Virus record (IMG/VR): IMGVR_UViG_3300036861_000397
Span: 1 to 42,726 of that record
DNA length: 42,726 nucleotides
Origin: a virus
Direction: 5' to 3' (one strand)
Below, in pieces: positions 1 to 42,726 of this stretch. The notes under the pieces were generated by a model. It saw nothing but the letters and a program-made list of their open reading frames with translations. It had not been told where the DNA came from and ran no database searches. The translations under genes were made by a program, and so were the position numbers. The stretch's first letter is position 1; every line of letters begins with the position of its first letter.

Positions 1-223
1 TTATAATGAGGGTTACCGCCGGCATAGTTCTCTTGCGTCGGCATCGTAAGGCCATACTGCTGATACCAGTCTTGACCTGTATAATACGGAGATCCTTGGG
101 GGACATTTGAAGGCCCGTAAGTAGGCCACATATTCGGCCCTTGAGCTGTGACCTGCTGGAGCCACTTCTGATACTCAGGTAGCTGGCTGTATCCAGCCGT
201 TCCCCATTGCGGGCCAGTCTGAG
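1..223. repeat. Terminal direct repeat, left copy (circular overlap)
   Basis: Bases 1-223 match 42504-42726 base for base except one mismatch: A at 128, C at 42631. The reading frame of the large minus-strand gene continues through the join. This is what a circular or circularly permuted genome looks like after assembly; a true short terminal repeat of a linear virion genome is less likely because it would cut the largest virion gene. Confidence 0.95.
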
Positions 224-767
224 GCTTAAATGTAGGCATCCCACCGCCCGGAAAATTAACTCCTTCAACCGGCGCTGGAGTCACCGGATTCATTCCGCCC
301 GGTTTAGCATCGGCCCAAGTGATCCCTTGCCCGGCAGCGGGCATCTTGGAAGCCAAGGCCATGCTCATCGTGCCGTCAGGATTCAGTTGCGGCTTGTTGC
401 CAGGAGGATTGAAATATCCGGGCTGTGTTGGCATCTCACCATTGAATCCGTGCGATCCTACGTTGCCAATTATCGGTGTAAACTGGCCTCGCCCGGCTTG
501 AAGACCGGGGGTTGTATAAGTTTGCGCTGGTGCCGTAGGCATTCCTGCCATTGGCGCTCCCGGCCCGGTAGGCATCATCCCTTCGCCGCTGAATCCGCGT
601 GATCCCGCGTTGCCGATCATTTGTTGCGGAGGCGAAGGCATCCTAAAAGGCGTTGGGTTCTGGATCATTGGAGGCGGAAATGGACCGGGGTTGTAATCGG
701 CTCCGGGCATGCCTCCGACTTGTATCGGCGGTCTTAACAGGCCACGGTAACGGGGATCGTAGGGCAT
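1..767 (-). CDS. Giant Gly/Pro/Gln-rich virion protein, N-terminal part (continues at the right end of the window)
   Basis: An ATG at 765-767 opens a frame that runs off the left edge and resumes at 42503 on the circular map, ending at 39878. The full protein is 1130 residues (767 + 2626 nt = 1131 codons including stop). This part is rich in Pro, Gly and Met, and contains GNAGSRGFSGE near residue 52 and GNVGSHGFNGE near residue 101; a third copy (GNAGTHGFSGE) is near residue 306. It begins one base after the stop of the 769-1077 gene, so it is translationally coupled to the tail genes. Position and size suggest an internal or ejection virion protein; this is inferred from context, not from a recognised domain. 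Confidence 0.85.
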   Translation of the reverse strand, partial: MPYDPRYRGLLRPPIQVGGMPGADYNPGPFPPPMIQNPTPFRMPSPPQQMIGNAGSRGFSGEGMMPTGPGAPMAGMPTAPAQTYTTPGLQAGRGQFTPIIGNVGSHGFNGEMPTQPGYFNPPGNKPQLNPDGTMSMALASKMPAAGQGITWADAKPGGMNPVTPAPVEGVNFPGGGMPTFKPQTGPQWGTAGYSQLPEYQKWLQQVTAQGPNMWPTYGPSNVPQGSPYYTGQDWYQQYGLTMPTQENYAGGNPHY

Positions 768-768
768 T

Positions 769-1077
769 TTAGCCAGCCCCTTTCAGTTTCGAGATTCTGT
801 GTTCAAGATAGCCGCGCATATCGCGCAGTCTGCTGATTTCATCTTTTGCCGCTTTCATCCTGTTTTCATCGCGCAGGAATTTCATTAGCGCAAACTGCCC
901 CTTGAACTGGTCGATGGCTCGGTTGGCTTCAATAAGTTGCTCGTTTGCCCACGCCAGTTCGGTTGAGGCGTTTGCCTGCCCGTCGCTGAAAACTTCTTCC
1001 TGCCATTTATTGATATCGTCATCTGTCATTTCATCCGCTCCAAACTTAAACCTTGACTTGTCTGTCTCATCGGCCAT
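769..1077 (-). CDS. Small coiled-coil virion-operon protein
   Basis: A protein of 102 residues from the ATG at 1077, or 114 from an in-frame TTG at 1113. AAGG lies three bases upstream of the ATG, and nothing better precedes the TTG. The sequence is strongly helical and charged, with an acidic N-terminus and a C-terminal heptad-like stretch ending in KLKGAG. It sits between the tail-fibre gene and the giant virion protein and stops one base before that gene's ATG. It could be a chaperone, assembly factor or small structural protein. No family is recognised. Confidence 0.75.
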   Translation of the reverse strand: MADETDKSRFKFGADEMTDDDINKWQEEVFSDGQANASTELAWANEQLIEANRAIDQFKGQFALMKFLRDENRMKAAKDEISRLRDMRGYLEHRISKLKGAG

Positions 1078-1217
1078 AGCCTTGGGAGCATGTTCTATAA
1101 CCTGATAACGCAAGTCGCTGACTTCTTCTCATTTGTCGATCCATACTGGATTCGCGTAATGGCCTGCGCGCAAACGCCGCCTCCCGGCCCTGACTCCAAT
1201 CCTTAAAGGTTCCAGCA

Positions 1218-1778
1218 TTACCACCATTCCAAGGTGCTTCCAGCCTTGATAATTACCCCATTGGCCGTGGCCGTTTCAGGAGCGAACTGAAGCTGAAACG
1301 TTCCGTTAGCCGATGGGCGCATGATCCCTTCGATCACAATAATATTTCCGGCTGTTGTGTTCATTGATCCGGTAGAAACTGTTCCGGTCTGAATTGCCGA
1401 TGCGCCATTTACCCATGAAACTGTCGTCAAAGATCCTCCGGCAATTATGGGAGTCGTCGTGATGTAGGAATTCAGCGTTGTCGTCGGCCCGTTCATCGAA
1501 ACCCGGATTCCTATTGTGGCCGCCGAAGTGACGTAATGGATCAGGCCGTAATAGCGATAGTTCACTCCAGAGGTCACCGAAAAAGACAGGCCCGTTATGT
1601 TCTGGAATGCCACCGAAGCCGTAGAAGCCACATCGTTGCCAAGTACGATCAGTGTTGCGTATCCTCCAACGGCGGGCGGGGCGGCCCATGTTCCATCCGC
1701 GCGCAGAAAGTTAGAAGTCCCGCCGCCGCTTTCCGGTACGATCCCCGCTTCCGTGCTGGAGAATTTTCCGCTTGCCAT
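1218..1778 (-). CDS. Tail fibre / receptor-binding type protein with C-terminal jelly-roll-like domain
   Basis: A protein of 186 residues. The start chosen is the ATG at 1778, which overlaps the stop of the upstream fibre gene (TGATG); a longer frame to 1841 is open but lies inside the neighbour. Residues 18-31 carry SNFLRADGTWAAP, a linker typical of phage fibres. The remainder is Ser/Thr/Ala-rich beta sequence ending in a GTFQLQFAPE...IKAGSTLEWW pattern, as in the C1q/TNF-like C-terminal domains of many phage appendage proteins. The likely role is host-surface binding, together with the 552-residue protein next to it. Confidence 0.75.
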   Translation of the reverse strand: MASGKFSSTEAGIVPESGGGTSNFLRADGTWAAPPAVGGYATLIVLGNDVASTASVAFQNITGLSFSVTSGVNYRYYGLIHYVTSAATIGIRVSMNGPTTTLNSYITTTPIIAGGSLTTVSWVNGASAIQTGTVSTGSMNTTAGNIIVIEGIMRPSANGTFQLQFAPETATANGVIIKAGSTLEWW

Positions 1779-3436
1779 CAGATAACCTCGTAAGAGAAGC
1801 AGTACAGCATCGGCTGGTTGGTGACATCGGTCGCAATCCACTGCATCTGCGCACGATCATTTGCAGAGTCGGCAACAATGGCCGCGCCCTGCCCGGCGAT
1901 ATTGGATGCGAATGCAGCTCCCGCGCAGTCGTTTCCAGCGGCAAAATTAGAAGCGATTGGGAGCGAGATCCCGACCTTTGTCAGCGTTGCTGTGAGCGTC
2001 GGATCAACGTCTAATTGGCCCGATACGGTGACCGTGTTTCCAACGCGCATGTATTGCGCTTTATAAGAGTTAGTGCTAGAGGTGTTGGCCACGCCTGTCA
2101 GCGTCGGGGTGTAGGTCCCATGCGCAAGGCCGGTGCTGTTGACCACCGCGCCCAACGACAACTTGGTCAGGGTCAGGGTGTCAAGGCCGCCGCCTCCGAA
2201 GGTCATATTGACGTCGTCGATGAGCAGGCCACCGGTACTTGCGAAGGGGACGCGCCCGGAGGTCAAGCCGCTGTCGGTTACCGATGTAGTAGAAATCTTT
2301 GTTGCTGTCAGTGTATCAACAGAAAAGGTTAGATCGGCATCGTCGCCAATCAATCCAGAAGTTCCTGCTATGAGTACCCGCCCCGAAGTCAGAGTGCTAT
2401 TGGTTAAGGCCCCCGAAACAAGCAACGTCCCGCCAATAACCGAATTGCCGGTCGCGCCGAATGTGCCTGTAACGTCCAGCGTGCGGACTGGAATCATTGC
2501 AATGCCAACGCTACCAGTATTTGCTACAGTCATTCGCACACTGGAATTAGTTATCAAGTGTATTGCAGTATTTGCGGCCCCTGTAGATAGCACGGTAGAA
2601 TAAGCCAAAGTGCCGATACCGAGAACCCCGCCTGCGGATGAGTCAATACCTAACTGGGTAGTACCTCCCGTATTGCTGAACTGTAAATTTGTCTGACCCG
2701 TTGTTGCGCCAGACCCGACAAAGAATGTTCCCCCACCTGTTTGGGTTATCTGACCGGATGCTTGAAGGGTGCCAGCAATGTCTAGCGTTTTTCCAGGTCC
2801 TGTTGTCCCGATGCCAACACTGCCGCCAGCAGCTATGGTCATTCTTACATTGCTGTTTGTTACCAGATGCAGTGGTGTGTTTGTAGTTGCACCTACTATT
2901 GTTGAGTAGGCAAGCGCGCCTATAGCTAAACCAGCGCCTGTTGATTGGTCTATTCCAATTTGAGCCGAACCACCTGTATTGGCGAATTGCAGATTTGTCT
3001 GTCCCGTGGTTGAACCAGAACCGACAAAGAACGTTCCGCCAATAGTTGATGTGATCGCACCGCCCACAGCTAGAGATCCGGTCGTTGTAAGACTGGTGAC
3101 TGTGGGTGTAGCGCTGAATGCAGGCGCTCCAGCGTTGGCCGTGAGGACCGAGTTAGCCGCCCCTTGCGCCGTCGAAGCCAGAATTCCGCTAGCGCCACTG
3201 GCGTAGATGACGCCATTTTGCGTACCAGCAAACCACGTAGGCGCTCCGGTGCCGCCGCTGATGAGCGCCTGTCCTGCCGTTCCAGCCGCGCTCAATGCGA
3301 TGCCGCTGGAAGTGGAATAAACAATAGCTCCAGCCGCGTAGGAAGGCGGGGAAGCGAACATGGGCAGCAAGCGCCACAGCTCCTTGACTCTGCGCTGATA
3401 TGACGGTAGATGTGGATTGAGTTCAGGAAGCGCCAT
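1778..3436 (-). CDS. Repeat-rich tail fibre / appendage protein
   Basis: A protein of 552 residues. The N-terminal 30 residues (LPSYQRRVKELWRLLP) look like a virion-anchoring segment. The rest is low-complexity beta sequence rich in Gly, Ser, Thr and Ala, as in trimeric fibres. Residues about 133-229 and 235-330 are two copies of one module, each starting GGTFFVGSG and containing TTGQTNLQF, LAYST, NS(N/S)VRMT and GSVGI. The gene starts directly after the preceding stop (TAGATG). It is likely a distal tail fibre. The repeats suggest module duplication, which may vary between related phages. Confidence 0.8.
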   Translation of the reverse strand: MALPELNPHLPSYQRRVKELWRLLPMFASPPSYAAGAIVYSTSSGIALSAAGTAGQALISGGTGAPTWFAGTQNGVIYASGASGILASTAQGAANSVLTANAGAPAFSATPTVTSLTTTGSLAVGGAITSTIGGTFFVGSGSTTGQTNLQFANTGGSAQIGIDQSTGAGLAIGALAYSTIVGATTNTPLHLVTNSNVRMTIAAGGSVGIGTTGPGKTLDIAGTLQASGQITQTGGGTFFVGSGATTGQTNLQFSNTGGTTQLGIDSSAGGVLGIGTLAYSTVLSTGAANTAIHLITNSSVRMTVANTGSVGIAMIPVRTLDVTGTFGATGNSVIGGTLLVSGALTNSTLTSGRVLIAGTSGLIGDDADLTFSVDTLTATKISTTSVTDSGLTSGRVPFASTGGLLIDDVNMTFGGGGLDTLTLTKLSLGAVVNSTGLAHGTYTPTLTGVANTSSTNSYKAQYMRVGNTVTVSGQLDVDPTLTATLTKVGISLPIASNFAAGNDCAGAAFASNIAGQGAAIVADSANDRAQMQWIATDVTNQPMLYCFSYEVI

Positions 3437-3730
3437 CTATTCTTTAACTCCTACGCCCCATAATTGCTTGGCGAATGCGCGGAAATCCTGTGCTGCTGGC
3501 AGGTTGATTGTGCCCTCGAAAATCTGGCGTAATTTATCCAGATCCGCGTAGGCGCTTTTCAGAGTTGCCACTTCCTGATCCGTATAGCCAAGTCCATTCA
3601 GTGAGGCTTGAGAAGTGGCCAGCAGGTAAATCTGGATATCGCGAACATTCTTGAAGGCCTCATTAAGAGCCTGGGCCGTTTCACCCGTCAACTTGTCCAA
3701 ATCTGCTTTATTTACTGCGATTCCGATCAT
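3437..3730 (-). CDS. Small helical tail-operon protein
   Basis: A protein of 97 residues that is mostly alpha-helical (KADLDKLTGETAQALNEAF..., then a short loop, then DLDKLRQIFEG). It sits between the tail nozzle and fibre genes, coupled by TAAATG at its start and TAGATG at its end with no Shine-Dalgarno of its own. It may be a small tail component or a fibre connector or chaperone. No family is recognised. Confidence 0.75.
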   Translation of the reverse strand: MIGIAVNKADLDKLTGETAQALNEAFKNVRDIQIYLLATSQASLNGLGYTDQEVATLKSAYADLDKLRQIFEGTINLPAAQDFRAFAKQLWGVGVKE

Positions 3731-5164
3731 TTATTTGTCCGTCACTACGTAGCCTTCGTTGATTATTTTCAAAATGGCTGGTCTCGTGCCAGTAGCAAGG
3801 GATTCCGTTAACTGATGGCGCATAATGAAATATTTCTGATTCAGGTAAGAACTGTTAAGCGTGATGAGACTAGCTGCTGGTGAAAGCGTGAAATTAGTTG
3901 TACGATTTGTCCCGTCTCGGAGTTTTGAAAAAACCGTATAAGTAATCGCGCCGGAAGTTCCAAAAGCCATCACCGTTAGTTTCTTAAATCTCTTTTCATG
4001 AGTATCTATGCCTGCATTCTCGTTTTTAGTGTCAAGCGTGGCTGTAATTGTCGTGGTGTCGTCAAGAATCGTCGAATTGTCATGCTTGAAAATGTAACTG
4101 TTGGCGGTTCCCGCTGAACCAACATAAACATTGGCTATTCCGGCATTTACAACTCGCCCTGATGCGCCCATTTGGGTCCCAAGACCATCTGATAGCCAAA
4201 AAGTGTCCGTCTTGTAGTAGTAGTCAATTCTGAGATTAATCGTTGCCTGCCCGGACCCGTTATGAACAAAGAAATGGATGCATTCCTGTGGCTCGTTCCA
4301 AGTCGCATGAACCAGTCCAAACTTGGCTTTATTCAAACCGGCCATAGTGGTAGGAATTCCTCTGAGCCTCCCGGAACTGTTGGCGAACGGCAAGCAGATG
4401 TAAGTCGCATCGAAGCCATCTGAACGAACGATCCCGGAATTGGACCACCAGAACACCTCATCCCCAACCACAACTACGGATCGATGCGAAGTGCAGCCGA
4501 TTCCATATTTACTGTAAGAGATATTCATCTCTCCGGTTGACGTTCCACTGATATGGAAGAAATCGTTCTGAGTCAGAACCAGAAGAACGTTTTTGAACCG
4601 TTTCAGTCCAGTAATAGGGTTGTTCTGCTGATTGGTGATCGTAAGAGAGTTTGAGGCCGTCCAAGTCGCCACCGTGCCAAGATCGGCCCATCTCAGAATT
4701 CCATCGGAATGCCCTGCCCCGAATAGGAAATTGTTTACCGCTTCTATGTATTTGAAAGTCGAAGGAGAGCCGCCCAAAGCGGCAAAAGAAGTGCCGTTGG
4801 TAGAAGTCCATGGGGGATCAACCCCGTTCACCATTATGTCGTTGCCTAGAAAGCTTTCCCAATCAGGATCAGTACTTGACGTAATGGCCTGCAATGAAGT
4901 CCCGGCTGCAGAGCGAATAGCCGTTGTTGTCGTCCCATAAGTGGCATTCTTGCCCTGAAATACGCTGGTCCATGCTTCGGTCTGAACGGAGGAAACCCGC
5001 GTGATTCCCTCGCGTTTTATAATGCCGCCACTGCCGGTTGAGTTGTCTCGATTCGGTATGAAATTGGCGCAGCTTGAAACTTCGTCGTTGGAGATATCAC
5101 CTCGATAAACGGCCTCGTTCAGGCCACCTTCGAAAGTATTGATAATCGGCTCATGGGCTGGCAT
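3731..5164 (-). CDS. Tail nozzle / stabilisation protein (tail tubular protein B or P22 gp10 type)
   Basis: A protein of 477 residues. The N-terminus has the pattern NTFEGGLNE... CANFIPNRD... GGIIKREG, which resembles the tail tubular B (T7 gp12) and P22 gp10 group, where an early FxGG motif is followed by a variable-Asn-Pro-Arg segment and a KRxG motif. The remainder is beta-rich, consistent with the propeller-like nozzle fold. It lies directly downstream of the adaptor gene, two bases after its stop. Such proteins plug the channel below the portal. The assignment rests on N-terminal motif and gene order rather than strong similarity. Confidence 0.65.
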   Translation of the reverse strand: MPAHEPIINTFEGGLNEAVYRGDISNDEVSSCANFIPNRDNSTGSGGIIKREGITRVSSVQTEAWTSVFQGKNATYGTTTTAIRSAAGTSLQAITSSTDPDWESFLGNDIMVNGVDPPWTSTNGTSFAALGGSPSTFKYIEAVNNFLFGAGHSDGILRWADLGTVATWTASNSLTITNQQNNPITGLKRFKNVLLVLTQNDFFHISGTSTGEMNISYSKYGIGCTSHRSVVVVGDEVFWWSNSGIVRSDGFDATYICLPFANSSGRLRGIPTTMAGLNKAKFGLVHATWNEPQECIHFFVHNGSGQATINLRIDYYYKTDTFWLSDGLGTQMGASGRVVNAGIANVYVGSAGTANSYIFKHDNSTILDDTTTITATLDTKNENAGIDTHEKRFKKLTVMAFGTSGAITYTVFSKLRDGTNRTTNFTLSPAASLITLNSSYLNQKYFIMRHQLTESLATGTRPAILKIINEGYVVTDK

Positions 5165-5166
5165 TT

Positions 5167-5877
5167 TTACCCGTTGTTGTAATGTGACGGATCAAAAACA
5201 GGACCACGCATGCCAGAGCCTGAAAAGTCTCTTGGCATACGCTCTGACTTTTGTGCCGGTCCCTGAACGTTGAATGTCCTGTAAGAGGGCAGTAATCTCT
5301 GATAATGGGACTCAGCCAGTTGGTAGCCTTCCGGGTCATTTCTGTAGAGTGCAGCCGCCGTTGCAGCCCAGATCAGCAATTCTTCGAATCCGATACGGGC
5401 AATCGGGGAAATGATCGTGCCGGAGATATCCTGAGGCAACCAGTAGAACCAGTACTTGATTGTATAAACAGCATCAGGGGTTGAGTCAAAGCGAACGCGC
5501 CACAGATTTACAGGGCTGGTGCTGTCACTGTCAAATCCGATCACACAGGCAAAGTAAGGAATCCTTGTCGGTATGGTGGGCAGAATCTCCACTTCATCTA
5601 CAAACTGCTCTCGCGGGATGCATATAATCTGGTGGGCCATGGTCTGCTCCCACATCGTGCGCATCTGAAAGAAGAGTGAAGAAAGAGAATACTCGCGATT
5701 GGTCGTATCTGTCGTGATCGTCTTTTCCATTATCCCAAGGGTGCTTGGAGAGTCCTGGACGATCCTTCGCTGGCCCAGAGTCATGAATAGATCCAGGTCA
5801 CCAGGGTCCGTGAAAGTGGCATCGTTGTGCAGGTTCTCCTTCAGGATTGCCCGCATGTTGGCGGTAGTCAGGCCCAT
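5167..5877 (-). CDS. Head-tail adaptor (tail tubular protein A / gp11-like)
   Basis: A protein of 236 residues. Early helices (LTTANMRAILKENL, LDLFMTLGQRRI) are followed by a beta-rich middle (EQFVDEVEILPT... YFACVIGFDS... YTIKYWFYWLP) and a late helix containing EELLIWAATAAALYRNDPEGY, then a Pro/Gly-rich tail. Size, helix-beta-helix layout and position immediately upstream of the nozzle gene fit the adaptor ring that joins the portal to a short tail. Confidence 0.65.
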   Translation of the reverse strand: MGLTTANMRAILKENLHNDATFTDPGDLDLFMTLGQRRIVQDSPSTLGIMEKTITTDTTNREYSLSSLFFQMRTMWEQTMAHQIICIPREQFVDEVEILPTIPTRIPYFACVIGFDSDSTSPVNLWRVRFDSTPDAVYTIKYWFYWLPQDISGTIISPIARIGFEELLIWAATAAALYRNDPEGYQLAESHYQRLLPSYRTFNVQGPAQKSERMPRDFSGSGMRGPVFDPSHYNNG

Positions 5878-5883
5878 AAATTC

Positions 5884-6240
5884 TTACGCGATAAAAACCA
5901 CTCCGTTGACCGTAGCCCCGGTGCTGCCGGTTGGCGTTGTTGTGGCAAACATGACAATGCCGTTTGCAAATGGCAGTGACTTGCCCTGCGGGAAAGCGAA
6001 GTGATAAGCAGTGCTGACAGCCATCGGGATCACAAAATTTGGCGCAGTCGTCCCCAGTGTCACGCTGCCAACGGCCGCCAAATCGAACACCTGCACATAG
6101 GTAATGGCGGCTGCGGTATTCAACAGCGCCCATCCGCACAAAAGTCCCGGAGTGGCTTTCACTGCCTGGCCAGGCGTGTCGTCAAGAGACAGAACGCTTA
6201 CAGCCTGTGAACCGCCGATATCAAGATCGCTTTTAGCCAT
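5884..6240 (-). CDS. Small beta-rich virion protein
   Basis: A protein of 118 residues made almost entirely of hydrophobic and Thr/Ser beta strands (AITYVQVFDLAAVGSVTLGTT, PNFVIPMAVSTAYHF). It resembles in character the small proteins at 11626-12063 and 12084-12356. It may be a capsid decoration or tail-associated protein. No family is recognised; the virion role comes from position just before the adaptor gene. Confidence 0.7.
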   Translation of the reverse strand: MAKSDLDIGGSQAVSVLSLDDTPGQAVKATPGLLCGWALLNTAAAITYVQVFDLAAVGSVTLGTTAPNFVIPMAVSTAYHFAFPQGKSLPFANGIVMFATTTPTGSTGATVNGVVFIA

Positions 6241-6246
6241 ATTCCC

Positions 6247-6609
6247 TCACTCGGTATTAAATTCGGATTTAATGAAAGCGATCAGCGATGTCAGATCTTC
6301 GCTCTCACTGAACCGCTTGCGCCTCGGCTCCCAGAAATCGTTATGCTTCTGGCGGAAATGGCCGGTGATGGATGTTTTGTGATCGCCAAAGCCGAGTATC
6401 TTTCCGTCGCAGCCGGGAAACGGGCATGGCAGATCGCCGGCGCCGTACTTGTCCCGGTATTCTTCCGGGAAGAATTTCTCCAGTTCTTCTGGCGTCAATT
6501 GCCACTTCTCGATTTTGATTCCATCGCAGTAAAGGATTCCGCCCTCTACCATGAATTTCGGTTCGTGGCCTTGGATATCGGCAATGCTGTATTCGTTGCT
6601 GTTAGACAT
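6247..6609 (-). CDS. Zinc-finger-like protein (C-X4-C-X16-H-X4-H)
   Basis: A protein of 120 residues. Residues near 62-90 read CPFPGC...GHFRQKH, a Cys2His2 arrangement with a loop longer than the classical finger. The N-terminal part contains LTPEELEKFFPEEYRDKY. It overlaps the last eight bases of the glycosyltransferase gene and closes the sugar-modification cassette. It could bind nucleic acid or simply be a zinc-stabilised adaptor. It is the second His/Cys finger candidate in this cassette; the first is at 8298-8432. Confidence 0.7.
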   Translation of the reverse strand: MSNSNEYSIADIQGHEPKFMVEGGILYCDGIKIEKWQLTPEELEKFFPEEYRDKYGAGDLPCPFPGCDGKILGFGDHKTSITGHFRQKHNDFWEPRRKRFSESEDLTSLIAFIKSEFNTE

Positions 6610-7483
6610 GCTTCATCTCCTCGATGATTCTTTCCATTCGGTGAATATAAGTATGATTGGCACGGACACAACGAAGGCCGTTTCTCCCGATTTCCGCCCG
6701 CTCCCCGTTCATGCTCAGGGCTTCCTTGGCGGTATCCACCATCTCAGCTTTGCCCTTGTAGCCAAAATAATGAATGCCTTGCACAAACAAATCACCAATG
6801 CCGTCCACGTCCATATTGGTTAGAAGCGGACAGCCGGTTGACATCACTTCAAAAACGCGCATATTCAGATCACGCTTGATCGAGATATTAAATCCAAGCC
6901 GCGCCTTGATGTAGCGAATCGCCATTTCCTCAAAGAACCTATTTGTTGCAAGGCGCGAATTCGGGAAAGCGGTAAAGAGCGCATCCAGGTAATCAACGCG
7001 GCTGTTGTAGCTTTCCTCATAGCGATCAGCCAGATAGCCCACAAAGGCGATGTCCCACCGCTGTTCCAGCAGTTCGGCTGAAGCCCCGCGCGCCAGAAGC
7101 TCCTCTTTTGATGGATGCGCTTCGGGATGGCAGGCAAGTGGGAGCCACCGGACATTCTCGATGCCGTCCCGCTTGAAATCCGCCACGGCTGGCTTCTGAG
7201 CCACAAAGACGCGGTCAAAATGCCGGGCCTTCCAGAGCCGGTAGCCATAGCCAAGATGGGTATCGATGGCCCAATACGCGCAAGGGTGAGGCGGAAGCCA
7301 CTCCAGTTCATCGCGTCCATCATCGATGTAGATATAGAAATCAAATTCGGGAATCGTGCCGCGCGGCTGGAAGTGCTTAACGCGGCACTTGCCCTGCTCT
7401 TCCAGTTGCTTGAGCGCGCGATGACAGTAGGAAAATGTTCCGTTATTCCTCAGCTCGCAATTGGCTATTACCGCTATGTCCAT
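6602..7483 (-). CDS. Glycosyltransferase, CgeB / family 4-like
   Basis: A protein of 293 residues from the ATG at 7483, preceded by AAAAGGAAGT; the frame is open 36 nt further upstream. The C-terminal half has RWDIAFVGYLADRYE and KRDLNMRVFEVMSTGCPLLTN, the pattern of CgeB-type GT-B enzymes, whose MRxFEVMxxG segment lies in the nucleotide-sugar site. It overlaps the preceding glycosyltransferase by 10 nt. The likely role is transferring a sugar to a virion protein or to host or phage glycan. The acceptor cannot be told from sequence. Confidence 0.8.
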   Translation of the reverse strand: MDIAVIANCELRNNGTFSYCHRALKQLEEQGKCRVKHFQPRGTIPEFDFYIYIDDGRDELEWLPPHPCAYWAIDTHLGYGYRLWKARHFDRVFVAQKPAVADFKRDGIENVRWLPLACHPEAHPSKEELLARGASAELLEQRWDIAFVGYLADRYEESYNSRVDYLDALFTAFPNSRLATNRFFEEMAIRYIKARLGFNISIKRDLNMRVFEVMSTGCPLLTNMDVDGIGDLFVQGIHYFGYKGKAEMVDTAKEALSMNGERAEIGRNGLRCVRANHTYIHRMERIIEEMKHV

Positions 7484-8301
7484 ACTTCCTTTTCCAGAAT
7501 CGTCTTCTCGCTTCCCCACTCATGGCCGACATTGGCCGTTTTGACTTTCTCGTGAATGAACTTCCAGCAGCGATTCAGGTTTGACAGACGGGCTTCGTTA
7601 TCCGCCCATCCGGTTCCAGATCCCCAATGAAACCCATGAATCACGCAGGCCGATGAGTAGAAAACGGTGTCCATTCCGTTGTTAGCAAAGACAGCGCCGA
7701 GAATGTCATCCTCCCATCCGTAGCCTGACATCTGGCTTTCTTCTACCCCGCCAAAATCAACGAACCTGCTTCTAGGGAACACGACTCCGTACCACCAGAA
7801 CCGGTCGACGCCAGCCCTCAAAAATGCCGGTCTTTTGACACCTGCTAGCCGTAAAGCCTGATTTTGGTGCATCTTTCCAATGTCGACGCCTCTGATTGAC
7901 CTTAGAAATTCCCTGTCTGTTTCATAAGCTTCAAAGACCGCCACGGCTTCCGAGCTAAATACCTCGCTCACCTTCTCGATTGTGCCAAGCTGAAAGCACT
8001 CCGGCGACGTCCCGTAAATGGCCTCATGGCTGGCATTCATTACTGCGATATTTGCCAGCAGCGCCCACGGAGAGGCATAAACCGGGATACAGCCAAGGTT
8101 GGCATCCACGGCGATCCACTGCGTTTTAGCAAAGTACCTGTCGGCCCGATCCTTTATCTCCTTGGCCCTTGGCTTCTCCGTTCTCACGTCTTCGACTATG
8201 ACAAGCTCCTGAGTCTCCCTGTCATGGCGGTAAGTAGGGAGCGCCGCCTGCAAGTGTCCGATACGCGATGGTTTCATTGGAACCACTACGGAGATGTTCA
8301 T
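7474..8301 (-). CDS. Glycosyltransferase, GT-A fold (galactosyltransferase-like C-terminal motif)
   Basis: A protein of 275 residues from the ATG at 8301, which overlaps the zinc-finger gene's stop (ATGA). The N-terminus MNISVVVPMKPSR is the nucleotide-binding beta strand of GT-A enzymes. GYGWEDD at about 193-199 matches the acceptor-side motif of Glyco_transf_7C-type galactosyl/GalNAc transferases. A usual DXD is not obvious; VEDVR near 36-40 may serve. It belongs to the cassette of four sugar transferases placed between capsid and tail genes. Confidence 0.75.
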   Translation of the reverse strand: MNISVVVPMKPSRIGHLQAALPTYRHDRETQELVIVEDVRTEKPRAKEIKDRADRYFAKTQWIAVDANLGCIPVYASPWALLANIAVMNASHEAIYGTSPECFQLGTIEKVSEVFSSEAVAVFEAYETDREFLRSIRGVDIGKMHQNQALRLAGVKRPAFLRAGVDRFWWYGVVFPRSRFVDFGGVEESQMSGYGWEDDILGAVFANNGMDTVFYSSACVIHGFHWGSGTGWADNEARLSNLNRCWKFIHEKVKTANVGHEWGSEKTILEKEVWT

Positions 8302-8432
8302 TTTTTCGGACTTACATCTAAGGTTTCGTAACCGTGAATCCGTTCCATGTGTAAATATTTTTCTTCCCGTGTCTTGAACCATTTAAGACAGCAGGGACAG
8401 CAAAACCTCCATGTTCCATAGTCATCGCTCAT
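8298..8432 (-). CDS. C2H2 zinc-finger microprotein
   Basis: A protein of 44 residues, with ATGA overlaps at both ends: the upstream methyltransferase stop at 8429 and the downstream transferase start at 8301. It contains CPCCLKWF...YLHMERIHG, that is C-X2-C-X12-H-X4-H with the conserved aromatic and Leu, very close to the classical TFIIIA-type finger. A lone finger could bind nucleic acid or a protein partner. The frame is open 18 codons further upstream, but ATG 8432 gives the coupled start. Confidence 0.7.
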   Translation of the reverse strand: MSDDYGTWRFCCPCCLKWFKTREEKYLHMERIHGYETLDVSPKK

Positions 8433-9097
8433 CGCCTCACCGCAATAGTCAGTGAAGGCCACGGCTTGCAAACGCTTATGGCCCACGATGGATATTTCTG
8501 TCTGATCTCTTCGATAGCCGGCTGAATCGGCGGGCGGTTAAAGCGCAGCATCCATGATTCCCTGTCGCGTTCAGACGATCCGCCCTCCAGCAGAATCGCC
8601 TTGCTCACATATGGTCCCCACTTCTCAAAGATGGCCCTATATGTATCGCCGTCGTTGGACAGATCAACATGAAGCATGTCGATTGGGCAGTGCTCAAGGT
8701 CCCAAGCATCTATTTTCCCGATCCGCGCATAGCCATCCATCCCAGAGAGCGAAATATTCTCTTTGACCTTGTCGAATGAACAACTTTTATACGGATACAT
8801 TTCAAAAAGATCGTATCCAACAATACTGCCGCCTTCCCGGCTGTCAGCCAGTGCCGCAGCCATAGAAATCAGGCTGAATCCGCCCAGCACCCCGAATTCG
8901 AGAATCGTCTTGGGCTTTGCCAGCAGCGTGAATGCGTACAAAATCCTGTCATAGCCATTGACGGCATAAGAGGACTGAACCGTTCCAAGATGCGCCGGAA
9001 GGCCAGCGCTACAAGAGGGCTGTATCCAGTTGTTGCTCCCGATTGGCAATGCCACTGATGGCGTTGTCATCGGTTCTTTCGTACTCACTGCAAACAT
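8429..9097 (-). CDS. Class I SAM-dependent methyltransferase (Methyltransf_24 type)
   Basis: A protein of 222 residues (or 213 from the ATG at 9070). KTILEFGVLGGFSLISMA at about 63-80 is motif I, with Glu and the GxxGG turn. IVGYDLFEMYPY follows as the motif II strand with Asp, and IDMLHVDLSNDGD is the motif III/IV-like strand typical of small-molecule or sugar O-methyltransferases. It overlaps the end of the GT-methyltransferase fusion gene by 89 nt and is coupled to the zinc-finger microprotein. A role in methylating a transferred sugar is likely by context. Confidence 0.8.
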   Translation of the reverse strand: MFAVSTKEPMTTPSVALPIGSNNWIQPSCSAGLPAHLGTVQSSYAVNGYDRILYAFTLLAKPKTILEFGVLGGFSLISMAAALADSREGGSIVGYDLFEMYPYKSCSFDKVKENISLSGMDGYARIGKIDAWDLEHCPIDMLHVDLSNDGDTYRAIFEKWGPYVSKAILLEGGSSERDRESWMLRFNRPPIQPAIEEIRQKYPSWAISVCKPWPSLTIAVRR

Positions 9098-10355
9098 CCG
9101 GTTTAATTGCCTCCACTATGAAACTCTTAGAGATTTCAAACAGGCCAGTCCGCGTTATGGTAAATCCGAGCATCTCCAGCAGATTTTGAATGCTGGATAC
9201 TGAGTAGCCATGGACGTGGCTCCAATCCATCAGGATAGTCATCGCCGTTTCCTGATTCGGGCACACGATGATCAGCCGCCCGCCTGGACGCAGGACGCGC
9301 AGGAATTCCTTCAGCGATGGGAGCGGGTCAATGATGTGCTCGAGCACATGCCGGCAGATCACGTAATTCTGCGATCCATCCTCAAACGGCATGTTATCGG
9401 CCGGAGCGCATACATCCGCTACGCAGCGGTCAAACTTACGGCCCCCGGCCATTCCGTATTCGCCTTTCGCGGCCCGATCAACTCCCGTACAGCCGGGGAT
9501 TGTTTTGTTGTGCCCCACTCCCACATCAAGGCCGTTTGGATCATCCCCGATCCATTCGCGGATCAGATCGCCCTCCACATCGCTTGTTACTGTGAGCGGC
9601 TCAAATGGCATGATGGCGGCCTGCGTTGTGTCGTACCAAGCTCGTAAGCCATGCTTTCGAATAAGGTGATTGTTGGATTCTTCCTGGTGGTCGAGGCTGT
9701 TCCACCAACCAGCATTGATTCGATCACCTGTCTGGCATCCAATGTGGTGGACGTAACAGGTACGGTCGACGAGCAACTTGTATCCGTGTTTGCGGACCAG
9801 AATGGAAAGGTCAAGATCATCTCCACCAGGCATTCCTTCATCTAATCCCCCAATCTTGGAAAACAAATCAGACCGGATCACCATGCAAAATCCGATCAGA
9901 AGCGTAGTGCAGAAGAGTTTGGGAAGGCCGTGACGCCAGAGGTTCTGAGCACCCGCGACGAAATTACTGCATGGGCCTACCGCACCGATTTCCTCAAAGC
10001 GAAAGTGATTGCAAAGCTGGCGCAAAAAGAGACTTGAGAACGGCAGGAAAACCAGATCGTCGTTGCACATGGCAAACAGACGCGTGTCGCACTCTTCCAG
10101 GAAAGCTTTGTTAATGGCTCCCTGCCAGCCGAGATTCTCGCCTGGGCTGATCACTTTCAGATGCGGATAAACGATGTGATTTCTAAGCGTCTCTTCAAAG
10201 TCCTTGCCGTCCGGGTCCACGGCATCTCCGTTGTTGATCACAACTATTTTGAATGGATATTCGTTGTAGAAAGTCAGCGTGTAGAGGCAATCCACCAGTT
10301 GCTTGAAATTGTTGTGCGTCGGGATTGCGATTGTCAGATCCATTGTAGCGTTCAT
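9009..10355 (-). CDS. Bifunctional glycosyltransferase (GT2) - SAM methyltransferase fusion
   Basis: A protein of 448 residues. Residues 5-250 are a GT2 domain: LTIAIPTHNN, VVINNGD, ENLGWQGAINKAF, the metal-binding CNDD at 97-100, and GGDDLDLS near 177-184. Residues about 275-410 are a methyltransferase 11-like domain: LDVGVGHNKTIPGCTGVD, then ADNMPFEDGSQNYVICRHVLEH and LRVLRPGGRLIIV. Such two-domain enzymes add and methylate, or cap, a glycan. The start overlaps the preceding stop (TAATG); a second ATG lies four codons in. The C-terminal 40 residues are linker-like. Confidence 0.8.
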   Translation of the reverse strand: MNATMDLTIAIPTHNNFKQLVDCLYTLTFYNEYPFKIVVINNGDAVDPDGKDFEETLRNHIVYPHLKVISPGENLGWQGAINKAFLEECDTRLFAMCNDDLVFLPFSSLFLRQLCNHFRFEEIGAVGPCSNFVAGAQNLWRHGLPKLFCTTLLIGFCMVIRSDLFSKIGGLDEGMPGGDDLDLSILVRKHGYKLLVDRTCYVHHIGCQTGDRINAGWWNSLDHQEESNNHLIRKHGLRAWYDTTQAAIMPFEPLTVTSDVEGDLIREWIGDDPNGLDVGVGHNKTIPGCTGVDRAAKGEYGMAGGRKFDRCVADVCAPADNMPFEDGSQNYVICRHVLEHIIDPLPSLKEFLRVLRPGGRLIIVCPNQETAMTILMDWSHVHGYSVSSIQNLLEMLGFTITRTGLFEISKSFIVEAIKPDVCSEYERTDDNAISGIANREQQLDTALL

Positions 10356-10540
10356 TAGGCAGACTTCTTTACATGCGGTAAATATAGATATCTGGCCCTG
10401 AACCGTCTGGCGTATTTATCACCATCTCGAAGTAACAAGGAAGCTTGCCTTCTTAGCCACTGCGCGATGTCGTTCTTTCCCTTTTTTGTCATTATATCCG
10501 CGTCAAAAATAGTGAGAACGGCTGCAGATTTCTCTGTCAT
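10355..10540 (-). CDS. Small basic protein in the glycan cassette
   Basis: A protein of 61 residues from the ATG at 10540, preceded by GAAGGAGATTAT, a strong Shine-Dalgarno. The longer open frame up to 10729 lies inside the upstream glycosyltransferase and has no such signal. The protein has a short N-terminal strand (AAVLTIFDADIMTKKG) and a basic helical C-terminus (WLRRQASLLLRDGDKYARRFRARYLY). No family is recognised. Confidence 0.65.
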   Translation of the reverse strand: MTEKSAAVLTIFDADIMTKKGKNDIAQWLRRQASLLLRDGDKYARRFRARYLYLPHVKKSA

Positions 10541-10556
10541 ATAATCTCCTTCGTGC

Positions 10557-11330
10557 TCATTGTGGACGCGCCGAATGCGGGCCTTGCAGGTAGCTTTCCT
10601 CGTTGTGCCACACTGACGGCCCATTGGGTTTATGTGAGGTTTTAACCGCTGTGTCACAGAAGATCGGAATCCCGGCAAGGCCCGCCTGCCAGCAGAAATG
10701 AAAATCTTCCCCGGCTCCCACGGCCCCATAGAACCAAGGCTTTTTGATCCGCTTGAAAACTGACATTTCGATCAGGACAACACCAGTGCCGATGCAATCC
10801 ACCTGCACTAGCTGATCGCGCGGATAATCGAAAAGAACTTGCGAGTCGATATCTTCGCACTGCTTTTCAAAGTTCCACTTGCGCTTGAATTTCCAGAGCA
10901 CCGGGGCGATAGGCAATCGCGCGGTGAATGCCAGCGCCCCGATGATTGGCTTCTGATGCCGCCACAGGCGCAGAAAGGTGTCTTTTGCAAAAACCATGTC
11001 ATCGTCAAAAAAGAGGATGTAATCGGAACCGTAGGCCAGCGCGACTTCAACAACGGCATCCCTGGCCTGCCCGATCAGCGAGTTTCCCTTCTGCGTGGCG
11101 GTGTTGAATTCAAAGATCGGATCTCCAGGAATAAACTCAGCTCCATTTCCTCCGTGATTTCTGTCCAGAGATGGGAATTCCTTATACTTTTCCCCACCAT
11201 ATTCAAAGTGCCAGTATGATCTTTCCTGCAACCGCCCAAGGTAATGAAAGAATTCCTCATGGGTGTCAAAGCAATGGAGATCCGGCCCCTTGTAAGAACA
11301 CTGAGCCAAAGTTGTGGTTACCTTTTCCAT
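10557..11330 (-). CDS. Glycosyltransferase, GT2-like (DDD motif)
   Basis: A protein of 257 residues from the ATG at 11330, which lies within the last codons of the upstream small gene. SDYILFFDDDM, with D109-D111, is the metal and nucleotide-sugar binding motif of GT-A enzymes. LIGQARDAVVEVAL precedes it as in phage 'conserved glycosyltransferase' proteins, and GAGEDFHFCWQAG near 220 is the catalytic-base region. It is the first transferase of the cassette after the capsid genes. Confidence 0.75.
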   Translation of the reverse strand: MEKVTTTLAQCSYKGPDLHCFDTHEEFFHYLGRLQERSYWHFEYGGEKYKEFPSLDRNHGGNGAEFIPGDPIFEFNTATQKGNSLIGQARDAVVEVALAYGSDYILFFDDDMVFAKDTFLRLWRHQKPIIGALAFTARLPIAPVLWKFKRKWNFEKQCEDIDSQVLFDYPRDQLVQVDCIGTGVVLIEMSVFKRIKKPWFYGAVGAGEDFHFCWQAGLAGIPIFCDTAVKTSHKPNGPSVWHNEESYLQGPHSARPQ

Positions 11331-11527
11331 TTGTCCTTCAGCCAATCCAGGAGCAATTCCGGCTGATACAGGCAATGCCAGAAAGGCTCATTACCGGCAT
11401 TGCGAAACTTGCCTGCAGTTGGATACGGGCAGGTTTGATGCTTCCGTATCTGCTCGGAGCAATTCTTCAGTATCCGCCTGCACGACATGCAAAACAGCCA
11501 CTTGCAAGCCAGCGGTTTTCCATCCAT
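11318..11527 (-). CDS. Small Cys-rich protein
   Basis: A protein of 69 residues, ATG at 11527. CMSCRRILKNC and a later CPYP suggest a possible metal site. The C-terminus (LYQPELLLDWLKDKWKR) is amphipathic. It overlaps the start of the next glycosyltransferase by 13 nt. There is no clear Shine-Dalgarno, and the region just upstream is a hairpin, so expression is less certain than for its neighbours. Confidence 0.45.
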   Translation of the reverse strand: MDGKPLACKWLFCMSCRRILKNCSEQIRKHQTCPYPTAGKFRNAGNEPFWHCLYQPELLLDWLKDKWKR

Positions 11528-11542
11528 AAGTTCAAATTAAGA

Positions 11543-11585
11543 AGATCCGCCCGTCCGACTATGGGGGGGGCAGACAAGCGGATCT
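11543..11585 (-). terminator. Hairpin after the capsid genes, candidate terminator or attenuator
   Basis: AGATCCGC (11543-11550) and GCGGATCT (11578-11585) are perfect 8-bp arms around a 27-nt loop that includes a run of eight G on the plus strand. It lies 40 nt after the stop of the 145-residue gene and before the sugar cassette, so it could reduce read-through from capsid to cassette genes. The following tract (TCTTAATTTG on the minus strand) is only moderately T-rich. Confidence 0.4.
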
Positions 11586-11625
11586 CCCCATGGCGATCAG
11601 TTGAAGGGCGTCAAAAGATCGCTTC

Positions 11626-12063
11626 TCATAACAACCGGATGAATGCCTTTGCATATCCTCCGGGAGAACATGTTGCCGCCGGAATTGACTCCATGGAAAC
11701 AACCGGCCCGTAGGTATCAAGCGATCCGGTCGAGTTGACTCCGTTTGAACCGGCTCCAACTCCCATTACAACACCGGCATCCACGGTTCCAGATGTTCCG
11801 GTTGCAAAGATGCGAACCGAAGCCCGGTAGCCATAGCACTGGAAAAGAGCACCGCTAGCAGCATCTGCAATATCAGCATCCGCGAACCCGGCGAACGTGA
11901 AGAGATTTCCAGAAGCCGGAGCTACGACCTGAACGCCATCGTTTGAACCGGTAGTTGTGGTAAAGCAAACGGGGTAGTTGCCAAGAATCGAGGCCCCGCT
12001 TCTGTTCTCGCAGACGCCGAAAGCGATTTCGGCCTGCGTTCTATTGACCTGTTGCCACTGCAT
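11626..12063 (-). CDS. Beta-rich capsid-operon protein, possibly head decoration
   Basis: A protein of 145 residues with a strong Shine-Dalgarno (GGAGGAAAACGAAA before ATG 12063). The sequence is Gly/Ala/Ser/Thr-rich with alternating hydrophobics (ASILGNYPVCFTTTTG, VVAPASGNLFTFAGF). It is two genes downstream of the major capsid protein, the usual place for decoration or head-fibre proteins. No family is recognised. Confidence 0.7.
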   Translation of the reverse strand: MQWQQVNRTQAEIAFGVCENRSGASILGNYPVCFTTTTGSNDGVQVVAPASGNLFTFAGFADADIADAASGALFQCYGYRASVRIFATGTSGTVDAGVVMGVGAGSNGVNSTGSLDTYGPVVSMESIPAATCSPGGYAKAFIRLL

Positions 12064-12083
12064 TTTCGTTTTCCTCCGTTAAA

Positions 12084-12356
12084 TTACAGACCGTAAGCAA
12101 TCCAAGTCCCTGTGGGCGCCGTACCAGTTCCGCCGGCAGATGTCAGGATCGTGACATTACCTGCGGACTTGGTAACTTTGGGCTGCTGTGTGCCGATGTG
12201 CGAATCACACGAAACACTGGTATGACGGACAAACTTAAGACCGGTTGCAATAACGCCTCCGGTATCAGTTGATGCCCCATTTGTCCAAGTGCCGTGCGAC
12301 AAGCGCCAGCCGGGAGCAAGATTAAGGACTTTTGTTACTGCGCTTGAAAAAGCCAT
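12084..12356 (-). CDS. Small capsid-associated protein
   Basis: A protein of 90 residues behind a strong Shine-Dalgarno (AAGGAGGAGAT before the ATG). It is beta-rich with Ser/Thr/Gly (GWRLSHGTWTNG, GNVTILTSAGGTG). It begins 9 bases after the capsid stop, so it is in the same transcript. It may be a decoration or head-completion protein. No family is recognised. Confidence 0.7.
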   Translation of the reverse strand: MAFSSAVTKVLNLAPGWRLSHGTWTNGASTDTGGVIATGLKFVRHTSVSCDSHIGTQQPKVTKSAGNVTILTSAGGTGTAPTGTWIAYGL

Positions 12357-12365
12357 ATCTCCTCC

Positions 12366-13124
12366 TTAGCTTGCGTCAATGCCGTGCAGCAAACCGAGCT
12401 TGCGGCGGTTGTTGGTTGTCAGGTTAAGCATCGCCAGGACCTTTGCCACATAGGCGGTCTGGTTGTCAGGCTCGATGAAATCGGTAGTGATGAAATCCGA
12501 TTCCTTATCAATGACAAGCCGAATTGCCCCTGAATTCAACAGCACAATGGACTCGCCGGTTACCGGAACATTTGAAGCCATCCCGGCATCCCAGAACATG
12601 TCAGCGCCCTTGTACTTGAGAACCGTAAAGCCGAGATCCAGGGATTTCTGCTCGTCGATGAACCGCTTGCCAGAAACTCCCAGTGACTCGTAGTACTCAA
12701 AGGCAGTCTGTGAGCACATGATGCCATCCGGGAAATCCGCGCCGCCGGCCGATACGGTATTAAAGCCGGTCCTGAGCTTATCTTCCAGGTTGCTGACATA
12801 CGCGCCAACATCGGCCTGGTGGTTTCTCCACCACGTAAAAGTGGACCCGGAAACGGAACCGAGCGTGGTTGTCGACGGGCTATTTGACGCATGCAGGAAA
12901 ATGCCGTCGATCTTCTTTGCCGGGGTAGCCGAAATATTGGCAAACAGATCAGTGGTGAGCGTGTCCTTGATGGACATTTCAGCCTGATTTGTTTTGGCTT
13001 CCAGCAAGTTCAACAGCCGGTGCTTTCCTGAGTTCTTGCGCTTCTCTGCGCGGGAGATGGCGATTGTACCCCCATACTCGCGCCAGGAATAAAGCGCGAT
13101 GCTGATTCCTTCCTGTGGCGTTGT
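12366..13124 (-). CDS. Major capsid protein, exon 2 (residues 77-328)
   Basis: The coding part downstream of the intron starts at ACA (13124) and gives TTPQEGIS..., the continuation expected after LD in this phage capsid family, where YxxLDTTPQEGI is a conserved run. Further family features are SIxISRAEKRKNSG, a WWRNHQADV segment and a C-terminal LTTNNRRKLGLLHGI. A TTG at 13127 allows the fragment to look like a free-standing 253-residue gene, but there is no Shine-Dalgarno and the TTG falls at the intron's last bases. Joined with exon 1 the protein is 328 residues, a normal length for an HK97-fold capsid of this group. Confidence 0.85.
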   Translation of the reverse strand, partial: TTPQEGISIALYSWREYGGTIAISRAEKRKNSGKHRLLNLLEAKTNQAEMSIKDTLTTDLFANISATPAKKIDGIFLHASNSPSTTTLGSVSGSTFTWWRNHQADVGAYVSNLEDKLRTGFNTVSAGGADFPDGIMCSQTAFEYYESLGVSGKRFIDEQKSLDLGFTVLKYKGADMFWDAGMASNVPVTGESIVLLNSGAIRLVIDKESDFITTDFIEPDNQTAYVAKVLAMLNLTTNNRRKLGLLHGIDAS

Positions 13125-13385
13125 CAATTTGTGTTATCTGGCAACAGTTTACGTTGCCATTCTGCATATCGCTATGCAGTTCGGACTATCTCATCCCTTT
13201 CGGGCAGGGCGCTCGTGGGAGAATTACTGGCTCTGTGAGCCTCGTCTCCTAGTCTCTGCACCTTCAGGCCCGTCGCCGGACCAGCTTGGCTCATGGTTGA
13301 CTCTAAGAGTTTTTCCATGAATTCACCCTGTTTACATTGACGCCATGCGTTCATTCGTTTAGGCAGCCAACGGGACTAACGCTAA
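13125..13385 (-). ncRNA. Group I self-splicing intron in the major capsid gene
   Basis: A 261-nt insert between codons 76 and 77. Core elements: R GGTGCAGAGACTAGG (13262-13248) and S GAGATAGTCC; P7 forms between GACTA (13254-13250) and TAGTC (13188-13184). P5 is GGTCC/GGGCC (13282-13278 with 13271-13267). GAGCCAAGCT lies just 5' of P5 and GAAGGTGCAG just 3', as in the Azoarcus and cyanobacterial tRNA introns, so subgroup IC3 is likely. P9 hairpins are CTGCAT/ATGCAG (13179-13162) and TGGCAAC/GTTGCCA (13159-13139). There is also a GAAA tetraloop hairpin (13204-13195). P1 pairs exon GGAT (13389-13386) with GTCC (13376-13373), placing a U-G wobble at the splice site. The last base is G and there is no ORF of size. 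Excision restores the frame. Confidence 0.88.
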
Positions 13386-13613
13386 ATCCAACTGTTCGTA
13401 ATCGGCATAAGCCTTAATCGTCGAGTTCTTCCCATAGAGCAAATGTTCAACGATATGGGTTCCGCCATCTTCGTACTTGACCCGATCCTTGGAAGTGAGC
13501 CACTTCAGGAACGGGAATTTGTTGAAAATGTTGTCTCGCAGTTGCCGCGAGTAATTCTTCAGCGTAGTAGACAGCAGGCTGTCGTATACGTCTGTGACCG
13601 AGATGCCAGCCAT
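13386..13613 (-). CDS. Major capsid protein, exon 1 (residues 1-76)
   Basis: An ATG at 13613 follows CAGGAGGGCCATATAA, a good Shine-Dalgarno. The fragment reads MAGISVTDVYDSLLSTTL... FPFLKWL... LLYGKNSTIKAYADYEQLD, the conserved N-terminus of a common phage capsid family. Unspliced, the frame runs 8 more codons into the intron and stops at TAA (13359-13361), giving an 84-residue truncated product. The splice site falls after GAT (Asp76), exactly between codons. The capsid gene lies after scaffold and before the two small beta-rich proteins. Confidence 0.85.
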
Positions 13614-13631
13614 TTATATGGCCCTCCTGTT

Positions 13632-14594
13632 TTATTGTTTGCTGGCTAGCTCTTCCTCAGCGGCGGCGGCGGCTTCGGCGAAACTGGTGATCTTCTTTGC
13701 TCCAGAACGGACCTGCGGCGAGCTTGATTTGCCCGTCAAGGCAGTGCGTTTTTGCTTTTCGAGGCTGGTTTGTGTTGCAGTGGTCTGGGCCTGCGCGGTT
13801 TTTTGCTGCAGAGATGGGAACAACACCGCCTTGGCGGCATTGGAGAATTTTGGATAGAGGAGATTGTTCTGGATCAGATAGGAGATATAGGCAGGAACGG
13901 TAGCGCCCACGCTGGCGGCTTCAGCAAGAATCTGCTGATCAACCTGCGGGGCGATTGTGTCGTAAACGGCTATGTCCTTGCCATCCATTTTCGTTGTGCC
14001 GAATTCGTTTCTTAGCTGCTGATAGGCAAGAGCCACCTGCGAGGCTTCAAAGTTGCGGTAGGCGATAGAGGCCTGTTGCTGGACCGGGGCCAAAACGGCA
14101 TTGATCTCGCTTCGAACAAATTCAGCGAGAATTTCCTGCTCGCTTTTTTCCGACGGCTCAGTTTCAGCCTGCGCGCCTGCCTGCGGTTGCTGCTGCATTC
14201 CGCCTGTTACTTCGGCAAATGCGGCCGCTATCTTTGGGTGTCTCAGCAGAGTGCCAAGTTGGTTTATATTTTGGGCCTGAGTCTGGTAGGCGCGGTTAAG
14301 CTCGAAGGCTTGCTTTGCCACGGCGTCAAGGTTGACTTGCCCGGTTGCGGGGTCAACAAAACCGCTTTGAGACTTTACCCACTTTAAATGGTCCGGCTCT
14401 TCGGCTGCTTTCCCTTGGCCAGGGGCGGCTTGTTCCGGTGGTTCTGTTTGTGGTGCTTTTGGTGCTGATCCCTCTTCTGGGATCGGGAACTCTACCAGCG
14501 CTTTGTCAAGTGACTGCGCCAGGGTGTTGGTTTCCGGGACCGCGCTTTCCGTTTGTACGGGCGACGGCGACGGTGTTGATTCTGGTTGGTCCAT
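13632..14594 (-). CDS. Capsid scaffolding-type protein
   Basis: A protein of 320 residues. Residues 1-75 are Pro/Ser/Glu-rich and disordered (STPSPSPVQTES..., EEGSAPKAPQTEPPEQAAPG). From about 85 on it is helical and Gln/Ala-rich with charged repeats, and it ends in a Lys/Glu/Ala-rich helix (FAEAAAAAEEELASKQ). Composition, length and position directly upstream of the capsid gene are those of phage scaffolds. The C-terminal basic helix is where scaffolds usually bind the capsid protein. A palindromic element lies 29-64 bases upstream of its start. Confidence 0.75.
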   Translation of the reverse strand: MDQPESTPSPSPVQTESAVPETNTLAQSLDKALVEFPIPEEGSAPKAPQTEPPEQAAPGQGKAAEEPDHLKWVKSQSGFVDPATGQVNLDAVAKQAFELNRAYQTQAQNINQLGTLLRHPKIAAAFAEVTGGMQQQPQAGAQAETEPSEKSEQEILAEFVRSEINAVLAPVQQQASIAYRNFEASQVALAYQQLRNEFGTTKMDGKDIAVYDTIAPQVDQQILAEAASVGATVPAYISYLIQNNLLYPKFSNAAKAVLFPSLQQKTAQAQTTATQTSLEKQKRTALTGKSSSPQVRSGAKKITSFAEAAAAAEEELASKQ

Positions 14595-14622
14595 AATTGC
14601 AGAAAAGTGTGGGCCATGTTGC

Positions 14623-14658
14623 CTTAAAAAGCAAGTGTTATTACTATTGATCTAGTAA
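14623..14658 (-). promoter_or_regulatory. Shared palindromic element upstream of the scaffold gene
   Basis: CTTAAAAAGCAAG followed by the inverted repeat TTACTA-TTGATC-TAGTAA (arms 14641-14646 and 14653-14658). Nearly the same 36-38 bases occur at 17945-17982 upstream of the portal gene, at almost the same distance from the ATG (47 versus 49 bases from palindrome to start). Conservation in two non-coding gaps suggests a promoter with an operator. A sigma70 -35/-10 pair is not clear. Confidence 0.6.
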
Positions 14659-14667
14659 TAGGTGAGA

Positions 14668-14826
14668 TCAGGGCTTCTTGGAGAGCATGGAAGCGGCTTT
14701 CTTCAGGACGGATTTGCGCTTGTTTTCGGTAGCATAGAAGACACGCTTCCAGTCTTCACCGTATTTGGCTTTCATGGCGCGGGCCACTTTTTCGCCGTGG
14801 CCGCCGTAGTACTTACTTATTGGCAT
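14668..14826 (-). CDS. Small basic protein (52 residues)
   Basis: The ATG at 14826 overlaps the methyltransferase stop (TAATG). The sequence begins MPISKYYGGHGEKVARAMKA and continues KYGEDWKRVFYATENKRK, ending in a Lys-rich tail. This pattern (a small protein with GGHGxKVxxxMKxxYG) recurs near phage portal/capsid genes as a conserved hypothetical. It is short, basic and probably helical. Its function is unknown; head assembly or DNA binding are possible from context. Confidence 0.65.
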   Translation of the reverse strand: MPISKYYGGHGEKVARAMKAKYGEDWKRVFYATENKRKSVLKKAASMLSKKP

Positions 14827-15383
14827 TAGATTTTCTCGAGCGCAACAGCACCGTGACTCTCTTCCGAGTAAGCCAGCACACGGAAGCCGTTCTCCAGGGA
14901 TTCTGCTATGGCATCTTCCATGCCAAGGCCATCGGCATCTGCCGCTTCAATGGCACTGTGAGGATAGGGCACCTTGCAGGCCTGGTAGGCGGCCTGACGG
15001 CCATTGTTCTTGGCGTAGGTCACCGTATCGTGGATGCAGACAATGCCGCCCTCCGGCATCACTTTATCCAGTGCTTCCAGTTCCCATTTCAGCGTCGGGT
15101 AATTGTGGTCCGTGTCGATCAGGCAAAAATCAATCCGTGGAATCTTTGGAATTTCCAGGTAGGAGATACCGACGATCCATTCGTTACCGAGATTTTCAAA
15201 ATCATTGCGCCAATTTATGTCGCCGTCATTGATCACGATCAGCTTGAACGGAACTTCCTTTTGCAGCGTCATCAACTGTGTGGTGTTCTCACCGGTCCCG
15301 GCTCCACACTCGACAACGATTCCGGGCTTGCGGCCCAGAATCAGTTGGCGGATGTTCAGGTTTTTATCGAAGTGCTGTTGCAT
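14826..15383 (-). CDS. Class I SAM-dependent methyltransferase
   Basis: A protein of 185 residues from the ATG at 15383; the longer frame to 15446 overlaps the upstream gene. GIVVECGAGTGENTTQL is motif I (E/DxGxGxG). FKLIVINDGD gives the acidic end of strand 2, RIDFCLIDTDHNYPTLKWELE the strand-4 region with Asp-His, and GGIVCIHDT the strand-5 motif. This is the Methyltransf_24-like type, as for the enzyme at 8429-9097. It lies between portal and scaffold, separate from the sugar cassette, so its target could be a virion protein or a small molecule. Confidence 0.75.
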   Translation of the reverse strand: MQQHFDKNLNIRQLILGRKPGIVVECGAGTGENTTQLMTLQKEVPFKLIVINDGDINWRNDFENLGNEWIVGISYLEIPKIPRIDFCLIDTDHNYPTLKWELEALDKVMPEGGIVCIHDTVTYAKNNGRQAAYQACKVPYPHSAIEAADADGLGMEDAIAESLENGFRVLAYSEESHGAVALEKI

Positions 15384-15663
15384 TGTCGGGGATATCAGCG
15401 CATTCTGGATAGTACAGTCTACGGAAAACAAGATAACTGCAATCATCGCAGATTTCGGGATGCTTCCTGAATCCAGCCATCACCTTAAAGGCTTCCCATG
15501 CGCTCTCCACAGGCTTATCCGCTTCAATCGGGACAGGATCTCCGGGATGACGCTCGCACAAATACCAATCCGTGAACATGTGACAGAGGGTAGTGCGTTT
15601 CATGACCATTTTCCGGCACATGGAACACGGTTTCGGTTCTTTCTGTTTTCTCTTAATCCACAT
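15364..15663 (-). CDS. Cys-rich probable zinc-binding protein
   Basis: A protein of 99 residues. CSMCRKMVM..., LCHMF, LCERH and CDDCSYLVF give two CxxC pairs plus further Cys/His residues, consistent with one or two zinc sites. The N-terminus is very basic (MWIKRKQKEPKP). It overlaps its upstream neighbour by 11 nt and the methyltransferase by 20 nt. No exact family is recognised. Together with 15653-15928 it makes a zinc-ribbon pair downstream of the portal. Confidence 0.65.
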   Translation of the reverse strand: MWIKRKQKEPKPCSMCRKMVMKRTTLCHMFTDWYLCERHPGDPVPIEADKPVESAWEAFKVMAGFRKHPEICDDCSYLVFRRLYYPECADIPDNATALR

Positions 15664-15928
15664 AAGAATTCTTCTCCCGTAATCCGTGCAACCTTAGATA
15701 CTGCTTAAAAGCCCGGCGCGAATAAAAGGTTTCGCCGCGCGCAGACAGGTGCTCGAAGAACTTTCCATTCCCCCAATCATCCACGTTGTGACGTCCGAAG
15801 ACCTGCGAGAAATTCTGATGGCCGTGGCGCGGGCACCAGTCCAATATTGAAGGCTTATGGTCTTTCAGCCTGAAAAAAACATCGTAAGCCTGGTCGCATT
15901 TGGGGCACTGGAAAGTATAGGCTGGCAT
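15653..15928 (-). CDS. FmdB-type zinc-ribbon protein
   Basis: A protein of 91 residues. MPAYTFQCPKCDQAYDVFFRL is the N-terminal zinc ribbon of the FmdB family (M-P-x-Y-x-F-x-C-x-x-C), with the second ligand region at WCPRHGH. The C-terminus is basic and aromatic (FYSRRAFKQYLRLHGLREK). Zinc ribbons of this kind often follow portal genes in podovirus-like genomes. It shares its start with the portal stop. Confidence 0.7.
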   Translation of the reverse strand: MPAYTFQCPKCDQAYDVFFRLKDHKPSILDWCPRHGHQNFSQVFGRHNVDDWGNGKFFEHLSARGETFYSRRAFKQYLRLHGLREKNSYVD

Positions 15929-17916
15929 CAGCGCGCGTTCCTTGCAGGGCCGATGATCCCGGCCCGCATGTCAGGACGACGCTTGATATCGCCTTCCGAT
16001 GGCCTGAAGTCTTTGGACTGTTTCTGGCGGTTGACTTCCTGTTGCTGCTGCATGGAGGCCTGCTGCATCTGGGCCTGTTGGGCAGCGGCCTGTTCTTGGG
16101 CGATCTGGCCTGCGGTTTTCAGTAGCTCCTGATCCCAATCCATCATCCGCACTAACTTCTGGCGCACTTTCATGGCGTCAAAGTAGGGGTCCTGCTGGAT
16201 CAGGCTGAACATCTCCATGGCCTGCTTGCGCTCCTCCAGCTGGCTGTAAGGCAGAGAGGAATAGATATCCACATCCACTGAAAAAGCGCCTTGGATATCG
16301 GCATTGGACCACTTGAGCCACTGATTACCCTGTAGGCCTACCAGTTGTGTCACTGTGGGAATATCGGCGTATTCCTGAAGGATGATGTTTAGTTTTCTGA
16401 CCAGCTTTTTGACGAATTCCCGGACGATATCGCGCTTTTCCTGTATTTTGATGTCCCCGCCGCCCTGGATCAGGCTGGCCTCATAGGCTGTGTCCACGCC
16501 AGGCTCTCTGGTGCCACGCGAAAAGGCAGATACGCCCACGTCTTCTGTGATTTCACGCTTGATGATGTCGGCCACGTTGTAAATGTCAGCCGCAATGTTG
16601 GCATCTGAAATAGGCTCAGGCCCCATGTTCATTGCCTTCATCTCGACGGTTGTCATGTCGGCGCCCTGTTCCCACTTTTCGCGCTCTCCGTCGTCCTTGA
16701 AAGCGCCTTCCATCACTTTGTAGCGGCGGTGGGCGCGGGCGGCATGGTTTACGGCATAGGAACGCAGATAGTTGTAGGCTTCCTGCTTGCTCTTGACCTG
16801 TTTTGTCAGCGCGATCGGAAAACTGTCGTTGATGGTTTCGTCAAATCCCAGCAGCGTGTAGGTTGAGCCTTCCGGGTCCAGCAGTTTGTAGGGATTCTCT
16901 TCGTTGCGGTTGAGCTTTTCGGACCCTTCGATCCAGACCATCAGGCGCGAATTCTTCAGATCATGGATCTCGTAGACTTTGTACCGCTTGTCGTCGTCAT
17001 CCTGAAAATCCTTGCCGCCTCCAAAATTGTAATCGTAATAGATGTTTGAGTTTTCAATGGAGGCAAGATCCACATTTTCAAGATAGAGGTCGTTTTCCAG
17101 GTCTTCGGCGCACATATACTTTACTTCCGCGCACCAGCGGGCTTCTTTCAGATCGAATTCAGCCAGGTCGGTGTCCCACAGAAAACACCACGGCTTGATT
17201 CTGGAAAATCGCAGGTATTGGCGGGCTACCTGTTCAGTGGCCTTAAGTTCAGTCGCCCCTTCCGGCTGGTTTTCCGAAGGCAGTAACTCAGTCTCTATCA
17301 CCCATTCCAGTTTTCCCACAGCGTAAGGCAGCACAAGGGCATCGTTAATGAGCCTGCGCGCTTTCGGTTTAAGTTCGATCTTTTCCAGTTCGGCGTTGTC
17401 GATGGCTTCAAAAAGATCCACCTGCTTTTGCGCGTCTACAATTCGCCCTCCGATCTGGGCGATTGGAGTTCCACGTGGAATATCAACGACAGGCACGGGC
17501 TGCGGCTGGCCGGTGGTCATATCAACGGGCCCCGGCTGCATCACCGGCTGGCCGGTCATTGGGTCCATCTGCGGAATATCTGTTTCTGAAAGCGTGGGAT
17601 TTTCAAGCTGCAGGCGGACGCGCGGATTCTGGAAATAAAGCTGCGGCCGGATTGCGTCGATATTGGCCTTGATCAGATTGGCGGTGACGCGGTGGAAAGT
17701 TCCCTTGGTGCCCCCCATGCCGGGAGTCCACTGCTCGCCCTCAAAAAACGCAATCAGCTTTTTCCACTCCCCGCCGTCCTTGGGAGCGCCGCCCTTCTCC
17801 TTGAGCTTCTTTTCCGCCTTTTCGAGCCGACGCCGCCACAGAGAAACGTCCGGGTCTTCATCGGCTTTTACGCGCTTGCGCTTTGGTTCCGGTCCTTTGC
17901 GCTCAAGAGTTGGCAT
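15928..17916 (-). CDS. Portal protein
   Basis: A protein of 662 residues. A basic N-terminus is followed by WKKLIAFFEGEQWTPG... FHRVTANLIKANIDAIRPQLYFQNPRV, the wing/clip start typical of large podovirus portals that hold the DNA-channel ring. The middle has DLAEFDLKEARWCAEV and GFDETINDSFPIAL; GVSAFSRGTREPGVDTAYEASLIQGGGDIKIQEKRD is the conserved stem region with helix. The C-terminus is a Gln-rich coil (QEQAAAQQAQMQQASMQQQQ). It is the first gene of the leftward virion operon, 29 bases beyond the shared palindromic element. Confidence 0.85.
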   Translation of the reverse strand: MPTLERKGPEPKRKRVKADEDPDVSLWRRRLEKAEKKLKEKGGAPKDGGEWKKLIAFFEGEQWTPGMGGTKGTFHRVTANLIKANIDAIRPQLYFQNPRVRLQLENPTLSETDIPQMDPMTGQPVMQPGPVDMTTGQPQPVPVVDIPRGTPIAQIGGRIVDAQKQVDLFEAIDNAELEKIELKPKARRLINDALVLPYAVGKLEWVIETELLPSENQPEGATELKATEQVARQYLRFSRIKPWCFLWDTDLAEFDLKEARWCAEVKYMCAEDLENDLYLENVDLASIENSNIYYDYNFGGGKDFQDDDDKRYKVYEIHDLKNSRLMVWIEGSEKLNRNEENPYKLLDPEGSTYTLLGFDETINDSFPIALTKQVKSKQEAYNYLRSYAVNHAARAHRRYKVMEGAFKDDGEREKWEQGADMTTVEMKAMNMGPEPISDANIAADIYNVADIIKREITEDVGVSAFSRGTREPGVDTAYEASLIQGGGDIKIQEKRDIVREFVKKLVRKLNIILQEYADIPTVTQLVGLQGNQWLKWSNADIQGAFSVDVDIYSSLPYSQLEERKQAMEMFSLIQQDPYFDAMKVRQKLVRMMDWDQELLKTAGQIAQEQAAAQQAQMQQASMQQQQEVNRQKQSKDFRPSEGDIKRRPDMRAGIIGPARNAR

Positions 17917-17944
17917 CGCTGTTTTTGGAGTGTGCGACGGGTTG

Positions 17945-17988
17945 TCTTAAAAAGCAAGCATTTATTACTATTGATCTAGTAGTACAAT
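17945..17988. promoter_or_regulatory. Shared palindromic element in the portal / terminase divergent region
   Basis: CTTAAAAAGCAAG (17946-17958) and the near-perfect palindrome TTACTA-TTGATC-TAGTAG (17965-17982), the second copy of the element at 14623-14658. It lies between divergent genes: portal (minus, start 17916) and the terminase cluster (plus, start 18021). A possible plus-strand -10, TACAAT, is at 17983-17988 without an evident -35. It could coordinate both directions. Confidence 0.55.
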
Positions 17989-18020
17989 GGCAGGCGGTGT
18001 CGCAGAAGGAAGGAGGCTTC

Positions 18021-18143
18021 ATGAAAGTCTTACTTATCCCTGATCGATGGTGGTCACCAACAGCATGGAAATTGGCTCTTCAGGTGCGAAGGGACTTGGT
18101 TTGTGCATTAAATATAGCTTGGAGAAAGCCTGATGAAATATAA
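18021..18143 (+). CDS. Small protein, first gene of the terminase cluster
   Basis: A protein of 40 residues, ATG at 18021 preceded by AAGGAAGGAGGCTTC, a very strong Shine-Dalgarno. The sequence MKVLLIPDRWWSPTAWKLAL... is Trp-rich. It overlaps the next gene (ATG at 18133). No family is recognised. Its signal and coupling support real translation. Confidence 0.6.
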   Translation: MKVLLIPDRWWSPTAWKLALQVRRDLVCALNIAWRKPDEI

Positions 18144-18360
18144 GATCGTTTACGGCGGTGAGTGGGTTTCCGTCACAAATCTCAAAAACAAAAGATTTGC
18201 GGCCGCGTCCCCGTGCTCGATCTGCCGGTCTTTCAAGGTTGTCCCAGTGTGGTACAGCATCAATTCGCATGAAGTTCGTTGCAAGATTTGTTTCACACCA
18301 GAAGGCGCTACGCCATTGAGGAGAAATCATGGAACTAACCCCGCTAAATTTGTTGGATGA
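18133..18360 (+). CDS. Small zinc-ribbon-like protein
   Basis: A protein of 75 residues. CSIC at about 28-31 and CKIC at about 50-53 form a four-Cys site around a hydrophobic strand (FKVVPVWYSINSHEV). It begins inside the upstream gene's last codons and overlaps the next gene by 32 nt. It is likely a zinc-stabilised regulator or small DNA-binding protein; it could help in packaging since it precedes the terminase. Confidence 0.65.
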   Translation: MKYKIVYGGEWVSVTNLKNKRFAAASPCSICRSFKVVPVWYSINSHEVRCKICFTPEGATPLRRNHGTNPAKFVG

Positions 18361-18715
18361 ATCTGAATTTGAGAACCTCCTGGATGCAGTTGAAAACAAG
18401 ACATGGAGAGAGAAATACCCAAACCTCACGGGCTACGAATTAGCCAAGTTAATGGATTCTCATTTCAGCCGTTGGGAGTGGGTTGGAGATGATAGCCCTG
18501 GTGTCCAGAAGTGGTTAGACAAAAATGGAGGATCTGAAATGGAATGGATTGCACAGACAAGACAGCTACTTCTCTCTCTAACTGAGGTTCTCGACAAGAT
18601 GAAAGATCGGGAACGGAAGCGCGCGGGCGAATTAATGGAATTTGAATCCATTAGGACAGATCTGGAGAAAATTCAAAAGGAATTGGCTGAACTGAAAGCG
18701 GATGAAACTCCGTAA
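18329..18715 (+). CDS. Helical protein upstream of TerL, candidate terminase small subunit or accessory
   Basis: A protein of 128 residues with GAGGAGAAATC before ATG 18329. The N-terminal half is globular and acidic (LLDESEFENLLDAVENKTWREKYPNLTGYELAKLM). Residues about 70-125 are a coiled coil (LLLSLTEVLDKMKDRERKRAGELMEFESIRTDLEKIQKELAELK). It overlaps the TerL start by 14 nt. A small terminase is expected here and such proteins contain a DNA-binding head plus an oligomerising coil, but no helix-turn-helix is convincing, so this is inferred from position only. Confidence 0.6.
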   Translation: MELTPLNLLDESEFENLLDAVENKTWREKYPNLTGYELAKLMDSHFSRWEWVGDDSPGVQKWLDKNGGSEMEWIAQTRQLLLSLTEVLDKMKDRERKRAGELMEFESIRTDLEKIQKELAELKADETP

Positions 18716-20102
18716 TTTCCAGTCATCGCGCAACCGCTACTACAAGGCCCCGGCTGAGGTCAATTGGGACTACTCGCCCACCGCTCGCCAGCGCGAATTT
18801 CATACAAATTCCTCCCGCTACAAGGCCTACGGCGGGGCAATGGGGGGCGGAAAATCATGGGCGCTGGCAGCCGAAGCCATCAAACTATCGCTCAAATTTC
18901 CCGGAAACCGCGGCTATATGTGCCGGCACACCCTGCAGGACTTCAGGCGCTCCACTCTTGTCACATTTGAGATCCTATGCCCCCGTGAGTTCATCAAAAA
19001 TCACTACCGGGACGACCGGCTGCTGGAATTCCACAACGGCAGCCAGATCCATTACGGGGGCCTTGGTGGGCAGGAAGACCTCGAGAAAATCAAATCCACC
19101 GAATTTGGCTGGTTTGCCATCGACGAGGCTTCGGAAACCTTCGAGGAGATGTTTTTGCTGCTCTGTTCGCGCCTGCGCTGGAAGTTGCGCGACGGAAAGA
19201 CTCCAAAATACAGGGGCCTTATCGCTTCCAACCCGGAGCCGGGTTGGGTCAAGGACCGGTTTGTCGATCAGCAACTACCCGATCACGTCTTTATCCCGGC
19301 CCTGCCCCGCGACAACCCACATCTGCCAAATGACTACGACGCCAAGCTGCGCCAGATGTACCCGGATGAATGGGTCCGCCGGTATCTTGACGGCTCATGG
19401 GATGTGTTCGAGGGGCAGATCTACAAGGAATTCGACCGGAAAACGCACGTCTACAGTAATCAGGAAATCAGTCCTTTTTGGGAGAAATTCCGCGTCATTG
19501 ATCATGGTTATGTCAACCCAACGTGCTGCATTTGGGCTGCTATCGATTATGACGGTAGGATCTGGATTTACCGGGAACATTACGAGCGCCAGCTGACGGT
19601 GCGAGAAAACGCCGAGATCATCATCGCCCAGGAACCCAAATTCCAAGGATTGACGCTGTGCGATCCTTCAATGTTCTCAAACACGCAGCAGAAAAACGGG
19701 AAAGCCTGCTCATTTGCAGATGATTACCGGGAAGCAGGGATCGTCTGTATCTCGCCGTATTCAGATAAAAACTGGGCCTCTGAAGGGGTTGGGATTAACC
19801 TGGTAAAACAACGGTTCAAGGACAATTCGCTGCTAATTCACGAATCCTGCAAAAATGGAATCTCGGAAATCCTGAAGTACCGCTGGCGGGATCTGCGGGT
19901 CACCGACCGGGCGCGCAAATCAGCCCCGGAAGTTCCTGTAGACAAGGACAATCATTTTTGCGACGATTTACGCTATCTATGTGTCTGGAAGCCTTCAGGA
20001 TCTTCCGCCCCCAAAAAGCCTGAAGCCAAAAACACCCTCCATTTTGCCATCATGCAGCACAAAAAGCGCATCCATCAGCCGCGTTTTGCAGGCTGGGATT
20101 AG
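18702..20102 (+). CDS. terL: Terminase large subunit
   Basis: A protein of 466 residues, the packaging motor. The ATPase domain has a Walker A at 44-52 (GGAMGGGKS), a Walker B at 137-142 (WFAIDE) and a motif III-like ASNPEP at 175-180. The nuclease domain has its acidic residues at D267 (FRVIDHGY), D321 (LTLCDPS) and D421/D422 (HFCDDLRY), as in the RNase H-like fold. Length fits the Terminase_6 type. It is transcribed away from the portal, which is on the opposite strand. It ends 12 bases before the convergent 90-residue gene. Confidence 0.9.
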   Translation: MKLRNFQSSRNRYYKAPAEVNWDYSPTARQREFHTNSSRYKAYGGAMGGGKSWALAAEAIKLSLKFPGNRGYMCRHTLQDFRRSTLVTFEILCPREFIKNHYRDDRLLEFHNGSQIHYGGLGGQEDLEKIKSTEFGWFAIDEASETFEEMFLLLCSRLRWKLRDGKTPKYRGLIASNPEPGWVKDRFVDQQLPDHVFIPALPRDNPHLPNDYDAKLRQMYPDEWVRRYLDGSWDVFEGQIYKEFDRKTHVYSNQEISPFWEKFRVIDHGYVNPTCCIWAAIDYDGRIWIYREHYERQLTVRENAEIIIAQEPKFQGLTLCDPSMFSNTQQKNGKACSFADDYREAGIVCISPYSDKNWASEGVGINLVKQRFKDNSLLIHESCKNGISEILKYRWRDLRVTDRARKSAPEVPVDKDNHFCDDLRYLCVWKPSGSSAPKKPEAKNTLHFAIMQHKKRIHQPRFAGWD

Positions 20103-20107
20103 GCGTA

Positions 20108-20125
20108 GTATTTACTAGAAAATAC
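20108..20125. terminator. Hairpin between convergent terminase and minus-strand genes
   Basis: GTATTT-ACTAGA-AAATAC is a perfect 6-bp stem with a 6-nt loop, starting five bases after the TerL stop and overlapping the stop of the convergent gene. The A/T-rich arms could act in both directions as a weak bidirectional terminator. No long U tract is present. Confidence 0.4.
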
Positions 20126-20387
20126 CGCAATCTAAGCAGAAACCATCTTTGAATTTCTGCCGATTGACAAGTTCTTTTTGGTAGTCGATGAGTACCTGCT
20201 TGATTCGACGCTTGGCTTCTTCGGCATGGGCTTTTGTGCGAAAAATATTACCACTCTCAAGCCTGCGGAAGTCTGTGGCTATGTTCTTCCACCTGAATGC
20301 CTGTGTTTTCCCTGTAACATTCGAAACAGCGGCATAGTATTTTTCGTCTTTTCTAGGGGTCCAGTACCTTATTTTTTCGTCTTCCAT
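20115..20387 (-). CDS. Conserved phage hypothetical protein
   Basis: A protein of 90 residues. The pattern IRYWTPRKDEKYYAAVSNVTG... RLESGNIFRTKAHAEEAKRRIKQVL is a recurrent small phage protein: a Trp/Tyr strand pair followed by 'R-x-x-x-G-N-x-F-x-T-x-x-E/A-E-A' and a helix. It ends with a CxxC (CLDCGIF). Its function is unknown. It runs convergently to the terminase gene. Confidence 0.75.
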   Translation of the reverse strand: MEDEKIRYWTPRKDEKYYAAVSNVTGKTQAFRWKNIATDFRRLESGNIFRTKAHAEEAKRRIKQVLIDYQKELVNRQKFKDGFCLDCGIF

Positions 20388-20482
20388 AATCGGCGCTTAT
20401 CGCCAAAGCTCAATACCCGCTTGCCATGTGCTTTCCAGTGCTTCCAGCTTCGCAGTTTTGGCTTCCGGCGTTTAAAATTCAA
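20369..20482 (-). CDS. Possible very basic 37-residue protein
   Basis: A frame from TTG 20482 gives a protein with about one-third Lys/Arg (NFKRRKPKLRSWKHWKAHGKRVL...), filling the gap between the genes at 20488-21165 and 20115-20387 and overlapping the latter's start. There is no clear Shine-Dalgarno and the start codon is weak. It is plausible as a small nucleic-acid binding peptide but may be chance. Confidence 0.3.
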   Translation of the reverse strand: MNFKRRKPKLRSWKHWKAHGKRVLSFGDKRRLWKTKK

Positions 20483-20487
20483 GTCGA

Positions 20488-21165
20488 TTAACCGGTCCCC
20501 TTCTCATCATCCTCAGCAAACGGCATCTTTGTAACCACGGTCATCCCCTTGTCCGGGTCCACGCCAGCCGTGGTGGTCAAAATAGAAACGATATTCTCCC
20601 GGCAGGTCCGGGCAATAGCGCTCAGTTCGTCAATCGGCATCTTTGTAAGCGCCGCCGGCTTTGCCGTCCTGCGCGCCAGTTCATTTACAACCCTTCTTTG
20701 AACCTCCTCAAACTTGGCCAGCACCGTTCCGCTCCCAGCCTCAGCTGGGGCCTTGTGCTCGATCTCATCCTTGATAAACTTGTTGGCGAACAGCCAGGGG
20801 CACCTTACAGCATCGGCAGCCTTGCGCGCACTGGCCGTCTGGTCGTACAGCCGCAACAACTCCTCGCGCTCAGCCACAGTAAGCAGCGGCAGCATCCTCC
20901 GGTAGGTACTCTTTGAATACGAGTAATTCTTATGATCGGGCGGAAAAGCCTTCCACTTATCCAGCACCAGGTTCCAGTTCTCTTCCCCTCCCTTGAGCCA
21001 CCTGACCGCAAATCCGCTCTTGCCCCTTACCTTGGACCATCCGGAATGACCCGCCTTCTTGCCCATCAACCCATTCCCGCCTGCCAGGCGTGATCCATAC
21101 CTCAACGGAGTCCGCTTTGCCCGCTCCTCAGGACTCATCCCAACTTTGGGTTCTTCGTCGCTCAT
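20488..21165 (-). CDS. Hypothetical protein, possible DNA-binding or packaging-related
   Basis: A protein of 225 residues. The N-terminus is basic and Gly-rich (RYGSRLAGGNGLMGKKAGHSGWSKVRGKSG), the middle is aromatic and basic (WKAFPPDHKNYSYSKSTYRRML), followed by helices (LTVAEREELLRLYDQTASARKAADAV) and a helical C-terminus. It starts next to the long palindrome-rich non-coding region and is opposite in strand to the terminase. A small-terminase or regulatory role is possible but not shown. It is complete, with ATG at 21165. Confidence 0.65.
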   Translation of the reverse strand: MSDEEPKVGMSPEERAKRTPLRYGSRLAGGNGLMGKKAGHSGWSKVRGKSGFAVRWLKGGEENWNLVLDKWKAFPPDHKNYSYSKSTYRRMLPLLTVAEREELLRLYDQTASARKAADAVRCPWLFANKFIKDEIEHKAPAEAGSGTVLAKFEEVQRRVVNELARRTAKPAALTKMPIDELSAIARTCRENIVSILTTTAGVDPDKGMTVVTKMPFAEDDEKGTG

Positions 21166-21245
21166 AACATGCCAGATTTTACACAGATTTACCGCGAATA
21201 GGGACCATGAAACATCAGGGAACCCACAGTAAGCGCCTCACTCTG

Positions 21246-21323
21246 ACAAGTGAATTGCCGTGTGTCAGCACAATCTCACGGTCCCTTAGCCACAAGCTAC
21301 GTCACATTCGTGATTTCACTTGT
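21246..21323. other. Cloverleaf-like inverted-repeat structure
   Basis: ACAAGTGAA (21246-21254) pairs perfectly with TTCACTTGT (21315-21323), enclosing three small hairpins: CCGTG/CACGG (21258-21262 and 21277-21281), TAGC/GCTA (21287-21290 and 21296-21299) and TCAC/GTGA (21302-21305 and 21310-21313). The total of 78 nt is tRNA-sized, but loops and conserved bases do not fit a tRNA. Strand is undetermined because the pairings exist on both. Confidence 0.4.
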
Positions 21324-21470
21324 TCAGCTCCTAATTCTTACACAGATTTAGCGCTGATAGGTACTGTTTCCATATATACCCCCCGGCAGGGTGGGGTCAA
21401 CCTGGGTGGCTGGCTGAGGAGTATCCACCAACGTCTGATAACCTGCATAATGTCAAGTATTGCAAATGGA

Positions 21471-21516
21471 TTAACATGTTAACAGCTATAGACTTATAGC
21501 ATCTAAGTGCTTAAGC
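21471..21516. promoter_or_regulatory. Cluster of perfect palindromes
   Basis: TTAACATGTTAA (21471-21482, perfect 12-bp palindrome), GCTATA-GACT-TATAGC (21485-21500, 6-bp arms) and GCTTAAGC (21509-21516, perfect) lie within 46 bases. Close spacing in a non-coding region suggests repressor sites. The second could also form a hairpin in RNA. Confidence 0.45.
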
Positions 21517-21888
21517 TGCTCGGTTATTCCGCACATAACCACTATATATGGTAGTCAGCTCAAGCTCTTTTCTTACTCCCAGCGTTATCCGCCTTGCCGT
21601 CGATGACATAACTTTGATGACTCGTTGTTCGGCAACCAGAATTCCGCATTCCGCAGGCTGCTGAGGAGTGAGATTCTGTGGTGGTATATGGGTTGGCTGG
21701 TGATTGGGGAGCGCTGCTGGTTTGGAGGGTCCTTGGTGGCTCCGAGTAACAGACAGGAGGATCGATCTCCAGTCAGAGCGTTGTTTTCGTGCTTCGCACT
21801 TCAACAACTCCTAAGGAAATAGTATAAGGGTTTTCTTGGATTTTCTTTGGGACGGGCGGATTTGGTAAAATGAGAATCTTTTACTGAC

Positions 21889-21904
21889 TACTATTTAGAT
21901 AGTA
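21889..21904. promoter_or_regulatory. Third TACTA-N6-TAGTA palindrome
   Basis: TACTA-TTTAGA-TAGTA has the same arm sequence and 6-base spacing as the elements upstream of the portal (17965-17982) and scaffold (14641-14658) genes, although the flanking CTTAAAAAGCAAG block is absent. This suggests that one protein recognises all three sites. Confidence 0.5.
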
Positions 21905-22047
21905 ACAGTTAAAGTAATTTCGAGGTTGACGCATTTTTTGCAGACTGGCCAAAATACTCGACCGAAATGGTGGGTGATAATGATACAGTTATACTGTTTT
22001 TTTTGATCTGTACCACCAAATAAATCCTTCCCCTGCTAATTATTCTG

Positions 22048-22076
22048 TTGACAATTACTTACAGTATCAGTAATAT
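22048..22076 (+). promoter_or_regulatory. Consensus sigma70 promoter
   Basis: TTGACA at 22048-22053, a 17-base spacer, and TAATAT at 22071-22076: an exact -35 and a one-mismatch -10 at optimal spacing. The gene start at 22100 leaves a leader of about 17 bases containing AAGGAGAG. This is the best host-type promoter in the window and probably fires early. Confidence 0.85.
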
Positions 22077-22099
22077 AGGTACATCAATAAGGAGAGCAT

Positions 22100-22327
22100 A
22101 TGAAACCACTCGAGGAAAACCTGAAAGATCTTGCAAAGCAGTACGGGAAGGTCGCAGTGATGGTCGAAGAGACCACTGGCTTCGGCTCTATTTTTTATTC
22201 CGACACCGTTGCCATGGATCACACGAATTTCACGTCTCAAATCCAAGACAAGCTACGAGCCGCCGGGTATACGCTGCTCTCAGCCAAGTCTGGATCTGAA
22301 CTTACGGATTTCCGATTGATCCACTGA
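22100..22327 (+). CDS. Small acidic protein, first gene behind the strong promoter
   Basis: A protein of 75 residues with AAGGAGAGCAT immediately before the ATG. The sequence is a helix (LEENLKDLAKQYGKVAVMV), a short beta segment and TSQIQDKLRAAGYTLLSAK near the end. No family is recognised. Its very strong promoter and ribosome-binding site suggest high early expression, as for phage host-takeover or regulatory proteins, but nothing in the sequence names its function. Confidence 0.7.
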   Translation: MKPLEENLKDLAKQYGKVAVMVEETTGFGSIFYSDTVAMDHTNFTSQIQDKLRAAGYTLLSAKSGSELTDFRLIH

Positions 22328-22338
22328 TCCCCTTTCTT

Positions 22339-22360
22339 CGCATTCCTTAGAGGGAGTGCG
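22339..22360 (+). terminator. Hairpin between the first and second plus-strand genes
   Basis: CGCATTCC (22339-22346) pairs with GGAGTGCG (22353-22360) with one G-T wobble and a 6-nt loop, just after the stop at 22327. There is no U tract, so it may act as an attenuator or 3'-end stabiliser rather than a full terminator. Confidence 0.35.
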
Positions 22361-22376
22361 GGATGGAGGATTAGGT

Positions 22377-22511
22377 ATGAGCGCTTTTATTCGGGATTGC
22401 GGGCACAAAACAGCACGTGGGGCGTGGGACAATCGACCAGACGAGCACCTTTCCGGCCGCTGCGTTGAGTGTCGCGCAGCTGAGTGCTGGATCGCCAGAG
22501 CGAAAAGCTGA
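22377..22511 (+). CDS. Cys-rich microprotein
   Basis: A protein of 44 residues with GGAGG nine bases upstream of ATG 22377. It reads MSAFIRDCGHKTARGAW... and contains CGH, CVEC and a further Cys (AECW), so a small zinc site is possible. It is followed 20 bases later by the HTH gene. No family is recognised. The context supports expression from the 22048 promoter. Confidence 0.5.
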   Translation: MSAFIRDCGHKTARGAWDNRPDEHLSGRCVECRAAECWIARAKS

Positions 22512-22530
22512 AGGGATTGGAGCGCAAGAA

Positions 22531-22830
22531 ATGAGAACGATCCACTTTCCTGGTGGATTGTGGACACTGAATCTTGAGGCGGGTGGCGATCCAGACGGGT
22601 GTTCCGCTCGGGACGCTGCACCGACATGTTTAAAAATGGGAGAAGATAAGGTACAGGACAAACTCACCCCACGCCAAGTCTCTATCGAGCTTAAGGTTAA
22701 CCTGGCCTATGTCTACACGCTGATCTGGTCAGGCAAGCTGCGGGCGGAGAAGATAGACGGCTCATGGTGGATCGACCCGGATTCCGTGGCCGAGCGGATC
22801 TCGGCAAGGCAGGAAAGAATTAATCCCTAG
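22531..22830 (+). CDS. Excisionase / MerR-like helix-turn-helix protein
   Basis: A protein of 99 residues from ATG 22531, preceded by TTGGAGCGCAAGAA; other in-frame starts are at 22417 and 22636. Residues about 45-90 read LTPRQVSIELKVNLAYVYTLIWSGKLRAEKIDGSWWIDPDSV, the HTH_17 pattern: helix, turn, recognition helix, then a wing with xGxWWI. Such proteins are excisionase-type or small transcription regulators. No integrase is present, so regulation is more likely than excision. It is convergent with the minus-strand gene ending at 22836. Confidence 0.75.
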   Translation: MRTIHFPGGLWTLNLEAGGDPDGCSARDAAPTCLKMGEDKVQDKLTPRQVSIELKVNLAYVYTLIWSGKLRAEKIDGSWWIDPDSVAERISARQERINP

Positions 22831-22835
22831 CCATC

Positions 22836-23357
22836 TCACCGCGCCAACTCCGCTTTTATGAATTCAGCGATCTCAACCAGCTTACGCGCATCTTCCTCGC
22901 TGATCTGAATCAACCGCTGGCCTGCTGGCGGACTTGGCGCTCCCGTCTGAGGCACAGGCTTTGGCGGCTCAGGCTGTGGTGCTGGCGCTGGCGGTGTAGC
23001 CGGCGTGCCAGTGGGCGGCTTTACGCCTGTGAAGGTCAGATCGACCTTGATAGCGTGGCCGCTAGTGTTGCCAAAAGAATTATCTTCGCCTTGCCATGCG
23101 ACTACAAAACTAACAGGCTTGCTGAAATCCTCAACCTTGGCGCTCCTGAACCGGATATAACCATATCGCTCATTCGATCCGCCCGTAAACGGATTGGCCC
23201 ACTCAATGACAGGCTGAGGGAATGGCCCGCTATAGCCCTCAATGCGAGCCTGCTTTACTTCGGGGCCGTCATTGTCCTCGATCTCAAGTTGGGCGGCTCC
23301 TTCCCATGTTCCATCGCCCTGAGAATAGACCGGTACTTTACTATCCAGTAATTTTAT
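22836..23357 (-). CDS. 173-residue protein with an apparent ATA start
   Basis: A long frame with coherent protein sequence: KLLDSKVPVYSQGDGTWEG, then EGYSGPFPQPVIEWANPFTGG, a beta segment, a Pro-rich linker (PATPPAPAPQPEPPKP) and a helical end (ISEEDARKLVEIAEFIKAEL). There is no ATG, GTG or TTG near its beginning. GGAGGA (23361-23366) sits four to five bases before ATA at 23357, so ATA is the likely start, or the start codon has been lost by one mutation from ATG. The frame is closed by a TGA just upstream. The function is unknown; the last gene of the leftward early operon. Confidence 0.6.
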   Translation of the reverse strand: MKLLDSKVPVYSQGDGTWEGAAQLEIEDNDGPEVKQARIEGYSGPFPQPVIEWANPFTGGSNERYGYIRFRSAKVEDFSKPVSFVVAWQGEDNSFGNTSGHAIKVDLTFTGVKPPTGTPATPPAPAPQPEPPKPVPQTGAPSPPAGQRLIQISEEDARKLVEIAEFIKAELAR

Positions 23358-23373
23358 GATTCCTCCGTTGATT

Positions 23374-23592
23374 TCACTCGCATATCCTCACTTCCACGCG
23401 CACGCAGCGGTAGCCTACAAGGTCAGCGTAATTTTCCCATAGCGCGTCTGAAATAGTGTTGGCCTTTCCATTTGTGACAGCTCTTATAGATCCACGCCTG
23501 GTATCGGAAACGGAATTGTAAATTACATTCCCAAATCTATTCACCACGGCCCACATTTTCTCCGCCTTCGGCTCAGGCTTTTTGCGCTTCAT
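23374..23592 (-). CDS. Small basic protein, tandem paralogue A
   Basis: A protein of 72 residues: a basic N-terminus (KRKKPEPKAEKMWAVVN), then a strand-rich middle and the end GYRCVRVEVRICE. It is a diverged duplicate of the next gene upstream, sharing EPxAxxMWAxV at the start and YRCVRVEVR at the end. It overlaps that gene by 20 nt. The function is unknown. Confidence 0.7.
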   Translation of the reverse strand: MKRKKPEPKAEKMWAVVNRFGNVIYNSVSDTRRGSIRAVTNGKANTISDALWENYADLVGYRCVRVEVRICE

Positions 23593-23785
23593 ATCTCCTC
23601 ACTTCCACGCGCACGCAGCGATAGCCCATGCGACGGCATTCAGTCCAGTTATCAATCCCGACCGCATATGAATCAATTGCCCATTTGCGTCTATCCCGCA
23701 TTGTCGCAAGTATGATGCTGCTTTGTGGCGTAACAATAGCCCACATGCGCTTGGCCTGCGGCTCACTCTTTTTCTTTGCCATCAC
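23573..23785 (-). CDS. Small basic protein, tandem paralogue B
   Basis: A protein of 70 residues: MMAKKKSEPQAKRMWAIVTP... GYRCVRVEVRRYE. It is the paralogue of 23374-23592. The fold probably has a strand pair at each end because the N- and C-terminal segments are the conserved parts while the middle differs. The start is at 23785, with a second ATG one codon in; it overlaps the upstream stop. Confidence 0.7.
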   Translation of the reverse strand: MMAKKKSEPQAKRMWAIVTPQSSIILATMRDRRKWAIDSYAVGIDNWTECRRMGYRCVRVEVRRYEAQKA

Positions 23786-23982
23786 CTTCTCTTCTTTGAA
23801 GGCTTTCGTTCGATAACAGGATCAGCAGCTACTATTACAGTCTCAATAAGCTCATAAATCCCAACTTGAATTCGTTCACCTGCCCTGGCAAAGGACGCGA
23901 TGGATTCACTAGAGTCCAAGTACTCGCCTTCCTCTCCTTCACACTCACGATGCAAGAACACTGTTTTAGGAAATCTCTTCAT
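23782..23982 (-). CDS. Small acidic phage protein
   Basis: A protein of 66 residues: KRFPKTVFLHRECEGEEGEYLDSSESIASFARAGERIQVGIYELIETVIV. The layout 'PKTVxVxxExEGEExxYLxxxE... GExxxVGxYELxE' is that of a recurrent phage protein with a small beta barrel. A basic tail (RKPSKKRR) follows. The function is unknown. It overlaps both neighbours by four bases (ATGA type). Confidence 0.7.
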   Translation of the reverse strand: MKRFPKTVFLHRECEGEEGEYLDSSESIASFARAGERIQVGIYELIETVIVAADPVIERKPSKKRR

Positions 23983-24281
23983 TTCTCCTCCGTTTTAGGT
24001 TTGCCATCATCTTCTCCCGCGCTGAAGAAATCTGCGGCCAAGTCAAGTCCTTCCGCCTCGTCTCTGTAATGATGAAATGAATCCTCATCGCCGCCATGAA
24101 CTGGCATCTCAGCCCACTCACGTCTTTTGTCTCGTAGTTCCACCAGCGTCTCAATGTCTGCATCGAGGGCGGCTTCAAGCTGGTTGGCGCAAGCAGCGAA
24201 CAAAGTATCTGATGTCGGATAACGCCCAGTGATGGCCTTCCGCCACTCAGCAATCAACGCTCTTGTCTTGGATCCACTCAT
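23979..24281 (-). CDS. Hypothetical helical protein
   Basis: A protein of 100 residues from the ATG at 24281, which overlaps the upstream stop (ATGA). It starts MSGSKTRALIAEWRKAI and contains two long helices (LFAACANQLEAALDADIETLVELRDKRREW), with an acidic C-terminus (EGLDLAADFFSAGEDDGKPKTEEK). It belongs to the small early genes. No family is recognised. Confidence 0.65.
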   Translation of the reverse strand: MSGSKTRALIAEWRKAITGRYPTSDTLFAACANQLEAALDADIETLVELRDKRREWAEMPVHGGDEDSFHHYRDEAEGLDLAADFFSAGEDDGKPKTEEK

Positions 24282-24481
24282 TCCGGTTCTTTCCGTAGTC
24301 TGTAGGCACACGGCATCATATTCCAGTCCCAATAAAGCAGACCAATCGTGCCGTCATCCCACAGAATTCTGATGTGCTCAGAATCGCAATACTCGACAAT
24401 CCCGAAGCTTTTATTAGTGGTTTCAACGGACACCAGCTTTCCAATTTCAAGGTCAAGATGGGTAATGGGCTTGTCGCTCAT
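24278..24481 (-). CDS. Small beta-barrel-like protein
   Basis: A protein of 67 residues: LEIGKLVSVETTNKSFGIVEYCDSEHIRILWDDGTIGLLYWDW. Strand-turn-strand repeats with WDDGT resemble Tudor/SH3-like small barrels. The exact function is unknown. It overlaps neighbours by ATGA on both sides. Confidence 0.65.
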   Translation of the reverse strand: MSDKPITHLDLEIGKLVSVETTNKSFGIVEYCDSEHIRILWDDGTIGLLYWDWNMMPCAYRLRKEPE

Positions 24482-24744
24482 TCCACCCTCTCGCGCGCGG
24501 CTCGGAACTTGGCAGATGCACCAGCATTCAATTCAGCGTCGCCATCGTCGTGCCTGCCTGCGCTTGTATCGCCATCAAGTACCCACTGGACCCACTGCGC
24601 CTCCTCCCGCGTAAACTCCACGATCACGGAGGAGGAGTGGCGGTCGAGGATGTCACGCAGCAACGCTTCCCACGCTGGATTAAGTGAAGCTAAGTTTAGC
24701 AACTCCCCCAACTCCTGCATCAGCGTCTTGTCAGGCTGGCTCAT
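24478..24744 (-). CDS. Hypothetical small helical protein
   Basis: A protein of 88 residues beginning MSQPDKTLMQELGELLNLASLNPAWEALLRDIL. The remainder includes EFTREEAQWVQWVLDGD, a linker and a C-terminal charged helix. It overlaps upstream and downstream genes by 4-14 nt. No family is recognised. Confidence 0.65.
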   Translation of the reverse strand: MSQPDKTLMQELGELLNLASLNPAWEALLRDILDRHSSSVIVEFTREEAQWVQWVLDGDTSAGRHDDGDAELNAGASAKFRAARERVE

Positions 24745-24961
24745 TCATCTCCTCCATTTCTACAAACTCCCGCCTTATCCTGAACTTCTTCAACGCAAAG
24801 TCACATTTATGCAAACCAAGATGTCTATAAATTCGATACTCGCCATCTGGGGAATTTCGTGTTTCCCCGTTGAGCCACCCACCTTCCGAAGTTGTTAATT
24901 GAAGCTTGCATAACGGGCAAAAAACCGCAAGAGCCACTTCAATATCTCGCTTTATCATCAC
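24731..24961 (-). CDS. Small zinc-finger-like protein
   Basis: A protein of 76 residues with CPLC at about 15-18 and H-x-G-L-H-K-C near 48-53. A four-ligand site built from Cys/His pairs separated by about 30 residues is likely. A basic C-terminal helix follows (DFALKKFRIRREFVEM). The gene overlaps both neighbours. The function is unknown. Confidence 0.65.
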   Translation of the reverse strand: MMIKRDIEVALAVFCPLCKLQLTTSEGGWLNGETRNSPDGEYRIYRHLGLHKCDFALKKFRIRREFVEMEEMNEPA

Positions 24962-25221
24962 TCTTCTCCCCTGAAGCGGCGCATGGCTGCTTCTGCGGCT
25001 TGCCAGTCATCGTAAACCTTAGGCGGGCATTCCTCTTCGACGCTGAGCACGTATTCGCGCATTTGCCTTAGCGCCCAATCAAGGTGCCGCTCAAACTCGC
25101 GGATCGTCGCGCAGAGGCGCTCCACTGTTTCAGCGTGGAGAGCTATTCGCAATCTAGCAGGGAAGGAGGCGGCATGTGATTCCTGCTCCGCAACTTCCTT
25201 GCTTGTCAGTGTTTTGGGCAT
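24958..25221 (-). CDS. Hypothetical helical protein
   Basis: A protein of 87 residues: LTSKEVAEQESHAASFPARLRIALHAETVERLCATIREFERHLDWALRQMREYVLSVEEE is helical, with a C-terminal DDWQAAEAAMRRFRGEE. A small all-helix fold is expected. The start overlaps the preceding gene by 16 nt. No family is recognised. Confidence 0.65.
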   Translation of the reverse strand: MPKTLTSKEVAEQESHAASFPARLRIALHAETVERLCATIREFERHLDWALRQMREYVLSVEEECPPKVYDDWQAAEAAMRRFRGEE

Positions 25222-25430
25222 TTAACCTCCAATGGCATGTAGGAATAGATGTGCCTACGCGCTAATTCTTTATCTAAATCCTTCAATGCCGCCCTCTTGC
25301 TTCTAAACGCTGGTTTGCAAGCGAACCTCAACTTGCGGGTGCGCTCCAACAGTACACGCCAATACCAGTGCTTCTTGCCACTAGAACGCACCAGTTGCAC
25401 GATCACTTGTCGTTGTGCCACAGTAGCCAT
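25206..25430 (-). CDS. Small basic hypothetical protein
   Basis: A protein of 74 residues starting MATVAQRQVIVQLVRSSGKKHWYWRVL. A strand pair is followed by a helix (KRAALKDLDKELARRHIYSYMP) and the end CPKH. Strongly basic and possibly nucleic-acid binding. Its start lies inside the 26-residue membrane peptide gene in another frame. Confidence 0.65.
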   Translation of the reverse strand: MATVAQRQVIVQLVRSSGKKHWYWRVLLERTRKLRFACKPAFRSKRAALKDLDKELARRHIYSYMPLEVKCPKH

Positions 25431-25483
25431 GCGATAATGAACCAGATTGCCAGTACTCCAATAACGAGTAGAATATCTCCCAT
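25403..25483 (-). CDS. 26-residue single-span membrane peptide
   Basis: ATG at 25483, directly overlapping the stop of a 13-codon frame (TAATG). MGDILLVIGVLAIWFIIAWLLW is one hydrophobic span with charged HNDK after it. It overlaps the start of the 25206 gene by 28 nt. Toxin-like or inner-membrane microproteins of this size exist in phages, but expression is not certain. Confidence 0.4.
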   Translation of the reverse strand: MGDILLVIGVLAIWFIIAWLLWHNDK

Positions 25484-25524
25484 TAGGTTAGCGCTATTCG
25501 CTCAAAGTCATAGTGTGACCTCAT
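25483..25524 (-). CDS. 13-codon leader peptide candidate
   Basis: ATG 25524 follows AAGGAGGAGTG, one of the strongest Shine-Dalgarno sites here. The peptide MRSHYDFERIALT ends where the membrane peptide begins (TAATG). A strong site driving so short a frame suggests translational coupling or a leader role. Confidence 0.4.
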   Translation of the reverse strand: MRSHYDFERIALT

Positions 25525-25547
25525 CACTCCTCCTTAACCGCCTGCAC

Positions 25548-26294
25548 TCAGTGAGCACATACCGAGCACATTAGTTTACGGTCCTCCATAGTCTTACGCT
25601 GGCGGGGCAATCGCCCTGACTCGAATTCCTTTTTCAAGTCTTTCAGTGCAGCAGGCCATGTGTCACGCTGATCGGAGCGTAGTGTGTGCCCGGTTAGCTC
25701 CTCAAACGCTATAGCCCGGTCGAATTCTCCGGGATGTTGTTGCCACAACTTCCACCATTCATAAATGGTCTGAAAAAAGCATATCGCACAATCCGTGCGC
25801 TCGGGAATAGATACCCCACGATCAGCCAAAAACTTCTTAACATCTCCCAATCCCCAACCCCATTCTACGAGTGGGAATGTTCGCTGTATTAGCGCATCTC
25901 CATAATCAACACCTTCCCTGTCGGCTTCGTCCGCTCTGATTCCCACATAAACCACGCATGGCGTATGCTGGGCTATGTACTCCTGAAACGGCTCTATCTT
26001 TAACACCCGCGTACACCAACGCATTCGCCAATTAGGAAGTGCTCTCCACTGAACGATCAGCCCACTTAGCGTTCGACCATTAGTGATGCACTTCACTGGC
26101 TTTCCAAGCAACGTGCCAAGACGGTCCCAATGCAGAGCCATTTCCGGCAATTCATTTCCTGTCGGCGTACAAATAAAGTCGTAATCGACCTCTGTATTCA
26201 TTTCGCGCAGCCTCAGCGCCATCGCAGTTGAATCTTTTCCGCCGCTCAGTGCAACGATATGTTTCACATGCCGCAAATCCACAACGTAATTCAT
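25548..26294 (-). CDS. PAPS reductase / adenylyl-dependent sulfotransfer-like protein
   Basis: A protein of 248 residues. HIVALSGGKDSTAMALRL gives the PP-loop SGGKDS at 17-22, which binds the adenylate. Later TPTGNELPEM, CTRVLKIEPF and a Cys-rich middle (DCAICFF) with a C-terminal MCSVCAH pair suggest an iron-sulfur or zinc site. Phage PAPS-reductase family proteins are common and their role is uncertain; host sulfur metabolism or DNA or tRNA sulfur modification are possible. It lies in the early operon, ending 23 bases before the leader peptide. Confidence 0.8.
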   Translation of the reverse strand: MNYVVDLRHVKHIVALSGGKDSTAMALRLREMNTEVDYDFICTPTGNELPEMALHWDRLGTLLGKPVKCITNGRTLSGLIVQWRALPNWRMRWCTRVLKIEPFQEYIAQHTPCVVYVGIRADEADREGVDYGDALIQRTFPLVEWGWGLGDVKKFLADRGVSIPERTDCAICFFQTIYEWWKLWQQHPGEFDRAIAFEELTGHTLRSDQRDTWPAALKDLKKEFESGRLPRQRKTMEDRKLMCSVCAH

Positions 26295-26650
26295 TCCTTA
26301 ACCGCCTGCACGGCGGCGAGTAAACCATTCGGCCAACGTAGCGTGTAATCCACATCGTTCTTTACTTCATATAGTGAAAGCCGGTTATCGTTGAGCAGTC
26401 GCTCGATCTTATCCAGAGCCTTCGCCTTTGGCCGCGCCTCGGCCAGTTCAGCCTCCAGCCTGGCTGTAAGGGATTTCTCGTCTGCCAATAGTATTTGCAA
26501 GCGATCACCGGCAGCCTCCAGCGCCTTCACATGCTCAAGATCGCATGATTTGAGATCGTCTGATAATTCTCCAACCTTGCCAAACAGTTCACGGTTCTCA
26601 GCCTCCAGCGCCGCGATGCGCTCCTCCTGCTTCTCAATAAAATCACGCAT
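26291..26650 (-). CDS. Coiled-coil protein
   Basis: A protein of 119 residues. Residues about 5-85 form one long coiled coil (EERIAALEAENRELFGKVGELSDDL..., ARLEAELAEARPKAKALDKIERLLNDN), with a short aromatic C-terminus (YTLRWPNGLLAAVQAVKE). It overlaps the PAPS-type gene and the zinc-ribbon gene by 4-8 nt. No family is recognised. Confidence 0.7.
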   Translation of the reverse strand: MRDFIEKQEERIAALEAENRELFGKVGELSDDLKSCDLEHVKALEAAGDRLQILLADEKSLTARLEAELAEARPKAKALDKIERLLNDNRLSLYEVKNDVDYTLRWPNGLLAAVQAVKE

Positions 26651-26852
26651 CGCTTAAGCTCTCGTCAAAATCGCACTCGCAAAATGGTTCAGTCAAACCA
26701 CAGGATTCACAGAGATCCGGTTTGGGCTTCTGTGCGTCGTCATTGCAATCTGCACAGGCGACCCAAACCAGTTTGCGCTGTCCGGTGTCCACATGGACCG
26801 GATACCAGGCGTGCCAGCCGCTACCGTCGCCGCAATTGCCGCAGGTCGCCAT
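26643..26852 (-). CDS. DnaJ-like zinc-ribbon protein
   Basis: A protein of 69 residues from the ATG at 26852, overlapping the VRR-NUC stop (TGATG). CGNC, CADC, CESC and CEC give four Cys pairs, enough for two zinc sites, with WHAWYPVHVDTGQRKLVWVAC between. Similar small ribbons accompany phage nucleases and replication genes. It may bind single-stranded DNA or act as a protein connector. Confidence 0.65.
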   Translation of the reverse strand: MATCGNCGDGSGWHAWYPVHVDTGQRKLVWVACADCNDDAQKPKPDLCESCGLTEPFCECDFDESLSDA

Positions 26853-27208
26853 CAGTTCTCCAGGTAATCCAATATCGCCCACGCGGCCTGCTCCCAGCCA
26901 TATGCCGTCACGACCTGATACCCGCTCGCCAATAATCTCTTTTGCCACCATACCTGCTCTGGCGTCAGCTTATTTTTCCCGTGCTTGAGCTCGATGAAAA
27001 TTCCGTGCTTATCCCCCCGTGATACCGGCAGGAACACGTCAGGCACGCCAGCCCGGACGCCCTCTGCCTTGAGCTTTGCCGCTACCACGATATGACGATG
27101 CCCGCCGTTGGGAATCGCAAAGGTAAGGGCCAGATCAGGATCTTTGCGCGCATTCAGAGCCAGCCATTGAAACAAGGCTTTCTGCTCGGCGTGCTCGGAT
27201 GATTTCAT
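26852..27208 (-). CDS. VRR-NUC domain nuclease
   Basis: A protein of 118 residues, the whole being a VRR-NUC (PD-(D/E)XK) domain: GVPDVFLPV at 54-62 with D57, FIELKHGKNKLTPEQ at 71-85 with E73 and K75, then GYQVVTAYGWEQA. It cuts branched or replication-intermediate DNA by family knowledge. It is coupled (ATGA) to the replication protein and to the zinc-ribbon gene, supporting a role in replication or recombination. Confidence 0.85.
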   Translation of the reverse strand: MKSSEHAEQKALFQWLALNARKDPDLALTFAIPNGGHRHIVVAAKLKAEGVRAGVPDVFLPVSRGDKHGIFIELKHGKNKLTPEQVWWQKRLLASGYQVVTAYGWEQAAWAILDYLEN

Positions 27209-28098
27209 AGTTTCCTAACCCCCAACTCCATAGACTCGGTAATATGCTCATCTGCCAAATCGCCCCATGTGTCACGGCGCGCCAGTGCCTTGATGGCTAC
27301 CAGATCCCATGTGCCCTTGCCAACCCTGGCGCCCAACCGGCTAATCAACTCAGCCTCGTTAACCTCGTAGGATCGGCCGTTGCCGGTGCCGTTTTTTTGC
27401 ACAGCATCTCCACATATTCCCCGCTTAGAGACAGACTTCACATCCGGCAAGTCTTCCCATTCTCTTCCGTTGAGCCAAGTAGCCGCATGAGGAATGAATC
27501 GTGGTTCTCTGTCCGCCCATTCTGACGATTTGAAACGCGCCAGCCCGATTTTTATTTTCTCGAAAGTTTCTTGATCTGTGTGGAGCTTAAGAAACGCTTT
27601 TAGACCTGCAGATCTTTTAACTTTCCTCGGATAGAGATTCCAGAATTCCTCGAAAGACTTAAAACTAAAAGACTCTTTCTCTTTTTCTTTCTCTCTTTCT
27701 CTCTCTGTATTTGCTAGAGCGTTTGCTAGAGTTTTGCTAGCCTTTTGCTTGCCGCCTTTACTACCGGCTAAAGCCCTTATTCTTCTTAGTTTGTACCAGC
27801 CAACTAATTGAGGAGAGTACAAACATCCGCGTTTTTCGTCGCGTTTTAGAAGCTGTAAATTGCAAAATTTTTGCAGGGTTATTGAGGTCTTTTCCGGGGT
27901 CAGACCAAGCAAACAACTGATGGCATAATTCTCCATCGCCTTGCCTTCAATCATGAGATACCCGTACCTCTCGGACTCGTGCAAAATGAAAAGAAGCGAC
28001 AGCAATATCCCCCTTCCTTCGTGATCTAGTGCCCTGAAACCTAAATGCTTTGCCCAGTCTCCTACGTACAACTGAAGCGCCGGAAACTCATTTCTCAC
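27205..28098 (-). CDS. Replication initiation / replisome-loader protein
   Basis: A protein of 297 residues from the GTG at 28098 (AGGTGGGTCACAAAG upstream); the frame opens at TTG 28146. FPALQLYVGDWAKHLGFRALDHEGRGILLSLLF is the DUF1376-like N-terminal winged-helix pattern of phage replisome proteins. A Lys/Glu linker (EREREKEKEKE) leads to FEEFWNLYPRKVKRSAGLKAFLKL... FIPHAATWLNGREWED, the C-terminal domain found in many phage replication proteins. It probably loads the host helicase. A possible origin lies directly upstream. Confidence 0.75.
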   Translation of the reverse strand: MRNEFPALQLYVGDWAKHLGFRALDHEGRGILLSLLFILHESERYGYLMIEGKAMENYAISCLLGLTPEKTSITLQKFCNLQLLKRDEKRGCLYSPQLVGWYKLRRIRALAGSKGGKQKASKTLANALANTEREREKEKEKESFSFKSFEEFWNLYPRKVKRSAGLKAFLKLHTDQETFEKIKIGLARFKSSEWADREPRFIPHAATWLNGREWEDLPDVKSVSKRGICGDAVQKNGTGNGRSYEVNEAELISRLGARVGKGTWDLVAIKALARRDTWGDLADEHITESMELGVRKL

Positions 28099-28189
28099 CT
28101 TTGTGACCCACCTGGAACACGTCTGAAAATTGGATGCAGTGTTCAACTTTTATAGTGGTCCCTGCCGCACATATTCACAATAGAAAACA

Positions 28190-28262
28190 GCGCTTTTCCA
28201 CATCATTTCTTAAAAAACTTGTGGAACAATGATGCGAAATATGTGGAAGAAATTATGTGGAA
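28190..28262. repeat. TGTGGAA repeats, candidate origin iterons or operator
   Basis: One TTCCACA (28196-28202) and three TGTGGAA (28220-28226, 28242-28248, 28256-28262) within 67 bases of A/T-rich DNA. CATCATT after the first and AATGATG after the second are also complementary. The position directly upstream of the replication protein gene fits a replication origin or autoregulatory operator. Confidence 0.5.
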
Positions 28263-28266
28263 CACA

Positions 28267-28518
28267 TCACTTTTTTATTGCACTCAGCAACCAATCCCGG
28301 CGCTGACAACCAGAGTCACGGTAACCGCAATTAAGGGCGAAACCGGCAGCAACTAAATCATCCCAAGTGATATCGCCGCGTTTAATCAATCTCCTTGCCT
28401 CTGTGTCGCACGAATGGCAGAGGCCCCTAGTCTCAGCCTTGACGCCCTTGGCGGCGCAGTCAGGGTTCAGGCACAGCGCCTTAATCTTCTTGTGGTTGAC
28501 ATCACCAGGGCTCACCAT
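28267..28518 (-). CDS. Small Cys-rich protein, zinc-binding type
   Basis: A protein of 83 residues. CLNPDCAAKG and CHSCDTEAR form a four-Cys site near residues 16-37; a second C-terminal cluster is CGYRDSGC. The pattern fits a recycled zinc ribbon. DITWDDLVAAGFAL is a following helix. The gene lies beside the possible origin. The start is ATG 28518 with only GAGGG upstream. Confidence 0.6.
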   Translation of the reverse strand: MVSPGDVNHKKIKALCLNPDCAAKGVKAETRGLCHSCDTEARRLIKRGDITWDDLVAAGFALNCGYRDSGCQRRDWLLSAIKK

Positions 28519-28558
28519 GGCCAGCCCTCAAAAAGCGGGCCTTCGTTTTTAATGCCTG

Positions 28559-28762
28559 TCACAATTCCTCTTTTTGCTCCAGGAACAGCCTCAAGGCGCT
28601 GGCAAGGGATTCGGCATCAACAATTGTTGTTGTTAAGATGGTGGTATTCGGATCATCCGAATTAGCGATCATCAACATTTCGTGATTGAATGGATGGTAT
28701 GCGACCGTGACTTTTCCCACCTTCACGCTTTTGCGGAGTGCGGGCTTGGTGTCGTGTGTCAT
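28559..28762 (-). CDS. Hypothetical small protein
   Basis: A protein of 67 residues from the ATG at 28762 (the frame continues to 28783). MTHDTKPALRKSVKVGKVTVAYHPFNHEMLMIANSDD is a strand pair, followed by TTTIVDAESLASALRLFLEQ as a helix. No family is recognised. It lies after a 390-base stretch without a clear gene. Confidence 0.6.
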   Translation of the reverse strand: MTHDTKPALRKSVKVGKVTVAYHPFNHEMLMIANSDDPNTTILTTTIVDAESLASALRLFLEQKEEL

Positions 28763-28783
28763 ATTCGCTCTCAATTCCAGCAA

Positions 28784-29173
28784 GCGGCAGGTCTGGGCCT
28801 GCTTTGGGTTGGCTCACCACGTTTTCCCCGGCCTTGCAAGTTCGTCAACTGCCGGATACGGAACGCGACTGACTCCCCGTCCAGGCTTGATAGCGATCCA
28901 CTTCCAACCCTTATAGCTATCATCAATGTGTTCTCACCACATCGCGCTTGCTGGAAACCTGGAGGACTGAGCGCGGATCGGTTGACGGCACTCTCGCTAT
29001 AATCCAGCGGACCCGCGTAGCCAGTTTTACTCAGTCCAGAAAAGTGGTTTAATGAAACAGGAAATTCGGTCTCATTACTGTGAAGGGTTGGTAAAGATAT
29101 TCTCCCAACTTGGGTACAACCGTAAGTACTTTCTTTCCTATTACTTATCAGCCGCTCCCACGGAAAGTGGGAT
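28784..29173. other. Stretch without a convincing gene
   Basis: A 225-codon frame (28771-29448) crosses this stretch but overlaps a better gene and looks like a shadow. A 38-codon minus frame (28814-28927, DDSYKGWKWIAIKPGRG...) has protein-like composition and GGTGAG upstream but only an ATT start. TGATAGC and GCTATCA form 7-bp inverted arms (28890-28924). Nothing else is supported. Confidence 0.4.
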
Positions 29174-29371
29174 CTACCACTCGTCCTTTGGCTCTTTACC
29201 GAATTCCCGCCTGTATTTCTCGAGCACGGCGATTGAAAGCGCGGCTGAGCGGCTAACCCCATCGCGTTCAGCCAGTTCCCATAACGCACGATGGATCTTG
29301 AGAGCCAGCCGGTAGTTTGCGGGCGGATGGGTAGAGCGTCGTTTCCGGTTGATCGGATCGAGATTTGACAT
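29174..29371 (-). CDS. Ribbon-helix-helix-like protein
   Basis: A protein of 65 residues: basic N-terminus (INRKRRSTHPPANYRLALKIHRALWELAERDGVSRSAALSIAVLEKYRREFG). A strand followed by two helices with AERDGVSRSAALSIAV matches the second helix and turn of Arc/CopG-type ribbon-helix-helix repressors. It probably binds DNA as a dimer. No partner antitoxin or toxin gene is seen next to it. Confidence 0.6.
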   Translation of the reverse strand: MSNLDPINRKRRSTHPPANYRLALKIHRALWELAERDGVSRSAALSIAVLEKYRREFGKEPKDEW

Positions 29372-29444
29372 AATTTTGAAGGTTGGGCGTTACCGTACAA
29401 CGTCGTATCCACGAATTCAATCATTTTTCTGCCGAAAGTCCCTG

Positions 29445-29654
29445 TCACTTCACGGCCTCCACGAGCTTCTCAAGTTCCTCTTGCGATAACCGCACCGGCT
29501 GATATTCCGCTACCCAACTTGCCGGTTTAACGAAATCAGGATGCCCGATATAGCGCCGTCCCATTCTTTCCTTGAGGAGCTGAACGCGGGCCGTCCGGCT
29601 GACGTTGCGATGCTCCAATAGCCTGGCAAGGTCGATCTCGGCGTAGTCGGTCAT
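29445..29654 (-). CDS. Hypothetical small protein
   Basis: A protein of 69 residues. TDYAEIDLARLLEHRNVSRTARVQLLKERM... is helical and includes RNVSRTARVQLLK, a possible DNA-binding helix-turn-helix. The C-terminus is YQPVRLSQEELEKLVEAVK. It overlaps the upstream gene by 4 nt (ATGA). No family is recognised. Confidence 0.6.
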   Translation of the reverse strand: MTDYAEIDLARLLEHRNVSRTARVQLLKERMGRRYIGHPDFVKPASWVAEYQPVRLSQEELEKLVEAVK

Positions 29655-29839
29655 ACCCTTGCCACTTCCGGAATCTGCGCTGGCGACTTTGCCTTCTTGC
29701 TAGCATTTGCACGGACCTTCGGGAATCGAATCTTACGGGCCAGCAGAGCTTCGTTGATTAATTGCTGAAGCGGTAAAGCCTCACTTGTCCAAATGTAAGC
29801 CCTGACCTGTTCTGCTGTTGCTTCAGTTCTCTTTGCCAT
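29651..29839 (-). CDS. Hypothetical small basic protein
   Basis: A protein of 62 residues: EATAEQVRAYIWTSEALPLQQLINEALLARKIRFPKVRANASKKAKSPA, a helix followed by a basic tail. It forms a pair with 29445-29654 and may be a DNA-binding accessory. No family is recognised. Confidence 0.55.
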   Translation of the reverse strand: MAKRTEATAEQVRAYIWTSEALPLQQLINEALLARKIRFPKVRANASKKAKSPAQIPEVARV

Positions 29840-29849
29840 GATTTTACCC

Positions 29850-29936
29850 GGAGCCGCCTCAACGACTAAAAGCGGCCCCGGCTCTCGTTAAGGAGTCACC
29901 AATGCGCGCCATTGGCAGCGATCCCCGGAGGGGGAT
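29850..29936. other. Hairpin-rich spacer between Gp157 and downstream small genes
   Basis: Several stems: GAGCCG/CGGCTC (29850-29884), CCAATG-CGCGC-CATTGG (29899-29915) and TCCCC-GGA-GGGGA (29922-29934). No poly-U tract follows, so processing or attenuation is more likely than simple termination. Confidence 0.4.
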
Positions 29937-29937
29937 G

Positions 29938-30492
29938 TCATTTGATTTCGAGCCTCTTGCCCTGAACCATTTTTGCCCCTGGTATTTCAACCCCGGCCTT
30001 GAGATCCTCAGCTATCATCTTTTTACTCAGTGCCAGTGGTGGAAGTGGCGGCTGATAAAAGTACGTTTCCGGCACGGCATTCTGATCGGTGATCTCGACA
30101 TGAGGCGGGTTATTACGCAACCTGATCTCATGGGCATTACCTGAGATCCGTTCCACGCCCATCATTGCCATCACATCCATGATGTAGCGCTCCATGCGTT
30201 CCTTGGCCCGCTGTATCGACTTTTTGCGTTCCCGAAGCCGGTCGATCTCATCTTCGATAGCCAGCTCGGTAGATTCCACATGCCGCATGAACTTACAGAC
30301 CCGATCACGCTTCTCCATCGTCGCATCTGTGAAAGCCGCGATGCGGGCCAGTGTCTCAGGCGGCGGCTCGATTCCCTCTTCGTCGCAGATGCGGATCTCG
30401 TCGAAGACGGCCAGCAGATCCCGCTCAAGTTCGTAGAGCGACGGCAGATCAGAAAGGGATGTTCTCGGCGTCAAGTTCTTTGTTGTGCTCAT
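29938..30492 (-). CDS. Gp157-like protein
   Basis: A protein of 184 residues of the Siphovirus Gp157 family: an N-terminal helical region LYELERDLLAVFDEIRICDEEGIE... RIAAFTDATMEKRDRVCKFMRHVESTELAIEDEIDRLRERKKSIQRAKERMERYIMDVMAMMGVERI, then the C-terminal strand pattern RLRNNPPHVEI... VPETYF... KMIAEDLKAGVEIPGAKMVQGKRLEI. It is usually found with single-strand annealing proteins and is thought to act in recombination or resistance; here it overlaps the annealing-type gene by 44 nt. Confidence 0.85.
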   Translation of the reverse strand: MSTTKNLTPRTSLSDLPSLYELERDLLAVFDEIRICDEEGIEPPPETLARIAAFTDATMEKRDRVCKFMRHVESTELAIEDEIDRLRERKKSIQRAKERMERYIMDVMAMMGVERISGNAHEIRLRNNPPHVEITDQNAVPETYFYQPPLPPLALSKKMIAEDLKAGVEIPGAKMVQGKRLEIK

Positions 30493-31444
30493 TGATTTTC
30501 TTTTCTGCGTTCTGGATCAGCACGTTCAAATCGTTCGGGCCGCATTTCTCGGCAAGGTCAAAAGTTTTCTTGCGCTGTTCGTCGGTAAAGACGGAATGAT
30601 TCATCATCTCCACCAAAAGCAAGCGCTTAGACTGAATGGCTTTGTCTATAGTGGCGGTAGGCTCCGGTGCCGCCTTGCTTCTGGAAAGTTTCTCGCAAAT
30701 CTCGTCGTACCTTGAAGCAAGCACTTCTTTGGCGCTCTCAAAGCCGAATGTCTTCAACACGGCGTGGATATCGTCATTGTCGTGGCCAGCCTCTCCACCA
30801 ATGGCGAACATGCGCTTGCGCTGGCCTTCCTTGATCTTCTTTCCCTTGGCGGGGGGCGGAATGTTGTCGCTCTCGATGGGCCGATTCTTTTTGTAATCCG
30901 CTATGCCGTCCATTTCCTCTGCCGGAGTAGGAGCGAATCCTGCCAGCACCACAACCCAAGAGAAGACGTTACGGAGTGCCTTGGCACACGCCCTGGTCTG
31001 GGCCATTGAGCGGAGTTGGAACAGTGGCTTGTTGGACCAGTTCTTCTCATCTGAAAGACACATCGCTTCACCGGATGAAATCACTTGCCCGGTGCTCACC
31101 AGGATCACATCCGCCATTGCCTCGAAGCCTTTGACTTCCCCGAATTCAACGAATCTGGTTTCCCGCACCTTGGAAGTGGCCCCGTAGAATCTGGCGATCA
31201 AGGCCCAATCGTCGCTCTCGACGTATTGCTTGCCGCCAAACATGACTTTGCGTGGCTTGGAGGAAATCACCTGCTGCAAGGCTTGGGCGGCGCGTTTGGC
31301 TTCCTGCAGAATCACGTCTGGAGGCCGTGAAACGGAGAGCAGTTGTTGCTCCGGCTGTGCGACAACCAGTGCCAATTCTTCGCTTTCAGTTAATGCTTCC
31401 TGGTTATTCACAATAGTCCTTCGATTTCCCATCGCTTTATCCAT
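30449..31444 (-). CDS. Single-strand annealing / recombination-type protein with SSB-like C-terminus
   Basis: A protein of 331 residues (or 327 from the ATG at 31432). VMFGGKQYVESDDWALIARFYG... and FQLRSMAQTRACAKALRNVFSWVVVLAGFAPTPAEEMDG are motifs of a conserved phage protein commonly encoded beside Gp157, probably with an Erf/Rad52-like annealing role. Residues about 205-300 are helical. The last residues, ELDAENIPF, resemble the acidic IPF tip of SSB proteins that recruits repair factors. The assignment to recombination is from motif resemblance and gene neighbours. Confidence 0.6.
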   Translation of the reverse strand: MDKAMGNRRTIVNNQEALTESEELALVVAQPEQQLLSVSRPPDVILQEAKRAAQALQQVISSKPRKVMFGGKQYVESDDWALIARFYGATSKVRETRFVEFGEVKGFEAMADVILVSTGQVISSGEAMCLSDEKNWSNKPLFQLRSMAQTRACAKALRNVFSWVVVLAGFAPTPAEEMDGIADYKKNRPIESDNIPPPAKGKKIKEGQRKRMFAIGGEAGHDNDDIHAVLKTFGFESAKEVLASRYDEICEKLSRSKAAPEPTATIDKAIQSKRLLLVEMMNHSVFTDEQRKKTFDLAEKCGPNDLNVLIQNAEKKINEHNKELDAENIPF

Positions 31445-31842
31445 CTGTGGATAATCGCAATAGAGAATCCAAAATGATCGGCGATATTTTGGTATGTACC
31501 ACCAGACCGCCTGAGATTGATTATCTGATTCTTAAAGACTGGAACTCTTTGGACGCGAAGTTTTGGAAGAATATCTTTGCGACCATGGCAAGAAAGGCAA
31601 AGAGTCTGGAGATTTTCGAGCGTGTTATTTTTTCTGTCTCGGTCTTTGTGATCTACGGTTATTGGTCTGCCCCATTTCTTCCTGTGTTCGGAGTCGGACA
31701 TACCACACTCGATACACTGGAATCTATCACGCTGCAAAACCTCTTGGCGTAATCCACCGGTTCCATAATGAGACTTTGTTGAGTAGCCATTTTTATTTTT
31801 GAATTCCAGCCTATCAATTCGTTGCCACTCAGCCTTAGTCAT
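31408..31842 (-). CDS. HNH endonuclease (free-standing)
   Basis: A protein of 144 residues from the ATG at 31842, which overlaps the previous stop (ATGA) with GGAG upstream. The HNH fold is clear: CIEC at 43-46, ITVDHKDRDRKNN (H65), then LQTLCLSCHGRKD with H86. A C-terminal helix-turn-helix-like region (GGTYQNIADHFGFSIAIIHRWIKRW) probably contacts DNA, as in homing endonucleases. Its last 37 bases overlap the start of the annealing-type gene, a common insertion pattern. It could be the trans-acting partner of the capsid intron, but there is no direct evidence. Confidence 0.8.
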   Translation of the reverse strand: MTKAEWQRIDRLEFKNKNGYSTKSHYGTGGLRQEVLQRDRFQCIECGMSDSEHRKKWGRPITVDHKDRDRKNNTLENLQTLCLSCHGRKDILPKLRVQRVPVFKNQIINLRRSGGTYQNIADHFGFSIAIIHRWIKRWEIEGLL

Positions 31843-32111
31843 CGTCTCTCCATCCACTGGTTTATGTTGTTCTCTGGATCTTCCGCCTTCACTCCCGGCT
31901 CCAGATTCAGCAAATCGGCAATCCTTTTAACCATCGGATCGGTTCTGACGCTGAGCGCCAGAGCCTCATCATCGCCGGTGATTAGCATGACGCGGTTCAA
32001 TTCTTCCTGTAGGGCTTTGCGTTCTTCGGTTGTCATAGGCTTTGCATCACGAAAACATTCCCTGGCGGCTGATTTTTCGACCCTTAAAAACCTGCGCGTA
32101 TCCATCCGCAT
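31839..32111 (-). CDS. Hypothetical helical protein
   Basis: A protein of 90 residues from the ATG at 32111; a shorter 65-residue form begins at the ATG of MTTEERKALQEELNRV (32036). The helical part (DDEALALSVRTDPMVKRIADLLNLEPG) is consistent. Its start is uncertain because another frame (32047-32205) overlaps the N-terminal third. It leads into the HNH gene by ATGA. Confidence 0.5.
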   Translation of the reverse strand: MRMDTRRFLRVEKSAARECFRDAKPMTTEERKALQEELNRVMLITGDDEALALSVRTDPMVKRIADLLNLEPGVKAEDPENNINQWMERR

Positions 32112-32205
32112 TGTCGAGGGGCCACGTAGAGGGGCTTCTTCGAGGAAGGCTTTCAGGAAGGAAACCGCCAGGGAATCTCATAAAATTTAACTCGCTAAAA
32201 TCCAT
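32047..32205 (-). CDS. Possible 52-residue protein overlapping the 90-residue gene
   Basis: The frame from ATG 32205 reads MDFSELNFMRFPGGFLPESLP... RKISRQGMFS. Composition is protein-like and it would precede the internal ATG of the next gene at 32036. If real, the 90-residue gene starts later. No Shine-Dalgarno is seen. Confidence 0.3.
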   Translation of the reverse strand: MDFSELNFMRFPGGFLPESLPRRSPSTWPLDNADGYAQVFKGRKISRQGMFS

Positions 32206-32255
32206 GCCCGCCCCCGCCACTGCTGCCCATGGGTCAGCAACCGATATTTCTTCAT
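32187..32255 (-). CDS. Possible 22-residue peptide
   Basis: ATG 32255 overlaps the upstream stop (ATGA) and follows AAGGTGAAGTC. The peptide is basic (MKKYRLLTHGQQWRGRAWILAS). It may serve as a coupling leader for the next frame. Low certainty. Confidence 0.3.
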   Translation of the reverse strand: MKKYRLLTHGQQWRGRAWILAS

Positions 32256-32491
32256 GACTTCACCTTGATCTCGATAAGGCCATTCCGGTGGGCGACGATC
32301 AGAATACGGCCAATCTGATAGGCTGAATTGGTGCTGCCTCGCTTCGTATCCAACGCGGTCAACATCTGCTTCTCTCCAATCTCGCTATTCAGATAACCAA
32401 GTGCAAGTTCAACTTCCTCAAGCGAAACAGTGTTACGGTGCGGCCCTCTTACAACCTTAACCGCTTTAGCCTTCTCTAGAAGTGTCGGCAT
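32252..32491 (-). CDS. Hypothetical winged-helix-like small protein
   Basis: A protein of 79 residues from the ATG at 32491, preceded by AGAGGATTT; the long frame to 32698 overlaps a membrane protein gene and is not preferred. MPTLLEKAKAVKVVRGPHRNTVSLEEVELALGYLNSEIGEKQMLTAL... GRILIVAHRNGLIEIKV has the helix-helix-strand layout of a small winged-helix domain. Confidence 0.6.
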   Translation of the reverse strand: MPTLLEKAKAVKVVRGPHRNTVSLEEVELALGYLNSEIGEKQMLTALDTKRGSTNSAYQIGRILIVAHRNGLIEIKVKS

Positions 32492-32907
32492 AAATCCTCT
32501 GACCTCACCTGCCAGCGGAAGCCATTCCAGTGAACGTCCTCCATTAGTCGGCTGCACCAGTTTTCCGCTGGAAACGCGCCAAGGTCCCGGCGTGAATTTT
32601 GTATCGCTCGTGGCCTTGGAAACCCTGCGCCGATTGTCACACCGGCGATGAAACTGAACACGCACATCACAACTACGATCACCATCCAGCACAGCCACAG
32701 AGGAAATGGCCTGAACATCGGCCTGATCTCTGCGTTATCCTTCCGCGAGCGGTGATTCAAGCCCGGTGAATGCGTAGGTGGCGGGTGCGCAGGATCTCTC
32801 TGCGCAACACAGCCGCTCGCGGAATCCCTTGGTATGCGATTGACAAGGCGATAACCCTGCTCCTTGTGCAACAGGTTAAGCTCACGAAGCTTGGAGTTGT
32901 TATTCAT
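32476..32907 (-). CDS. Membrane protein with one span
   Basis: A protein of 143 residues, ATG at 32907 overlapping the repeat gene's stop (ATGA). Residues about 67-95 are a hydrophobic span (FPLWLCWMVIVVVMCVFSFIAGVTIGAGF). The N-terminal 60 residues are Pro/Arg-rich and soluble, and the C-terminus contains WCSRLMEDVHWNGFRW. A shorter 80-residue form could start at the ATG at 32718, directly before the span. The function is unknown. Confidence 0.5.
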   Translation of the reverse strand: MNNNSKLRELNLLHKEQGYRLVNRIPRDSASGCVAQRDPAHPPPTHSPGLNHRSRKDNAEIRPMFRPFPLWLCWMVIVVVMCVFSFIAGVTIGAGFPRPRAIQNSRRDLGAFPAENWCSRLMEDVHWNGFRWQVRSEDLCRHF

Positions 32908-33863
32908 GCGACCTTTGTTCCGACGGCGATCATCTTGTCAAGTAATTGAAAGGCGCTTTTCTGTAGTATCTCGACCGTACGTTGAAGTTTCTTCCCCGCA
33001 GCGTCCCCCGCAGCGTCCCACGCAGCGTCCCACGCAGCGTCCCACGCAGCGTCCCTCGCAGCGTCCCTCGCAGCGGCCCCCGCAGCGGCCCCCGCAGCGG
33101 CCCCCGAAGCGGCCCACGCAGCGTCCCTCGCAGCGTCCCTCGCAGCGGCCCACGCAGCGTCCCCCGCAGCGGCCCTCGCAGCGTCCCACGCAGCGTCCCA
33201 CGCAGCGTCCCACGCAGCGTCCCACGCAGCGGCCCTCGCAGCGTCCCTCGCAGCGTCCCTCGCAGCGGCCCCCGCAGCGGCCCCCGCAGCGTCCCTCGCA
33301 GCGGCCCCCGAAGCGGCCCACGCAGCGTCCCCCGCAGCGGCCCTCGCAGCGTCCCACGCAGCGTCCCACGCAGCGTCCCACGCAGCGGCCCTCGCAGCGG
33401 CCCCCGCAAAGGCCCCCGAAGCGGCCGCTGCGCTGCACGCCGCATTCAAGATTTCCATTGCGGCATTTAATGATTTAGAAGAATTGATTTCTGGGAGCGC
33501 CAAAAGCGTCTCTGCCTCTTTGGTGAGATTGGCAACTTTCAACCATTGCGTCATGTAAACGCGAATCAGCCAATCACTGATAAGCCATGCGCGGAGATCC
33601 TCATCATTTTGGGTTGTCTTTGTGCCGATTACCTTGGTGATGTAAGGCTTAAGCATCTGACGATCTTCGTCGTTCATGCCGTCATTCCAGCCACGCAGAA
33701 AAGAACTTATGATCGGTGAAACGCATTTCGGGTTATCGCTCCATTTTTCCCCGGCTACATAAGCAGTGGCCTCCATTACGCAAAATGTATGATTCTCCTG
33801 GTGAGAGCCTTTCTGGAGAACAAGGGAGTCGAGATCCAGTTCACGTTTCAGTATGGTTTCCAT
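32904..33863 (-). CDS. Ala-rich tetrapeptide-repeat protein
   Basis: A protein of 319 residues. The N-terminal 140 residues are ordinary sequence with helical parts (GWNDGMNDEDRQMLKPYI, DLRAWLISDWLIRVYMTQWL). From about 150 to 292 it is a near-perfect tetrapeptide array AA[W/R/G][D/A], about 34 units, ending in a basic helix (GKKLQRTVEILQ). The family resembles phage proteins carrying an Imm5-like repeat with AAxxAA periodicity. A long helix or solenoid is expected. Its strong internal repetition and its position in the early operon make it a candidate host-interaction or anti-defence protein, but no function is known. Confidence 0.7.
   Translation of the reverse strand: METILKRELDLDSLVLQKGSHQENHTFCVMEATAYVAGEKWSDNPKCVSPIISSFLRGWNDGMNDEDRQMLKPYITKVIGTKTTQNDEDLRAWLISDWLIRVYMTQWLKVANLTKEAETLLALPEINSSKSLNAAMEILNAACSAAAASGAFAGAAARAAAWDAAWDAAWDAARAAAGDAAWAASGAAARDAAGAAAGAAARDAARDAARAAAWDAAWDAAWDAAWDAARAAAGDAAWAAARDAARDAAWAASGAAAGAAAGAAARDAARDAAWDAAWDAAWDAAGDAAGKKLQRTVEILQKSAFQLLDKMIAVGTKVA
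32995..33425. repeat. 12-bp minisatellite, about 35 units
   Basis: Tandem 12-base units of the form gcagc-g(t/g)cc-c(a/t/c)c on the plus strand, that is [T/A/G]GG-G[A/C]C-GCT-GCG on the coding strand. Only two positions vary, giving W/R/G at the first residue and D/A at the second. Blocks recur in order (for example WD,WD,WD,RA,GD,WA), which shows higher-order duplication. The array explains the long open frames seen on both strands here. Confidence 0.9.
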
Positions 33864-33912
33864 TTATGCTGCCCCCATTTTCATTGCCCTTCTGCAAAAT
33901 CTGGCGTCCTTT

Positions 33913-34131
33913 TCACTGTGTGACCGCCTCGGAATCGTCAATGAAAACATCTTTCATGCGCAGGCCGAGGGCATCGGCTATTTTTTTGATCGTCTTCGGA
34001 TTTTGGGTTTTGCCGCGCTCGATGTTGCTGATTGTGGAGACATCCACCTTGATAAGTGCGGCTAAGTCTAAGCGGGTCCAACCTTTACGGCTCCGCGCCA
34101 ACTCTAGTTTCTGTGTATCAACCTTGGGCAT
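33913..34131 (-). CDS. XRE/Cro-family transcription regulator
   Basis: A protein of 72 residues from ATG 34131. Residues about 7-62 are a Cro/C1 helix-turn-helix: LELARSRKGWTRLDLAALIKVDVSTISNIERGKTQNPKTIKKIADALGLRMKDVF. It is one domain only, like Cro or a small repressor without a dimerisation domain. The palindrome 34156-34171 lies 25-40 bases upstream of its start and is the likely operator. A TTG start at 34167 would put the palindrome inside the gene and is not preferred. Confidence 0.8.
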   Translation of the reverse strand: MPKVDTQKLELARSRKGWTRLDLAALIKVDVSTISNIERGKTQNPKTIKKIADALGLRMKDVFIDDSEAVTQ

Positions 34132-34155
34132 GCACAACGTTTTAACACAGCTCGA

Positions 34156-34171
34156 AACCTTGTGCAAGGTT
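34156..34171. promoter_or_regulatory. Operator palindrome upstream of the XRE regulator
   Basis: AACCTTG-TG-CAAGGTT: 7-bp perfect arms separated by two bases. Placement directly ahead of the XRE gene fits an autoregulatory operator. A half site-like TTGTGCA recurs at the regulator's start region. Confidence 0.6.
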
Positions 34172-34301
34172 TATTTTGTATTTCTTTGAAGGAAGTAATT
34201 ACTATCAGGCTGTGGTTGGGGAAATAGGTGACAGGCTTAGAGTTCTGCGTGAGAACCTGCGGCGGTGGTTCTTCTGCTTGCCTTGTTAACGGTCTGCGTG
34301 G

Positions 34302-34439
34302 TTATTGTTTTCCCAATTTGAGATACTTTGTACCATTAAAATACTGTCTTGGATGATCACGAAGAACGGCCTTGATCCGCGTCTGCCCATTGGCGCACTT
34401 GACGGCAAGGATTCGAACGATTCCGGTCCCTTTCTTCAT
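34302..34439 (-). CDS. Small basic protein
   Basis: A protein of 45 residues with GGAAAGAAGAG before the ATG at 34439. MKKGTGIVRILAVKCANGQTRIKAVLRDHPRQYFNGTKYLKLGKQ is basic with strand-turn-strand character. No family is recognised; the last gene of the lysis/virion transcript before the repressor region. Confidence 0.5.
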   Translation of the reverse strand: MKKGTGIVRILAVKCANGQTRIKAVLRDHPRQYFNGTKYLKLGKQ

Positions 34440-34471
34440 CTCTTCTTTCCAAAATGGATGTGGATATATGC

Positions 34472-34615
34472 CTAAAAGCGCAATATCCCGACTCCTGCAA
34501 CTGCCAGTATTAAAAACAGGACCGTAAGCAAAATCTGAAATACTTCACCCTTTCCAAAGAGCCAGTCCTTCAGGCACCAGCACGCAAAGAAAGCAAAAAT
34601 CAGAGTGAGTGTCAT
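34472..34615 (-). CDS. Small two-span membrane protein, holin candidate
   Basis: A protein of 47 residues with AGGAGGACACAAA before the ATG at 34615, a very strong Shine-Dalgarno. Two hydrophobic segments (LTLIFAFFACWCL and FQILLTVLFLILAVAGVGIL) flank a short charged loop KDWLFGKGE. Size and topology suit a small holin or antiholin, and it is in the lysis region. It could also be another membrane microprotein. Confidence 0.55.
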   Translation of the reverse strand: MTLTLIFAFFACWCLKDWLFGKGEVFQILLTVLFLILAVAGVGILRF

Positions 34616-34626
34616 TTTGTGTCCTC

Positions 34627-35097
34627 CTATTTGATTTGCCTTCCAACAAACACGCCGATCAGCAGAAGCCCCACGTCTTTGCCGGCGTCCACCACTTTCC
34701 TGAACTTAGTCCGCGTAATCATCTTCCGGTCGCGCTCGATCTGGGCTTCAAGTTTGGCCGCGTAAGTCTCGGCCCTGATCCGGCCTTCGCGCTCCAGTTC
34801 TGCAATCCGTATCCCATCGGCAATGTTTTGATCCTTGGCCTTGATCGTGGCGGCCTGCAGTTTGATATTTTCATCCTTCAGGGCGATTAGGGTGTCCTTT
34901 AGGGCACCACTCTGTTGCAGCGCTTCCCTGTCCACCAGCGCCAGGCCGATCTTCTTAACCTCTGACTCCCGGAACAGATAGAAGACGCCTTGCGGAGTTT
35001 CGATCTTACCGGGGGTCTGGGATTGCGGCCAGCAAACGCTGCACTTCAGTGTAAACAGCGTCAGGAGTGCCAAACCGAATCTTAGCTGCTTTCTCAT
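34627..35097 (-). CDS. Signal-bearing coiled-coil protein of the lysis region
   Basis: A protein of 156 residues from ATG 35097. The N-terminus MRKQLRFGLALLTLFTLKC is a signal or membrane segment. Residues 60-135 are a coiled coil (IALKDENIKLQAATIKAKDQNI..., ELEREGRIRAETYAAKLEAQIERD), and the C-terminus has a hydrophobic segment VGLLLIGVFVGRQIK. It overlaps the preceding gene by 92 nt in a different frame, as spanin pairs often do. It lacks a clean lipobox, so outer spanin is only a possibility. Confidence 0.5.
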   Translation of the reverse strand: MRKQLRFGLALLTLFTLKCSVCWPQSQTPGKIETPQGVFYLFRESEVKKIGLALVDREALQQSGALKDTLIALKDENIKLQAATIKAKDQNIADGIRIAELEREGRIRAETYAAKLEAQIERDRKMITRTKFRKVVDAGKDVGLLLIGVFVGRQIK

Positions 35098-35425
35098 CTT
35101 GGCTCTTTTTGACTTCATTCAATGTCTTGACAACCGTGGCGATCTTCACGTTGTTGGCTGCAAGCTGTCGGCTGAGCGCCGCAATGGTTTCATCGCTTCT
35201 GGCTATTTCCTTCTCCAAAACGATACGGTCCTTTTCCAGCTTGGCCTTTTCCTTTTCCCACTGTGCTTTATCGGCCTTAAGTTGCTCGTACTGGGCCTTG
35301 AACCGTCCTTCATCTTCGAGCGACTGTGACCACTGCCAGACAAAATACAAGGCGATTATGACTAGTAGGCAGATGCCGATTGCGCGCCAGTGCGATTTCA
35401 GGAAGACGATGTTCAGATATTTCAC
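35006..35425 (-). CDS. Inner-membrane spanin-like protein
   Basis: A protein of 139 residues from the GTG at 35425; the longer frame to 35503 overlaps the previous gene. A single N-terminal membrane span (AIGICLLVIIALYFVWQW) is followed by a long coiled coil (FKAQYEQLKADKAQWEKEKAKLEKDRIVLEKEIARSDETIAALS). This N-in layout is that of i-spanins (Rz-like). Context between holin-like and lysozyme genes supports it. Confidence 0.55.
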   Translation of the reverse strand: MKYLNIVFLKSHWRAIGICLLVIIALYFVWQWSQSLEDEGRFKAQYEQLKADKAQWEKEKAKLEKDRIVLEKEIARSDETIAALSRQLAANNVKIATVVKTLNEVKKSQDEKAAKIRFGTPDAVYTEVQRLLAAIPDPR

Positions 35426-35435
35426 GGTTTGTTCT

Positions 35436-35681
35436 TCATCCCTCTCTGCGCAGGATTGCTTCGGTGGCTTCTGCGTTTTGTTTTGTAAGCTCTGTGTTCG
35501 CAATGATTTCCGTATTCAATGACTGAACATCGGAATGGACGGCAGTGATCTTTTTATTGTTGTTTTGGCTGCTGGCTAAAGTCTTCCTGGCAGCGAGGTA
35601 GGACATAATTGCTGGTACTGTCGCCGGAAGCGAGGCCATCAGACCGGTAACGAAAGCGAGGATTATTTTTTCCCAGTCCAT
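35436..35681 (-). CDS. Small membrane protein, holin-like
   Basis: A protein of 81 residues from ATG 35681 with GGAGAGGTAAA upstream. MDWEKIILAFVTGLMASLPATVPAIMSYLAARKT is a membrane segment, followed by a soluble helical tail (SDVQSLNTEIIANTELTKQNAEATEAILRREG). It may be a holin, antiholin or pinholin-type partner. It follows lysozyme and precedes the spanin-like genes. Confidence 0.55.
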   Translation of the reverse strand: MDWEKIILAFVTGLMASLPATVPAIMSYLAARKTLASSQNNNKKITAVHSDVQSLNTEIIANTELTKQNAEATEAILRREG

Positions 35682-35698
35682 TTTACCTCTCCAACTTA

Positions 35699-36139
35699 TC
35701 AAGCATCAGGATAAGCTCCCGTTCTCATTATCTCTGATAACCGGCGCGCCCTCTCACCGACCTGCCTTGCCCATTGAGATTGCAGCATCATTCTGGCGGC
35801 TTCTTCGTAGCGGCCCTCGGCCACGGCGGCCAACGTGTTCTTGAATCCTAACAGGCCGTTGACTCCGAGATTGAATGCCATATTCGATAACACCATCTGG
35901 CGCGGCTCCGAGAGCGAATCGAAGAATGCAAGGTTGGCGCGAATTTTCTCGATGTGCTCATCAATGTCATTGTCCAGCATGTAATCAGCTTCATCGCGGC
36001 TGATCCCCTTGTCAGTCAGGTTCCGGCCGTAACCGATTGTCCATTTGCCTACCGTGTCGCGATACGGGAACAAGCGAAGCTCTTCGTCGATTTCCAACTG
36101 TGTGCGCAGGCGCTCCTTAAACCCTTCAATCGTTTCCAT
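35699..36139 (-). CDS. Endolysin, T4-type lysozyme (GH24)
   Basis: A protein of 146 residues that cleaves peptidoglycan glycan strands. The catalytic triad of T4 lysozyme is kept: E19 (IDEELRLF), D28 (YRDTVG), T34 (KWTIGYG), within QLEIDEELRLFPYRDTVGKWTIGYG. FNLGVNGLLGFKNTLAAV and ARRLSEIMRTG follow as the C-terminal lobe. No signal peptide or SAR segment is seen, so release needs a holin. It overlaps the receiver gene by 14 nt. Confidence 0.9.
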   Translation of the reverse strand: METIEGFKERLRTQLEIDEELRLFPYRDTVGKWTIGYGRNLTDKGISRDEADYMLDNDIDEHIEKIRANLAFFDSLSEPRQMVLSNMAFNLGVNGLLGFKNTLAAVAEGRYEEAARMMLQSQWARQVGERARRLSEIMRTGAYPDA

Positions 36140-36518
36140 TGCGGTAAATCTCCTCGGTGATGTGGTCGTAAGTTCGCACTAAGCGGTTCAACCTGTCCGG
36201 GTCGATAGGCTTCTCGAGGCAACCAACAAATCCAGCATCATAGGCTTTGGCGCGTTCCTTACCATCAGCGAGAAGGCCGGATATGGCGATAATCGGAATT
36301 GGCGCGATGTCCTTATCCTCCTTGATAACTTTGGCTGCTTCCCATCCGTTCACCTTTGGCATGGACAGATCCATTAGAATCAGGTCCGGCTTTTCGACCT
36401 TCGCTTTCTCGACCGCCTCCTGGCCATCCAGGGCCTTCACAACTTCATACTGGCTATCGATCAGGGATTCGATCATGTCCAGATCATCCGGCTTGTCGTC
36501 AACCACGAGAATCTTCAT
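36126..36518 (-). CDS. Stand-alone CheY-like receiver domain protein
   Basis: A protein of 130 residues from the ATG at 36518; the frame opens at 36527. MKILVVDDKPDD gives D7/D8, the phosphoacceptor is D50 in LILMDLSMP, with S80 at the switch position and K103 in LEKPID, so all receiver residues are present. There is no output domain. This is unusual for a phage late operon, where it sits between a membrane protein and lysozyme. Likely functions are timing lysis or rewiring host signalling, but this is inferred. Confidence 0.85.
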   Translation of the reverse strand: MKILVVDDKPDDLDMIESLIDSQYEVVKALDGQEAVEKAKVEKPDLILMDLSMPKVNGWEAAKVIKEDKDIAPIPIIAISGLLADGKERAKAYDAGFVGCLEKPIDPDRLNRLVRTYDHITEEIYRNGND

Positions 36519-36783
36519 TGCTCTCACGGAATCTCCTTATTTCTCTTTCCAGTTCTTTCCGTCGGAATACTTCATTTTCTTCGGCAATGCGGGCAATCGT
36601 CATGTCGCGATGTTGAATCGTTGACTCAAGGTCTTTAATCATCCGTGCTTTGATGCCATCCGATTTCTCCAGATCGGAAATCGTATCGCGCAGACCCTTC
36701 ATTGTGCCGATGCGGATAGCCACTGTCCCGCCCACAAGAAGAACCGCAATATCCAGGGCTGATCGCAGATCGATTAAAGTCAT
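36499..36783 (-). CDS. Membrane-anchored coiled-coil protein
   Basis: A protein of 94 residues: an N-terminal span (ALDIAVLLVGGTVAIRIG) followed by a coiled coil (LRDTISDLEKSDGIKARMIKDLESTIQHRDMTIARIAEENEVFRRKELEREIRRF). It overlaps the receiver gene by 20 nt and follows the ejection proteins. It may be an accessory lysis component or the membrane partner of the receiver. Confidence 0.6.
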   Translation of the reverse strand: MTLIDLRSALDIAVLLVGGTVAIRIGTMKGLRDTISDLEKSDGIKARMIKDLESTIQHRDMTIARIAEENEVFRRKELEREIRRFRESNEDSRG

Positions 36784-36797
36784 TCACTTTTGCTCGC

Positions 36798-38663
36798 TCA
36801 ATACGTCTCCGTAGGCACTGGCTTTTTCATAGATGCTGGCAGAACCGAGTTGATGTAAATCAGGTTACTGAGTGCCCGTGCCCCGGCTCCGCTGGCGGGC
36901 GTTGTCATGGCGCGGGTAAGCAGGTCAACACCGTTCTTGGTGGTCAGCAGCTTTTCAATGTTTTTGCTACTGAGCCAATAATCTCTAGCGCCTTTGGTAT
37001 TCCGCACAATAGCCCGCCATCCGCTCGGACCGGTAGCTTGCTCGAGAGAGAAAAGATTCCCGGAAGTCTCCGTATCCCCTGCCAACTTTGCCGCTTCAAA
37101 GAATCCGTCGAGCCGTTGCTGAAGTCCTTTGTTTTTGCCAAACAGCACAGCCTTTGTCCGCTGGCCGGTAGTTGCCCATTTCTCAAATGCTTTTGCCCCG
37201 TTAAATCCGCCAAGCTGTGTTGCTTCACCGAGAACATCAGCCAAGTATCCCTTGGCGACATGCGGGACTGTGTTCGGTGAATCCTTGGCCAAGGATTCCA
37301 GCATGTCAGCCGCAGCATCATCTGCCACGGTAAGACCTCGGATCACGTTTACAGATTCCTTGGAAACCCTCTTTCCAGACTCGGCGGTAGTCTTGATTAC
37401 ACGGCTGGCGATGGCGCGCGTGTCATACATCGCCTTTGTCGCTTCCCTGCCCTGCTGCAATAATTCGGCTACCTGCCCTGTAACATCGGATCGTGCCGTC
37501 GAATCCAGTGCAGCCCGGTAGGGACTGTAAATGCTTCGCGCTATCCCGTCCGCCCGACTCCTGATGAGCGGATCTTTAGAGAAACCAGCCTTGCCCAAAA
37601 CCGATACATCCTCGATTGCCTGAGAGAATGGAACCTTGGAAGGCCCGTTAGCGATTCGCTGCAATGTCGGATAAATCGGTGACACGGATTTCTGCCCCAG
37701 TAACTGTTCATCCAGTTCAGTCAGTAATTGTTTTGCCTGCATCTGGATGGGAGATACGTCAACAGGGAGCGCCATCTGTTTGAGAACCGGCTGTTCTGTA
37801 GGCCCCATAACCGGCATTCCATCAGGGCCAAGGACCATTGAAGGTGGGACCTGTTTAACTCCTACCTGCACGTCAACCACATTGCCGGGATGCTCTGCTG
37901 CTTCACGTACTCCCTTGTAGGCGATATCGGCGGCGGCTTTATGCTCTGCAATGTTGGCATTGATTCCGATCTTGACTTGCCGCCCAGCGGTAGACAGCGC
38001 GTTTACTTTTGCGGCTGATGGCGCGATTTGCTCCATGCCACTGGCCAACGCCTGCGCTCTTGCCTGCGATGTAAGCAGTTTGGGAATATTCATTCCGCTG
38101 ACAATGCGCTTGGCCTGCTCAAATCCAAAGGGAGCCAATTTCCCAAGAGCCGCTTGAGTAGCAATTTGAGACACTAGCCTTGTAATCTGGCGCGGGTCTC
38201 CTGTTCCTATAGTTTGCCCAAAACCGGCAATTTGCGGCCCGGTAAATGGAATCTGACTGACGCTCTTTGACATGACCTGCGAGAGCGCATTCCCAAGGTT
38301 ACCTTTCTTTAATTCTTCTGCTCCTGATGGCATTCCAAACGAGCCAAGTCCTGATATTGTTTTACCGGCAGACATCGCTTCCTGGCCAGTCTTGGTCAGC
38401 GTTTCACGCGCTCCAGGTTGCCCAAAAGCTCCAGGCGCTAGAATTGCCCCGACACGCTTTAGAACTGGTATTGGATTCAGGCCAGCGTGGGTGCCTTCAA
38501 TATCACCCTGCAGGATTTCTCTCATTATGGAAAGCGGCTTGCCCTGTTGCTGCTGTGGAGCAGTTTGCTTTCTTATCGCCGCAGAAATGGCTTCATCCGA
38601 CATGTCAGCCGGGAATTCAACGATTCCGACTCCAGGGATTTCGACTATTTTGGGCTCTGGCAT
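36798..38663 (-). CDS. Internal / ejection virion protein
   Basis: A protein of 621 residues. The start MPEPKIVEIPGVGIVEFPADMSDEAISAAIRKQ is the GxxEFPxDMSDxxIxxAI motif that opens many phage large structural proteins and marks domains of internal virion proteins. The rest is helical with Gly-rich stretches (GQTIGTGDPRQITRLVSQIATQAALGKLAPFG). It belongs to the trio with the 403- and 1130-residue genes. Podovirus-like ejection proteins have this arrangement. Confidence 0.7.
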   Translation of the reverse strand: MPEPKIVEIPGVGIVEFPADMSDEAISAAIRKQTAPQQQQGKPLSIMREILQGDIEGTHAGLNPIPVLKRVGAILAPGAFGQPGARETLTKTGQEAMSAGKTISGLGSFGMPSGAEELKKGNLGNALSQVMSKSVSQIPFTGPQIAGFGQTIGTGDPRQITRLVSQIATQAALGKLAPFGFEQAKRIVSGMNIPKLLTSQARAQALASGMEQIAPSAAKVNALSTAGRQVKIGINANIAEHKAAADIAYKGVREAAEHPGNVVDVQVGVKQVPPSMVLGPDGMPVMGPTEQPVLKQMALPVDVSPIQMQAKQLLTELDEQLLGQKSVSPIYPTLQRIANGPSKVPFSQAIEDVSVLGKAGFSKDPLIRSRADGIARSIYSPYRAALDSTARSDVTGQVAELLQQGREATKAMYDTRAIASRVIKTTAESGKRVSKESVNVIRGLTVADDAAADMLESLAKDSPNTVPHVAKGYLADVLGEATQLGGFNGAKAFEKWATTGQRTKAVLFGKNKGLQQRLDGFFEAAKLAGDTETSGNLFSLEQATGPSGWRAIVRNTKGARDYWLSSKNIEKLLTTKNGVDLLTRAMTTPASGAGARALSNLIYINSVLPASMKKPVPTETY

Positions 38664-39875
38664 TTACTTTAAGAGTTCAATCTTCCCTGTCTTTGGATTG
38701 AATCGGTGAGTTGGTTTTGGTGTTTCATGTTTAGTGCCAGCGCTCTTATCGAATGCGACTGAGATACTCTCGGTCACTCCGCCAACAATCGACATCAGCC
38801 TTTTAATCTTCCTGTCTCTCAGCGATTTTGAATCTCCAGGTTTCGGGAATAATTGCCTCACGCTTTGGACATCTTGCTCTGTCAGCACTCCGACATGGCC
38901 CACGGAACGGGCGATCAGCGGAGTAAAACCGGAAACCAGGGCTTGGTACTCGGCCACATCATCATTCAGGTTGACTCTGGCCTTTGCTTTCTCTACTTCT
39001 CCAACAGCTTTGGCCAGCACTCCCTGATTCACATTGATGCGCTCCGATAACTCAGAGATGGAATCAAAAACAGGCTTTGCCTTGGCAAGCGGCAGTGTTT
39101 CTTTTCGCTCCAAGTTCTCACGAGTGAATTCCTGAGCGCGTTCCTGCCTTTCATTTGCCCCGCTTAAATAAATGCTCGGTCCTACAGACCTTAGTTTTGT
39201 TGCTCTGGCATCTATCTCGCCGGTTGTCGGTTCTCGACCCTTTTCTTTCCTGAATTGTTCACGCCAGCGCTCAAATTCACCGCTCTTTTCTGCTGGCTCT
39301 CTGACAAACGGCTGGGCATTTGGGATCTCTTTACCGGAAGCATCCAGGAATTTACCAGTGTCAGGATCATAGTTTGCATAAACTGGTTTCTCATCTGGCC
39401 CGACTATTTCCTTTGGCTGGAGGCTTTTTGCTGTCTTAGTCTTTGGATTCGTGAAGACCGGCTGCATCGTCGTCGGATCAAGAATAGTCGTTCCTTCCGA
39501 AACCGATATCGGCGCTGTTTCCTTTCTGCCAAGAGCCGTTGTCTGCGCCTGACGCAAAGCATCTTGAGACTCAAACTCCTTGCGCTGCAAAAGATCCGCC
39601 ATTGCCTGACGCGCTTCCTGCACTCGCTTCTGCCGGCGCTCTTCCTCGACCATCTGCTGGCGCATGATCTCAGGCATAAAGGTCTGGCTGAACTGCTGGC
39701 CGGCATACGGGCCTGCCTTGTTGGCCAGGAATTGGCCGAGCAAATTCTGGATCTGCGGCGCTTGAAGCAAGGCCAGAATCCTGTCCATACCTGATGCAGC
39801 CTGCCCCGGTCGAGGCACCTGTGGAACCTGCGTATCAGGAATCTGCGGCGGAAGTGGAAAAGGATTCATTGGCAT
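38664..39875 (-). CDS. Internal virion / ejection-type protein
   Basis: A protein of 403 residues. The N-terminal 40 residues are Pro-rich (PLPPQIPDTQVPQVPRPGQ). Residues about 60-120 form a helix (EEERRQKRVQEARQAMADLLQRKEFESQDALRQA); the middle is extended, and residues about 240-330 are a long helix (RQERAQEFTRENLERKETLPLAKAKPVFDSISELSERI). The C-terminus is HRFNPKTGKIELLK. No enzyme motif is seen. It is coupled to the giant protein, starting two bases after its stop. Confidence 0.7.
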   Translation of the reverse strand: MPMNPFPLPPQIPDTQVPQVPRPGQAASGMDRILALLQAPQIQNLLGQFLANKAGPYAGQQFSQTFMPEIMRQQMVEEERRQKRVQEARQAMADLLQRKEFESQDALRQAQTTALGRKETAPISVSEGTTILDPTTMQPVFTNPKTKTAKSLQPKEIVGPDEKPVYANYDPDTGKFLDASGKEIPNAQPFVREPAEKSGEFERWREQFRKEKGREPTTGEIDARATKLRSVGPSIYLSGANERQERAQEFTRENLERKETLPLAKAKPVFDSISELSERINVNQGVLAKAVGEVEKAKARVNLNDDVAEYQALVSGFTPLIARSVGHVGVLTEQDVQSVRQLFPKPGDSKSLRDRKIKRLMSIVGGVTESISVAFDKSAGTKHETPKPTHRFNPKTGKIELLK

Positions 39876-39877
39876 GG

Positions 39878-42726
39878 CTAGCTCTTTGCTGCTGCAATAG
39901 TCGGCCCGATTGCTCCAAGCAGAGCCGCGATCAATGCTCCCTTATTTGCCTGTCCAGCAGCTTGAGACTGGTATTCACCGCTGAGCGCCGAGCGCAGAAT
40001 CGAAGCCGCGATATCAGCCTGTCCGAGTCCCTGTTGCTGGTTCATGCCGTACATCTGAAGCGCACGGGCGATGTTGTCGCTGTGCATTCCGTACTGATCA
40101 AGACCCAACTGGCGCATGAAGTTCTGCACTCCGAGTTTGTCTTGGGCCATTTGACCAGTTAGCCCGCCATAGGTCTGAAGATTCTGATTTGCCGCCTGAT
40201 TGCTTCCAAGAGCGTTTTGCATCATCTGCTGGATGAATGGAAGCTGTGTACCGGCCGATCCCTGATACAGATTCATCAGATTTCCGTAGCCCTGATTCTG
40301 GCGCTGGTTGGCAAGGCCCATCAGGTTCATTCCCTGATTGCCGATTGTGTTATAGAGATCCATTGCGTTGCCGACGCCCTGCTGGCCGAACTGATTGGCC
40401 AGATTCAAGATTGGCATACCGCCCTGCGGGATTGCGCCGTAGGCATTAAGGAAATTGCTCATGCCTTGCTGGCCGCCCTGCATTCCCATCTGGGCGTTCT
40501 GCATCCCCTGGCCGAATTGCTGGCCGCCAAGCTGCATACCCTGTCCCATGTATTGGCCGAGCTTGTCCTGCCCCTGCATCAGCAGTTGGTCCATGAAGTC
40601 GCGTTCGGCTTTACGCTGCAACTCCTGAAACAGCCCCGAATCCATAGCGGCCTGCCCGCCGCCCTGCGCGTTGAGCCTGCCTTTGAGGGCTTCCATCTGT
40701 GGCTCAAGATAACGCTGTCTTGCGGCCTGCACGTATTCAGGAGAAAGGCCAGCCCCGCCGATCAGTCCGCCCAACTGATTTTCCACTGCGCCCTGAATCC
40801 CCGGAGCGCCAACAGCGTTAGGCGCTCCTGCCATTCCGGTGCTCATCGCTTGCAGGTGGGCCGGATCTGTGCCCCAATTTAGGAAGTTGCTAAGCGGCCC
40901 TTGCCCCGGCAGACCGGCAGTAAGCAAGTGTTTCAGTGCCTCTCCGGTCTGCCCCTGGATACCACCTCCAGCACCGAGTTGCTGTGTGATCTGATTGGAT
41001 AGCGCACCTTGGCCGGGAAATCCGGCACTGAAAAGATGCTGCATTGCCTGATCCAATGATGTGCCGCCCTGGCCGATGGCCTGCTGGATAGCTGGGTTCA
41101 TCAGGGATTCGATGCCCTGTTGCCCGCTTAGACCGATATTGCCTCCGTGCAGCATGTTGTAAAGTCCACCAGCGGCCCCAAAGGCTTGATTTGAAGCGTT
41201 GCCTGAGAATGTGCCGGCATTGCCAATCAATTGCTGCATGGCTGGAGTCATGAAGGCGGAATTGTTCCACAAGCCTTCATTGATGCCGCCTGGACCCATC
41301 GTTTGCCAGTTGATGGGAGCCTGGAAGGAGCCTGTAACCCAATCGCGGAAGGCTTCTGCGGACGGGATGTTTCCGGTCACATAGTTGCCAGCGGTTGCGC
41401 CAGTCCCGCCCTGCTGGTTATTCACAGCCGGTCCGGGCGTGCTGTATGGATCGTGCCCGCCCGGCGTTCCCATGTCGTGGTACGTGAATGGCGGATAGCC
41501 TTCGGGGGGCCCGCCTTGTGTGTAACTGACACCACCCGGTGCTACGGTATCCCAACCGCCGCCGCCCGCTTGAGCATATGGACTTGCTTGGTTGGCAGGT
41601 TGAAATCCACCGCCTTGCCCCCACGACGGCATCTGGAAACCGTTCAACATATTCCCCATTAACGCTGAAGTACCGCCGCCCGGCCTTCCGCCAAGAGCAT
41701 CCATAATTTGCTGAATTACGTTCTGGTTTGGCATGCCTCCAAAACCTGGACCGCTAATAGGTGCTCCAGTCATTTCCCAACCGCCGCCGCCCGCTTGAGA
41801 CATCAACTTTGCAGTGGCGTTCGGATCGTTCGGATCGAATACTTGCCCGCCTCCACTTTGCGGCGCCTGACCGCCCATTGGCGAATATCCCGGCATCTGA
41901 GATCCCGCGCCAAGGAAGTAGGACTGGAGCGCGTTACCAAGATTCGGATTCGGGTTGAAGGCGTTCTGGAAGAATGACGGACTGAACTGGTTGAGCATGT
42001 TGTTGAACATGCCATTCTGACCGCCGAACATGCTCAAGAGGTTACCGCCACCAAATGAGCTATTCTGCCCACCCTTGTTGTCGAATATGCCTTTCCCAAT
42101 GGCATACCCAGTTGGGCCGAGTAACGCACCCATGATGATCGGCCCCCAAGTGCCCCAGTTGATGCCGTGCTTGGACATTGCGAGTGGATCATCCTGGCCC
42201 CCTCCGCCTGCACCGGGCGGTTGACCACCAACCCCACCAATCTGCCCCATAGGCTCTCCTACGGTCTCTGTGCTGGTAGGTGTTGCAAAGCTCTGGCCTT
42301 TGACCATGCCAGTCGGTTCGCCACTAAAGCCATGAGTTCCCGCGTTGCCGACTGTAGGCTGTGATGCCAATCCGCGTCCAAGTATCCCGCCCTGCTGTCC
42401 GGGTGGAGTCCATCCGTCTGCATATCCCGTATTGATGTTGTAAGCCATATCAGGGTCCGGGGTTTGCCAGCCGGGTGAGCCGATGAACTTACCTGTCTCC
42501 GGATTATAATGAGGGTTACCGCCGGCATAGTTCTCTTGCGTCGGCATCGTAAGGCCATACTGCTGATACCAGTCTTGACCTGTATAATACGGAGATCCTT
42601 GGGGGACATTTGAAGGCCCGTAAGTAGGCCCCATATTCGGCCCTTGAGCTGTGACCTGCTGGAGCCACTTCTGATACTCAGGTAGCTGGCTGTATCCAGC
42701 CGTTCCCCATTGCGGGCCAGTCTGAG
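39878..42726 (-). CDS. Giant Gly/Pro/Gln-rich virion protein, C-terminal part (starts at 767 across the junction)
   Basis: This is the part of the 1130-residue frame lying right of the junction; the window start (1-767) carries the N-terminus. The ATG at 42634 would give a 918-residue form but is an internal codon. The sequence is Gly/Gln/Met-rich, with GNAGTHGFSGE near residue 306, a hydrophobic patch (WGPIIMGALLGPTGYAIGK), a helical stretch (YVQAARQRYLEPQMEALKGRLNAQGG) and asparagine/glutamine repeats (NLANQFGQQGVGNAM...). The C-terminal AALLGAIGPTIAAAK is hydrophobic. This fits a core or ejection protein. In the repeat the codon at 42629-42631 is GGG (Gly) but TGG (Trp) in the left copy. 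Confidence 0.85.
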   Translation of the reverse strand, partial: QTGPQWGTAGYSQLPEYQKWLQQVTAQGPNMGPTYGPSNVPQGSPYYTGQDWYQQYGLTMPTQENYAGGNPHYNPETGKFIGSPGWQTPDPDMAYNINTGYADGWTPPGQQGGILGRGLASQPTVGNAGTHGFSGEPTGMVKGQSFATPTSTETVGEPMGQIGGVGGQPPGAGGGGQDDPLAMSKHGINWGTWGPIIMGALLGPTGYAIGKGIFDNKGGQNSSFGGGNLLSMFGGQNGMFNNMLNQFSPSFFQNAFNPNPNLGNALQSYFLGAGSQMPGYSPMGGQAPQSGGGQVFDPNDPNATAKLMSQAGGGGWEMTGAPISGPGFGGMPNQNVIQQIMDALGGRPGGGTSALMGNMLNGFQMPSWGQGGGFQPANQASPYAQAGGGGWDTVAPGGVSYTQGGPPEGYPPFTYHDMGTPGGHDPYSTPGPAVNNQQGGTGATAGNYVTGNIPSAEAFRDWVTGSFQAPINWQTMGPGGINEGLWNNSAFMTPAMQQLIGNAGTFSGNASNQAFGAAGGLYNMLHGGNIGLSGQQGIESLMNPAIQQAIGQGGTSLDQAMQHLFSAGFPGQGALSNQITQQLGAGGGIQGQTGEALKHLLTAGLPGQGPLSNFLNWGTDPAHLQAMSTGMAGAPNAVGAPGIQGAVENQLGGLIGGAGLSPEYVQAARQRYLEPQMEALKGRLNAQGGGQAAMDSGLFQELQRKAERDFMDQLLMQGQDKLGQYMGQGMQLGGQQFGQGMQNAQMGMQGGQQGMSNFLNAYGAIPQGGMPILNLANQFGQQGVGNAMDLYNTIGNQGMNLMGLANQRQNQGYGNLMNLYQGSAGTQLPFIQQMMQNALGSNQAANQNLQTYGGLTGQMAQDKLGVQNFMRQLGLDQYGMHSDNIARALQMYGMNQQQGLGQADIAASILRSALSGEYQSQAAGQANKGALIAALLGAIGPTIAAAKS
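42504..42726. repeat. Terminal direct repeat, right copy (circular overlap)
   Basis: Copy of bases 1-223, with one difference (C at 42631 versus A at 128) that changes Gly to Trp in the giant protein. One of the two copies is a duplicate of the join. The difference may be a population variant or a sequence error. Confidence 0.95.

Follow-up and report, generated by a model that had tools for sequence, protein, structure and literature searches.

Group I introns in the capsid genes of phages are already on record. In LittleE, a mycobacteriophage of Cluster J, a probable group I intron splits the major capsid gene; a U precedes its 5' site and a G ends it, and Pope et al. 2013 (PMC3706429) demonstrated, with RT-PCR and N-terminal sequencing, the splicing that restores the full-length frame. 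The same paper describes a related intron of 265 bp in a tail gene of phage BAKA, which is free of an endonuclease like the intron considered here, and cites a capsid-gene group I intron in the lactococcal phage Tuc2009 (PMC3706429). The Jug phages are reported to have about 18 group I introns per genome, with splicing seen in metatranscriptomes (PMC12363816). The locus described below shares with LittleE the split major capsid gene, the nucleotides at the two splice sites and the full-length frame restored upon removal, while LittleE differs in belonging to another phage group, in the size of its intron (819 bp, with a homing endonuclease frame) and in that its splicing is proved (PMC3706429). 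With the Jug phages it shares the presence of a short group I intron in an essential phage gene; those are huge gut phages, however, and the examples named include terL, nrdD and DNA polymerase (PMC12363816). The intron described here is therefore a further example of a known phenomenon and not new in kind, and the rarity that a sequence-only reading of this DNA had attached to it was overstated, given these published cases and the repeated occurrence of similar introns among the sampled environmental viral contigs described below. An earlier report of an intron in this particular capsid family, phrog_9953, was not found in a literature lying largely outside subscription journals.

The DNA is IMG/VR record IMGVR_UViG_3300036861_000397, an uncultivated bacterial virus represented by a single metagenomic contig of 42,726 nt, the whole of which is referred to as the window. 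With a probability of about 0.94, judged from sequence, a compact, ORF-less, self-splicing intron of group IA interrupts the major capsid gene of this tailed phage at the boundary between codons 76 and 77. The gene is laid out as follows:

13386-13613, minus strand: 5' exon of the major capsid gene (residues 1-76, ending ...YEQLD), an ORF with an ATG start whose joined product matches phrog_9953
13125-13385, minus strand: predicted group I intron of 261 nt without a homing-endonuclease ORF, supported by an RF00028 score of 57.1 bits and by a boundary pair unique within 12 nt
12366-13124, minus strand: 3' exon of the same gene (residues 77-328 and stop), an ORF that continues the 5' exon without a break in every one of 86 homologues

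The protein begins MAGISVTDV at an ATG at 13613, which is preceded by caggagg. Read without splicing, the 5' frame enters the insert for eight codons and then meets a stop, so that only 84 residues would be made (13359-13613), as the sequence-only reading had stated, while the 3' frame opens with TTPQEGIS... at 13124 and is closed by a stop at 12366. The insert, 13385-13125, preserves phase 0 with its length of 87 codons and contains in-frame stops, and the predicted excision of its 261 nt, which was checked on the frames, fuses the two parts in phase 0 into a protein of 328 residues, the spliced sequence at the junction reading ...CAGTTGGAT followed directly by ACAACGCCA.... That this is a phage major capsid protein had been proposed together with an alignment to capsid families as a means of checking it, and a profile search of the joined protein against phrog_9953 (major head protein) gave a match with E 6e-47 over residues 7-321 of 328.

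Homologues of the joined protein are uninterrupted in seven phage records at 23-30% identity, including the Myxococcus phages Mx8 and Mx9 and the Bradyrhizobium phage ppBjS10J-1. The junction was compared across 86 loci, consisting of six distinct phage records and the best 80 of more than 500 IMG/VR homologues; this set tests the junction and not the frequency of introns, and it favours uninterrupted copies because the 80 IMG/VR loci are the best-scoring ones. Residues 67-88 align without gaps, none of the 86 shows a break at the junction, and stops, present in three of the 86 alignments, lie beyond the natural C-termini. The insertion site falls within a conserved stretch, Y-S-G-Y-[DE]-x-L-[ND], and the homologue consensus at the junction is approximately Y-[SG]-[GE]-[YWF]-[DE]-x-[LIV]-[ND]-[IVT]-[SAG]-[PAT]-S-[DN]-V. 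The earlier statement that the interruption sits in a conserved run is thus correct as to a gap-free conserved stretch at the junction, but the homologues do not literally read YxxLDTTPQEGI.

Searching viral and bacterial genome contigs with the sequence of the joined capsid protein revealed no close relatives of this phage, nor did a portal search, near-identical records possibly having been left out. A terminase search yielded 48 distant relatives with identities up to 39%, and in the 21 of their loci with a capsid match the match was always one long, unbroken stretch that gave no hint of an intron. As this phage is represented by one metagenomic record that has no close relatives, no near-identical intronless allele of the capsid gene was seen in the searches of viral and bacterial genome contigs. 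A related phage carrying the insert with a continuous frame through it would have spoken against an intron; none was found, nor was any relative carrying the insert at all.

Within 12 nt on either side of the proposed sites there is only one in-frame boundary pair with U before the 5' site and G at the 3' end, namely 13386/13385 and 13125/13124, which singles out exactly the splice sites proposed from sequence. The U, the pairing of GGAT with the guide GTCC and the terminal G had likewise been anticipated, and all of them are present:

13373-13389, minus strand: P1, 5'-exon GGAU (13389-13386) with guide GUCC (13376-13373) and a U.G pair at the splice site; short, with 4-5 bp; seen in the pair check and the unconstrained fold
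13125-13125, minus strand: terminal G of the intron (omega G), from the boundary test
13119-13122, minus strand: possible P10, 3'-exon AACG with intron CGUU (13381-13378); weak, an equally good match being expected by chance in about 6% of cases, so that it adds little

A scan with the Rfam group I intron model, the check that had been suggested and whose failure would have weighed against an intron, returned a match at 13162-13419 on the minus strand, with 57.1 bits and E 4.8e-12 for the whole window (E 9.1e-14 in a local search). This score is only modestly higher than the gathering score of RF00028, which is 50 bits; no other Rfam family, however, exceeds its gathering score anywhere in the window, and the 42.7-kb record contains no second group I match. 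The unconstrained minimum-energy fold yields P1, P2, P3, P4, P5, P6a, the P7.1 pair, P8, P9 and P9.1, with a z score of -3.27 against shuffles, one of 200 of which folded equally well. P7, being a pseudoknot, cannot appear in a nested fold. The R strand (GTGCAGAGACTAGG) and the S strand (GAGATAGTCC) from which it is built are both present in the insert, and the helices, all of whose pairs were verified letter by letter, are placed as follows:

13336-13371, minus strand: P2, GUUGGC-u-GCC with GGCGUCAAU; unconstrained fold and pair check
13205-13330, minus strand: P3, CAGGGUG (13330-13324) with CGCCCUG (13211-13205); 100% of cells paired, two-sided changes in 5 of 7 pairs
13291-13320, minus strand: P4 (13320-13315 with 13296-13291) enclosing P5 (13310-13306 with 13304-13300); pair check and covariation
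13261-13289, minus strand: P6 (13289-13288 with 13262-13261) and P6a (13282-13277 with 13272-13267, GCGA loop); pair check and covariation
13184-13254, minus strand: P7, the guanosine-binding helix, R GACUA (13254-13250) with S UAGUC (13188-13184); invariant in 13 of 13 related introns
13218-13249, minus strand: P7.1 (13249-13245 with 13222-13218) and inner P7.1a (13241-13237 with 13233-13229); an insertion relative to RF00028, at a place occupied in T4 td
13195-13204, minus strand: P8, CCC GAAA GGG; pair check and covariation
13162-13179, minus strand: P9 hairpin, GCGA loop; RF00028 match, unconstrained fold and pair check
13140-13158, minus strand: P9.1 hairpin, GGCAAC with GUUGCC; unconstrained fold and pair check

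The pairing of R and S into P7 (GACTA with TAGTC in the DNA) agrees with what had been read from the letters, as do the P5 stem, the two P9 hairpins (P9 and P9.1) and the GNRA hairpin, such loops being found three times, as GCGA in P6a and P9 and as GAAA in P8.

Covariation was measured on an alignment of 13 related introns, with shuffles and a sliding of the pairing partners as controls. The covariation score was 0.456, while shuffles gave 0.150 and slid partners no more than 0.134; 82.4% of the cells were paired, against 63.1% in shuffles and at most 42% with slid partners, and two-sided changes occurred in 131 cells, against 50.6 in shuffles. The shuffle control is uncorrected for the relatedness of the introns, and the slide control, which corrects for it, agrees. 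By helix, the paired fraction was 100% in P3, 95% in P4, 91% in P6a and 92% in P8, P7 being invariant, and covariation was present in P3, P4, P5, P6a and P8. The marks of sequence and structure by which a group I intron is recognised are found together in this insert: a conserved P3-P8 core with P7 built from R and S, a covariance-model score above the curated threshold, a U ending the 5' exon as U.G in P1 with a G ending the intron, and a continuous gene after removal.

The same observations bear on two other explanations of the split frame. One holds that the intron is degenerate and no longer splices, the capsid gene being dead or its product made in two pieces, the second from a TTG at 13127. 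The Rfam score is moderate and the 3' frame does have that TTG at its very start, but no ribosome-binding site is visible upstream of it (CAGATAACACAAA), all core helices are intact with a P7 identical to the consensus of the 13 introns, the boundaries comply with the U and G rule as well as with the reading frame, and neither exon is shortened, which makes degeneration very improbable. The other dispenses with RNA splicing, either because the ribosome bypasses the insert or because the split is an assembly error. It draws on the fact that there is one assembled record only; neither process, however, would supply a full group I structure with covarying helices, and both were rejected on that ground as scarcely credible.

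The assignment of the intron to a subgroup turns on the region between P7 and P3. P7.1/P7.2 elements mark group IA. To our knowledge, IC3 introns, such as the tRNA introns of Azoarcus and Anabaena, have no inserted helix at this place. In the capsid intron about 36 nt are inserted between the R strand of P7 and the 3' strand of P3 and fold into two stacked helices (13249-13218), an insertion relative to the Rfam consensus; Pseudomonas phage PaZq-1 also has an insertion relative to that consensus, and in T4 td helices occupy the equivalent place between P7 and P3. As regards a choice among IA1, IA2 and IA3, the insertion is one composite hairpin and seems closer to the P7.1/P7.1a form. The P7.1/P7.2 elements are counted among the subgroup-defining features (PMC3984707). 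The extra helices typical of IA are thus found here, and the uninterrupted P7-P3 passage of IC3, a subgroup set apart in this analysis by general description, is not.

The nearest DNA matches of the intron are phage introns, namely those of the crAss-like phages cr50_1 and cr1_1, beside an HNH gene, and that of PaZq-1; a match in plasmids was not found. The cr50_1 intron (73.5%) adjoins the HNH gene and lies between two dut fragments, and the PaZq-1 intron lies between two DNA polymerase fragments. Like the capsid intron, the introns of T4 td, PaZq-1 DNA polymerase and cr50_1 dut combine the P3-P9 core with helices inserted between P7 and P3, and an AUAGUC strand is common to all four; those of PaZq-1 and cr50_1 also have the strand AGCCAAGC...AAGGU.CA..GACUA. 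In contrast to the capsid intron, all three reside in genes of DNA or nucleotide metabolism, and those of T4 td and cr50_1 have an endonuclease gene inside or beside them. Because T4 td and PaZq-1 likewise have helices inserted in the P7-P3 region, and because the nearest DNA matches are phage introns, the capsid intron is filed, on sequence features, as group IA of the phage type and not as IC3. The sequence-only reading had likened its core to the IC3 introns of bacterial tRNA genes, and an intron of that kind moved into the capsid gene would be compatible, as far as general knowledge goes, with the compact size and the GNRA loops; the additional two-part hairpin at 13249-13218, the equivalent place filled in T4 td and the phage DNA polymerase introns, and the phage-intron neighbours contradict this likeness, and IC3 was rejected as highly unlikely.

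For a group IA intron at this site, the following course of splicing is proposed, and the sequence elements for each of its steps are present. In the late transcript, GGAU at the end of the 5' exon would pair with the guide GUCC to form P1 and present the 5' site, a guanosine bound in P7 would attack after U13386, the freed 5' exon would attack after the terminal G13125, and the exons would be joined in frame with release of the 261-nt RNA. We infer that splicing occurs and that the phage needs it for its capsid protein; this protein is required in hundreds of copies, which would call for efficient splicing in the late phase of infection. The gene is to be read as encoding one capsid protein of 328 residues, since annotation without splicing leaves a fragment of 84 residues and a second frame lacking a proper start.

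The 261-nt intron is too short to hold a homing endonuclease gene, and no such ORF is found inside it; its ORFs reach at most about 60-70 aa and overlie the core. Because the intron carries no such gene, it was probably acquired by homologous exchange or by means of an endonuclease encoded elsewhere, or else it has lost an endonuclease of its own. Stand-alone endonucleases that serve ORF-less introns are known and described as collaborative homing (PMC3984707). A stand-alone HNH endonuclease gene lies at 31408-31857 on the minus strand (phrog_8446, 1.8e-15), about 18 kb from the capsid intron; it is the only endonuclease match among the window frames scanned, and nothing links it to the intron.

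A core pattern derived from the capsid intron and its relatives matched 15 IMG/VR contigs, on which the intron flanks match the major head proteins phrog_1328 (loci L090, L091/L097 and L094), phrog_1005 (L099) and phrog_14242 (L103), as well as terminase and tail sheath. The introns of these head protein loci have the same core and are flanked, as here, by pieces of major head protein genes, so that at least three further capsid families are interrupted; they differ in the capsid families and sites concerned, and several have a nearby endonuclease or multiple introns. In L091, L097 and L099, two or three introns are found close together. A second core pattern brought 80 further IMG/VR loci (L156-L235), with 72 frames downstream of the introns, each being the longest open frame nearby, taken mechanically and without one-by-one verification as an exon; seven of them match one capsid PHROG family, and the matches to six capsid Pfam families sum to 19, with overlaps possible. 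Among the 72, the named class encountered most often, next to endonucleases, is that of the major head protein families. Upstream of the second-pattern introns, psbA (photosystem II D1) is frequent (7 of 70).

Judged from these predicted introns, group I introns clearly recur in capsid genes of uncultivated phages, and their presence in unrelated capsid families of environmental contigs affects both gene calling and capsid-based marker-gene surveys. That group IA introns of uncultivated phages might even reside preferentially in capsid genes, against the published emphasis on DNA-metabolism genes, is a tentative and rather doubtful suggestion, the core patterns being a biased sample in which some contigs are possibly close relatives. 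If it were true, the intron in phrog_9953 would be one case of a general pattern tying virion production to RNA splicing.

Around the capsid gene, the order from portal through intervening genes to capsid resembles that of the relatives:

15928-17916, minus strand: portal protein gene (phrog_156, 3.5e-20; P22_portal match)
13632-14594, minus strand: gene between portal and capsid, probably the scaffold by its position, with a gene of similar length at the same place in Mx8, Mx9 and ppBjS10J-1; a search for a PHROG match found none

Most genes, those of portal and capsid among them, are encoded on the minus strand, whereas the gene of the large terminase subunit (18702-20102) is found on the plus strand. 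The capsid gene is followed downstream, at 6602-11375 on the minus strand, by a cluster of glycosyltransferases and methyltransferases (PF13524; PF00535 fused to a methyltransferase; PF13578), which possibly modifies glycans of the virion or the host, and a further PF13578 methyltransferase is found at 14826-15446. A PAPS reductase-like gene (25548-26294, minus strand; PF01507/phrog_424) represents a common auxiliary phage gene. Finally, a CheY-like response regulator receiver domain (PF00072, 1.9e-23) is encoded at 36126-36527 on the minus strand, adjoining the phage lysozyme gene at 35699-36139.
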